A stretch of 64,000 bases of DNA from positions 4,832,028 to 4,896,027 of the forward strand of contig JAJEKV010000013.1 in assembly GCA_021234155.1 (NCBI GenBank). Reading direction: 5' to 3'. The stretch is from Isoetes taiwanensis. Lineage: Eukaryota > Streptophyta > Lycopodiopsida > Isoetales > Isoetaceae. Below, piece by piece: positions 1 to 64,000 of this stretch. Within the stretch, counting starts at the first letter, position 1, and each line of letters opens with the position of its first letter. Both the position numbers and the translations under genes were made by a program. Under the pieces are notes generated by a model that saw only the letters and a program-made list of their open reading frames with translations, was not told the DNA's origin and ran no database searches.

Positions 1-539
1 TCTACTAAAATTATTCAATGAGCTACGGCTGGGTTCACATGCACCTTCATGACCCTCACCATCACGTAAAAGGGCTCACCGTTTTTACGCCCACCATCGC
101 CAATTTGCACTGGGCAAAACAGGCCCCCTCTCCGGCGATGGTTGCATGTGAACCGGCCCTAATACAATCAATACGACCAGCGATGCAATTATTTTTTGTA
201 TTGGATCTATGTCTTTTGTTTCTTTTCTCTTTTTTCTTATAACAGCCCATTCAATTGTTTTAGATGTATGGTCTATGGTTTCAGGAAAGGTCATTTATAC
301 ATCTATACCAAATCCCCCTGGAAACTATTATTGTGCTACATATCCATCTATAAAACAATGCTAAGGTAAGATAAGAAAGCCCTTGTTTCTTTCTCACTGA
401 ATCCAATTGTTTACATAATAGATTACTTATTTTTTCCCATCATGCAGATAAAATTTGGACATCATGTGATTGCAATGGCGATGTAGAAAAGATATGCAAG
501 CTATAAAGCACCAATTCATTAATTTGAGATAAAACAACT
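1..539. other. no gene seen
   Basis: AT-rich intergenic DNA. The short open frames here show no recognisable family signature, and no repeat structure is obvious by eye. Confidence 0.5.
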
Positions 540-985
540 AATTTGAGAATTTTAAGCTAGCAAGCATGACACATTTAGCTCAATGTTATGCTAGCAAGCA
601 AGACACATTTTGCTCATTTTAAGCTAGCTAGCAAAACCATTGTTACAGCTCTTAAGCTACCAATCAGAATACATTTTACTTAGGCCACAAGACAAATTTA
701 CTCCATCCTTATCATCATCCTTATCATCATGAGCAACCAGGTCTCTTGATCGAGAAAAAATAGCTAATTTGGGAATTTTACACTAGCAAGCGTGACACAT
801 TTAGCTCAATGGTAAGCTAGAAAGTAAGACACACTTTGACCATTTTAAACTAGCTAGCAAGACCATTATTACGGGTCTTAAGCTACCAAGCATAACACAT
901 TTTACTTAGGTTCAGGGGACAAGTTTACTCTTCATCCTTATTATCATCCTTATCCTCATGAACAACCAAGTCTCTTGATTGAGAG
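540..985. repeat. two-copy tandem repeat, period about 225 bp
   Basis: The block starting with an AATTTGAGAATTTTA-like run at 540 recurs at 765 as AATTTGGGAATTTTA. The copies share the CTAGCAAGC, ACACATTTAGCTCAATG and CTCTTGAT.GAGA stretches in the same order. They are clearly related but diverged, and no coding content is visible. Confidence 0.85.
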
Positions 986-1079
986 GCCACGTCATTTGGG
1001 ATCAATGTGGTTGAGGGCATCCCTTGAACCTCCTATGCATAGTCAATGGTTTGTCATGCTGGTATCAAGGCGGACCACC

Positions 1080-2790
1080 ATGCAACAGAGCTCCAGTGAT
1101 GCAAGAGTGTGAGACAAAGGCTTCATTTAACCTGAGTTTCCATGCGCTCTATGAGATCCTTCCATCCGTAAAAGCTCGACAAAGCTGCCATAAGTCATCT
1201 GCCAGGCTTGCTCCGCAGACCTCCTTAATGTTAAGCATCATTGTGCCAACGTAACCATCACCGGAACAACCCTAGGTGACAATCTTAGGTTACATGATTA
1301 AGAGACATCCTGCTAAAGCTCAATCGAGTAATGGCCTACTGCTTTTATAACATTGCATCAGAGCTCCGATGATGCAAGTGCGAGACATGACATTTTTCAC
1401 CTGTAAAAGCTCGACGAAGCTGTCATAAGTCATCTGCCAGGCTAGCTGACATACGTTCTTATTGTTAACATCATTGTGCGAACCTAACCATTACAGCTGC
1501 CAACCCTAGGTGACAACCTTAGGTGTCTTTATTAGTGATGAAGAGACATCCTGCTAAAGCTCAACCGAGAAATGGCCTATTACTCCTATACCATGACCCG
1601 GCATCAAAGCTTCAGTGATGCAAGAGTGTGAGACAAAGGCTTCATTTAACCCGAGTTTCCATGCTCAGCCTTGCTGGCAATCCCCTTACTATTAAGTATC
1701 ACTGTGCCAACCTAACTAACCATCATTGTGACAACCCTAGGGTTTAGCCTTAAGCGACCTTAGGTGCCTTCAATACTTGATAAAGAGACATCGTGCTAAA
1801 GCTCAACCGAGAAATGGCCTATTGCTCCTTTACAATGAGCAAGCACCAGAGCTCCAATGACGCGAGAGTATGAGACAAAGGCTTCATTTAACCCGAATTT
1901 TCATGCTCAGCTAGCTTGTGGCACTCCATGATATTCTTCCATCTATAAAAGCTCGACGAAGCTGTCATAAGCCATCTGCCGAGCTTGCTGACAGACCTAC
2001 TTAGTGTTAACCATCATTGTGCTAGCCTACTATGATAGCTGCCAACCCTGGGTGACAACCTTAGGTGCCTTCAACCTATTGCTCATGTACCATGACCGTG
2101 CATGAGAACTCCAGTGACGCAAGTGCGAGACAAAGACTTTATTTAATCCTAGTTTCCATGATCAGCTACCTTGTGGTGCTCCATGATATTCTTCCATTTG
2201 TAGAATCTTGACGAAGCTATCATAAGTCATCTGCCGGCCTTGCTGACAGACCTTCTTATTGTTAAGCATCACTGTGCCAACCTAACGACCACTGTAACAA
2301 CTCTACTTGACAACCCTAGGCTTCAACCTTAGATGTCTTCATTACATGATTAAGAGATATCCTGTTAAAGCTCAACCATGAAATGGCCTATTGCTCCTGT
2401 ACCATGATCATGCATCAGCGCTCCAGTGACGCAAGAGTGTGAGATAAAGCCTTCATTTAACCCGAGTTTCCATGCTCAGCTACCCTGTGCCGTTCCATGA
2501 GGCGTTTCCATCTTTAAAAGCTCGATGAAACTGTCTTAAGTCATCTGCCAGACTTGCTGACAGACCTCCTTATTGTTAAGCATCACTGCACCAGCCTAAC
2601 CATCACTGTGAGAACCTTAGGGTTCAACCTTAAGTGCCTTCAATACATGATAAAGAGACATCCTGCTAAAACTCAACCGAGAAATGGCCTATTCCTCGTG
2701 TACCATGACCGTGCATCAGAGCTCCAGTGATGCAAGAGTGTGAGACAAAGGCTTCATTTAACTTGATTTCTCATGCTCAGTAGAAACAAC
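1080..2790. repeat. tandem satellite-like array, seven diverged units of about 240-310 bp
   Basis: A unit beginning near AGCTCCAGTGATGCAAGAG recurs at about 1089, 1362, 1610, 1850, 2107, 2419 and 2720. Each unit then carries GACAAAGGCTTCATTTAACC, a CTCGACGAAGCTGTCATAAG-like block, CAACCCTAGGTGACAACC and GCTCAACCGAGAAATGGCC. Unit lengths differ through internal deletions. No unit keeps a conserved reading frame, so this is non-coding repeat DNA rather than a gene family. Confidence 0.9.
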
Positions 2791-5609
2791 AGAGGCTTGC
2801 CTACATCCTTGAGTACTAGTTTTAGTGAAAGCGTAAATGTTATCCTCAGCCACAATCACACCCTTAATCACCAGCAAAAGCTCTGGAGACAGCTGGAAGC
2901 TGCAAGAGTATAAAAATATATCAACATCAAATCCTAGCAATTGCGACGGCGATTATCATGAACAAAATAGACACTTTTCAATGGGAAATCACTTATACGA
3001 TTTGCTGGAGCTGATTCATGTTTGCACCCCCAATCTACCAATATAATCTACTATGTACTCATTCGAGCTTATGATCTGGAAGATCGTAGCTGCGATTGCA
3101 TCCAACTTGAAGGGGATTGCTAGCACTATCTTCTTGGATAGCTCTGTATTGACCAAATCCCACCACGTTCATTCAAACTTCAACCGGTCAACAGGATCGC
3201 AACTGAACTTTCATCTAGCTCAAGGTCTTTATGGACAGTTTCGCAAATTATTGACACCAATCGAACAGGATTTTAGTTTTAACGGTTGGTAGTTCTATGC
3301 ATCTAAATCCAACTAAGAAGCCCTATACAAGTTCCAGAGAGACATCAAGAATAAGCATTGGTCATCTACTTAAGCTTTCAGAACAGTTCAAGCATAAGGA
3401 CAAAGCAGCTGGAGAGTCTGAACTCACCTTGCAAAATTCTTCCCGATGAATCGAGAAGAATGCCTGAGCCCATAAGGGGAAATGCTTGAGCGCCTGAAGA
3501 AAAATGCCCGAGCACTTGAGAAGAGCACCTAAACGCTTGAAACGATGGGCTGTGAAAGCGCATGGGTAGAATGCTGTTGGAGCGCCTGCTCGATCAAAAC
3601 TGAATCAAATGCCAATGTCAAATCTTCTATGAGGAAAATTTGAACTCTGATACTACCTCCCTTGGTACAAGATTGCATTGTACTGCGAGGTCTTTTATGG
3701 TTTGTCTCATTTGAATTTTTAAAAGTACCATGATTAGTGTTCAAAAGTGGGTCATCATTTAAATTGAACTTGAGGCATCCATAACCAGTGCGGACCTTTC
3801 TGTAAGAATATTGGAGCTCCTATTGGAGCTCCTCACCTCTGTTGGACCCCCTGTACGAATATCAGCAAAAACAACTAGTAATGGTGCCCAGCGTTGCTGG
3901 GCATAAGTTTCGGAGCCTGCAAGTTTTTGGTCGCAAAAGAAAAGCTTGCAGGAATAATCCAACTTTTTAATTTTTTATTTTAGCATGTGGCACATATCAT
4001 ACCACAATGGCTTTGCATCTCACTGGGTAGTGGGATCGAAGATGCTTCAAACACTGGCCCAAGGCTCGGCCCAACAGAACCTAAAAGCACTACAATACAA
4101 TGTGTTAATAAATCATCTTAAAATATCAACTGCTTCAAATACTGGCCCAAGGCTGGGCGCAATAGAACCTAAAAGAAAGCACTACAATACAAATTGTTAA
4201 TAAATCATCTTAAAATATCAACCTCATACGTTGTACTTGGTTTTCTTAAGAAATTTCTCATACTATTTTCAATGAAGGCCATTTGATAGCAAATGTTAAG
4301 GACCATATCTTATCTTATCTTTTTAAGGAATTCGTTATAATATTTGGGTGAGAGGCATTGGATGGCAAATACCAAATTCCACCTATGTCTACAAATATTA
4401 ATAGTTATGGTGCCCAGCGTTACTGGGCACAATTTGATAACTTGTAAATGTTGAAAACTTGTACAATCTAGCAGAACTTGTTGGAAGTATACTTATGTTG
4501 TCTTCAATTTTGAGAGCATATGTTATGGCGTCTTCAATATACATCCCAGGGAAACTTGCTGGGAGCATATTTTATGTTCTCTTTAATTTGTGTCCCAACT
4601 TATTTCTTGAACTTTAGCAAATGTTTTCCACCTAGAGACATTTGCATGTCTTTTAATTCATCAGCAACATAATTTAATTAACACCCAAATAATTGCATTT
4701 CTTGATATAACTAAAGGGCCTTTGGCCAATATTGTCAAAGATGGTTGAAAAATGTTGTCAAAGATGGTTGAAACAAATATTGTATGCTTGATGTATGCAG
4801 TAACCATCTTTGACATTGTTTTTGCACAACATTCTATATAACGCTAGTTTTGTTAGCTGAAATTGGAGATTTTCTTGTTTTTCAACATGTTTGAATATAA
4901 TATGTATTCATTTAACAATTCAAGACATCTTTGAAAATGATACGTAACATAAATATCGATTTTGTTAACAATTCAAAGTTATATCGTGTATATCATTAAT
5001 CCTTAAGGAAATTGACATTTTGCAGTTGAAAAAGACATGAATTACAATTCTAAATTACAATTTTATGTTTACTCTTTGGAAAGACCTATTAATCTGCTTA
5101 TATTATAGAGTACATGTAATGTAGATCTGGACAATATATTTAGTTTGGCACATCTTTTTCTGTACCACATATCATTTTTCGTCTTTACCTTGCTATATAT
5201 TTAAACATATTGGTTCTTGCTAATGACTCATGGAGGAGCTACACATCTGTGTTTTGTTGCTACCATAAAAGGTAAACATTTGTAAGTAGGAGCTGCACAT
5301 CTGTGTTTTGTTGCTACCATAGAAGGTAAACATTTGTAAGTGGGATCGAAATACCATCTCAAACAAGCATGCTATCCTATATGTTCGACTATTAGCTAAG
5401 CAGCATCCCTCATGATTCTTGACATGGATGGAATAGTCTTGTGCAGTAGGACACAGGTAGGCAAATACGATTTTTGTTCTTGTGCACACAAGCCTGTGCA
5501 AGAAAATAAGAAACACACTCCTCCCAACTATTCTAGCATTCCAAGAAATATCAATTCCTTCCAAATCCAAAGCAAATAAATAGATTCTTTATTGAACCCA
5601 ACATATTGT
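2791..5609. other. intergenic stretch with two short tandem duplications
   Basis: No gene is recognised. Two local duplications are visible. One at about 4043-4222 (period near 88 bp, ACTGGCCCAAGGCT repeated) ends in matching AATAAATCATCTTAAAATAT runs. The other, at 5234-5341 (period 54 bp), carries ACATCTGTGTTTTGTTGCTA twice. The open frames spanning them are incidental. Confidence 0.6.
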
Positions 5610-6034
5610 TTATTGGATAAGAATAATCAAAATATTTATTTGGTAATATACCTCTGGTGGATGTTGTAGACATAGCATGAAGGCAGTAGTTGTAGCAATT
5701 ACCAGATTTATTGATTGAAAAATCTTATACATTTTCAAGTTACCACCTCTCAAGGGCTTTCAATACTTACCCAAGGGTGCCACAATTTCCAAAAAAATAG
5801 GGTTAACGGTCATGCCAACTCCAATACTTCTGCAAACAATGCTAGCAACAATGAGGATTTGTTTTCTTCCCAAAAAGAAGAATGCAAAATATTTTGACTT
5901 ATACCTTTGTAATAATGTGTTCTTACAGTTCTGCGGACATATATGCCCATCCAACACGTAATAAGAATTGCAATGGGGACCTGAGATGCAATCAAGGCCC
6001 AATATCCAACTCCACATGGTAGTAGATTCAGCAC
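5610..6034 (-). pseudogene. TauE/SafE-type sulfite exporter-like gene fragment (decayed)
   Basis: Plant TauE/SafE proteins are polytopic membrane proteins related to sulfite/sulfoacetate exporters. On the minus strand, 6034-5890 encodes a membrane segment with SQVPIAILIT, like the QxPVAV helix of the family. The next segment, RKQILIVASIVCRSIG followed by GMTVNPIFLEI, resembles the GG(M/F)I(L/I)(N/G)PxxLEL signature. The two lie in different frames across a T-run near 5885, and one added base would join them. A good donor (GTAAGT) follows VAPLG near 5764. A further weak match (ATTTAFML, then EVYY) lies at about 5690-5640 with no clear AG acceptor. The flanking exons of a roughly 450-residue protein are not visible. 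This is a broken remnant and the family call is moderate. Confidence 0.45.
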
Positions 6035-6663
6035 GCTTCGATTTAAGAAACAGACAACTTCATGTTAGTTTCATTATTATCTTAACAATTTATTATCTTA
6101 ACAAACGCTTTTGTTTTAAATCCTATGACATCCTATGAAGATCAAATTGAATTCATAAATTAACATATGTCTTAAACCAACAAAGAACTTTAGATTTACC
6201 TTGTTATTCTTAGTGCTCTTCAATACATGAACCGTAAAAAAAAGCAAGCCAAATCAAAAAAAAGATCGGGAGTTTGCACCAAGGACCCCTGAAACAATAC
6301 CCCTTGTTTTTCCTGAATGGTACTGCCCTTGTTTGAATATATCTCATTCTGCAACTTTGCGTACTCCACAGAATCATGCAGATGCAAATACATGCAAACA
6401 CATGCAAATACAGTAGAGTTTTAATCACCCAGCCACGAAGAATCCCCTTGTGGCCTAGCTGCACACCCAACTGGAACTGATGTAAAACTAAAGGCAAAGA
6501 AAGTTGTAACCCCCTTGTAAAACTAAAGCCAAAGAAAGTTGTGAGGAATAAAGCCAATTAATATGATCAATCCAAAGCCAGAAGAAGACTGCCTTAAAAC
6601 AACTTACAGGTAGAAACTGTTAAGGAAATACAGGAACAAAGAAATGCCAGCAAAGGCCCTATA
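6035..6663. other. no gene seen
   Basis: AT-rich spacer. A short direct duplication, AAAGAAAGTTGT with flanking bases, occurs at about 6494-6542. Nothing else can be supported. Confidence 0.4.
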
Positions 6664-6896
6664 TCTTTTATATTATAAAGTTATTCTGTAAGTGTTGGAC
6701 CCAGCCCTAGATCCGACGGCCCATATTTGATTAAAAATTTGGACGGTCGAAATATCCCTTCTCTTCTCGCTCTATGCGATTTAGGGATTTTGAAGAGGGG
6801 AGAACCCTATTCTTGCAGAGCAGGATCTTAAAATCTCCCCTGCTCCATTGGCCCCGACGGTATCGAAGGTCTCTGCTTTGCCCTTGGCCTCCACGC
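6664..6896 (+). repeat. left 233-bp terminal inverted repeat
   Basis: Starts TCTTTTATATTATAAAG and ends GGCCTCCACGC. Its last 50 or so bases are DCN1-like coding sequence, so captured gene sequence has become part of the arm. Confidence 0.85.
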
Positions 6897-7272
6897 TACT
6901 GATTTTCATGTCTTGATCTTGGCTTGGAAGCTTCAGGCCTCTCGCCAGGGTTATTTTACCCTGGATGAATGGCAGAATGGAATGGAACGATCCGACCATT
7001 TTTCTTTCAAGTATCGCTTGACCAAATCGCTGCAGAAGACCTTGGAATTGGACGTGGCTTGCCAGATGTTGGAGCTTATGATGCGAGATGGGAAAATTTA
7101 TGGGCTTTTAGTTCGTTCTTGGAGTTCTTGAAGGAGCAGAGGTAGTACAAGGGTCTTAATCTGGATCAATGGGCTTCTTTTTTGCGTTTTGCTGAAGAGG
7201 TAAAGCCCGATTTCGAGAATTATAATGAGAAGAACACGGAGAATTAGGTCCTGGATGGTTTCGTTAGAATAC
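6844..7272 (+). pseudogene. DCN1-like (DCUN1D, potentiating-neddylation domain) gene fragment
   Basis: DCN1-like proteins act as co-E3 factors that promote NEDD8 conjugation to cullins. The frame from 6847 reads IGPDGIEGLCFALG, then LILAWKLQASRQGYFTLDEW, which matches the start of the PONY domain (family pattern: I.P.GIE.LC..LG, LAWK...QGYFTL.EW). It continues with ELDVACQMLELM. Homology then moves to another frame (FLEFLKEQR, then NLDQWASFLRFAEEV and NYNEKNT, then VLDGFV), matching the family's Y(K)VIN.DQW..FL.F and NYD...AWP..LD.FVEW. There are in-frame TAG stops after KEQR and NTEN, and the WP acid-patch region is lost. No intron interrupts the roughly 140 codons. It is a non-functional captured fragment, and the family call is good. 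Confidence 0.75.
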
Positions 7273-7404
7273 AGATTTACAATTTTGATGCTGCTTCCAT
7301 GCCTGCTATCTTCCACAAAGAAATTCTAAGTTGCCATCCACAGGTATTAAGACGTGGATCATGCATGCATGACTACTTCATCTTTGGTTCATCTTTGGTT
7401 CTTT

Positions 7405-7637
7405 GCGTGGAGGCCAAGGGCAAAGCAGAGACCTTCGATACCGTCGGGGCCAATGGAGCAGGGGAGATTTTAAGATCCTGCTCTGCAAGAATAGGGTTCT
7501 CCCCTCTTCAAAATCCCTAAATCGCATAGAGCGAGAAGAGAAGGGATATTTCGACCGTCCAAATTTTTAATCAAATATGGGCCGTCGGATCTAGGGCTGG
7601 GTCCAACACTTACAGAATAACTTTATAATATAAAAGA
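7405..7637 (-). repeat. right 233-bp terminal inverted repeat
   Basis: Exact reverse complement of 6664-6896, including the DCN1-like codons, which therefore occur here in antisense. Confidence 0.85.
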
Positions 7638-8468
7638 AAAGATTGATTTTCTCCACTCACGAAGATCAAGAGGTCTATAGGGCCCTTATTATGCAACATG
7701 ATAAGAAAACTGTTGCCCTAAAAAGTCTTCGAGTGAATAACTTTAACAGTAATAAACTTACTGGTGAATATGTACATACCAAAGTGTTGAAGGCAAACAT
7801 AGTTGGGCTCGTCGGGGTCAAAAACCTCCAGGATATAAGATGCTAGTGTCGTCACTATCGGCATCTGCAAAAGCACATCATCCAGTGAGATTAGGTGTAA
7901 TGTATTAACGACAAAAAGCATGTATTGTTACCATCATCAAGGATTTTTTTTTAGGTTCGTTGAAGCCATTTGCTATGGGCTATTTGGTTCAAGTTTTGCC
8001 CATTGACTTGCCTTAGCTTTGCAGTATCCATTTTGTTGAATAGTGATATTTTCAAGTAGGGGGCATGCATAATCTGAAACTTTTGACATGAATAATGGCA
8101 TTCCCAAATAGTAAATGGGCCTTAAACACCAGACATGAATAGTGATATTTTCAAGTAGGGGGCGGGCATACTCTGAAACCTCAGACATGTTCATAGCACT
8201 AGGTTCACACATGTACACAATATATACGTAAAAGCAACGTAGATGCAAACCTGCCAACATAGCCAATCACATAGTGACACATGGCATGTTTATTTTGCAG
8301 GAATGTTGCATGAAAATTTAACTACGACCAAGAACAGTGTTTACGCGACATTCTTACTTTTATCTTCTTGTTTAACTTGCATTCTGGCATTTACCCTACG
8401 TTCTTCGTCTTTTACTTTGTATTCTTGGCTTCGGGATAGCATCTAAGTTGCTTCCACCTTATAGGAGT
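7638..8468. other. no gene seen; short direct repeat
   Basis: GAATAGTGATATTTTCAAGT with GGGGGC and ATCTGAAAC-like sequence occurs at about 8037-8092 and again at 8124-8181. Nothing coding is recognised. Confidence 0.45.
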
Positions 8469-8574
8469 GGCAATCTACCTTCCATTCCTGGCATAATAAG
8501 GTGATGTGTGTCAGCTGCACTACGCACTTTACACGATGCCTTATTTCCATGCCAGGAATGGCATGTAGATTGCC
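8469..8574. repeat. 106-bp near-palindrome (MITE-like hairpin)
   Basis: GGCAATCTACCTTCCATTCC at 8469 pairs with GGAATGGCATGTAGATTGCC ending at 8574, with few mismatches. Pairing continues inward (AATAAGG with CCTTATT), leaving a short loop region. The size and the lack of coding content suit a small foldback or MITE-type element. Confidence 0.65.
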
Positions 8575-8861
8575 ATTCTTGTATACATGTTTTGTAGTCT
8601 CTAACACAGTCATCCATTCGATTAATATTAAGAGTTCATCATTCAGAATCCCTAATCACTCTTCCCTTCACAATATTTTAGGGTTTATGCATAGGCTCCA
8701 TTAGTGGCACACCAATGCTCGGCATTGTTATTCACAAGTTAATTCTTTCAATTTTTATGACATCAAATTCCGATGCATATACAAAAATGAGGAGGTGTGC
8801 CATACTATTTTAAGACTTGTTATTCTAGACCGTTTGGGAAAATGCAAACGTTGCCTTTCCG

Positions 8862-9590
8862 ATGGGCTATAAACGGGGGTTGCATTTTCACAAATTAACG
8901 AAGCTAGGAGCAATGGAAGCTCATAGAGTAAAGGATCATCCTTTTAGTGATCTGATATTCCTCACGAATTTTGACAATACTTGCTCCCTCGAAGATACCA
9001 CAGATGTTGTTGCCCAGTTGGCAGGAGATTCTAGCAGGGCTTGCCATATAAAATGTCTTAGCATTCTTTCCAGAAATATTGAGGATTGCCTTGCACTCCA
9101 AATTTCATACAATTGTGCATTTGATTGGAAATTTCATCACTTTGATCTCTGGGATTTATTGAGGAAGCTTGAAGTTTTTGAAAAGGAGTTCAACCACCAA
9201 GTTATGGATCAGCAACTTCTCAAAGGCATTTGCAGAGAAAAAGTTAGAGTAGCAGCCAAAAAAGTTCCCTTACGTGAAAGTTGTTGTGAATTTTTGTTGG
9301 AGCTTGTAGCTTCTGATACACATATTCATATCATTTCAGCAAATTGGTCAAAGGATATGACTCAAAATGCATTGCCACATATTCAAAGCAATTTCTTTCC
9401 TATTCTCTCATGCAATCTTAGTTATGACAGGAATGGAGTCTATGATGGCAATGTAGAGTTAAAAATAACACACATTTAATAAAGAGATCATATCAGAAGA
9501 AATATATTGTTCAAAGCAGGAAAAGATGATGGTATTTATTGGAGATAGTATGAATGATATATTTTCAATGTTGGATGCATATTTGGATCG
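8862..9590 (+). pseudogene. TH2-type HAD phosphatase domain remnant (thiamine monophosphate phosphatase-like)
   Basis: Plant TH2 proteins join a TENA domain to a HAD phosphatase domain that dephosphorylates thiamine monophosphate. The 205-codon frame at 8862-9479 follows that HAD domain: LIFLTNFDNTCSLEDTTDVV aligns with motif I (normally DFDxT), followed by LRKLEVFEKEFN, VMDQQLLKGI and HIISANWSKDM. HAD motif IV appears afterwards as FIGDSMNDIFSML at about 9535-9573, but one frame away, so an indel near 9465-9480 breaks the gene. The first catalytic Asp of motif I is Asn (residue 36 of this frame). No TENA domain is seen upstream, and homology ends near 9590 at the GC-rich segment. No intron interrupts the span. 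It is a decayed fragment, possibly a retrocopy. Confidence 0.6.
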
Positions 9591-10645
9591 GTTTCTACAA
9601 GGTCGACCTCAGGACGCTCCGCCGTTTGACAAGTTTCCCCGGACCGATCTAGGAATCTTTTGGGCCTTCCCGAAAGAGGGCCCCTGAACGGACGATCCAA
9701 CGGTCGGATAGGGGAACCGGCCTCTGGAAGGGTGGTCATTAGCGTACCGCCCATCGTGGGAGCGTTGTTAGGAAGGGCTGCCTCGGGAACTTTTTTGGAT
9801 CCCGCCTTTTGGGGTCCGGACTCTCCCCTCTTGTGAGTGAGCCCTGCCAGGTCCTGGCCTCGTTTGACTTGGGGAAGGGTGCCAACTCGGTTGCCCCGCA
9901 ATGGGCTGCCCTGACCGCTCTAATGCTAGCCCTTTGATCTAGACCTTCTCCGAAAATTCTGAAAATTGGGCTGTGTGCTGGAGATGGATTAGGAATCCAG
10001 CTGGGAAAAAATCAGAATTTATTTTCGTACAATGCATTAATTACGAATTTATGAATGTCTTGCCACTACAAAAGCGGCCCCCAAATTCTAATTGCCACAT
10101 CAGGAGGAGGACAGGCCCAAACTCCATTCTGTCAGTTCCCCTTGCTCCGTGTTCTCAGCCGCAGCTTCTCGGCCACGTCCCAACTACAACAGACCAAAAC
10201 TCGACCCCCAAAACGCAAACCCTTCTAGAACCTGACAACCCACATGGTTTATGTTTCGGAGGCCCTCTCCTTGTCAGATTCGGCCGGGACCTTGCTCCGT
10301 GTCTTGTTGTGGAGTGAGGGTGTTGATGCCAGAGCACGAACCTTAAACCCCCCCCGGAAGCTGCTTGCCCCAAAAGTCCTCCCCCCAAGGCCCTGGGGAT
10401 GGATGGGCAACCTCCCCTCTCCAGAATCGTGATTTGGCACTGCCAATGGACTCAGAACGTCGACATTGCCTTGGGGACCAAGTTCTGTGACCAAAAGACC
10501 ACCCGACCTCCAAGAAGCGCCAAAGTAGCTCATGTCCAGCATACTCGTAGTCAATTGGCCTAGGATGTGGATGCCGGATACTGTCGTGCAGGGCGTGAGT
10601 GTTTCTTTCTTTTGCAAAATCGACCTTGTAACTTGCTCCCAAGGT
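9591..10645. other. GC-rich segment of unknown origin
   Basis: Base composition changes sharply to GC-rich from about 9590, at the end of the phosphatase remnant, and returns to normal near 10640, at the start of the tandem array. Frames open on both strands are P/R/G-rich and match no family I recognise. It could be part of an LTR element or an insertion of organellar DNA, but neither is supported by a recognisable gene. Confidence 0.5.
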
Positions 10646-10654
10646 TAATTTCGC

Positions 10655-12155
10655 CCAATGGATGTGTGGTGAGTTGGTATAGGCCTAGTAATGCCAAAAT
10701 AAATGTGCACTTGGACAGGGGTTCAAACCTGGCCAGTGTATGGTTATCTTTGGGAGTTGGTTACTGGTGTTATACGATGATGATCCCTGTCCTCCACTTT
10801 GGCTGCCGTAAGGCGGTAGGATAAGCCAACTAATCTGTACAAGATTAGTGTGGTATGAACCAGTAAAAATTGGCTTTCAGATTACTGTGGCTGGTTTACT
10901 GGTTGTTGCCTAAGAATTCCCCGACTTCCTAAGGCGGGATTCTATCCTGCCTACAAAGTGTGCATGTATGGCTAAAGTTTTGCCCAACGGATGTGTGGTG
11001 AGTTTGTATAGGCCTAGTAATGCCAAAATAAATGTGCACTTGGTCAGGGGTTCAAACACGGCGGTTGTATGGTTATTTTGGGAGTTGGTTCTTGAGGGTT
11101 ATCGATGATGATCCCGGCGTGGTAGAACTTGTGCCTATACGTGTCCTCCACTTTGGCTGCCGTAAGGCGGTAGGATAAGCCAACTAATCTGTACAAGATT
11201 AGTGTGGTATGAACCAGTAAAAATTGGCTTTCAGATTATGTGGCTGGTTTACTGGTTGTTGCCTAAAATTCCCAGACTTCCTAAAGTGGGATTCTATCCC
11301 TACAAAGTGTGCATGTATGGCTAAAGTTTTGCCCAACGGATGTGTGGTGAGTTGGTATAGGCCTAGTAATGCCAAAATAAATGTGCACTTGGTCGGGGGT
11401 TCAAACCGGCCGGTGTATGGTTATTTTGGGAGTTGGTTCTTGAGGGTTATCATGATGATGATCCCCGACGTGGTAGAACTTGTGCCTATCACGTGTCCTC
11501 CACTTTTTGGCCGTAAAGCGGTAGGATAAACCAACTAATCTGTACAAGATTAGTGTGGTATGAACCGATAAAATTGGCTTTGATTCTTGTGGGTGGTTTT
11601 CTTGGTTGTTGCCTAAAATTCCCCGACATCCTAAAGGCGGGATTCTATCGCCTACAAAGTGTGCATGTATGGCTAAAGTTTTGCCCAACGGATGTGTGGT
11701 GAGTTGGTATAGGCCTAGTAATGCCAAAATAAATGTGCACTTGGTCAGGGGTTCAAACCTGGCCAGTGTATGGTTATCTTTGGGAGTTGGTTACTGGGGT
11801 TATACGATGATGATCCCCGACGTGGTAGAACTTGTGCCTATACGTGTCCTCCACTTTGGCTGCAGTAAAGTGATAGGATAAACCAACTAATAATACAAGA
11901 TTAGTGTGGTATGAACCAGTAAAAATTGGCTTTCATATTACTGTGGCTGGTTTACTGGTTGTTGCCTAAAAATTCCCCGACATCCTAAGGCGGGATTCTA
12001 TCCTGCCTACAAAGTGTGCATGTATGGCTAAAGTTTTGCCCAACGGATGTGTGGTGAGTTGGTGTAGGCCTAGTAATGCCAAAATAAATGTGCACTTGGT
12101 CATGGGTTTAAACCTGACCAGTGTATGGTTATCTTTGGGAGTTGGTTACTGGTTT
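10655..12155 (+). repeat. tandem array of a tRNA-related (SINE-like) repeat, 4 full units plus 1 partial
   Basis: Units starting at GATGTGTGGTGAGT begin at 10661, 10990, 11339, 11691 and 12046, giving periods of 329, 349, 352 and 355 bp. The fifth is cut off near 12155. Each unit has an A-box-like GTGGTGAGTTGGTATAGGC and, about 45 bp later, a B-box-like GGTTCAAACC (altered in some units), as in RNA polymerase III internal promoters of tRNA genes. No tRNA anticodon arm or acceptor pairing is evident, so these are not functional tRNAs. The other 280 bp of the unit includes CCAACTAATCTGTACAAGAT and a GGCGGGATTCTATC block and is non-coding. Confidence 0.8.
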
Positions 12156-13164
12156 AACCCTTTTCCGATGGGACCATCTAAGGCCATTTGAACTGAGACA
12201 ATTTAGAAAATACGATAACACAAAGCAGATGAAGCTTTGGAAAGGCAATAGGAAGAAGAAGAGGAGGCTGATCTAAACAATCTGGTGGAGAGGGCGAAAG
12301 GAAAACGGGAAGAGGTAGTTTTCAATGCTCTAGGATTTATGCGCTCAGATTGAGATTGCAATCCAGGGCTAACTTCAAAGGCCTTGGACTTGTTTTCTAG
12401 GAGCTTCGACCAAAATGGTCCATTGGTTTTGTAGGAACATGGAAACGCACAAGAAAAGAATGTATTTTATGTCAATGGTTATGCTTGATAGCTAGAAAAT
12501 GGTTTTGAGAGTTGTGGATTATTTTTTGCAGAAACAATATGTGGTCATTTATATGTCATAATGAGGGAGTATTCTCCAAATCAAATGGTCAAACATAAAA
12601 ATCCAAAACTAAAATACCCTCCAATAAATTTGCACAATCATCTTTCTATTGTGGAAGGGTACTCAAGCAAAGGTTGAGAGTAAGATTTTGGTCTAGTATT
12701 GTATTTAAGGTCCTATAAATACAGGATTTGTGGAGGCTATTGTCAATTTTGAACAACTTAATTTCTTGAGTCTTTTTTAGCGGTTGTTCTCTCAATGGTT
12801 GAAAGAAGGGTTTAGCAGTCGCTCTCTCAATGGTTGAAAGTAGGAATTTCTTTTATACTGAAAGCAGAAAGTGGTGGGTTGCGGACACGACCTCCCAAAC
12901 CTGATTGGCATGCCGATTCTTGTGGATGTGCTACGGTCAGACATTGAAGGGCATTGCAGTTATGGAATGTGTAGGGCATCTACCTTACCGATCAATCTTT
13001 TTATTTATTTATTGAAGGACGTCATTCTATTCATCATCACATCATGAATACATTCTACATCAATTTATTCTACATATCATATGGAAACCAATCCACTACC
13101 TAGAACCTGCTTTGCATGTGATTATCGAGTACATATAGTAGGTTTAATGTCTTTACTATAGGAC
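12156..13164. other. no gene seen
   Basis: Unremarkable AT-rich sequence. A short repeat (CTCTCAATGGTTGAAAG) occurs twice near 12790 and 12822. Confidence 0.4.
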
Positions 13165-13310
13165 TGGTTGATCATACTTGAACTTGTGACCTCAGGACAA
13201 TAGATTTTTAAGGTCCCCATTACTAGACTGATAATGGCCAGGTTTTAAAACCGTGACCTCGGGCATGGCGGTTTAAGGTCCTGCCACTAGACCATGCCCC
13301 GAATCATTCT
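13165..13310 (-). repeat. two tRNA-derived SINE-like heads, adjacent, minus strand
   Basis: Read on the minus strand, 13300-13241 has GGCATGGTCTAGTGGCAGG, a good A-box-like D-arm (TGGTCTAGTGG), followed by GGTTTTAAAACC at the B-box position. Directly beyond it, 13240-13165 has a weaker version (CAGTCTAGTAATGGGGACC, then GGTCACAAGTTCAAGT). The layout suggests a dimeric or tandem tRNA-derived SINE, different from the array at 10.7 kb. Confidence 0.55.
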
Positions 13311-14649
13311 TGTCTGGTCTGTCTGGTCTATCTGGTCTTGAATATTCTTCGGCCAATTATGGAGCAAGCCTAAGAGGTGTTTCGCAGCAGTGTCATGGCC
13401 TTCTCTATCTTGCTTTTGTTTGTTACTGCTATTTTTTGCAGCAGCCCGATACGAAATGATATTCTATAGTGATTAATGGCAACCTCAAATGTCTGAATTG
13501 CATAGGCCTAGCAAGCATTAATAAGGATCCTTTCAAAAATTAGCTCACATTATGCAAGGGCAGCTAAGATTCTCTACACAACTGCAACATTTAACTGGCT
13601 CATAGCTTGCTTGACAACATATAGCCATAAAAATAATAATAACATGCTGGAAAATAATATGCTGGCTCATACGCTGGAAAATAATAATAATAAGAGGGGA
13701 TGGAGATTCATATCACACTAGAAGCAACTAAGCAACAGACATTTACAAAGTAAAATTTTAGCTAAGGGGATTGCCTTGTCCAGATACAAAAACATGCCTG
13801 GTTCGTTAAGTTATCCAGAGTTAGATAAGATGCTTCAGTGGCACTACAAGCATCACTATAAGCAAATCCAAAAAATGCCTTACAGAGTTGGGAATCAGTG
13901 GAGCTCAGGATATTTGATTGGTCATTAGTTCTAAGCTAAACTTCTATTCTTGAATCAGCCCTTGGTTTGTGACATGGGAAGAATGTCCAAGAGCATAAAC
14001 CAGTGAAAAGAATTTAATGAAACAGGAATCGTGAAGGCAGTAGACTCACAATCTGTGCGGCATTCAGCATTCATGTGATATCTAATTAAAGGTTTGATCA
14101 ATGCTTGAAACTTTATCACAATGAAGGGCCCTGCTGCAGTATTTGCCAGAGGCCCATTTTTCTTTAACAACAATAAAAGCGATTGTTCTTTAAGAACCAG
14201 TCATCTGAGAAAACACTGGAACTCGATATCTTGTTCCTTTAAATTGCATGCAGCAAGGAATCTGTTGTACCCAGCTCAGAAAGGTATGAATTACCCATGA
14301 TTAAGAGCTCTTTTTAGCTGCATAACAATTTTCACCATCGATTGCTGACTTTTTGAATTCTGCCTAATAGAAAATGTACCTAGAATTGTCCGCAGAGAAA
14401 TCCCAGAAAAGGCCATTCAGAGAAACTACCCTTGCTCTTATCTAAACCTCACACTTATATTGGAATATCCATGTGCGGTCCCAAAAAGAATTTAAAATGA
14501 AGCATGAACAGGCCATGTCCCTTCAAAGAAACTACCCTTGCGCTTATCCAAACCAATAAACCAATGTATCACAGTTGAGAATCACTTCGTATTTGGAATA
14601 TCCATGTGGGGTGCCAAGAAAAGAAAAGAAAAAAAAATGAAGCAAAAAT
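13311..14649. other. no gene seen
   Basis: Contains a short GTCTGGTCT repeat near 13317-13335. No coding or RNA feature is recognised. Confidence 0.4.
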
Positions 14650-15095
14650 GGCCAATGCCTATTCTTGGCCGATTCAATGGAAATCCTTTATGGAAATCAT
14701 TATCCAATGGGCCCCAACTTTTCAAGACTTTATCCCATGGCCAATTCAATGGAAATCCTTTATAGAAATTGTTATTCAATGGTCCTCAACCTTTCTAGGC
14801 TTTATCCCACGTTAGGCCCCACCCTTTCCAAGTTTATCCCATACCCCATAGATCATATCAAATTTTTGACATGGGAACTCCGTCATGGAAATCATTATCT
14901 AATATGGCCCCAGCCTTTCCAGGGTTTATCAGATACTCGTAGACCATATCAATTTCTCCACTTCCTCGTCATGCTTGCTGTCAAGCATGTGGAACACAAC
15001 AATGTTGCCACAAGAAATTGAACCTAATGTTATGCATTAGTACCTCATCCAATGGGCCCCAACCTTTCTAGGCTTTATTCCATACCTCATAGACT
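14650..15095. repeat. diverged short tandem repeats
   Basis: Blocks with TTCAATGGAAATCCTTTAT and CAACCTTTCTAGGCTTTATCC-like sequence recur at about 14673, 14741, 14775, 14890 and 15047 with varied spacing. They lie just upstream of the GH25 promoter. They are non-coding. Confidence 0.6.
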
Positions 15096-15192
15096 ATAAC
15101 ACTGACCCACCTATTTACACACCTGAGCACGAAAGCACGATGCGAAAAAGATGGTTCCAAAGTAACCTGGAGTTCCTGGAAGAAGCAGAGAG

Positions 15193-15204
15193 TCTATATA
15201 AAGC
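15193..15204 (+). promoter_or_regulatory. TATA box of the GH25 gene
   Basis: TCTATATAAAGC lies 45-56 bases before the start codon, a spacing that leaves a short 5' leader. It is a canonical plant TATA box and the only good one near this gene. Confidence 0.7.
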
Positions 15205-15248
15205 ACGGGAAGAAAGACAAGCTATACCATACTTCATATTCTGCAGTC

Positions 15249-15962
15249 ATGGAATTTGTGATTGCTACGCTGCTAATTAATGCGTTGCTTTTGGGTTGCT
15301 CAGCCAGCGTTCCGGGCATGGATGTGAGCTCCTGGCAGGGCAATGTTGATTGGAGTACTGCGTATGCTAATGGTGCCCGCTTTGCCTATGTTAAGGCCAC
15401 TGAAGGCAACTCTTACACCAACCCTTATTTCTCCCAACAATATACTGGATCTTACAATGTTGGTATGATCCGAGGTGCCTACCACTTTGCTCGCCCCGAT
15501 GTGTCTAGCGGTTCCTCCCAGGCCTCCTACTTCCTTGCCCATGGTGGCGGCTGGTCCGCCGATGGTAAAACCCTCCCTGGCGCCCTTGATATTGAATATA
15601 ATCCCTATGGTTCAACGTGCTACGGCCTCTCCAAATCCTCTATGGCCTCATGGATACTAGCATTCGTTAATGCTTACAAGAGTTCTACTGGAGTTTACCC
15701 TGTTATCTACACTACTACTGATTGGTATTCCACATGTGTTGGCACATATGGCGACTTTAGTGCTACCTGCCCCTTGTGGATTGCTCGATATGCATCCACT
15801 GCTGGTAGCTTGCCATATAACTGGGGCTATTACACCTTTTGGCAAAAGGCATCTAGTGGCACCTTTCCTGGTGACCAAGACGTTTTCAATGGGGACTTCG
15901 GCTCACGCAAAAAGCTTGCCCTTCTTTGCTTAAGCGTTGTTGGGTTTAAAATACACTATTGA
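15249..15962 (+). CDS. secreted GH25 muramidase (Chalaropsis-type lysozyme)
   Basis: GH25 enzymes hydrolyse the beta-1,4 bond between N-acetylmuramic acid and N-acetylglucosamine in bacterial peptidoglycan. The 237-residue product starts with a hydrophobic signal peptide (about 1-20, cut after SAS), so it should be secreted. The mature protein opens with GMDVSSWQG (Asp25). It has the GALDIEYNPYG signature (Asp114 and Glu116, the expected catalytic pair), YTTTDWYSTC (Asp158) and a family-typical PGDQDVFNG near the end. Cys124 and Cys163 could form a disulfide. There is no intron, and the frame is intact from a start 45 bases past a TATA box. Family members usually end soon after the KKLA motif; here 13 more residues follow. 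The sequence looks closest to fungal and bacterial secreted GH25s. GH25 is absent from most plants but reported in Selaginella as a transferred gene, so antibacterial defence is the likely role. Confidence 0.9.
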   Translation: MEFVIATLLINALLLGCSASVPGMDVSSWQGNVDWSTAYANGARFAYVKATEGNSYTNPYFSQQYTGSYNVGMIRGAYHFARPDVSSGSSQASYFLAHGGGWSADGKTLPGALDIEYNPYGSTCYGLSKSSMASWILAFVNAYKSSTGVYPVIYTTTDWYSTCVGTYGDFSATCPLWIARYASTAGSLPYNWGYYTFWQKASSGTFPGDQDVFNGDFGSRKKLALLCLSVVGFKIHY

Positions 15963-18534
15963 AAAATATCAGTAAAGGTCTTTTCCTTGAGGGGGAGTTT
16001 TTAGATCATAGTAGTAATGCTTTCACTGTATTATTTCAAATACATATACATATACATAAGAAAAATGGTATTACCAATGATGATGGTAAATGGTTATGAT
16101 ATATTTTAAACATGGATCTAAAGACTGAGTTTGTTAATTGGATCACTCTACGAAACCTTACATGATTATATGCACATCATATATGGTATGGATGTTGCGC
16201 ATATGGTACACTATCCTATTTATTTTATAGGTTTTGTGATAACTTGTAGCAAGGGCAGTTCAACTTTCTTTCTTTTTAATATTTTCAATTTGTCTTTTTT
16301 TTGCAAAAAATGCAAGTCTAGCCTCGATTGAGGAGATATGGGTTGTTTTCTTTTTCCCTTCTACTTGCAAAAAAGATGGTTTAATTTTGATTTTATCATC
16401 TCTAGTTTTGCATGCTACCATGCAAAGAGTATTGTTTATGTCCAGTATTACTCTGAGGTTTTAAATCACGCAGGCCAAATTTGAAGGTAAAATTGTTTAC
16501 ACTGAAGGCTTAGTAAGCCTTGATAATAATGTGTCCATAAGCGGCTATGGCAGAAAAACCAACTTTGGGACATGGCTCGGCACCATTTATCTTTGACCCT
16601 CAAAGCTCTACTATCGATCTGCTCGAAAAATATCTGGTATACAGGGCCGCTTGAAGCAGAATAATGTAAAGCACGCATTGTTGTTTTGCAAGCATGCTTT
16701 AAAGCGAGCAAGTTCCGGTTGCAAACTACATCAGTTTGAGCATCTGCTTCAAAATATAGGACTTAGTGCTTCTTGGAAAAGCTGTATTCTAGACGGCATG
16801 GGATTTTAAACAAATTGGTCAGACTTTCTTACCAATAAATCTGGCCTTCTCTGTATTGTTTGTAGGCCACGCGGCCAGGCAAGTGAATTATAACAGATGT
16901 TGGACCTGTTCATGTACAAAAAACTGAGCAAAATTTGATTCATGAGTGACTGCTAAATTTTATGTAGCCAAAAGGCACTGCTAAATTGCCTGCCGATATG
17001 TATCAACCATCAGTACATAAGTTTGTGACTACTTGATAAATTTTGAGTGGCTCTTTTCTTTCATTCTTAAGTTGCATAGCCTTTCTCATTATCTATATTG
17101 GTTTATTGATGATATACATTGGTTCGGATCAATCATGTCTTCTTTTTTTTGAGTCTATATTGATCAGATAAAAACCTAACTTAGAGATAGGTACATACGT
17201 ACTTGTGGTTGCTAGCACACTTGCCCACAATACCAATTGATGTTCCAAAAGTGATTAAATCTGTCATTGGTCCACAGATCAGTCTAGATTTACCATTGTT
17301 TTTAGGTAAATCATTAAAGCCCTACACATCAAAATGAGCCACACCAATGCCTCCAGTTATTCCTGTTAGTGCCACTAAAGTCACTGAATTTGCAATGTGG
17401 AAAAAGGTCACAATGCACAAAGGATTGTTCAATATGGTTAGGAGTGACACTCTCTGACGTTACCACCACCATGCCTGATGGGGAGGAGTTGCATCCTGGA
17501 TTCCAGGTTCAATATTGAAAACATGTTGGAAGGCATAAGAGGGACAACTTGGAGTGGTGCTCGGACTGCTGGGAGAAGAAGTGGAGGACAAATTCTACTT
17601 CCTATTAAAGCTAAAATTACTTGAATCGGAGTCTGGAATGTTAAGTTATGGTCTTCTAAATTTGTACAATTTATCATGTATGAAAAGTTAATATAATTTG
17701 TGATTTTAGACTTTGATTTAGGTGATCTTAGTTGATATCATTCTCATCTACAATACTTCTGAAGGATATGATTCCATTTGGATCATTACAAAAAGTTACA
17801 GTTATTTCTTTGAAAGATACCCCTAAAACATGGGCATTTTCACTATTTTGCATAAATATAGGAGTATTTTTATAGATTGCCCTTAAAAAACATTATAATT
17901 TAAAACTAAAGGGGGTTATTTTATTGGATCTATGCATTCCACCTATCGAAACATACCGATTCACATTGGGAGTTGATCGGATTATCTTTACCACATACCA
18001 GTGTGATACCCTTGTTGTAGGCCTGTAACTTGTGTCCTGAGAATTGCAACCTCTTTTTCATTAACCACATAAAGCACATGCATTCTTTTGATCTCTTCAG
18101 TTCCATTCATAGCTACTCCAAGCTTTCCTCATCTGTCGACTTGAAATTCCATGGTGCACATTCCAAGAGGTAGGAAGGCGTAGAAGTTTTCCATATTGTA
18201 ACTTTGATCCAATTGATCATGTGGACTGTGAAGCCTAATACATTTGAATAACATACCCGATAGCAATAGGTGCAAGCTTGTTGACTTCGACCAAAGCACT
18301 CACACCATTTTGTAAATGTAGTATGCTACGTTATTATCCTCAACTGAATCTATCTTATCCCTTGGTTCTTTAACCGATTCGTTCCTTGGGATTTGAACTT
18401 CGACAGACTTAGGGATAGGTTCTGTACGTACAGAATTATTTTTCTGTACGTATAAAGTCCACAAATACGTATTTTTAGGTAAAAAAAATGTATTTCCCGT
18501 ATTTTTCCCTCGCCAGCTAGAAAATTTTTTTTTA
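15963..18534. other. no gene recognised
   Basis: AT-rich DNA downstream of GH25. On the minus strand at 18420-17950 a run of broken frames (for example EVQIPRNESVKEP) looks like decayed protein-coding DNA, perhaps retroelement, but I cannot name it. A 16-bp palindrome TTCTGTACGTACAGAA lies at about 18420. Confidence 0.4.
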
Positions 18535-18640
18535 GCGTAAGCGAAACTGAGGTTTCGCTTACGCGAAAAAAAAAATTTATTTTCGCGTAAGCGAAATAGC
18601 TGTTTCGCTTACGCGAAACTGTTTTTGCGTAAGCGAAACA
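18535..18640. repeat. five alternating copies of GCGTAAGCGAAA
   Basis: GCGTAAGCGAAA(C/T) appears forward at 18535, 18585 and 18627 and reversed (GTTTCGCTTACGC) at 18552-18564 and 18602-18614. Neighbouring copies form perfect 12-13-bp stems with 4-7-base loops. A-rich and T-rich linkers separate the pairs. Confidence 0.9.
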
Positions 18641-18907
18641 ACGAAAATAAAAACTAGCAGAACTGCAGGGTTGGGAAGAAAGCTAGGTCGATGGATTTGG
18701 GTTGGAATTTTAATTGTAGTAATTTAAATTTTAGTGGCATGCTAAGAGAATATGTATTAATATATAAAGGAAGGAAGTTAGGGAGTAATGAAAGGCCAAA
18801 AGAAAGATTGATTAAAATTAGATAATAGGTGAGTAACACACTATGGAACTATTGCCTGGCAAAGTCATGTCTCAAATTTTCTTTTTTCTTTTAAATATAT
18901 ATGTGTG

Positions 18908-18980
18908 CCATTGCACCTAACGCATTTAAATTAAAATCCCCCTGAAACCCCCTTTGGTTTGGGTGCATATTCACATGGGG
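18908..18980 (+). repeat. left 73-bp inverted repeat of the outer element
   Basis: Contains CCCCCTGAAACCCCCTTTGG and TTTGGGTGCATATTCACA. Its partner is at 37041-37113. Confidence 0.85.
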
Positions 18981-18989
18981 GGTTTACTC

Positions 18990-19258
18990 CGGGCATCAAG
19001 AGCTGTCGGATGGGCATATTTGCCCTTTATTAAATCTTGCGACATGTGAAATGGCGATTTTAGAATTTTGACAGCAACGAGTTCTTTTTTCTTGCGATCC
19101 ATAGCTTTAACCACCAAGCCGTAGGATCCTGCTCCAAGTCCGTCCATGTATATGAAACGGGGCATATCGGAAATCTCATCCTTCAACATGCTGGTAGATG
19201 AAGGCGCCCACATCTGTCGATTTGCAGCAACCAAAGCCATGTCTATGCTTGGCTCCAA
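18990..19258 (-). pseudogene. protein kinase N-lobe fragment captured next to the inverted repeat
   Basis: Minus-strand codons give MDGLGAGSYGLVVKAMDRKK and ELVAVKILKS. These are the glycine-rich loop (GAGSYGLV) and the VAVK lysine that bind ATP in eukaryotic protein kinases. The match fades after ILKS, and the frame ends inside the left inverted repeat, so the C-lobe and catalytic loop are missing. The fragment sits at the edge of the outer element, as expected for a captured host exon. It cannot be an active kinase. Which kinase family it came from cannot be told from this length. Confidence 0.6.
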
Positions 19259-19639
19259 CTAGATAAATAGATGTGTGCTTGGATGGGAAATATGGAGACA
19301 TGAACATATCCATAAAACAGGAAATTGTACAGAACGTGAGGCTTTGAAATAGGGTTACGATTATCTGTGCTGCTACCGGATCAGTTGTATCATAAAATTT
19401 AGAGCTACGAAATGGGCAACAGGAGGAAGGCCACTTCCTCCTCACAAAAGATCTGAGATGATCGATGATGCCACTACTTACGGAATTAAGAGATGAAGTC
19501 TGAGAAACTCCGACTAGCGATCCAGCGATTTAAGTGCATGAGAACAAAAAACTCCACACGAGAACCTTGAATTCAAAGCCATCTTTGTCTAAACCTAACC
19601 CTTGGCGGGACTCTCACTTTGAGAAAACCATCGATGAGT

Positions 19640-22600
19640 ACTTGAGACCAAATTGGCAGACCTAGTGGCAGAAACCACTAAAGAGCAGATGATTTTGCAT
19701 CAAGATAGGATATCTGTTGAGAAAGTAGAGCAAGAAGCCAGGGCCAGAAATCTAAAAATTTCTGGCATAGAGGAGATTGAGATTGAGGATATTTCTAAGA
19801 CAATTGAGCAATTCTTGGGGATATTATGCATTTGCATGAGCCCCAATTTGTACAGGCAGCGTATAGGCAAAAGGTCCTACAAGGCCAATTCTGGTGAAAT
19901 TCAAAGATGAAGAGGCTAGAAGCGAGTTTTACATAACCACGGACACACTAAAAGGTCACAAAATCTTTGGACCAAGATCGACAGCTTGCACAATGAGGAG
20001 ATTAGGAAGAGGGAATGGAACAAGGTAAAAGAAGCAAGAGCAAATGGAATAGTAGCATACACGGGCGGTCGCGAGGGGAAAGCCATCATAACAAAAGCGA
20101 AGAAGAGACTAGGAAAGCGGGGCCTTGAAGGTGTTAGCATGGAATATGCGTGGATTGTCAAAAAGAAAAATGGATGCATCGGGCAAGATTCAGATTTGTT
20201 ACTATTATCCGGAGACATGGGAGCGTAATCCGCCCCCTTCGAGGAACTCTGAGGGATTTGATTATAGGGAGTGCACGGAATGAGAAAGACCGGGGGCGGG
20301 GAAGAGGATATGGTGGTGTATCGGTCTATGCTAAATCGGATATTGCGCTCTATGTTATTTCCCCTTGAACATGCACATTTATGATCACCTGAATTGTGCG
20401 CGAGCCAACCCATTCCATCAGTTATGCAAAGATACACTCCAAAATCAGGAATTGGGAGAGGTCCTCCTTGTTGGAGACTTTAATGCAAGGATCAAAACAC
20501 CGCAAACAACCTCTTATGCAACATTAGGAGATATCCGTTTGCTTGAGGAAGAAGATCACGCCTTCAAAAGGCGGTCGGCGAGATAATGTTAGAAGCGGTA
20601 TGGGAGATCAGTTTTACGGGTTGGAAACAATCTGCCATCTCAAAATCTGAATGGCATCCACGATTTTCCCAGATTCTTGTGCGAACACTTGTTTGACCAC
20701 TTGGGATCTAATGCGGTTGATTACCTACTTGCAAGCAGTCAAAATTGGTAAGGAATTTCTATGTGGCAAATAAGATGCGAGAATCGACCATGCTCCACTA
20801 TGCTTTGAAGCTGGCGGGATTAGCATCCGCCCGAAGAAGCCAAGCTAAGTTTACTCAAAGCTAAAGTTGAATTACGGAGGGTAGCCGATTATCGCGAGCA
20901 TCTAGAAGACAAGCTAGCATGCTACATGGGCCGGGGAGGTAGGAAAAGATGCCGCTTTGAGTTCTCAAACATGTTACATCGGCTGACTAGAAAAGTTTTG
21001 GATGCACAAAACAAAGGAAGCGGGGAGCAATGGCTGGTGGGATCGGAATGCGGTGCGGCAAAGGCGGCATTACCCTCTGGATGCCCTACGCATAAACCAA
21101 AATGGTATAAGGCACTAATTGAGGAAAGAAAGAAGATACTTTCGGACACGGCAAGAGTCCCTTGAGAAATGGTTACGTGAGCACCCAAAAACCTTTTGGA
21201 AGCTTGGCTATCAACTAAAACACCCCAAAGCGGATCTAGATCCCACAGGCGCTACGCATGATTCGAGAAATATATTCTCACAATCTTTGAAACCATGAAA
21301 TCGAGGAGGTTGTAGATTCGGATATGTTCACAACATGGGATGTGATGAGGCACTTAAAGACATGCCAAATGGGAAGGCGGCTGATTTACAAGGTCTAAGC
21401 ATTGAGCTATTGAAATGGAGTGGAGATAAATCCATAGAGATTGTAACAAAGTTGATGAACCAAGCTGTTATACAAGGTGCGCCACAAAGCTGGAAGGAAA
21501 AGCGAGAGTTTTTCAATCCACAAAATAGGGGATAAAAACAATGTGTGCAATTCTGGGGATGATTTTAATCGGCGGTATGTTCTCTAAGGCTGCTAGGAAG
21601 TTTATTAGCAAGAAAACTTCGGTTTATGGGCTGATGCAAATGAGAAAAGAGCCCATTTGCCGGGCGGTTTTAGAAAACAACCTTGCACTCTTGATCACGC
21701 GCTTAGCTGCGAAAGTGTTGATCGAAAAAGGCAAAACAACCCGGGCAGGCGTTGTATCGGCCTTCATTGACCCTTAAAAGCATTTGTCTGATTCCTCGAA
21801 AGGACTTGGGGATCTGAATGGAACACCTTGGAGTACCAAAGGAAATTAGAGGAGCTATCTCCAACTATACTCAAGTGATAGCCAAGTTATCGTGGAATTT
21901 GATGGAGAAATTTGAAGCACTATAGGTGTTTCGGGGTGTCCGTTGTCCCCCTGACCGGTCTATACATAGACGAGCTTGAAGAATGGTTAAGAACAAGAGG
22001 TTTAGCAGGTTCTCAGTTGGGTTAGTTCCTGGTCCAACTTCTATTGTATGTTGATGACGTAGTACTGGTGGCAAACAAACCTGAAGGTTTACAATCCCAT
22101 CTTGACGATCTGGCAACGTTTTGTGAGGTAAGACACATGAAAGTCAATTTGGCCAAATCGAAAGTGATGGTGTTTAGACTTACATTCACATTTAAGGGTG
22201 AGACACTAGAAATTGTAGATAGCTACAAATATCTGGGACTAGAATTTTCGGCAAAATATAGTTGGAAAGAGTGCATCAGGAAACGGATAGAGGGCAGCAA
22301 GAAAGCTTTATATGGTATGCTAATAAAATGTTATAAGGCATCTCTCACAGACTGGGGACTCAGAAAAATCCTATTCAAAACCTTAGTCGGGACAGTAGTC
22401 TTATATGGCTCACCTATAAAGGGGGCCTTGCATCTCAACTCATCAATGGACCTGAGGTTGAATCGGTGTTGAAGATATTTCTCCGGAGAATTAGGAATTA
22501 AACAACGATTCCATATGCAATACTATTGGCGGTGGCATGCTCCCTTTGGAGGCGAAGCTTTATATCGGACATTGAACTTTGTTACAAGGATTATAGCAAG

Positions 22601-22827
22601 CGGCCGGATGGCGTTTACCTAAGTTGGCACTATCCCAATCCTCATCCACGGGATGGTGCCCGTGATGTGTTGTATGGGCTGAGAAATGGGGATATCCATG
22701 GATGGGTTACCGGAACCACGAATATTGGTGCCGAGATTTGAATCTGAACCACGAGTTATAGAAGCTTTGGGCACACAAGGGTTCCGCATGGTTATATATA
22801 CATCAGAAGTGAATCCCTTATTGATAT
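19640..22827 (+). mobile_element. LINE retrotransposon, 5' part (ORF1, endonuclease, reverse transcriptase), degenerate
   Basis: Broken frames appear in LINE order. About 19653-20130 is ORF1-like: ARARNLKISGI, a charged helix, then LKGHKIFGPRS and HNEEIRKREWNKVKEAR, as in L1-like ORF1 C-terminal domains. About 20280-20560 is AP-endonuclease-like (GYGGVSVYAKSDI, then LLVGDFNARI). About 21320-22470 is reverse transcriptase: MPNGKAADLQGLSIELLKW, then the catalytic MYVDDVVLVANKPEGLQSHL at 22044 and KVNLAKSKVMVF. Many stops and frameshifts show it is dead. The element is cut at 22828 by a large insertion and resumes at 36456. Confidence 0.75.
22044..22472 (+). pseudogene. LINE reverse transcriptase, YVDD palm and thumb segment
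   Basis: Longest surviving open frame of the LINE (142 codons). It opens with MYVDDVVLVA, the YxDD active-site motif with two catalytic aspartates, followed by the helix ending KVNLAKSKVMVF and the VDSYKYLGLEFS block, which is characteristic of LINE reverse transcriptases. It then runs into the connection region (YGMLIKCYKASLTDWGLRK). The upstream palm motifs are in other frames, so no complete enzyme is encoded. Confidence 0.8.
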
Positions 22828-22854
22828 CATTAGGGCGGATTTGGGGGTCTGAAA

Positions 22855-23480
22855 ATGGCCTCTATCGGCCATTCCCGTCATATTTCGCTCCCTTTTTCCC
22901 ATGCCACCTAGGATACCAAACTCTCATAATTCTGATTTGCTTGGAATATTCTTAGGAATAAGGGGATTGCATATTCATGGGCCATATGTATTTAATTACA
23001 TTTGGTTGTCGGGCGGGTTGATGCAACACGTGGCGCTTCTAAAATGCCACTTGCATTATAGCATACCAGGCAACTCATGGCGGTGTGTCTCTTGGTAAGC
23101 GTCGCGGCGTCACCGCCTTCTACATTTCAAAAGTTGAATGTGTAGGTTGAAGCTTTGTATCGGTCGGACTTTCATTTGAATTTGACTGCGCCTTATAACG
23201 ATCTTCACTTCATCCTAATACGGGCTTCCGCCCCTACAATTCAAATTTGAATTTGCTTAATGTATAAAAGCATGGATTGTAGGAGAATGGACTTTTCGAT
23301 TTCCATATGCGCGTTGCAAATTTCAAAAGCGAAGTTAATGCGGACGTTCGGCTCACCACGAAGCGAATTGTGTTGGGGCATAAAAATACCACACCTTGAT
23401 TTGGCGCCGATGCGATCTACGATATGGAAGTTGCTTGTTGTCAAATTAAACTTAAACACAAGTGAGGTCGGCACTTACGT
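22855..23480 (+). repeat. subterminal direct repeat, copy 1
   Basis: About 575-620 bp starting just inside the left arm. It shares in order GCCATATGTATTTAATT, CCACTTGCATTATAGCATACC, GGCAACTCATGGCGGTGT, TATAAAAGCATGGATT and GTTGCAAATTTCAAAAGCGA with copy 2. Homology to copy 2 is clear, though copies differ by substitutions and small indels. Confidence 0.8.
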
Positions 23481-23624
23481 GGTTTTCTCGAGGAGGGTTT
23501 GGAGTGTTTTTTTTAAATCCCAATTATCGACATAGTGTGGCGTAGCATCTTGGTATTAAATAGTATGTTAAATTCGAATTATATATCGGTGTTCATTTTC
23601 TGGTTAAACTCAAATCATATAGGT

Positions 23625-23735
23625 TTAGGAATAAGGTTAAAAAAGGAAGATATTGGCTATTTAGGAATAAGGTTAAAAAAGGAAGATATTGGATATTTAG
23701 GTATAAGGTTAAAAAGGAAGATATTAGATATGGCT
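23625..23735 (+). repeat. three-copy tandem repeat of about 33 bp
   Basis: TTTAGGAATAAGGTTAAAAA followed by GGAAGATATTGG is repeated three times with slight drift, giving an LGIRLKKEDIGY peptide repeat in one frame. Coding is not supported. Confidence 0.8.
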
Positions 23736-24636
23736 CAAATTTGAGATATGCACATAATGGCATGTAATGATGGTTGATAGGACTGGAATCTGAATCATTC
23801 CTACGATTTTCACGTCTAATCCAGCCTATATCTATTCCGGCCCTAGATTGGCCCATTCTCCCCAATCTCGCCCAATCTTTGCTAGATCCTCGCCCAATTT
23901 CTCTAGTCCATCGCCATGAAGAGATCAGCTACGGAAGAAGCTGGGAGGTGTCCTCAAGAAGCGCCTATTGCGGCTGGAAGAGGTGTTCCCTCATGATTCC
24001 CTCCGCTGCCCACGGTTCTTGCTCTGAATGCCTCTCGATTCCTCGATTCCCTCGATTCCTTTGGCGAGGAATCGGAGAATGAGAAATCGAGAGGAAATTT
24101 CGAGCGAGGAGTTCATCACAGGTGTTCTTGAAGGCTGGATAGGAGATTCTTGAAAATGAGTGGTCTAAAGCGGAGAAAGCCGAAGATGATGAAGAAGATG
24201 AAGAAGTTGAAAGCGAATCTGGCGACTTGAGGAGCTCATGGCGTTAGTTCATGGTACATGCATGTTTTCTTTCTTTTCTTAAGCATTCAACTAACGGTTA
24301 TTTCTTATTTTTTTTTGCGGATGATGAAGCGGATGAATGAAATTTGTTAGGGCGAGAGCACCTCTTATTTTTTTTTCCTTGTTCTTAGTCGAGCTTGCCT
24401 CCGACTTCTTACCATATATTTGCAAGCCTCAGGGCTTTTTGTTGTGAATAGTTGAAGCCTCAGGGCATTTAAATTTACAAAATGATGTAAAGCCATCTGA
24501 CCATAAAAATTTTGAATGTAAAAGTTTTTGCTTCTAATTCCATTTGAATACCTAACTTTTTTTTTCTTGTACATGTGTTACCACTCTTAAGTACATAAGT
24601 CATCATCCCTTTTCAAAGAGCATATTATTTTTTCAA

Positions 24637-24705
24637 GGATCACACCAGCCCGAATAGTACATATGCAACAAAAATGGAACACACTAAATTAGCATCGTGT
24701 GATCC
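24637..24705. repeat. inverted-repeat module 1 (69 bp)
   Basis: GGATCACAC at the left and GTGTGATCC at the right are perfect reverse complements. The right arm reads AGCATCGTGTGATCC, matching the family arm GGCGTCGTGTGATC. Confidence 0.75.
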
Positions 24706-24714
24706 ACTTTCTTA

Positions 24715-25430
24715 TTTGTTGTCAAATTAAAACTAAACACAAGTCCCTCGTCAATAGTCTCCCATTTGCATATAAAATATCTATCATTCCAAGTTATATT
24801 ATGTTTTATGAACTAAAATGGCCTCCTATCGACCATTCCGTCATATTTCCGCCCCTTTTTTCCGTCGGATTTGCTTGAAATATTCTCCGGAATAAGGGAA
24901 TCGCATATCTATGGCGCCATATGTATTTAATTCTCTTGTTGTCCAGGACAGTTGGCCTTAACACGTGGCTTCTAAAAAGCCACTTGCATTATAGCATACC
25001 GGCAACTCATGGCGGTGTCTCTTGGTTTGTCGGATACCAATCATGCGCATCACTTAGATTCTTGTCTTGCCCTATTTTCATTTAGAGTCCATTCCGCCTT
25101 CTACATTTCAAAATTTGAATGTGTAGGTTGAAGCTTTGTATTAGACTTTCGTTTAGAGCTGCGATTGCGCCTTAAAAGTTAAATCTTAGGGATCTTTACT
25201 TCATCCCAATCAGGGGCTTCCGCCCCCTACAATTCAATTTTGAATTTGCTTTAATATAAAAGCATGGATTATAGGAGAATGGACTTTTCCATGCTCTGCG
25301 TTGCAAATTTCAAAAGCGAGGTTAGTGCGGATTTGAGCCTCAAGCGAAGCGGGAATTGTCTTTGGGGCATACAAATTGTACACATTCATTTGGCGTCGAT
25401 GCGATCCCGCAGCGGTATGGAAGCTCAAAT
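24715..25430 (+). repeat. subterminal direct repeat, copy 2
   Basis: Repeats 22855-23480 about 1.96 kb further on. The TTGTTGTCAAATTAAA-ACACAAGT segment lies after the homologous block in copy 1 but before it here, so the order is rearranged or the unit was tandem. Confidence 0.75.
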
Positions 25431-28180
25431 GATGTGTGGATAAGGATCAAGCCCGACTTCGGGGAATATGCTCCGGTCTTCAATGCAAAAAAAGAGGTCT
25501 AAAAATAAGAACTTAGACCTCGACATGTTGCGCCTTGCGAGGCTCAAAAAGTATCGACATCAGGCGGATGGCGGTTTATATCCATTGGATCCGTTGAGTG
25601 GCGGGGAAACCGTCATTTCGGGGCGTTTCAAGTTTAGTCCGATTTTGTGGTGGCGGTAACTCGGCCTCTTGGGATATTGTGAGAGATTGAGAGAGGATGA
25701 AGGCGACCGAATCGAATCTGAGTTCCTTGAGATGGCTGCTTCCGATTGTCACAAGAGAATTATAACTTAAACCAGCAGCTCTTTTTCTCTCGCTTCATTA
25801 CTCCTTTGTGATGAAGGAAAGGAATAATGACTTGGGGAGGAAACTTCTTTGAGATCTGAAGTGGAGAAGTCAAATTGGTGATAGGGCAGGCTGCTGGAAA
25901 AGATCAAGAGCTCGAAAAGAGCAAACTTTGGGCTTCAATGTAGGTTAAAAATTTGAAGAAAAGCGGGGATCAAGTTAAAGTTCCGTGGCGAAGACCGGGA
26001 CTTCGGCCCCAAAGCGTAAACCCCTTGGCTGCGAGAAAGGAAGAAGCATTATCGACCAGATAGAGGCTGAAGTTTGGATCAGGTGCATTGGGCGAAGTCC
26101 GCGGCTACAAGGTCCGTTTACAACACTAGCAAAGGCCGGTTAAGATGCGGGGAAACTAGAAGCAATCTTGGTTCGTAGTGAAGAACCTAGCGACGAAACG
26201 GGGAGATAGTGGACATGATTTGTCGACCCTACAACTCTCCTCTCAAGAAGATGGTATTGGAAATGGTACTAGGGGAGATCTACAAGAAGTTAGAAGCGGC
26301 GGATGTACATTTGTTTGTGATGATGTAGGCATCGGTGAGGCTTGGTTACCGTTCTCTATTCAAGCCATTCCACGAAGCGTTGAAAAGAATGGGCACAAAA
26401 AGTATTAGGCTCCCGTCCACAAATTGTCGAGAATACAAGGGTTACTAGGACAAAGATGGTGTATGCCATATTAGGAGAGATGCACCACGTTGAATGTCTT
26501 TGGTCTGCCATAGCCATAAAAGATAAGAATGGCAAGGATTGTTGTGATATAGTTGGAATGAATGAGCGCCTTAATAATCTTTGGGTTGACACTGGTTACT
26601 CTCTTACAATTCCTTGTCAAATATTATGACTTGATTTCGAGAAACTAATGGTGAGATTGAAGTTTGCATAAAATTGGATGAAATGGGGCCGACCAAGTTT
26701 GAGAAGTATGAGAGGGTATCCGTTGTCATCATGAATAGAGCAATTGAGAATGCAATTGCACATGCTAAATCAAAAGAGCAACAAGAATAACAAAAAGATG
26801 TAGAGGTGACGGACGAGGAGAAGAAAGCGTCTTGCGGAAAAATGGTTCTCATGTCAATCGAAGATGACACACGGTGGTTAGGTCTCTTTTAAAGTGAGAG
26901 AAAAGAAACCCACGAGGTTTTGAAATGGGTGTTCAATCAAGCGACATCCGAGTCTAATATCTAGATTGAGGGAGGGAAAAATTGCAAGTAGATCACTATG
27001 GATCTTACAAAGTAATTTTTCACTTGGCGTCTGATTTAAAAGCGAGAAAGCAATGTACAACATAAGTGGAGGAGGACAAGGAACATGCAAAAAGTTATGC
27101 ATCTTTTGCAATCATGCAAAGGAAGTCAAATCTTGGGGGAGGCTGTTTCAACCTTGTCCCTTAACCAAGCAAATGCTCCTAATAGAGGAGAAGAAGATCC
27201 CAAGTTCCATGGCATTTTCCCCATTCCATTAGAGAGGGTTCATATCGCACTTTGCGGCTTTGTGAGAATCATCGACAAGATGATATTTTTTTGAGCTGCT
27301 GATTCGTGTGGAACATTTCGGACAAGAAGAAGAGAGGAAGGAATTCGTAGAGTTGAACATGTTCTATCGAAGCTGAGGTTTGCATGGTGGCAATGTAAGA
27401 TTAGAGCTCGATGAAAGCAGGCGGGGAAGAACAAGTGTGCCTCGTAAAGGTGTCAATTGGAGGGATGGCTTCGGCGCTTCATAAAAAAAGAATCATAGAG
27501 AGGCTACGAGCGGAAACCGGATGGGAGAAAAAGGTCTATGAATTTGGAAAATTCTTTGGTTGATGCGGGCAGGACCCGCCTGAGATGGCGTTCGTTCGGC
27601 ATTGAGGAAAAAAAAAGCATGGGATGCATTATGCGAATTGTTCCCATACATTGAGGAGAATGGACCTCCACAAGAAGAAGATGAGAAATGTTAGGTGCAA
27701 GCGAATAACAAATTTATTAAAGCTTTCATAGGCGCATGGGGGAGAGTGAAGTCACGCACTACTTGCACATCTTTTGGGCTCATGCACCTTGGTTTTTAGG
27801 AAGTATGGAAGCCTAGCGATTGTGGAGTGCACAAGGCATGGAGAAAGTCGCATAAACAAGCTAAAATAGCCTTTCATCGTAACACTCAAAGGGGTGGAAA
27901 TGTGGGAACCAACCCTCTAAGGCGGATATGAGAGTGGTTTTATAGAAAGGCGATGGCTAAATCGACAAGAAGGTCGCTTTAAGGAAGCAACCCGAAGTCG
28001 TAAACACCATTGGCATAATCTTTGAAGAAAGCGGAAAGTTGCTTGGCAAAATTCTAGGGCCCCACTAGCATCATAGCGGTGGAGATCTAAGAGACAAAGA
28101 ATCGGTAAAATATACTTGTAATGTGTAGCATGTTCACCACACCTTGAAGTACTTGCCTCCAACCTTGTTTACTGGCTGTA
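25431..28180 (+). other. degenerate coding-like DNA, product unknown
   Basis: Several plus-strand stretches look once-coding, for example KMVYAILGEMHHVECLW near 26460 and GEIEVCIKLDEMGPTKFEKY near 26650, followed by an acidic/lysine-rich run (VTDEEKKAS). Stops and frameshifts separate them. I do not recognise a family. They lie within the inner element and may be its decayed plus-strand gene. Confidence 0.35.
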
Positions 28181-28184
28181 GCTT

Positions 28185-28274
28185 GGCGTCGTGTGATCTT
28201 ATTTGTATCATCATCTGGCCTTGAGCGATTGGGTTAAGCTATTGCTTGCATTTATGTGGCTTGGCGTCGTGTGA
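28185..28274. repeat. two right-arm motifs of the inverted-repeat module (modules 2a and 2b)
   Basis: GGCGTCGTGTGATC at 28185-28198 and GGCGTCGTGTGA at 28263-28274, 78 bp apart and in the same orientation. Left arms are decayed: TCACCACACCTTGAAG near 28134, and TCATCTGGCC near 28210, which resembles the left arm at 30153. Confidence 0.55.
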
Positions 28275-29056
28275 AGCTTTACAAGATAATAATAAAAAGG
28301 GTTACTTTTGATTAAAGTTGTGAAAGATGTTACATTGAAAAACAAAATACAGCGACTCATTGTTGCTCGGTCGCGAGCTCTTCTTCATTATCTTCATCAT
28401 CATCATCAGCTCCGTCCTCGTCTTCGTCTTCATCTCTTCCCCTCAAGCGAGCAATCACCCTATCAAGCGTTCCTCCAATCTGTCCACCATCTCTTTGTAC
28501 ATGTCCGCTCTGTCCCAATAGCACAAGCGTGTTCTTACGCCTGAATTAGCATCCTCGTTGCCGTCATAACCACCTCGGTGCGGTTGTTGGGGCATGTCAT
28601 CATCGACCTTCTATTCAACCTTTGATTTGCCTCTCACGGCTCACGAAGCATGAGAAGGTTGAATTCATTCTCTTCTTCTTTACGCTTTGAATTGTAGCGG
28701 CGTTTTCCTTTAGAAGATCATCTTGCTCCTTCAACCTCTTCATTAGAACACCCAACACTATGTCGGAAGGGAGTTCTATCCTCTTCGTTTTCCATTATCG
28801 GCGGTTGAGGATGTGGAGGCCATAGATGACAAATGGGAGGGGCGTTAAGATTATAGAAGTGAGGAGCAAAGACTCTAACGGCGGAAGGAGCACATGCAAG
28901 GACCTCAATTTATACATATTGGCGCTTGAACATATTAAACACACTTTCATTTAGCATGCATGCATGCGTGTCGGGGATTAAATGGGTTGTCGCTAGAACA
29001 CATTAATGGTGCTTGTCATTTGGAACACATTAATAACTATTCTAACTAGCTTTGTA

Positions 29057-29121
29057 TATCACACCATGCGAAATCGCACCACGAGCTTTAAAACCCTATG
29101 AAGGGTTTAAGCCGTGTGATA
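29057..29121. repeat. inverted-repeat module 3 (65 bp)
   Basis: TATCACAC and GTGTGATA form the ends. An inner stem (GCTTTAAAACCCT with AGGGTTTAAGC) adds a second hairpin, so almost the whole module folds. Confidence 0.75.
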
Positions 29122-29157
29122 CATCTTAATCATTCTCTCTACCACGGATATTGAAAA

Positions 29158-29790
29158 TTAAAAATAGGAAGCGTAATATTCGGTACATTTGTCAAAAACT
29201 TTTCCCATTGAAAAATAAAACCAATTACAAACATTAAAAAAAAAGCGGGCCCCTCTAGGAGGGGCCCGATGCCTATGATCGCCGGGCAAGCTCTTCGGAG
29301 GCGGTGATAATTTTTTGCTCCTCCAACATGATTGCACTGCCCGCAACCACGTTCTCATATTCGCAACCTTATCTTCCCGCTCATCGAGTTGGGCTCGGGC
29401 AGCCCTCTCAGCCGATTGCGGCCCTAAGCCTCTCTTGGAGGTTATATCTCGTGGTGGCGCAATTCGCGGTCTAAAGGCAACCAGTGATTGTCGGCGCACT
29501 AAAATCACCTCCACAGTAGAAGGCGGCCTTTTCCTCTGCCTTAACCCGGCTTGGCGGCGTCTTCATCATTCTTTTTTCTTTTAGAAGGCGGATCCGTTCC
29601 TAAAAAGCCCGTAGCGAATGTTCTGAATTTCCTTGACCAAAACTTGAGACAAGATCTCGGCGGGGATGGGCTGGAGGCTGGAGGCCATTGAAAGTGATGG
29701 GAGAAGCGGGGGTGATGGCTGAGAGGCGGATGTGGTAGAAACGAGAAGATGGCGGATAGGAGAAGACAAAGGCCTCGGCGTTTTATATAG
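29158..29790 (-). other. minus-strand ORF pair in the inner element, unknown product
   Basis: Open frames at 29514-29158 (118 codons; Arg-rich with an AERAARAQLDEREDKVANM helix-like stretch) and 29769-29581 (62 codons; MSSPIRHLLVSTTS...) lie head to tail. A TATA-like TATATAAAA (minus strand, about 29790) precedes the second. They may be one frameshifted gene. No family is recognised. Confidence 0.35.
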
Positions 29791-30152
29791 AAACTAGAAT
29801 ACGTTGGAATCTACGGTTGCGATTCTGGATAAAGTTGTGTAATAATCCTGGCGAAATTATAGCATGCAATTAGGCAGCGGTAGCCTATGTTAGCATCATG
29901 GGATCCGTCATATCCCTAGCCGTCTTGTATGCGGGGCGTACAAAACGATGTTATTGTGGCGGCGCATGCATGCGTCCTTGGCATGGCGTTGTCATCCACA
30001 AGCCCGCGTATGTGAATAGGCGTTGTCATCCACATGCAAATTAGCATTTACACGCAAGTTATATCACATAATCTAGCTAGATATTTGTGTTACATACACT
30101 TTTCCATTAATAAATTATGAATTTATACATACAGCGAGGTATGCGTTGTGGA

Positions 30153-30221
30153 GATCATCTGACTGGCGAAATCCATTGATTGCTACCTAATTGCAAGAAT
30201 GGCATTTGGCGTCGTGTAATC
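30153..30221. repeat. inverted-repeat module 4 (69 bp)
   Basis: Left GATCATCTGACTGG, right GGCGTCGTGTAATC. The core CGAAATCCATTGATTGCTAC is identical to that of module 7. It lies just 3' of the minus-strand coiled-coil gene copy 1. Confidence 0.75.
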
Positions 30222-30299
30222 TTTAATAAAACAAAACAAAGAAACGGATAGAAGCAAGAAATAGAGCAAATTTTTCTTTGAAACAAAAAATATATATAC

Positions 30300-30671
30300 A
30301 ATGGCTACGGATCTTCATGATCCGTAGGTGAAAGCATCAAAAAGCTGCGTTCTCATCCTCGCTGACTCGAAGCTTCTTCTCCATATCTTCTAGCGCTGCG
30401 AAATATTGTGTCGCGATTTAAAAGCGCCTCGACCCCTCGACTATTGGCCTCTCGGTACTGGTTAATGTTCTTTGCGAGCTCAAGGTCACCGCTCATGCGG
30501 CTGACCCCTAGTAATTCTAACTTTGTCCACCGCCTCCATCTTTCGGCGGCCAGGAGGCGGCTTTTTTTCGTCGTGAACCTCCTTGAATCTCTTCATCACC
30601 ACGGCCAAGGGTGATGTCCGTGAAGCGATTAAAGGTAGCGGTCGCTTCTTGGAGGAGGATGAAGATGCCAT
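30300..30671 (-). pseudogene. small coiled-coil protein gene of the inner element, copy 1
   Basis: The start at 30671 gives MASSSSSKKRPLPLIASRTS, then LAVVMKRFKEVHDE, a charged amphipathic helix. This frame stops after 61 codons at 30486. Nucleotide similarity to copy 2 goes on to about 30300, through a region reading CSSRHAKIWRRSFE-like peptides in shifted frames. A minus-strand TATA box lies 106-113 bp upstream. Comparing both copies suggests an original product of somewhat over 100 residues, rich in coiled coil. No known family is recognised. Because copies 1 and 2 break at different places, each is probably dead now. Confidence 0.45.
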
Positions 30672-30776
30672 CGGCGGAAGCCCGGAAGGCGGAAAGGCGG
30701 AAAGGGGAAGATGAAGCGAGAAAAAAGGCGGGAAGCGGAAGAGGATCGGAGGTCGAAGGCAAGATAGAAAGTCTTC

Positions 30777-30784
30777 TATTTATA
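30777..30784 (-). promoter_or_regulatory. TATA box of coiled-coil gene copy 1
   Basis: Minus-strand TATAAATA followed by GAAGAC. The same TATAAATAGAAGAC string precedes copy 2, so the promoter was duplicated with the gene. Confidence 0.6.
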
Positions 30785-30803
30785 ACGGGGATTTCGTAGT
30801 AGC

Positions 30804-30877
30804 GAGTCACCGCGGCCTTGAAGGATCTTGAGTGGGTCGGGGAAAATCGGCCAGTTACTTCTCGGCGTCGTGTGAGG
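30804..30877. repeat. inverted-repeat module 5 (74 bp)
   Basis: Left GAGTCACCGCGGCC, right GGCGTCGTGTGAGG. It sits immediately upstream of the minus-strand TATA box of the coiled-coil gene. A further right arm (GCTTCGTGTGAT) occurs alone at 30919-30930. Confidence 0.7.
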
Positions 30878-31033
30878 AAAAAGGACCGTTACTTCTTCTA
30901 GCGTCTTTTCTTCGAAAGCTTCGTGTGATAATTTTTATTGATAATTTCGGTGATACAATCTATACATAAGTAATTTTCTTGATACATAACTAAAGATAGA
31001 ACTTCTCATTGAAGCAAAATAGAGCGGCATGGA

Positions 31034-31104
31034 GATCACCGCGGCCAGCGAAATCCATTGATTGCTACCTAATTGCAAGCAAGGCATTTTCGGCGTCGTG
31101 TGAT
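31034..31104. repeat. inverted-repeat module 7 (71 bp)
   Basis: Left GATCACCGCGGCC, right CGGCGTCGTGTGAT, with core CGAAATCCATTGATTGCTAC shared with module 4. It lies 3' of coiled-coil gene copy 2, the same relative position module 4 has to copy 1. Confidence 0.8.
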
Positions 31105-31189
31105 ATTTTAATAAAAGCGAGAACATACATTGGAACAACGGGATAGATAGAAGCAAAAAATAGAAAACTTTTCTTTGAAGCAAAAATAG

Positions 31190-31600
31190 ATAGATACAGC
31201 GGCTAGGGATCTTCATGATCCTCTAGCTGATTTTCATGTCTGCATTTGAAGCCGTAAAGGCAGCGTTCTCATCCTCGGCTTTCGGAGCTTCTTCTCCATA
31301 TCTTCTAAGGCTGCGAAATCATGTGGCGGTTTCAAGCTGCCTCGGCCCTGCGGCAAATTCGCCTCTTGGTACATGGCGAATGTTTCCCGCGAGCTCAGCG
31401 TCTCGCTTCGTCGGCGGCGGCTCCCTCGTGAAGGCTAATCGTCGACCGCCTCATTGTTCTCGGCGGCGAGGCGGTTGTTTTCATCATGGATCTCCTTGAA
31501 TCTCTTCATCACCCTTTGCAAGGGTGATGTCCGCGAAGCGACTCGGGGCTGGGGAGTGCTATCTTGGCGTGGTGGCTTGCTGGGAAGATGATGATGCCAT
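31190..31600 (-). pseudogene. small coiled-coil protein gene of the inner element, copy 2
   Basis: Paralogue of 30300-30671, about 0.9 kb away. The first ATG at 31600 gives MASSSSQQATTPR then a stop. The conserved helix VMKRFKEIHDENNRLAAENN follows in another frame, and its heptad-like spacing (V, F, I, N, L, N) fits a coiled coil better than copy 1 does. A TATA box lies at 31690-31697 (minus). The product and role are unknown. Both gene and downstream module were duplicated together. Confidence 0.45.
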
Positions 31601-31689
31601 CCGGGGCGAGGAAGGTGGAAGCGGAAGCCAGGAAGTAGAAAGATGGCGAAGGCGGAAGGCGTCGGAGGTCGGCGTGGACATCGGTCTTC

Positions 31690-31697
31690 TATTTATA
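31690..31697 (-). promoter_or_regulatory. TATA box of coiled-coil gene copy 2
   Basis: Minus-strand TATAAATAGAAGAC, the same string as at copy 1, about 90 bp before the ATG. Confidence 0.6.
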
Positions 31698-31784
31698 ACA
31701 TGAGTCTACGAGTTGCTTCTCGCATCGTGTGAGGAATAAATAAATTAATTGTCTTTTTCAATAATATTTCATTTCTTGAGATAG

Positions 31785-31848
31785 ATATCACTGCGGCGAA
31801 AACCTAGATATAATGAGAAAATCGGTGATGTATTTGGCGTGATGTGAA
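31785..31848. repeat. inverted-repeat module 8 (about 64 bp, diverged)
   Basis: Left ATATCACTGCGGCG, right TTGGCGTGATGTGAAT. Arms are decayed but have the same order and spacing as the better copies. Confidence 0.55.
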
Positions 31849-31869
31849 TAAATACAAATAAAATAATTT

Positions 31870-32720
31870 TTATTAGGAATTCGGAAGGACAATCGTACAT
31901 AAATAATTTTACCGATACAAGTTGGAAAACATATAACTTCCAATTTCTCAAGCCGTCGTCAATTTCATGCTCTTTCAATCCCTGCCATGCCTTGATCCAA
32001 CAAGGCAATGACTTCCATGTTATCGACCCGACTTCCAACCTTGGGTGAGTCAAGCCCGGTGACTAAAAATTTAACATATTGCTTTCGCTGCATGAGGACC
32101 GGCAGTGCGTCAAAATATTGTAACACAACATCGTAGAATTGCTATCACCCTTTCGGTGTTTGATGCCAATTGGGAATGGTTCCCGAACATGCATAATGCG
32201 GAGGTAATAGACAAACTCTGCACCCTTTGGACTGAAAGTTCTGCTGAAGGCGATTATCTCCCCATTAGCGAATCTTGAGATATATCTTAACAATGTAGAG
32301 TCCTTCAATCTTTCTGTCCCCAGCGTGCATGTCGGCAAGAAAAATCATCTACTTCCCACAAATAAGAACCCTCAAGATTATCTTCTTCACATTTATCCTC
32401 ATCTACCGGGCTTATCTTTTAGCGATTGGTGAAGGGCACTGCCAAACACTGTAGATCTGTTGGCGACTTTGCGGCATTTGGAATTCTTCTTTAGTTGGTA
32501 GATTAAGCCTCATCTTGAGCAAATCGAGACTCCAGCCTCTCATATGCTTCTTTAAGCTTTATAGCATTTGCGGTATAATTAGATACTTCAAACATCTCTT
32601 TGTCCAAATCCTCTTCAAAATCTAGGCCTAAGTTTACCCATTTAGGCCAAAGATCTTGATAAGCTTCGTCTTCCCTAGCACACATTAAGTAACATAGGCG
32701 GGTTCCTCGGTATATCACTT
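31870..32720 (-). other. minus-strand coding-like region, unknown product
   Basis: Three successive minus-strand frames: 32718-32503 (LWPKWVNLGLDFEEDLDKEM, then KLKEAYERLESRFAQDEA, a helical charged stretch), 32338-32063 (MPTCTLGTERLKDSTLLRYI) and 32053-31910 (WIKAWQGLKEHEIDDGL). They could be parts of one broken gene. No family is recognised. Confidence 0.35.
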
Positions 32721-33484
32721 AGCAATAAGTATTCTTTGCCTTCCACTAAAATTGGCGTTATGTCGGAGGACAACTTCTTTTCATCCTCATCCCCATCCTC
32801 ATCACCTTGAGAATCATCTCCCTCCTACGGTTCACCCAAGGCGGTCGTCGAAGCTAAAACTCCTACATTCTTGCTCTTCTTCTTGTAGATCTATCTCCAT
32901 TTCTCGTCATAGTCGGCATCATCACACATAGCTGACCCCCCTTGGCTTAAAGATTTCATTGTTTCCGGTGTATCTTCGGTTTGGCGGCGAGAATGCAATA
33001 ACTAGCAAATGCAAGCGGCAAAGAAATAAGATACCTTCTTAAGCACAAGGGGCAGCGGCCGAGGAGGAGCCCGTTGCGGCATTCTTGAAAAACATCTTCC
33101 CTGTTTGCAAATGGGAAGCCGCCTCCTCTAGAGCTGGTTTTGGAATCCACGAGCGGGGACATCACTGCAAAGGGCGTCTTTGAGACCAAGCGGTGCGGGT
33201 GAAAGCTAAAGCAACCTGGCGATAGCATCAAGCTTCGCTCTTGTTTGCCATGATGTCCAACTCCTTGCAATAGAGCGGATAAATCGCGGTCGGCGCAACT
33301 TCCTCGTTGTCATGAGGCGGATGCATACCATTCGGGAACTTCACATAACAATCCATGGCGAAGCAAGCAGCGAAAACAAGAAGATGTTTAGGGCGGTAAA
33401 AGTATTTGTCACTTTTGAACTCAAGTAGCGTTGTCGATTATGAAAGGGGACCACGGCCGTTGTGGGGAGATTTGTCAGGTACAT

Positions 33485-33512
33485 TTTAGGGTTAGGGTTA
33501 GGGTTAGGGTTG
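33485..33512 (+). repeat. short interstitial telomere-like repeat
   Basis: TTTAGGG followed by three TTAGGG units and TT. It directly abuts inverted-repeat module 9. The six-base form differs from the usual plant TTTAGGG unit. Confidence 0.85.
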
Positions 33513-33580
33513 GATCACCACGGCGAAGACTACTATGTGCAACAAAAAGCACAATGCTTCTTTGCGGCGTCGTGTGATCC
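33512..33580. repeat. inverted-repeat module 9 (69 bp)
   Basis: Left GGATCACCACGGCG, right GCGGCGTCGTGTGATCC. It lies between two minus-strand ORFs. A poly-A run follows at about 33597. Confidence 0.8.
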
Positions 33581-33664
33581 CCGCATTATAACATTAAAAA
33601 AAAAAAAAAAATACAAAGTCTTGAAGCTAGGCTTCTAAGAAAGAAATGGACTAAGAGATTAAGC

Positions 33665-34301
33665 TTATAAAGCCATTGCATTAAGAAATATTATACATAT
33701 GAAAAAACACAAAGGCACTTCGGCCTTTTTAGGGGTCTTTCTTCTTGTTGTATTCACCATAAAATTTTGACCATAGTACTTTCGGGATCCCTTATCGTAA
33801 GGCGAGCATGTCCTTGGGCATAATGATCCCCGCTTGGCATGTATTCTTTGCAAGGCTGCGAGTCCTCGAACAGACCAGACACCAAGCGCTTCCGAAGCCA
33901 TTTTGAAGAGCATTTAAAGGCGGTTGCTTGAATTACATGCTGGTATGATGTATCGCACCACACTCTTGCGAGAATCTCTCTCACGAGCACGGCAAATGGG
34001 AGCGGAATGACCATCTCGGTGCTCTTACGATACTTCTTAATCTCATGGCCTCTTTAATACCGAGGCCGTCTTCGCTTAGGCCTCTACCCTCACCCACCCC
34101 AGCATTTGGAGCCTGTTGCTCGGCCGACTCTTCCGGCCGCCTCCTCACCCCAGCATCTGCAGGCTGTTCCTCGGCCGACTCTTCCGGCCGTCTCCTCACA
34201 TTCCTGGTCGCCTTCCCCTTTCTGGCGTTGGGCCTCCTCCTTTGATTTGAAGGTCCTGGCACCTCCACAGGAGGAACAGGAGGAAGCGAGGAAAAGAGCA
34301 A
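33665..34301 (-). other. minus-strand ORFs, one with a Pro/Glu/Arg-rich repeat, unknown product
   Basis: The frame 34301-33981 (106 codons) starts MLFSSLPPVPPVEVPGPSNQ, then contains two copies of VRRRPEESAE(E/Q)Q(P/A).(D/N)AG encoded by a roughly 54-bp tandem repeat. The frame 34014-33754 follows it (SSKWLRKRLVSGLFEDSQ). They may be one gene with a frameshift. The composition suggests a disordered linker. No family is recognised. Confidence 0.4.
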
Positions 34302-35153
34302 GAAGGCGGCTGCCCAATAATTAATCCGGCATCATATTACGCTTTCGCCCGGTCTCTCACATTTCATCCTCGTCTCTCGAGCAGGAGTGCACCTCCCTAC
34401 TTACTCGGGCTGCTTCTCCGCTTGATGTCTGTCATGCGGATTTCTTTTTCGGGTCTTACGTTAGGCATGGTGGGAGGAGGAGAATCTCTATCGAGACTTG
34501 AGTCGGATGAAGAAGGCGGACTAATGTAATCACACGGCCTTACACCACTGGATGGATCCTTGCGGTTTGCTTAGTTCTTGCCATGGCTTCTCGGCGGATG
34601 GCGCTTTATACTACGAACAACGACAAAATAGACAAGCTGGCGGGGGAGATAAATAGTAAAAAGCGAAGTTAAAGTAAAATATGATGGTAGCGTTTTTAAA
34701 TAATTATGCGGAACCCTAAAAAATATCGGACAAAATCACGGAACCCTAAAAAACATCAGACAAAAACACAAATAAAAACCGAGATTCAAAGCTAGCCGAT
34801 AGACAATTTCTTGTTGATCGCGAACTCACTAAACTTTACATTTCCCTCTTGCACGTAACCAACCCTAATGCCATCAATAAAATAATGGAAGTCGTCGGAC
34901 AATTTCCTCTGTCTCCATTAGCACTCTTAGCTCGATAATGGCCATTAAACTTTCCATGGTGGCCGTATAAATGACTTCCTCCCCTCTCCATACTTTCGAA
35001 TATCCACGCGCATCGGAGTGTCTATTATGGTCCTCAAGCGGCTCCCAAAAAGTTGTGCGACCTCTCTTTTTACTGTTTCCTTCGTTCTAGTTGACAATTA
35101 GCATTATAAATATTGTTTTGGAAGAAAGTATCGAACTTAAAGGAGGACTTAAC

Positions 35154-35366
35154 TTACAGCGGACCTCTGTTAGTTGACCCGGATGATTCGTGGAATCGAA
35201 CATCAGTCGGAACCAAAAATAAGCCATCCACAAAATCGGCGGGGGAGAAAGCATTATATGTCTTGGGACTTTTGAACTTCTGCGCCATCACGGAATATGT
35301 TAGCAAATACCTCAAGCGGTGTGAAGATTTTTGAAACTCATCCCTCCGCCTCCGTTTTTCGGACAT
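35154..35366 (-). other. minus-strand ORF, unknown product
   Basis: 70 codons, MSEKRRRRDEFQKSSHRLRY, with no recognised family. The opposite strand is also open (KVSNLKEDLTYSGPLLVDPD), so coding strand is uncertain. Confidence 0.25.
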
Positions 35367-35706
35367 TCCGCTTGCACCTCGTCAGCCATGCATTTCTTCA
35401 TTGCAATTACATTGTTCTCATTGTGCGTGGCTTACAAAGTTCACTTAAAGGGGGCAATTCAACCGGCCTCAAGCTCGGTTTCGACCTTTACGTTATAATC
35501 ATGTCGAAGTAAAACCGGATGCCTATACCCGCAAGGTCCACGGCATCCATACCTTGAAAAGGACAATTCCGATGTCTATGTGATACGACAAGTACACTAC
35601 TAATACTTTCGGTAGGAATGACATCCACGGCGTCGATAAACATAAACACGCACAATAAATTTGTTTGTAAACGCGTGTCAGCGAAAAGAAATGAAAAGAT
35701 AAAGAA

Positions 35707-35774
35707 GATCACCGCGGCCGAAACTATCTCTCTGCTTGATTAAGTAGCTGACAGCTAGCCGGCGTCGTGTGATC
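35707..35774. repeat. inverted-repeat module 10 (68 bp)
   Basis: Left GATCACCGCGGCCG, right GGCGTCGTGTGATC. The central 40 bp is unlike modules 4 and 7, so only the arms are conserved. Confidence 0.8.
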
Positions 35775-36420
35775 CGTTTAAGGTGGTTACCATTTGCGGG
35801 CAATTTTGGGAAAATTTGTTTTTGGTGGAGATTAGCTCTTTGGCCATATCGGAAGGGGTATATGCATGTCGTATTGTTATACTTTCCACTTTCCGGCGCT
35901 AGAATTCAACTTGAACTCTTTTATCCTACCTATCAATGTGTCGCCGCGTCTGATCGCCTTTGTAAAGCAACTCTATGCTGCCCCTCGTTGATGGCGGCAT
36001 ACTCACCACGAACCTATTGAGACAAAACCTCCCACTTCTTGACCTTGGGAGTTACGTAAATGGGGCAAGAACACGAAATTACGGGGAGACATGGATTGCG
36101 GATGAGGAGTGAAGGCGGAGAGGATGCGCGTAGAGCCGGGTGGCGATCTGAAGTTTGGCGCCAAAATTTGACAAAGGGAGTTGGTGGCGGTGGCGGTGGC
36201 GGTCAAAGTCACCATTATTTTTGGTGGCGACTCCCGAAAAATACGGGCCATTAAAATGGTTTGCAATAAAAGCGCGAGGCATCCCCTATGAAAATCGCCA
36301 TGTGGATGCCAAGTAAGCTGCTCATCCTTCTACACCCAAGTATCTCGACTTTTCGTAAAAGCGCCAAACCTGATTGGTCTGGCGAATCGGCGTGGAAATC
36401 TTTAGCCCAAGATAAGGGCC
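35775..36420. other. right subterminal region of the inner element
   Basis: Holds a GGTGGC run at about 36181-36205 and no recognisable gene. It ends at the right inverted repeat. Confidence 0.4.
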
Positions 36421-36455
36421 ATTTCAGACCCCAAATCCGCCCTAATGACTCGAAC

Positions 36456-36837
36456 AAAATTACGAAAGCCCGAATCCGAGCTCTTTAAAGAAATACATAT
36501 ACGATGCGAGAACCGGTTCTCATAGGCTGCGCGTGTGGAAGCAGGGTAGATGGTCGAAAACTCCAAGAGAAGAGAGGCTTTGTGAAGTATGCAATATGAA
36601 TATGGTTGAAGATGAGGTTCATGTGTTCTTCACGATTGTCCAACATATGAGGATATTGAACTAAATTTGATATCTGAGACTCTTGATTTTCATCCTTATT
36701 AGATGATAATCCTATGGTGCTTGGTCTCTATTTAATTTGTAGAAGCACATCGTTCACTAGTATTGGCTGTGAACAATCTTGTATGTCTGTTCGCTCCATG
36801 GCCTTCAAGGTCCAACGTGGGCGTGATTAATTAATTA

Positions 36838-36867
<30 letters not shown>
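36456..36867 (+). mobile_element. LINE retrotransposon, 3' part with ATT-repeat tail
   Basis: Directly after the inner element, the LINE frame resumes with YDARTGSHRLRVWKQGRW and CEVCNMNMVEDEVHVF, the CxxC...E..H pattern of the zinc-binding region that follows LINE reverse transcriptases. Non-coding 3' sequence then ends in an ATTAATTAATT and ATT-repeat tail (about 36828-36867), as expected for a LINE 3' terminus. Confidence 0.7.
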
Positions 36868-36868
<1 letters not shown>

Positions 36869-37040
36869 CTTGATCTGGACCGTACATAGCAATCCTCGTT
36901 TGTGGGGTATAGCTATACAAGTTTTTGTATACTGTATAGTGAGGTTTGCAAAAGACTATAAGGTTTGAGGGAATGTAGTTAATGGTGTTAATTTTGTACA
37001 TGTATTGTAAGTTTTTGGGGCTCTATTTGCCCCCTCGTAA

Positions 37041-37113
37041 CCCCGTGTGAATATGCACCCAAACCAAAGGGGGTTTCAGGGGGATTTTAATTTAAATGCG
37101 TTAGATGCAGTGG
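37041..37113 (-). repeat. right 73-bp inverted repeat of the outer element
   Basis: Reverse complement of 18908-18980 with three transitions. Outward matching ends at TGG (37113). Confidence 0.85.
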
Positions 37114-37121
37114 TTTGTGTT

Positions 37122-40100
37122 AATAACGTTAATGTTAGTTATATGTTGGTTGTTATATTAACACTAGAGTGGTCAGGTGATGGACCAAAAATGGTCCATT
37201 TGAAGTGTTCACTTTAAAATTCATATAAAATCAATGATACAAAATCTATTTGAACCCTTCGTAGGAGTTCATATATGGCAGTCATGGTCCACTAGAAAAA
37301 TACCTAAAAATATATATACCTCCATTCTTGTAAGTTATGCTCTAGCAAACTCAAGGGGGTCAAGTACAAAAAGATTCATGTTTACACAAAGTCAAACTGT
37401 CTCGACAAAACGATTTTTTCAAATTTTTTAATTACCATGATATTTTTCTACACGAGATAGGAAAAACAAAACAAAAAATCACATGTCAATCTGAAGTCTG
37501 TGAAGAAAGATAGGGCCATGCAAACATGACAGGGTCAAAACCGCTTTCTGCCTCCTCAGAACCAATTATGGTTCCCAGAAAGCAGTTGTAGTTTAAATAC
37601 AACAACTTTCACAGGGAAATGCATTTTGAGCTAATATTTGATATATAAGCAATTGATAAGTTCCTCCATCCCATAAAAATGTTGGTTGGCCTTGGATTTG
37701 ATGTTTGGACTTTCACTTTTGATCTCAATTTTAGGTAACTTGTAATAATGATTAATATCTATATCTATATCTATATATAATAATAAAGCCATTTTAGGAT
37801 AGTTTGTGCGCGATCTTGTCCTTTCATTTGTTTTGTTTCACAACTTTCATTCTGGGCCATTTAATAGTTAGTTATTATTTTCCCGAAAAAGACAGTGAAC
37901 AATTTTACCTAAAACTAAAAAAATCATGAGCTATTATTGCGGAGTGCTGTCGGGACTCTTTTCTGCAAGAGGGCTCCATGGATTTAGGATATTCTATCTT
38001 ACTCTGTACTGCCGGGCATTCGGTGTCTACGAACAACAGATAAATTCTTCTGGGTTGACAGCATTCATGCATGCCTCCTTCTTTTTCTTAGGACGAAAAG
38101 CGGGGATTGAAGTTTCTACGGTTGGATTTGGACCCCCAAAAGTCGGTTCTTTTGATTTCTTCTCTTAGGGAGTTCTTGTTTGATCGAGGATCATGTCTAA
38201 TACAAGTAGAACATGAGGTGATAAAGGCGATCGCTTTCTTGGGTTGGATCCTTTGATGCTTCGATTTCTTTGGTGGGTTTCTTTTTCTTTTTGCTGATCG
38301 TTTTCTTATGAATCTAAATTGTGCCCCTTTTCTTGTCTGCGGTCGAGCGTGTTTTAATGGCGAGAAAACAACATGGTTTACGTGTTATCGGACTTGGGTT
38401 TCTCACGTATGCAGGTTCCTGTCCCTCCGATGTATCGCCTCCTCGGTTCCTTATGGATTAAAAGCGGACCCCGATGAAAGTTCTTCTCCGGTTGATCGGG
38501 ATGAAGTAAATGGCGGTATGTCCTTTCCATTGTTATCTTTAGACCCTCCTTTGCCACCTAACCATGCGAGAACATCGGAAGTCGATTGATTGCAATATGT
38601 AAATGGCGGTGATGCTACATACCACGCGTTTCGATTTGCATTTTTCTCTTGCGGCCCGGTGGCGAATCGGCTTCAAGATGACATCATCGTTCTAGGATGT
38701 TTAGCGATGAATCTCTTCTTTGCAAGTATTGGCTTTGTCAAGATGAGACCATCACATTTTACATATGCCATGTCTTTGATTGCCAATACTCTCCCTTAAA
38801 GAAAAGCATACGAGAAGAACGATTTTAGCTAATCATATCCTTCTCTTTCTTAAGCTTGGAAAGCATGCCAATCACAAGGTGAAGCTCTTTGGCACCGATC
38901 TTTGCGGTCGGTTGTACTTGCGCTAATGTTTGATTGAACTCTTATTAGACATGTAGCACATTTTTCTTTTCTGGACCTCGCTTTAAATCTATAGGATTGT
39001 CAAAATGTGTGATAAGGTATTGCAGAAACCATGGCCAATTGTCAGTCATATTCTCATAAAAGTAAATTGTGTTTTCTCCATCCCCATTGCTATTTATGTT
39101 GACAAGGAGAGGTGGGCCAATCGATTTTAGTAATGGGTGACTAAGGTCTATAGCGAGAGGGCATCTCGAGAATACTCACGACATGCTTACATCTATCACA
39201 CCTTTCAATAGCCATAGGCAATCGGCACGAGCATCATTTCCGAGGGATGTTGCTGGAATAAAAGTTTAATTTGTTGCTCGTAATAGGGAATGACAGGTAG
39301 ACATAATGATGATAAATGTAATTTCTTGAAGATGCCAATGACAAGTGAATATGCATCTGCATCTGTCACGGGTAAGCATGTTTATGGAATGTTTGGGTTT
39401 TTATAGTAAGCTACACTTTACATATTAATGCATAAATTTTTCTATCCATATTACACATTGTTAGATGAATATTATCTTCACTCTTTATGAGCCAGTTGAA
39501 TGCCATAGCCAATGATGTTGACAGAACATGACAGCATTCCAGGTCTGTATAATGGGTTCAGAGTCTATTCATTGTGAAGAAAAGATGTTTTGTCATGTTA
39601 ATCTGCAATCAGACCCATCTTGACATTGTATCACTGTCAAATGATTTCAAGTCACTCAGGAGCAAGATCTGAGGGTATGAATTCGATTTCAAATTTTTTT
39701 TTTTTAGTTGTAAAATGAAATGAGTGTATGTTGTTATTCACAGGATTTCACGAAGTTCTTGAAATGGCGGTATAGCGAAGAACATTACTGCGAGAGCAGT
39801 TTTTTGCAGCGATAGATTTGTATTAAGAAGCGAGAACATGATGGATTTGGTAATGAAATATATAAGGTTTTTAAATGATGTTGGTTTAGCGGTTATCTTG
39901 AATCGATCATTGATAATAGGAGAGCAAAGGTACTTCTTGTTCATTTCAATGACTTTTATCTCTTACCGAGGGCAAGTAGAATTTTTGCAGCTCTACAAAC
40001 CATTTTGTAGTGTGCAAAAGGATTCAATCAAAGCGGAAGAGAAAGAGTGCCCTCGATCGCCAAGTTTTCTTGCGAGGTATTATTGGGGGCATTGATCGGC

Positions 40101-40860
40101 TTCCTTCTATTCTTTTGTAGCATGCGGATCACCTTTGGCCATAGTCTTTAATCCACGAAATTGGTTAGGCATTCTTGTGCCATTGATTTTATGCCATTTA
40201 GCCATTGATTTTGTTGGTTTGTTTTTCACTATTGATTCTGACGGACAAAAACATGCTATTTGGATTTTGGCTACTTGAGTATGCTAAAGCCTTCTATTTA
40301 GGCGAAACGAATTGGTACGTGTATTGAAGCTAGGACCCTTGTTTGTGGTGCTCTACCCGGGCTTTCAATGTTGGATAGGTTATTTTCATTTTATCCATGG
40401 CATGCCCACATTATCATCTATTCTAACACTTTTGTGTTGATCCCAATTCGCACAATGTCGGCAAGATTAACTACGTTGATGCTCTTATTTTTATATGCGG
40501 GGCTCCCACTCGACCAAAGGAGCCACAGTTTGTTAACGCTTTGGACACTATAGGGCCGATGCTTCCATTGCTGAGGAGCATCTATGGCAGACAAAAAACA
40601 TGCTTTTTGGATTCTGGCTACTTGAGTATGATGAAGTCTTCTCTTTAAAAACCTGAGAACGAACTGGCTGGGTATTGAAGCTCGCTGGCCTACAATGTTG
40701 GAATGTCCCTCTGGTATTTACATTTTGCATTGCCTTAGACTCAATTTTTGTTAGTATAGAAGCTCTTTTCTATTCTTCTGAGGGGTAGATAATGAGAGCA
40801 GTATGATTATCAAGGATTTTCTATTGTGAAAAATTGGTAGTTCTCTGAGCTGTATACACA
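37122..40860. other. decayed DNA, no gene named
   Basis: Some plus-strand frames look once-coding, for example 38308-38799, open but for one TGA at 38587. A segment with ACATGCT.TTTGGATT.TGGC and CTTGAGTATG occurs at about 40250 and again at 40600. ATCTAT microsatellite lies near 37755-37780. No family is recognised. Confidence 0.35.
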
Positions 40861-40970
40861 GGATTATTGAAATGCAGAAAATTTTGAATAAACAAGTAGT
40901 AAAACAAGCTGCTAAAGCTGAAGGAGGTGGGATAGCACGTTTAAATAACTCTAAGGAAGCAAAACAGTAA
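40861..40970 (+). CDS. possible orphan exon, unknown gene
   Basis: A good acceptor (GTATACACAG) precedes an open stretch reading IIEMQKILNKQVVKQAAKAE, then GGGIARLNNSKEAKQ, and a donor-like GTAAGT follows at once. The peptide is basic and likely helical. A following block (RTKADGKQYKDCCYEEITKV, about 41100-41160) could be the next exon. I cannot name the family, and the flanks contain many stops, so this may be a relic. Confidence 0.3.
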
Positions 40971-41169
40971 GTTAATGCATTGCATTGAACCCTTGGGAGC
41001 ATGTTCCATACTTTAATCCTTCTTGGCTCCACATATTCTTTCCCCTCTAGGCTTTCAACTACCACCCACAATATGTTTCTGGTTAACAACTAGCTGATAG
41101 GACAAAAGCAGATGGGAAACAATACAAAGATTGTTGCTATGAGGAGATAACTAAGGTGGTGGAATTATG

Positions 41170-44100
41170 ATTTGACAAACTGTTGACAAAGGTTGGTTTT
41201 TACGATACTCGGTCTGTTTTCACACAGAGTATGATTGCTGGTGAGCTGATTTCACACTTTACCATGTCCAGTTTATTGCCGAAGATCTTAAAGTTGCGTT
41301 AAAGGAATCTACAATAGTAGGTTCTTGAACTCAACTCGATCCTTTGTTATTTATGATAATCTAACTTCCTCATTATCTTTGTAATTGGGCGAGAATTGCG
41401 GATATCTATGATTATGTTGCACCACTTTTCACTGCGCTTTTTTCCAAGGTAGCTTTATAACATTCTATGGTTGAAATCATTTTACTACATGAAATTGTTC
41501 ATTTAGTCCTTTTGACAAGATTTATGCCGAGTTGGTGGCCCTTTTCCCTCAAAATTTAATTATTGAGATTTAAATATCTCGGCTGACCTTGTGGTTATAG
41601 ATATGAGATTTTTTCAACTCATGGTTCAACTCTATACTAGGCATTTTATATCGGATCTTTGAGAAAGCACTGGCGATAGTGAGTGATTTTCAATTATTGA
41701 CATCTTAAAGATCTTTTTTATCAAGGCTTTACTGCAAGAGAATGGTGGATGTGTTTGCAAGTTGGGTGCCAACAACATTATCATTGGACGCGTGTTAAGC
41801 GCATATTATGTATGTCAAACTAGAGGTTTCAAATAGAATGGTGGGCGTGTGCTCTTTGTGTGATTGTATGAACTGTGATTGTATGAAATTTCAAGCTCCT
41901 ATATTGCGGGTAAAGGATCTTTGGCTCGCATTTTCATCCCTTGCTGCCTAAGATTTGCTTCATGCATGCATGCATGATTGCATTGCATATTTCAATTATT
42001 TAGTGCCTAACTTTGTGAGGGATGTTGCCAAGTTGGTTAGGCTACTACTATTTCTTCCACATGAGATGATTGCTGGAGACCTTATATTTTACTGGATGAG
42101 GGATAACAAAGGAAGGCGAAACATTTTAGAGTCACATGGAGGAGCCCAGGGAACTGGTAAGCTGTATTTCTCCTTATAATGCTGAAGTCCTATGTTAATG
42201 TGCATAGTGGGATGTAATTTAACATAGTGGGATGTAATTTAACATAATGAAGTAAACTTTACCATGACTTTTTGTACTGTCATATGATATATGCACATGT
42301 TACATTTGTCTGCTGCATAAGATTGACCTTTTTGGGCCATAATTTCAACAGCTCCCCATCACAGTGCTATGCTTTTGGCTTCTTAAATTATGAAAACACA
42401 AGTTGGAACCTGCCGCTTTGTCTTTTCTGCTACAGTTTCCATTATATATCATATCTCATTTCTTCATGAAGACAAAAAAATGTTTTGCTGGCTAATGTGG
42501 CCAAGGAAGTTTTCCACATTCCATAAGAAGTTGAAGTAGCTTTTGAATATTGTTATAAAGTTAACTTTTGTTTCGCTGATGCAATTGTTGAAAGACGCAA
42601 AATTCATACTTGGTGAAGTTTTCGTGTCTTCCATGAATTTCTCAAGCACATCAACTAAAATGCTTTAGAAGTGCTATCAACTTCGTTGCCTTTTGAAAGC
42701 TGGACGCACATAATAGTTGAGACTGGGATGAGGCTGCTTTCCCAAAATTTGAGGGAACTGTTCCTTCTCCATTGTGGTCCTTACTATTGGTGCTAGAAAC
42801 TTTAAACACTTGGACATGCTTATCTACTTCCTTTGACATTCGATCTTATCTATCTTTACCTGGAGCTAGCACTGGGGCTATAAAAAGCCAAGGTACATTG
42901 GGTGACATCACATCAAACTTTTTAAAACTGCCATGTTTCCAGAAATAACATTACACTATTGAAATGGAGAAGTTGATACTTTGGAACCATTTGCGACACA
43001 AGGAGATCAATTACCCATAGGAGAAAGTGACATGTGCACCGTTGTGGCTAGCTTGTCACCTGATGGTAGGATGTGGCAATGGCAGCAAGTAGCTTGTTTG
43101 ATCTTGTATATAAATGGCATTGAACTCAGCGATATGTAATAGCCTTTGTATTTGAATACAACAGACATGTAGGTCTTAACCCTTAATATGATGGAGAATA
43201 TTATGATGCAATAATGTTATCAGGCATATTAAGGTAAGTTCCATCAATATCTGCAATAATGTGTTTCTGGGTGCTTGATAAAGCATATAAGAAGGGCTAG
43301 CCATTAATGAGAGTCAAGGTGTGCAATAGCAGAATGGTGGCTGTCAATTAATAGCCGAGCTGAACCTTTTGTATATCCAAGCTTAATATAAGTGAAATGG
43401 AACTGGAATCAACCTGAAAGCATTGGGCACTTAGGAACTAGGCTTGTACATATGGGCACTTTGTCTATCTTGATGCATATTATGGCATGTAACAGGAAAG
43501 CTAGAGACAATGCACAGCATTAGAAAATCTTTAAGTCGTATCTAGCAACAGGTGGAGGTTCGTTTTTGCTTTTGCCAGTTCTCTCTTGATTTGTCTATTG
43601 CTGTTGTTGGACTCGGAAAAGATTTGCCCCACAAAGAAATTGCGTTAACAAAGAAATTGCCATATATATAACTTATTGTGTCGATAAATGATTATTCTTT
43701 GTTTGTTGAAGTAAAATTTCAACAAACAAAGAATGTAATAATTGTAACTAATTCTAAGTATGAGTTAGAATGATTTCAATTTCGATATTGACTTGGCATT
43801 TAGAGGTAACCCCTACAATAAGGGGACCTAATTTCAAGTAACATGTAGATACTTTTTGGGCATCATAATTGTAAACTAATTACGAGTGCAACTTAGGAAC
43901 CTAATTGGGACTTAATGGCTTACGATTTCATTGATTTTTTCAAGATGTGTTTTGGCAAATACTAGATCTTTTTCCATTAGTACATTTTCACATGCCGCAA
44001 AGTACCCTAACAAAGTGTACTATAAAAATACTTGTGCTCGGTATCTGACTATAGAGAACTTTTGTTAGCCACACAATCTGAATATGTCCACTCTTGATTA

Positions 44101-45400
44101 CTGTTGACAATACCTTCAAGTTTGGAAGTTGGTATTTTCTATTCCCTAACTTTGCTCAAATACCATGCTCAAGCTTGCACATATGTTTCATTGAATATGC
44201 ATTATGGTAGCAATGTTTGCTCTTAAGAGAAGGTCATTTACTATGTGATAGATGATGTTCATTTCATGAAATACTAAACACTTCGATATTGTTTGTGGAA
44301 TGGTGGTTCCGTAAAGATAATCCAAACTTTTGTGTGGAAACAAAAGAAAAGTAAAAGGGATCTCCAAACAAATGCACATTACATGTGTAGAGCTACAAGA
44401 CATGTTAAGTGCTCTTGCATTTCGCATATTTGAAGCCCGAGTACAAAGGACAATTGTCTTCTAATAGAAGGAAAAATAGAATGCAAATTCTTTATCTAAG
44501 CACACAAATATCTCACAGATTGTTGGAACATGTGGTCAATAATACTAGATGACTTCCTCTTCACAAATGTGTTAGAACATTCAACAATGTTACATTTTAT
44601 TATATTTTGTGCTCCACTATGTTATGCTTTTATGGTGGTACATGGATAATTCACTAGGGTAACATTACCATGAAATTTGCTGAGGGGATTAGCTTTTTGT
44701 AGTGCAACATACACTTTATCCTCTATTGTATTGTGCTTCTATAGGTGCTTAAACCATACACAATGCATATAAACAAAAATACAACTATAAATAGAAAATT
44801 AAAGACTTCCATGTTTTCTAGCGTAAGAATGGTTCACTGTCTTCAATGTGACAAGACCCTTTAGCATAGAAGCTAGGTCAAGCCAAGTGAGAACCTCCAA
44901 ATAGTTCTTCATTCTACACAAAATCGGATGAATCAAGTAAAACATTTCTTGGCTTGCTTGAATCTACCATAAGGGGGTGCATCATTGCAAGAAAATTACT
45001 ATGTAGAAATCGTGTCGGGTATGCATGTAGAGGAATGAGTAGGGCATATGGTAAGGGGTTTTCATTGCCAAGCTGTGATAGATGAGGGTTTATGTATGAC
45101 CAGGAACCACGGATGGCATATGCAAAATAGATATAGGCGAATCACAGGAGTGCGTAGTTCTAGAAGTTTTGGAATCTTTGAGCGAGAATAATACTATGGG
45201 CCTTATGACTTCCGGATGGATCTTGGCAATGCCATGCTATTGGCCTAAGGAAATATACGCTCCGTAATATCGGTTTGCAACATACCCTTTGTTGTTATAT
45301 ATGAGGCTGGAACGAATAGACAAGAATAAAGGGGGTACAAATGCAAAAACTTTGTTGTTCAAAGAAAATCCAATAAGATCAAGCAAAAGAGTTGAAGCTC
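41170..45400. other. no gene recognised
   Basis: AT-rich decayed DNA. A plus-strand frame at about 42000-42160 (LPHEMIAGDLIFYWMRDNKG) ends at a GGTAAGC donor-like site but matches no family I know. A 22-bp duplication (CATAGTGGGATGTAATTTAA) is at about 42204-42246. Confidence 0.35.
43694..43734. repeat. perfect 17-bp hairpin
   Basis: ATTCTTTGTTTGTTGAA, a 7-base spacer, then its exact reverse complement. No T-tract follows on either side to suggest a terminator. Confidence 0.85.
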
Positions 45401-45529
45401 AACTCTTATAGGTTATCTTCCCAATATTGTTGATTCTCGTGCTGCGACTTCGCATGACACAACAAGCGAAAGAAGAACTTAGGGGTTGCCCCCATTGCCG
45501 GGCCGAATGCAGGAGGCGAAGGATCAGAA

Positions 45530-45640
45530 TGCCAAAGAAAAGATCCACCAAGAAAAGGTCAAGCGCCAAGAAAGGATTCGCCCGAAAGGTCAGCGCCAAG
45601 AAAGGATTAAGCCAAAAGGTCAACAGCGGCAAAAGGAGAA
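45530..45640 (+). repeat. short Lys/Arg-coding tandem repeats
   Basis: GCCAAGAAAGGATT(C/A) with GCC..AAAGGTCA recurs, producing KKRS/AKKG peptides in the plus frame at 45427-45681. The encoded basic repeat is probably a by-product of the DNA repeat. Confidence 0.5.
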
Positions 45641-45940
45641 AGGAGAATGATAGGAATCGCCCGGCGGGGTGGCTAAGGTAGAATAGAAGCGAGAAGGATA
45701 AGAAGCGAGGAAATGTCAAGCCATGCAGAAGAAGCCCTCCTCTTGCCAAGAGCAAGAACATAACACGAGACAACTGGCTGGATGGGGCTTTTCTATTCAT
45801 CCAGTGTAAATACAATGGTAGAAGTGGGTAGCTGCACATGCCAAGCTACCCAAAATAAAAAATATAGGGAAATATCGGTTATAACATCGGACCCCAAAAA
45901 TAAAAATTATACTATAGATTTTGGCTAGTGTACTTTTGCC

Positions 45941-46009
45941 TAGGGCTTATCGGCCGGGATTAAAACCCGCCCTTCGGGTTTTAGAGGAAAAACCTAGCGA
46001 TAAGCCCTA
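45941..46009. repeat. 69-bp nested inverted repeat (cruciform-like)
   Basis: TAGGGCTTATCG at the left pairs perfectly with CGATAAGCCCTA at the right. An inner hairpin AAAACCCG-CCCTT-CGGGTTTT (45962-45982) sits between them. This could be the end of a transposon. Confidence 0.8.
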
Positions 46010-46322
46010 AGCGTTAGGAAAAACTGAACAACCCGGCTACTAAACTTCCCAAAAATCCCACGCTCCAAAGAGAAACCAACGTCGTGCAGCCCACATGCGC
46101 ACATCAACATAAAAGCATTGAGAGAAGAACAAAAACCTCGAGAAAAAGCGAGGGGCTGATTAAAAGCGTGCCCTTGAACAACATATATAAAATATCTTGA
46201 AGGGAGGAGGGAGGAGAGCAAGAACATAACACGAGACAACTTCTTTGGGAGAAAGCGATGAGCCCGATGAGGGCGACGGGAACCGGAAAAATAGCAATCC
46301 CTATAGGATGAATGGCCCGGAA

Positions 46323-46365
46323 ATGCATGCAATGCATGCATGCAACGCATGCAACGCATGCATGC
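46323..46365. repeat. GCATGC-rich palindromic microrepeat
   Basis: Six or so overlapping ATGCATGCA/ACGCATGCA units in 43 bp. Simple-sequence origin is likely. Confidence 0.75.
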
Positions 46366-46429
46366 TCGTCTTGTCCGAGAATCCCGATCCGTCGGATCGA
46401 TCGACATTAATTTCTTAATAGGCAACCTC

Positions 46430-48011
46430 TATGTAGCCCCGTACAACTGTAATGTCACCGATTAATTTCTTAGTAGGCAACATCTATTCATTTATGTTTA
46501 ATAAAAAAAAGGTTGCTTATTATTGATTAATTTTCAATATATTTTATGTTATCAATAATAAATTATTCAATAGTTATTATTAGAATAATAACTTTATCAT
46601 TTAATTAATTTCAGCCTAAAGCTTTTCTTAAAGCATTTTTAAAAGATAAAAGTTTGTAAATTGCAAAATTTTCATGGCAGTTTTAAGTTAATCACTTATC
46701 AAAACATCAGACTTCATTTAAAAATTATCATGATTGCCAAAAAATGAAATTTTTATATTCTTGAAATGTCTAATTCTAAATATATTCAAGTGGAAATTAG
46801 TTTGAGAAACAATTTTATTTTTTAATAACTACTATAGTTTTATTTTAAAGATAAACTTATATAAACAATACATATATTCTTATTAAATTTGAGTAAGTCC
46901 AAGTTTTGTTGAATATGTCATACAATGGCTTAGGTAAGCACATAAACTAATGACTTTATTGTAAATGCAGCTCTAACACTAAAGCTCATCGAAAACTACA
47001 ATTAAATAATATGATTTTTTCCATTTTGACTAAGCTATTATAATAGTACACAAGACTTTTCTTTAATGATATTTGATGGATCGGTAGAATTTGCATGTTC
47101 AACTTATAATGTCTGAAGCTAAGAATATGAACTCTATTATACTATCTGAAGAAGAGGTATTTGTTGGATTTTCTTGGGTGGCATTGTGCGTATATTAACA
47201 AGTTAACATCGAACTCATTTGATCTATATGTTGTATTTGCACCTCTATTTAACTATGGAAACTTTCTTTGGTTATGCGACAGCGAAGCCATGCTGGCGAC
47301 TTGGGTTTTTATTACCTCTTTCAATCAAGGTAAGATTATGATATTTCTATAAAAACCCGGTACTTGATTGGGCTGCTTTCGATGAGGCATATCATCACAT
47401 AATTGGCGGTACACCTTAGAGTAAGTGATTTGATACAAAAACAAGTCTTGGAAGAGTTGTGGAGGATTAGGCCAAAATCTTGATGTGAAAAAATAGTTCT
47501 ATAAAAATGAAATAAACAAGTTGGAGCCTTATGAGGTGCAAGGATATATGCACTCGAGAGATTAGCGAAATTTGAGGAAACAAATATCAAACTTGGCTCG
47601 AGTTCTCACCACCTTGAGATTGAGGTCGAGGAAGATGGAAAGATTCAAAGGGGAGCTGGGGGTTATGTCAGGTGTTGTATTTCTTTGCCACAAGTGGAGG
47701 CAGACGGCAGCATGCTTTCTTGGAATGCAGACATATGAGCATATCGGGATAGATTTGGTATTGGGAACATCACACTTGCGAGCTATTGTGCATGCCATGC
47801 TTGCTTTGGCGGTACATACAAGCGATCATTAAAGAGGGAAGACACTATGGAATTATATCATAATATGAGCATTTTGGAAGCAATTGGGGAGTTTGATTAA
47901 TATTTTAATGGCTATTTATTCAAAACTTTTGAGGTACTTTATTCATATCTGATTTCCATTGTATTGGTACATCACATAGACCCTAAGGGTCTCTCGTGAC
48001 ATTTTAATAGA
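46430..48011. other. AT-rich DNA, no gene seen
   Basis: Nothing recognisable. Open frames at about 47160-47832 are short and match no family. Confidence 0.4.
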
Positions 48012-48131
<120 letters not shown>

Positions 48132-48231
48132 GGACACATTGATCGTATGCTTTCAGCTTTTGGTTGCTATCATCTAACATCGTAGATGTCCAGCAGTTCC
48201 ACTGGGTACACGCCACCTCCTAACTTTTTTA

Positions 48232-51200
48232 GAGTATCCGTGCAGGCTTACCCTAAATCTACACAAAGTAGGGGCGTCCATAGCGGCCATATCCAGCGAC
48301 CCGGAAGGTGTAGGACCCATGCGGCCCACCCACACCGCGATGTGGAGCTATAAGCCTAGCACCTTGTAGCCCCCAATAGCCATGCTTTCGACAAGGCTCC
48401 CCCCAGATTCCCCAATTGTATACATTTGTTTGGTGCTGAACCACATCATAGCATCCTCGGTCGGTTGGATCTTGTGCCAAGGCATATATAGGTTTTAAAG
48501 GGTTCTAACTAGGAACATCTCTGCTTCTAGATGGCCTTTGGGTCTCTACCCTTCCCTTAACCCCAATTACGGAGGGAGCAAATAATATAAACACCATCTA
48601 AGTATCCATCGTCATGCAAAACAACATAAGAAAAAGAATTTAACCATTCCATCTATTGAAGAAGTGTTAGTAGAGATAGAAGCTATCTAGGGACTAACCG
48701 GTCTCTTCGGAGCCATTATCACGGTAGATCTCCATACTTGCCAGGGTGTTTGGCAGAAGCCTGGCAAAAGCTGGGAGCTGCTCCTCCTTCCCTCGTCCCA
48801 ATTGAATTTGGGGCAAAAATGGGGGGTAGGACCTTATTTCTCCACCCAAATTAGCAAGTCCCACTTGTGTCGAGTCGAGTTAGGCGGTGGCACTACTATA
48901 TTGATGACATTTAACTAATTATACTTTAATTAGCATAATTGGGTTAATTATCCCTAATTTTATTAGCATTTAGGTGAATCTAAGTTATCCCCTATTGACC
49001 CTTAAAGGTTTAATTAATTCTTCGATGGCGTGTCATGATATGTATCATTATCACAGTATAAATACACGAAGCGTCACAACAATCACTACTTGACTTGGAT
49101 CTCTTGCTAGGATAATGTTACACCATTGAGTATGCCCTCATTTTACGAAAATATGGTCTGGCGACTATTGGGTGCATTAAGAAAATCAGTGTCATCCACA
49201 ACCGGCTCACGGTAAAGAAATCTCCTATAAACTCAATGCTGGGGCTATAGGCCATGGCATGATGCATGGAACCTCTAATTATTTTAACACAAGTAGTGCA
49301 ATCTGTTGATTTGACCCTTTTTCCTTCCATTTTCTTCTAAACTTGTTATGGCCATACCCACTTTATCCTCTCTAACCTTTCATCATTGGTGACTTGGATA
49401 GAATCGGCTAAGTATGATAGTTCCTTTACCTACTAGCTTCTTATTGTATTGATGCTTCACTTTCACCTTCTTATTCTTCCAATCAACCTACTATAGAGGA
49501 TAATTTGCTTAGTAGTCTGGCCTCAACACCCTTTGGATGGTCCACACCATTGACCTACAAGAACAATGTTAACAATGGGGTAACAATGTGATAAGAACAG
49601 TGGTGGTAACAATGTTGATACATGTTCGGCGTGAAAGGCATTACATTTTTAGGATCCACAAGCTTCACCTATATAAATTTAAATGTTCTTAGTATTAGCT
49701 CGAAAAAAGGACAAAGTAATTATGAGAATAGATTAAAGGGAACTTCAAAAAATACAAAAAAAAAAACCATTAAATGGGCAAATATATGTTGTAAGTGTAG
49801 GCAAAAATAGATTGTAAGTATAGCTGAGGTGTGGGTAATTATCGAGAATTAATGATAACATATGGTGTATGTAAGTAGTACTAAAGAATTAAGTATAGAT
49901 TGTAATTCTAGAGTATTAAGTATAGGCAAAAATAGGTTGTAAGTATAGCTGACGTGTGGGAAATTCTAGAGAATTAATGATAACATAGGGTGTAATTAAT
50001 TCAATAGAATTAATGATAGCTAATTCGTATAGGGTATAATTCGTATATGATGTGATGGAATTTACTAAGCTATATGAAATCTTGCATGCAACTACTATAT
50101 CTTGCATAAAACTCTCCATCCTTCCTTCCTTCCTTCCTTCCTTTCAAACATCTTTCCAACCATGGTGAGCCATCACCCATCCCGCTCCATTCCGCCAGAC
50201 TCGCCTGAGAGAGACGAAGAAGGAGATCAAAAAATTGATCTCGAAATCCCTTCCCCCTCCCATGGATCTTTGTAGCTGCCTTCCAGCACCATAGTCCAGG
50301 AGGAATAGGAGGGCTCTTTCTTGAGGGCAAGCTTCGCCCGGAAATCAAATCTCGGCGGCGGCACAGCCTGAGTCCCCCACACACCGGTGATTAGATGAAG
50401 AGCTCGAGAAGGAGATCAAAAAGTAGAAGAAATGGAGGAAGTGGATGAGGATCGTGGAATGAATTGGAAGAAGAAGCGAGATAATCATGAATGCCCTCTT
50501 CTTCTTTGATGATGAAGATATTCGGAAAGCCATCCTTGAGAGATGGCCGAGGAAGAAGGAAGAAAAGAAAGAAAGAGGGAGGGGCGAGGAGGATGAGGGC
50601 TAAGTTTTTTTATTTTATTTTTTTTTTTTGTTCATGAAAGCGGTACAGGCATCTCAAAAAAAGCCCTCACCTTAAGATTTTGAATGAATAGGCATCTCCT
50701 TAAAAAGCTGCCTTAAATTTTTTTATCTTGAATGAAAAGAGTGGGCAACTCTAATAAAAGGCCCTCCTTATGTAATATATTTTTACGATAATATAAAGAC
50801 TTAATTTTACGTAATTTGTTTTTAGTCTCACTTAAATGTTGTACTTTAATTTCTTCAACTTGCTTTAAGCTGTAATATATTTTTACGATAATGTAAGACT
50901 TAATTTCGTAATTTGTTTCTACTCTCACTTTAATCTTTGTACTTTAATTTCTTCAACTTGTTTTTACATCACTTCTACATTAATGCTAAAAAGCCATTTG
51001 AGTTACGGTCTTAGGTTGTGGCGGATGAAGGTAAGTAGTTTGGATTCTTTGATCAAGATAAAGTGGAGCATCTTTTAACTTCTTATTTGGTAAACACATC
51101 CCAGACGAGGTCTAAGTTAGAAAGCTGTTTTGAATTCTCGTTCTTTCAATCTTAGTTTTGAGAGAGCTCAACCTTATTTTTGAGGAAATCCGCCCAGTCG

Positions 51201-52128
51201 AAATAAGTTTATGTGCAAAATGTTTAAATTGCAAATTAGTCCAATTCACGCTGCGTGAATTGCATCTAATAACTAGCTTTCTTATCTTAATATTAATCTC
51301 TTACACAAAGACTTACGCTAATTCTATTAATGCATTCAAAGAGTTTAAACTTTAAATTAGCCCAATTCGTGAATTGGATATAATGTGCAAATCTTCTTAA
51401 TATTAACCTCCTACATGTCAATTGTGAATTAAGTGCATTCAAAAGGTTTAAATTATAAATTAAGTGAATTCCGTCTCACGATGCGGTTACTACTATTAAT
51501 CTCTCTCAATCTCTAGTTTCCTTCGGTTCAAATATACTTTTGTTGTCTTTCTTTTTCTGCCATTGGGTCATTAATTATCTCATCCGCTCGTAATGCTAGG
51601 ACTCATGATCGAGATGGTGGAGGCGCCTCCACCTCCCCGCTAGTGTCAACTCTAATGGCTTGGCGGTTTGAACTTTGCGTTGGCTTGCGTATTCAATTGA
51701 AGTTCCTCTGTACCCGGAAAAGACATTTCGTGCGGGGCCTATACAAATTTTATGGTTTTGTGAAGGTCTTGATATTTACCAGGCATAATATGATGGTTCT
51801 TGGTGAGATGTGTTTGGGGATGGCTACAAGCATGGGCTTATTCAATGAGGGAGTTATGTCACGCTCTGGAGGGGCTTGAAATAGAGAATGAAATTGCGAG
51901 CTCGAAGCCATTTTGGTAATAGCCCAATATTTGCACCATCTAATTTGCGAGATTCTTTTGTGTCGACTTCTCTTATTTACAACTGTGCGACATTTGATAC
52001 TCTTGTGCCACTCTTGAGTAATAACACCTGAGATCTAATTAGAAAAATGTAAAAGAGTGTCTAGTGTTTGTAAATTTCACGAGATAATTGCGGCCTCTGA
52101 GGCCTTATAGTTAGGTTTGAGTGCAAGC
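48232..52128. mobile_element. large unknown repeat, copy A (internally deleted)
   Basis: Matches copy B at both ends in direct orientation. 48232-48823 and 49772-50995 correspond to 52846-54640; 51003-52128 corresponds to 59690-60835. The 5 kb between those blocks in copy B is missing here. Copy A keeps a 955-bp segment (48824-49771) absent from copy B. No LTR (TG...CA), inverted repeat or target duplication is evident, so class is unknown. The left block includes a TTCC microsatellite near 50120 and minus-strand Ser/Phe-rich frames. Confidence 0.7.
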
Positions 52129-52845
52129 ATATTAATTTTATACGATAAATGGAGAAACAAGTCCCCAAAGCGGTAAAGGGAGAAGCAAATAGCGGTGGAG
52201 ATGAGGCGTGAGAGAGAATGATGGGATGTGGCGGTGGCGAAAGGGCGTAACATTAATGTTGACCGGGCGTGAAAAGAAGGAATGTCATTTAATCGCGGCA
52301 ACTTTCGAAGTGGAATATCATTAAAGCGAAGGTGTCGGAGAAGGTACCATGGCTAGATATCGCGGCCGGGAGAAAAGATTCACATTTTAGAAGCGTTGGC
52401 GAATTTTTTATTGGTCCCGTCGTCCGGGAGGTCCTCGGTTGGCTATATAAGGCGAGCGAGGGGCAAGCGAAGACATCCGATGGGCATTTCGGTATGTCTG
52501 GTAGTTTGCATGACAAATGCACTATGCCTTCAAGCGCACGGAGTGGATTACTTGTAAAATGGGTACATCTAGACCTGCGGCGGTGCCACAATGTCGTGGC
52601 ATTGCCATGGATGGTAAGATGGTGTCTTTGGTTTGGAGCATCGCGATCCCCATACCAATGGGATGAGTGATTACACTTTCTTGTTTGGGACACGAGAACA
52701 AGCGGTACCACATCCTGCGTATCACCTGCTCAGGAACCCCGGAGTAGAGGGTGTTCTCCTTAGGACATAGTAGATAGGGCTCACGAGCCCATTTTGTATA
52801 TAGGCGATTGCCCATAAGCGATATCATACCCACCCGTGCGCGTAT
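52129..52845. other. spacer between the two large repeat copies
   Basis: Both strands are open for 100 or more codons at 52289-52711 because stop codons are scarce in this more GC-rich segment. No family is recognised. Confidence 0.35.
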
Positions 52846-55800
52846 CCGTGCGGGCTGCCCCCTAAATCTACACAAAAGTGGGAGGGGCGTCTATAAGCGG
52901 CCATATCAACGACCCGAAGATGATCGGACCCATAAAGCACACGGTGGCTGACTATAAGCCTAGCACCTTGTAGGAGCCCCAATAGCCATGCTCGACAAAA
53001 GGCTCCCCTCAGATTCCCCAATTGTGTCCGTTGTTTGGTCTGAACCACATCATAGCATCCTCGGTCGGGGTTGGCTCTTGTGCACGGGCCGCATATAACG
53101 GTTTTTAAGGGTTCTAACTAGGAACATCTCTACTTCTAGATGGCATTTAGGTCTCTACCCTTCTCTTAACCCCAATACACGGAGGGAGCAGAAAGAAATA
53201 ATATAAACACCATCTAAGTATCCATCGTCATCCAAAACAACATAAGAAAAAGAATTTAACCCATCCATCTATTCGAAGAAGTGTTATCTAGGGACTAACC
53301 AGTCTCTTGCAAAAACTGGCAAAAACTGGGAGCTGCTCCTCCTTCCCTCGTCCCAATTTGAATTTGGGGCAAAAATGGGCAAATATATGTTGTAAGTGTA
53401 GGCAAAAATAGATTGTAAGTATAGCTGAGGTGTGGGTAATTATCGAGAATTAATGATAACATAGGGTGTATATAAGTAGTACTAAAGAATTAAGTATAGA
53501 TTGTAATTCTAGAGTATTAAGTATAGGCAAAAATAGGTTGTAAGTATAGCTGACGTGTGGGAAATTCTAGAGAATTAATGATAACATAGGGTGTAATTAA
53601 TTCAATAGAATTAATGATAACTAATGCATTATGGGGTATAGTTAGGTATATGATGTGATGGAATTATAATTACAACCGTGCCTACTAAGCTATACGAAAT
53701 CTTGCATGCAACTACTATATCTTGCATAAAACTCTTCATTCCTTCAAACGCCCATCCATCCTTCCATCCTTCCTTCCTTCCTTCCTTTCAAACATCTTTC
53801 CGACCATGGTGAGCCATCACCCATCCCGCTCCATTCCTTAGGACTGGCACTTTGAGAGGCGAAGAAGGAGATCAAAAATTGATCTGAAAATCCCTCTCCC
53901 CTCCCGGATGAGATCATTGTGGCGCCCGCTCCATGATCGAGGAGGAATCACGAGGAGCTCTTTCTTGAGGGGCAAGCAGCCCGGAAAGCCAAATCTCGTG
54001 GCCAGCACGGCAAGCCACAGGTCCCACACACCGGTGATTGATGAAGAGCTCGAGGAGGAGTCGAAAAAGTAGAAGAAATGGAGAAGTGGATGGTGGAATG
54101 AATTGGAAGAAGAAGAAGCGGAGATAATCATAGATACCCTCTTCTTCTCGATGATAAAGATGTTCTGAAGCCATCCTTGAGGAGATGGCGAGAAGAAAGG
54201 AAGAAAGAAAGAAAGAGGAGGGGCGAAGAGGATGAGGGCTAAGTTTTTTTTAATTATTTAGTTTTGTTCATAAAGAAAGCGGGGCATCTCAAAAAAGGCC
54301 TCACCTTAAGATTTTGAATGGAGCTAGGCATCTCCTTAAAGCGCCTTGAATTTTTTTATCTTGAATGAAAGGTTGGGCAACTCTAATAAAAGGCCCTCCT
54401 TATGTAATATATTTTGATAATATAAAGACCCTAATTTACGTAATTTGTTTTTAGTCTCACTTAAATCTTTCGTACTTTAATTTCTTCAACTTGCTTTAAG
54501 CTGTAATATATTTTTCGATAATGTAAAGACTTAATTTACGTAATTTGTTTCTACTCTCACTTTAATCTTTGTACTTTAATTTCTTCAACTTGTTTTAACA
54601 TCACTTCTACATTAATGCTAAAAACCCATTTAGGTCTATTTATGCTTGATATATGCCATTTCAAAGCGTCCAAAGCACCTTTTTAGCCGGTTTTGTTAAA
54701 TAATATTTAGGCGAATTGGCGTGGCGGACCTGCGGTCGGATGGCGTCGAAGGGCACATATATGGCCCGTGGCCGGTCCTTTGGCGGTCGAGAAGGCCACC
54801 AATCATCAATTCTTTTTAAGCGAATCATTTGGAAGAATGATTTTATGCATAATTGTTCCTCGGGCTCTTCAAAATCCTTAATTTCTTGGGTGTCAATCGG
54901 GATTGATCACATCCTTTGCCCTTATCACGAATGATAATGCTTCATCTTGCTTCAAATTCTTGTTTTTAATTCAACTTTTCGAAGAAAACATGGCGACCAA
55001 AACCAATTCCGTGAGGTAAGAAGCATTTTTTTTTTAGTCAGGTTGTTTGTTTTTCTTAATGTAGAATGTTCAATCGGGTTTCGGGACATGTTTTTATAAG
55101 AACTCCTCTTGAATTTGCTAAGTATGTAAGCTTTCTATGGAGGGCAAAAATCCAAGAAGCATCAAAAGGGAGATGTTTGGATCTGAGAATTTAAACAAGT
55201 TTGAAAGCCCATGCCCAAGGCGGGCAAGATTCATATAAAGCTTGTCGGGCTGAGTTCAAGACATCTCTGACAGACTTGATGAAGGGTTTACGAAACCCCT
55301 TCAAACAATGAACGAACATTGTTTGCGAACGATCGCACAGTCTCATAGTGCTAAAAGCCTTGAGAATCACAGTGAGTACAAGGTCAATTAAGGCGAGATT
55401 TGTTTGTGAGGAGGCTTATAGAATTGGGCAAGTCCTACAGAGTTGAACAAGAGCATGGGAATGCTTTTTGAAAAGAACACCAAATCCTACTTTGAACCAT
55501 GAGGTCTCTTTCTACAATGTTAGAAGCGGTAAAAGGTGGTGGAGAATTGGAAGGCTGATCTATTGAGGATGGAGGTTACGCTAATAGCTCGATGGCATGC
55601 TTTAAGGATCTTGAAGATGAAATTAATGAGAAAAAAGCTGGCCCGGTTGGCCTTGGGCTCTTCAACCACGAAGAAGAGGATGTCAGGTTAATACAAAGGG
55701 AAGAGCAAGCTTTGCAATCATTTTTAGACAAAGCGGTCGAAGACCAACTCCTCAAGTCTGCAAGCACTAAAGTTTAAAGTATTTCTATCTTGAGTGGGGT

Positions 55801-58800
55801 GAAGTGCGTTAATTGAAGAATATGAAGTTAACTTGAAATATTGGCATGCACAAAAGTGCAAACATGTAGCACATTTGCATCAGAATCATAAGTCAAAGAA
55901 GAATCTGCCAAAGATAGGAATGGAAATTATTTTTCCCAATGTCATCGGATGGGGGAAGTACTTGTGAAAGTGGCTATACGTTTTCAGGAGGAATATGAGT
56001 TGCATGTCAAACTCAAGAATGTGGACACATTTACCATGTAATTTGCTTGGTGTTGTCTTTGGAAAGTATACAATATATTGCATCAGTTTAATGGAAAGAG
56101 GGTGCACCATTTTTTAGACTGACTTAACTTCAACTAGAAACCACCGGGTATCTGATGATAGAAGATAGTGATGAATCTATGAGGAGAAGAGTGGAAAAAT
56201 CAGCAAAGAAGATTTCAAAGTCAAAAGCACAAAGAGGGAGGTAACTCCTAAGAAAGATTGAGATGATACAAGCTCTAGTACCTCCTTATTCAATGAACGG
56301 CAAGTAAAGACTTTCGCCCAGTCAGACAAGCAAAAAAAAGATTGACAAGGAGTTCTACAAAAAGTAATGCATCAAACCCGGTTAAAAAGGGTATGAAATT
56401 TGCTGATTACTAAATTGTTTAGGTACATTAACTTAATTGTGTTCATATTCTTCATTATAGATCCAATCGATGTAGACAAAGTTAGTCTGTAAAGTTTTTA
56501 CACTTGACTCGTGAAAGAGGGTTTCATTTCGAGGATCTAAGTCGGCATGTATTTAACTTACAAGGTAGTTCTAAGAAAAAGAAAGTGCATAAACCCTCTT
56601 TTGGAAGAAGGAAATTCAGGAGAAAGCTGAAAAAGGCGTGGATGATACGGAGAATTTCTTTCAAAAGAACATCAGTCCGATTATAACATGCAAGGTAATA
56701 GTATTCCAACATCTCATTCAATGAAGTCTTAAATATCTTAGGGTAATACATTTATGTAGCTGAGGGTTGTTCAAAATTTTGGTAAAGAGTTCAAGCGAAA
56801 AGAGTTCACCCATTAAACAAGTATCATTGAACAATGGTAAAGTGAGTTTTGCACATTAATTCAAACCCTACAAATCTCGACATGAATGTCTATTCTTAGC
56901 AGGCTGAGATTGAAAAAATCACTCCCCTCTCTCCTATGAGACTCAGATTAAAGCTGAGTAGCAGTTTTCAGCAGTTTTCTTCTAACTAGTCCTAATTAAC
57001 ATTATGGATAATAATGAAGTCAACTGAAGGAGATGGAATTAGACACCGGCAAGATTCCACTCCTCGAGCACTTGTGAGTTAAAATTTCACGAGGTTCTTT
57101 CGTAGGAGGGTGTTCTTTACATGGTTTAATTAGTTAGTTTCTTGCTCATGCAGTCCAAGAAGCGAGCATTGTAGTAATATCACCCGGTGGGTGTGGGTGC
57201 TAACTCCATCCGCAGTACTCCCAAACAATAAGGAAAGTCGAGACGACCCAATGGAGGAGGAGCTTACCATGGAAGGGTGGTTGAAGAAAGAAGGGAAGCG
57301 GATGAAGAGTTGTGAAAAAATATCTTCAAGTGATACTTGTTTTGTTTGTCGAAAAACTTTGAGTTATTTTAACTTCTAAGTTATATTTTCATGCTTAAAA
57401 GCAGTGAGCACCAATTTTTCCCTTTTAGGTGCCGGTTTGTAAAGTTTTACATGAATACATATCTATTATCTTTTGAGGATACTGTTTTTGGAATATGAAG
57501 TTGTTTGTAGTCATAGGAGTGCTAATGTTTTGAGTTATCAATCCCTTGTTTTGCAAACAAAGTATTAAAAGCATTAACTCCAAGTTTTTGAAGATTAGCA
57601 ACTCGAAGTTTTGAAACTAAACAATGAAACTAAAAACTTAATGTTTTTCAAATTTTGGGTATTAACATGTAAACCTCTTAGAAACACACTGGGGAGAACA
57701 TCAAATTGAAGAAACAAAAAAGTAAGTAATTGAATTGAAATAAGAATCACAACTACTTTAGAAAAAACTTGTTTGAGTTTCTTCCAAGAAATGCAAAGGG
57801 ATGCATTACTTTCACTCCTTTGGCTAGTCGATCTTCATGACGTTTTTTTTGCAAGGTGACACTCTAGTGTTGTTTCTCCAGTCAACCACAAATTTTCTTT
57901 GATCATAAGAAGCTTGTCACATGGGTGCTCTTCTTAAGCATTGACCATGGACCTTTCCATGTTCAAACCAACCTTCTATTAATGACAATGATACAATTCT
58001 CCTATTCAAGTTCAATTGCTTTGCAAAAGCTCTTCTATTAATTGTCGGAATTCTGGGGAAAACCATAGCGATTACTTCTTGCTCTCAAAATATAGTATCC
58101 TTAGCATACTTGTGGTGCAAATGATTTCTTCAAGTTATCCACTTTATAGCTTTCATAGTCTTTACTTCTTTGGTGGATTGAACACCAAGTTGAGGCAATT
58201 TGGCTGCCCCTTAAGAATATCTTCCTTGTCCTTTTCACTTGCGTTATCACAAATTCGATTTACAAGTTTGCCAATGTTTTTTGGCTTGACGCTTTTCTTC
58301 TTCTTTGTGTTTGAATTCACCATTGACTTTGGCTTGCTCATGCAGCTTGACCTCCTCTCTCTCTGTTTGCCTCTCCTTCCTTCTTTGTTCAGCTCTCTTC
58401 TTCTAAAAGGACACTACATATGCTAACAATAGCTAAATTTCACAAAAGCAAAGTCATTTAATCAACATAAAAAATAAACATTTCTTACTTTTCAATATCC
58501 ATGCTTCGGCCTTGTATGTTTTGGTATAAATCACGGCCCTCTACTTGTTCATTGGATAATCACGCACCCTCTGGGTTGACGAAGCTTTAAAATGAATTGA
58601 CACTATTTGAGCATAAAAAAATGGCAATGCCTTGAAAGTAAATAAGTTACTGTTGCCTCAACCATTGTTTCCTCTTGCAAGTACTCAACAGCTGTTTTCT
58701 TACGCAACAAATTCACCATGTACCTCTTCAACACATGTACCAAGACGGCAATGAGGAAGTACAATGAAAGTAAGTGCAAGACCTTGACATTGAGTCTGAA

Positions 58801-60835
58801 ATCAAAATTGCAAACCAATTTGGCAAACCAATTTGAAATACGGGAAATGTGAAAGCCGTTTATGCTTTCATCTTCCCATGACTTGTTGTCCATAATCTTG
58901 AAAACAAAGACATATATCTGCTAATAATTACAAATTTCAATGGTTATTGAAGCGACACACAAATACAAATGCTAAACCTTCATGTCCGACTTCTTGATAA
59001 GCTTCTTCAATAGTTGGTCCATCTAGGGGGTAACAAATCCACATTTCTGAAAAAAATAGAGTAGAAGTAATTAAAATTAAGAAAGTATTGCAAAAAAATC
59101 AACAAGCCGAGAGGTTACACCTGTCTTCTTAGTTCACTTCTTTAATTGAAGATCCACGAGGGGCAGCAATTCCAGCATTTCACGAAGAGAATGGCATTGT
59201 TCCGCGGTTATGTCATGCAGAACAAATTATCGAGGCAGTAAAGACCTCTGTCAATAATTGTGCTGAATTTTGAACAAGATTCCATAAATCTTTTTGACTA
59301 TTTGTTGAGAATTCATGGAGCGGAAAGAATTGATCACGAGGATCAAGCGCCACCTTGTTCTTGGCGGAAGGCGAGGAAGGGCGTTCCATTCATTTGAAAA
59401 AAATGAAACAAAGAATTTCGACCATAATTTAAAGACAATTGCAGAACCCGAACTTACTCGCCATTACCCATTTTTCAAATTCAACTTGATCCAGGCCCGG
59501 TCGATCCAAGAATAGAAGCTCTCTCCGCCCCATGAAAATTTATAATGGTTGGATGAAGGAAAGCGAGAACCCGGCAACCCAGGTATTTGAAGGGCATGGC
59601 CTTCCGGGGTTGAAGTTGGCAGTTTTCTGACACCCAATGCGCCCCACATGCTTTTAGCCTATATCAATTAAAAACACACCCTTTGGAGTTACGTTCTTAG
59701 GTTGTGACAGATGAAGGTAAGTAGTTTGGGTTGCTGATCAAGATAAGTCGACATCTTTTTTAACTTCTTATTTGATAAACACATCCGAGGACGGTCTAAG
59801 TTGAGAAGCTTTTTTTGAATTCGGTTCTTTCAATCTTAGTTTTGAAGAGCTCAACCTTGGTTTTGAAATCCGCCGGGGCCCGAGAAATAAGTTTATGTGC
59901 AAAATATTTTAAATTGTAAAATTAGTCCAATTCTTTAAAGTGAATTGCATAATAACTAGCTTTCTTATCTTAATATTAATCTCTTACACAAAGACTTGCT
60001 AATTCTATTAATGCATTCAAAAGTTTAAACTTTAAATTAGCCCAATTAAAGTGAATTGGATATAATGTAAGTCTTAATATTAATCTCCTACATACCAATT
60101 AAAATTAAGTGCATTAAATTATAAATTAAATTGAACGTCTCGATGCCGATTACTACTATTAATCTCTCAATCTCTAGTTTCTTTCAGTTCAAATATACTT
60201 TTGTTGTCTTTCTTTTTCTTCGTAGGTCATTAATTATCTCATCCGCTCGGTAATGCTAGGACTCATGATCGAGGGGGTGAAGGAGAGCCTCCACCTCCGC
60301 GCCTAGTGTCAGCTGCTAATGTGTGGCGAGGTTGGCAGTTTGAACACCTGCTTTGGCAAGTATTCAATTGAAGTTCCTCTGTACGGAAAAGACATTTACG
60401 TGCGAGGCCTATACAAATTTTATAGTTTTGTGAAGGTCTTGATATTTCTAGGCATAATATGATCATTCTTGGTGAGATGTGTTTGGGGATGGCTACAAGC
60501 ATAAGGCTTATTCAATGAGGGAGTTATGTCATGCTTTCGGAGGGTTTGAAATAGAGAATGCTCAATTTGAGAATTGCGAGCTGAAGCCATTTTGAGTAAT
60601 AGCCCAATAGGCGCACCATCTAATTTGCTTGAGATTCTTTTGTATGGAAACTTCTCTTGTTTACAACTGTACCGGCATTTGATACTCTGCGTGCGACATT
60701 TGAACCTCTACTGAGGAATAACACCACAGATCCTAATTAGAAAAATGTAAAAGAGTGTCTAGTGTTTTGTAAATTCACGAGATGGTACAGTCTGCGGGCC
60801 TTATAGTTAGAATGCAGTGTGCAAGCATATAATTT
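52846..60835. mobile_element. large unknown repeat, copy B (with 5-kb core)
   Basis: Left block 52846-54640, core 54641-59690, right block 59690-60835. The core has only short frames. 55592-55777 (+) reads MACFKDLEDEINEKKAGPVG and then an acidic helix, 56504-56686 (+) is strongly basic, and minus-strand 58430-58250 is a Lys/Glu-rich coiled-coil-like stretch. None matches a named family. An intron-like border (TTCATTATAG) occurs near 56460. Confidence 0.65.
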
Positions 60836-62470
60836 TATGCATATATGAGAATCCAACTTGAGCATCTTAGTATATGTATTCAATCTACTTCTTTTTGATG
60901 CACCTTCCTCTATTTCTTCCAAAAATAAAACTCACCTTTTAAAATTACAATTCGGCCATGCAACAAAGGTTCGATCTTTTTCTCCGACGTGTCTCAATCG
61001 AGGGATGCCTGCAGGTAATGCTTTGTTGTTGAAATGGCCGGTAGCTAGGATTTTCACATGATTATTTTTCGGAGGAACTCCATGGGATCTTGCTTACGGA
61101 TCGGCTGATTCGATCTTGCAATTTCCCCCCCTCCTCTTCAAATTAATTAAATTGACATGTAACATTCCTCTCCAGTATTTGTTCAATCTCTGAATTATGG
61201 GATTAAATTAGTGGCGATCTAGAAGAGTAATGAACTTATATGAAAACCGACATAAGCTCGGCTTAAGTGTCCCCAGGAGTTCTTCAGTTCTTTACAGTTC
61301 TTGAATAGCAAGAAAATTTGATGCAAGATTAGGTGTGATTTTAAATTATCTTAGTTAATTGTAACGCTCTTTTTTAGCGAGTGAGTGAAATCTAATTTTT
61401 GGATTTCATATCTGGCGATCGTTGAACGATAGCTGGCCAAGGCCGCGCATTTCTTACGTCCATTAAGAGCAATGTCGTAAAGATTCGACCTCGATTTGAA
61501 GTCGATCCAAAATTTGAATAACACGCTTTCGCATCTATTGGACCGTCGATCTAAAATTCGATCGAATGAAACCCGTCGATCCAAAGGCGAATTTTCGAGC
61601 TCGAACTCAAGAACTCACGGCCCGGTAAGATCATTTACCAAAATGCAGCCCAAAGGTGTGCTACTTGAACCACAGGAGCCATGAAATTTGCTCAAGGATT
61701 AGTATTCTTCAATATTACGTATTGTCATTAGGTTCATCGTTCGATTCTTTGTTGGTGTTTAGGGTTTGTTCATTGATACATTTTATTGTCGGTCTGTTTG
61801 TTCTTTATTTTACGTCGATAAAATCTTCTACCGGTACTCGCCTCATACTATCACAATACATCATTTAAATGCTGCTTTTGCATAATTGTCCTTCTTTGTA
61901 TTTAATTGTCTAGTGATTAGCTGTTTTACATCTATAATTTGTGCGGCAATGAGTTAAATCTACCTTTGCGGATAAAATGGAGATACGTATTTAATTGTCA
62001 CGCGTGATTAAGCTACATTACGCATAATTTAATGCGGCGGGTTGTGGCGTCCCCTACTCCCCTATCACGATGCACAGGTATGCGACGGAAGGAGCCTTCC
62101 CTGGCAGCGGCTGCGGGGGCCATCCCTGACTCCCTCGATTGGAATGAGCGACAAGGGGAAGAGTGGATGGCGTCATTGCCGTCTTTCCATGGATTGACCT
62201 ATCTGCTCTGTGAGCGAATAAACAAACATGAGCACAAACTAGCGGTATACATAAATACAACCACCCAGGTAGAATTGACATAGCATCAACATCACAGAGA
62301 TAACAACATCACATAAACAATAGCGAAAGGGGAATCCTACCCAAGGCTTTCGGACTCAGGGGATGGCCCGATGTGGCTGGGCCTCGGGAGGATCATTCTG
62401 AGGGCAATTCATGGCAATGGATTTGGTAGCATAAATTATAACAGGGTAGTCCACACCATCCGCCCCTCCC
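60836..62470. other. no gene seen
   Basis: AT-rich, with a stretch at about 61490-61600 rich in GTCGATC and ATTCGATC words. Nothing coding is recognised. Confidence 0.4.
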
Positions 62471-62509
62471 GTTGAGCTTAAGAAATAGAAACCTTCATGT
62501 AACAGACAT

Positions 62510-63140
62510 CCTAGCTGCAGGCACATAAGGCAAAAGTGATGCTGACTTTGTTTGGCTTCACACTTTGGAGATGCATTTTCTCATAGCTTTCTGAGCATGT
62601 CTATGTTGGGCATAACCTGTTATGAGTACATTCCATCAGACAACATTTTGAGGATAGATCTTGTCAAAAACATGACAAGCAGCGTCAACGTTGCCACAAC
62701 TGACATACACGTGAACAAGCACACTGCCTATAAAAACATTTAACTGGCATCCTTCTTTCACTATCTCTGCATGAATCTGCGTTGCTACGCTTTGCTGCAA
62801 ATGCATTTGCTTAAATACTTGAATTTGCTTTAAGATGAATTTAATATAGGGGCTTTCCTCATCCGCATATAATGAAACACACATTTCTACAATATAAAAG
62901 TCATAGTCAAATTGAGGCATTAATACCTAGGCCCTGTGTCAATTCTTCACCAGTTTGCAAATCCTGTGTTGCAGCCGAGTATAGTAGTGCTTGTGCATTA
63001 GTGTTGATGGCCCAAATTCCACATCCTATATCTTGCACTGGACTCTTTCTCCCTGGCTTCAGGGGTTCTTGTTGGGTGGCTAAAGTGCTCTGCTTTATGG
63101 ACTTTGGATGTGGATGTTTCTCCCTGTGTTTACGAGTATC
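62510..63140 (-). pseudogene. pentatricopeptide repeat (PPR) protein fragment, decayed
   Basis: PLS-class PPR proteins act in organellar RNA processing and editing. Minus-strand codons read ATQIHAEIVKEGCQLNVFIG, then SVLVHVYVSCGNVDAACHVF and DKIYPQNVV, the standard IHA..(I).G...NVFVG..L..MY..CG....A..VFD.....NVV pattern. A stop replaces the Trp expected in NVVSWN at about 62634. WNVLITGYAQHRHAQKA follows, then a frameshift to MHLQSVKPNKVSITFALCAC. Upstream, SAATQDLQTGEEL resembles a previous repeat. Several breaks mean it is not functional. Confidence 0.7.
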
Positions 63141-63144
63141 CATG

Positions 63145-64000
63145 AAAAGTGCTTCCTCAAGGGAAGGCCACTAAAGTCTTGGGCATTTCTGTAGGTATAC
63201 ATATCTGTACTTTAGATGCATGGGATGTTCTAGTGGAAGGCCTGCGTAAGCATCTTTTTTGGTGGAATCTATTCTGGCTTTTTCTCTGGCCGGATAGTAG
63301 TTGCTAGCGGTTCTCAACAACACTCATGTGTATATGGCATCACGATGTGCTTGCCTCATAAACAAGGATTTCAAAGAGGTTTTGCTTGGTGTCCATAACT
63401 TCATTTGAAGTCTTGGGGCAAGTGTAGTTGTGAAAGTGTAGTCCACATGTATCAAAACCAAAATTTCTTTGGAGGTCTAGGTATGATTGACTTTCATCTG
63501 AGTAAAATTATGATATCTAAGCTCATTTGTCACTACGGTATGGTACATTTTATGCGGAATGAGGATTGGTTCTTGGCTTACTTGGCGATGTATTCCTTTT
63601 GGGCAGCTTATGGCGGTTCTTCCTTGGTACCCCTCTTTATCGACTTAATCCATATCAAATGCTTCCCCCTTCTTGAAGGGATTGCTTGATTCTTGGGAGG
63701 CGGTTCATTGTGCTATTTAAAATTAATCAGTGGTGTGTGTCCACGGGTAGGTTCTGTGTTGTTGTTGGATTCCTCACGGATAATCACATACCTTTGTGTG
63801 CTTTCTTGTACATCCATTGACTTCCGTGACATTGGAGGCTTCTTTATTATTCTCTCCGATTGGTGCTTGGTATGAGAAATTTGGACACTTGTTGACTTGG
63901 GGATAATTTAGGACTAAGTTCATGCTATCTCGATGGGGCCGAGCTTTCAGCGTAATAAAAATTTGTTGACATTACGCTTGACGCTCCTTCACTGAAAATC
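63145..64000. other. no gene named
   Basis: The plus-strand frame 63405-63689 (94 codons) is open but matches no family I recognise. The window ends here. Confidence 0.35.

Follow-up and report, generated by a model that had tools for sequence, protein, structure and literature searches.

A nuclear gene of Isoetes taiwanensis encodes what we read, with a probability of about three in four, as a small secreted GH25 lysozyme that reached the plant by horizontal transfer, the source being a bacterium of the actinomycete/Lysobacterales subfamily, and that has since been duplicated there. The gene was found in a stretch of 64,000 nucleotides (henceforth the window), corresponding to positions 4832028-4896027 of C941, a scaffold of 22,989,298 bp, in which it lies at ~4.85 Mb (C941:4847345). 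Plant GH25 as such is already known from Selaginella; our literature search, which covered titles and abstract openings, found no report of a GH25 in Isoetes or a fern among the matches listed.

An intronless gene encodes a GH25 muramidase

The GH25 open reading frame occupies positions 15249-15962 of the forward strand, running from ATG to TGA without an intron over 237 codons as assembled, while near-identical copies elsewhere in the genome have 227. Its stop-to-stop frame spans 289 codons. When 60 windows of 64 kb were simulated with an order-1 Markov model, their longest frames had a mean of 157.5 codons and a maximum of 234, and the frame is thus not a product of chance. The Pfam profile PF01183 matches residues 24-208 (15318-15872, forward strand) over profile positions 1-179 of 180, with an E-value of 1.8e-52 and a score of 178.7 bits for a cut-off of 27; an NCBIfam search with the same protein returned no family at E 0.1. 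We computed an AlphaFold2 model from the window protein together with 43 of the 80 bacterial relatives introduced below. The model has a mean pLDDT of 85.2, with values per 10-residue block of 87-98 over residues 21-210, and Foldseek matched it to 6zm8, 2x8r, 6zmv and 1jfx with target-normalised TM-scores of 0.88-0.94, the best PDB match being 6zm8 (E 1.6e-27). Among the nearest solved enzymes, the fungal AaMur shows 57% identity and three others 49-53%. The catalytic DXE motif is present as D114-I-E116 (15588-15596, forward strand), equivalent to Asp95/Glu97 of AaMur, and is followed by a DQDVFNG motif at residues 209-215 that includes D209 (15873-15893, forward strand); D25, D114, E116 and D209 are invariant in the comparison with the solved structures of three fungal enzymes and one Streptomyces enzyme. 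As judged by the full-length profile match, the catalytic residues and the predicted barrel fold, the window protein is a GH25.

Hydropathy points to a probable signal peptide at residues 1-19 (MEFVIATLLINALLLGCSA; 15249-15305, forward strand), with a mean of 2.65 over residues 3-15. The solved fungal chains align to the window protein only from residue 20-21 on, and a diverged paralogue (L084, see below) likewise begins with a hydrophobic leader. A core-promoter-like element, the candidate TATA box TATATAAA (15195-15202, forward strand), is placed 54 bases before the ATG by its consensus match and its conservation: it is identical in both near copies (on contigs C484 and C1073), and the string CTATATAAAG recurs in L084, 154 bases ahead of the assumed start codon. 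Further upstream, degenerate direct repeats of 36-72 bases fill positions 14413-15083, and it is in the stretch matching these positions that the C1073 copy differs by indels from the other two.

The gene resides on duplicated segments of the plant nuclear genome

We searched the I. taiwanensis assembly (1,658,258,908 bases, 1110 contigs) for further family members. PF01183 marked seven places, three of them on C1065 (9.3 Mb) with two of these coming from one broken copy, and a DNA search gave eight matches. Four copies are full-length and without stops: the window copy (L083), L081 on C484 (100 kb), L082 on C1073 (7.9 Mb) and the diverged L084 on C984 (1.05 Mb). The picture of a lone intact copy amid decayed DNA, drawn in the original prediction, was therefore mistaken, the window copy being one of four and the one with an odd C-terminus.

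The window, C484 and C1073 copies sit on recently duplicated segments with common non-coding flanks. The segment shared with C484 extends over 10649-19031 (97.5% over 8427 columns), that shared with C1073 over 13720-19031 in four pieces (90.7-97.6%), and the same duplicated segment continues beyond an insertion at 36863-37758 (97.1% to C484, 95.7% to C1073). Possibly C484 is the window locus itself, assembled as an alternative haplotype; the number of loci would then be three rather than four. The insertion, ~17.8 kb at 19032-36862, has no counterpart at the corresponding places on C484 and C1073. It ends on the right with (ATT)n, contains a reverse-transcriptase fragment (22026-22472) and probably consists of one retroelement, or several nested ones, that entered once the segment had been duplicated; a search of positions 18900-37000 found no direct-repeat family of at least 120 bases.

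The published assembly was described as made from non-axenic plants and as needing contaminant screening (PMC8566536), which brings up bacterial contamination or misassembly as the source of the gene. We give this reading practically no credence. The gene lies 4.85 Mb into a 23-Mb scaffold, its duplicates on two further contigs have the same non-coding flanks, a diverged paralogue occupies a 1.05-Mb scaffold and broken copies a 9.3-Mb one, and a GC3 of 0.477 is no longer bacterial. A Pfam scan of 20 window ORFs raised a single family above cut-off, a reverse transcriptase fragment (E 2.3e-9), with flanking ORFs giving matches below cut-off to a kinase fragment (3.1e-4), DUF7810 (1.2e-5), and PPR-like (0.017), histone-like (0.012), Cullin_binding (0.029) and DUF5447 (0.088) families; a tRNA search found none. 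The plant identity of the locus is accordingly read from the assembly and not from the neighbouring ORFs. Since the duplicated segments share their flanks and lie on large scaffolds, contamination is excluded: instead of a contaminant clade lacking linkage to plant DNA, we find a GH25 gene that is integrated in the plant nuclear genome.

Several minor features accompany the family. On C1065, four broken GH25 places, seen as DNA matches, fall within ~53 kb (C1065:8135692-8188478) and form a decayed local array, in which the two longer fragments resemble L084. Inspection of L084 by eye shows, downstream of the TATA box, tandem copies of a 54-base unit (L084 1315-1422) in which the start-codon region recurs; they give two in-frame upstream ATGs, with a possible 36-residue extension before the leader. 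The L084 protein also has a 7-residue insertion just after DIEYNP (segment CGSSCTRAQKC, at about residues 124-134) that adds two cysteines. In the window, positions 9589-10655 form a ~1.07-kb unit of which C484 begins with nine head-to-tail copies (389-10177; 80-83% identity), and an open frame of 216 codons at 8829-9479 matches no Pfam family at E 0.1 and has a chance-like best PDB match (E 0.072). This frame may resemble the phosphatase part of a plant bifunctional TH2 protein.

The C-terminus of the window copy is aberrant

Up to residue 216 the window copy and L081 encode the same amino acids; from residue 217 on, the C-terminus of the window protein is unlike that of both near-identical copies in the genome. 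Comparison with the other full-length copies delimits a private stretch at 15898-15962 (forward strand), by which the window copy ends in FNGDFGSRKKLALLCLSVVGFKIHY, whereas L081 and L082 (227 aa) end in FNGDYAHLQKLALAA, L084 in FNGPYTQLQKLAKGP and many bacterial relatives in FNGAYDRLQALANG. L081 and L082 have no differences (0/73) in the C-terminal stretch, two 15-base strings of the window version are absent from C484 and from the 20-kb stretch of C1073 that was examined, and the pLDDT of the window model drops below 50 at residues 218-225 and 227-237. At the DNA level, ~2.67 kb of the window are identical to C484 up to position 15898, where 18 differing columns follow over 15898-15943. More dense clusters of differences are seen at 16445-16454, 16620-16648, 17713-17800 and 18399-18635. 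Isolated differences between the window and C484 also become more frequent past 17.7 kb.

These alignments suggest that the private stretch probably arose by a local consensus error, the likeliest source, or by private mutations. A decaying pseudogene, with working copies only among its sisters, would leave ~20 C-terminal residues that match no other copy, and broken members of the family do exist on C1065. We nonetheless hold this to be rather unlikely for the window copy: its protein does not depart from that of L081 before residue 217, and the clusters at 15898-15943, 16445-16454 and 16620-16648, set amid identical stretches of up to ~2.67 kb, follow the pattern of nanopore consensus errors. 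Because the C-terminus differs from that of the sister copies, the word intact and the length of 237 residues in the original prediction probably fail for the last ~20 residues; the intronless frame with its domain, leader, DIE and DQDVFNG motifs and TATA box stands.

The plant protein probably has ancestry of the actinomycete/Lysobacterales type

To place the gene among its relatives, we scanned GTDB contigs and obtained matches in at least 594 stretches, at least 589 of which encode relatives; 80 were kept for comparison. The closest among the matches listed come from Luteimonas (73.2% identity), Goodfellowiella (72.7%) and Micromonospora (~70%). Broader searches turned up no closer relative: in the phylum to which the Micromonospora genome belongs, 85 of 396 genomes gave a match (best 70%), and in the order that includes the Goodfellowiella genome, 122 of 249 did (best 72%, from Goodfellowiella itself). 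With an identity of ~70-73%, the Goodfellowiella, Micromonospora and Luteimonas enzymes share FPGDQ..(F/W)NG with the plant protein. Of the 77 columns with a conservation of 95% or more across the 80 bacterial rows, the plant protein preserves 75 and departs at two (R149V and W160Y). The three bacterial groups differ from it in their GC3 of 0.77-1.0 and in having no Cys at position 174, and many actinomycete and Lysobacterales GH25s have a longer N-terminal part, as far as rough ORF lengths tell. Cellosyl of Streptomyces coelicolor (1jfx) has the family, fold and catalytic residues of the plant protein, but is only 49% identical, and in the first tree described below its branch is long and set apart from the plant genes.

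Phage and plasmid sources were tried and rejected. Matching phage records number 137, all below 60% identity (top-ranked 47.7%, among the best 15 of 137), and matching plasmid records 246, likewise all below 60% (best 57.6%, among the best 15 of 246). A scan of viral_contigs gave four pattern matches and no relative.

The fungal muramidases AaMur (6zm8), TzMur (6zmv) and AfMur (2x8r) resemble the plant protein as single-domain enzymes of the same fold with the DXE motif and Cys174, at 57, 53 and 49% identity for the three. They carry GGDS where the plant has PGDQ before FNG, together with other residues absent from the plant protein, and the GH25 gene of A. oryzae has an intron inside the domain, unlike the plant gene (PMC4241558).

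Phylogenetic analysis was carried out on two samples. In the first tree (85 rows), the window protein fell in a weakly ordered bacterial zone, joined to the three fungi (67/83, unstarred), and the AU test gave p 0.36 for a position with Micromonosporales and p 0.34 for Lysobacterales. In the second tree (80 rows), to which the second paralogue was added and from which long rows were dropped, the two plant genes formed one clade in 997 of 1000 bootstraps and grouped with Goodfellowiella in 934 of 1000 (93/91, unstarred), with plants and fungi joined in none of the 1000. Here the AU test rejected neither the fungi (p 0.31) nor Lysobacterales (p 0.19) as the sister group. The fungal grouping thus appeared and then vanished with sampling, so that the trees do not fix the donor, and an AU p of 0.31 still allows a fungal sister group.

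A transfer from fungus to plant, or one transfer common to the plant and fungal genes, would account for Cys174 (15768-15770, forward strand), a residue of both plant paralogues and of all three fungal enzymes that occurs in only 1 of 115 bacterial rows (in which a few genes are represented more than once), a distant one of ~34% identity. Three further residues are common to the plant and at least two of the three fungi and occur in no more than 10% of the 80 bacterial rows, and the first tree placed the plant protein with the three fungi alone in 671 of 1000 bootstraps, a grouping that survives the AU test in the second tree. The same grouping disappears from the bootstraps once the second paralogue is in and the long rows are out. 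Against the four fungus-shared residues (Cys174 and three more, all rare in bacteria) stand 25 that the plant shares with half or more of the bacteria and that none of the three fungi has, the criteria for the two counts not being symmetrical; identity reaches at most 57% to the fungi, of which three PDB enzymes were sampled, compared with up to 73% to the bacteria. On balance we consider the fungal route improbable. A horizontal origin with ancestry of the actinomycete/Lysobacterales GH25 type is supported by these comparisons, and the direct donor may well have been a bacterium.

Horizontal acquisition, as originally predicted, is hence upheld as regards bacterial-type ancestry in plant nuclear DNA. 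The phylogeny against bacterial and three fungal GH25s returned the bacterial zone, with a sister group that varied between the two trees; in the nearest-relative comparison, identity favours bacteria (73%) over a fungal set of three (57%).

The Isoetes GH25 family has been under purifying selection

We compared the two diverged paralogues L081 and L084 codon by codon. Counting over 227 codons gave a dS of 0.66 and a dN of 0.168, and a codon model implemented in a custom script gave an omega of 0.204 over the 208 codons of the mature domain (LRT 48.2, p 3.8e-12) and of 0.242 over the whole protein (p 1.8e-11). The dN/dS check, run here between Isoetes paralogues, rejects neutrality with an omega of ~0.2 and so bears out the claim that the gene has been selected. 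The near copies L081 and L082 differ by four synonymous changes and one nonsynonymous change, the latter in the leader, and their coding DNA up to FNGD is 0.76% different compared with 3.5% and 3.1% in the flanks. The GC3 of the plant gene, 0.477, compares with 0.765-1.0 in the 80 bacterial relatives, and together with the dS of ~0.66 between the diverged paralogues it speaks for a long stay in the plant. In a simulation of neutral decay (400 runs on 10 of the 80 relatives), the identity kept was 16.2% on average and 37.6% at most, with at least two stops; this simulation assumes a GC-rich donor and a custom mutation model, and the paralogue dN/dS serves as the main evidence instead. We conclude that purifying selection on the family after transfer is supported. 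The whole-genome duplication of I. taiwanensis has been given a peak Ks of ~1.8 (PMC8566536). Since the dS of ~0.66 between L081 and L084 is lower, albeit obtained by a different method, the duplication that separated them appears to be later than the whole-genome duplication, yet not recent.

A related family is known from the sister order

A plant GH25 was described in 2014 in Selaginella moellendorffii and termed the only plant case, with no others in 132 plant genomes as given in that report (PMC4241558). As described there, the Selaginella genes resemble those of Isoetes in their actinobacterial affinity and in having several paralogues (four on two scaffolds); they have non-bacterial flanking genes and a 203-aa alignment, and a figure legend marks introns in fungal and aphid genes only (PMC4241558). 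The likeness is drawn from the published description, and the two hosts belong to different orders: Selaginellales is the sister clade of Isoetes, from which over 300 million years divide it (PMC8566536). The original prediction had cited the Selaginella precedent while taking the host for a fern. As the host is the lycophyte I. taiwanensis, in the sister order of Selaginella, the precedent is even closer than was supposed.

We see even odds that GH25 entered lycophytes once, before the split of Isoetales and Selaginellales over 300 Myr ago, and that it has served them as a secreted antibacterial enzyme ever since. Such a history would mean that a vascular-plant lineage has carried an antibacterial gene of bacterial origin for a very long time, and plants that perhaps keep plastid peptidoglycan would need to prevent the enzyme from reaching their chloroplasts. 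The selected, multi-copy Isoetes family represents either one acquisition more than 300 Myr old or parallel uptake in sister orders, and both would be unusual.

The enzyme may act on the walls of bacteria

GH25 enzymes are described as working with an Asp as the acid, a Glu in support and the N-acetyl group of the substrate as the nucleophile (PMC7954357). Judging from the family, the leader of the Isoetes protein would send the enzyme through the secretory pathway; D114 would protonate the MurNAc-GlcNAc glycosidic bond (the beta-1,4 bond of bacterial peptidoglycan), with E116 in support and the substrate N-acetyl group as nucleophile, and bacteria close to the plant cell would have their walls weakened by the hydrolysis. 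Expression, secretion and muramidase activity are presumed for the plant GH25 from its sequence. A recombinant lysozyme of the GH25 family was reported to have broad-spectrum antibacterial action (Metcalf et al., PMC4241558). An attack on bacteria is the simplest role for a secreted lysozyme; it agrees with the enzyme class, the leader and the selection on the family, and we lean toward it.

How a plant that perhaps keeps plastid peptidoglycan tolerates a muramidase of its own is a question that the gene raises, and the enzyme might in principle trim the peptidoglycan of the plant's own chloroplasts, in plastid division or wall turnover, rather than kill bacteria. Antibiotics against peptidoglycan synthesis are described as affecting lycophyte chloroplasts (PMC9434261). 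In the Isoetes genome we found a weak penicillin-binding transpeptidase match at one place (E 1.3e-6), whose matched stretch contains five stops, as expected of a gene that is decayed or split by introns, and D-Ala-D-Ala ligase matches at five places (best E 2.6e-6), one of them over the cut-off; weak and exon-like as they are, these matches make a plastid peptidoglycan pathway plausible. Plastid transit peptides, however, usually have a basic, serine-rich stretch, whereas the N-terminus of the GH25 protein is a short hydrophobic leader without one, and both diverged paralogues have such a leader. The leader thus suggests secretion of the plant GH25, and a role in the plastid seems to us quite unlikely beside the antibacterial one. 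The weak transpeptidase and D-Ala-D-Ala ligase matches lie ~10 kb apart at C1032:7091256-7101961, hinting at a retained plastid peptidoglycan pathway.
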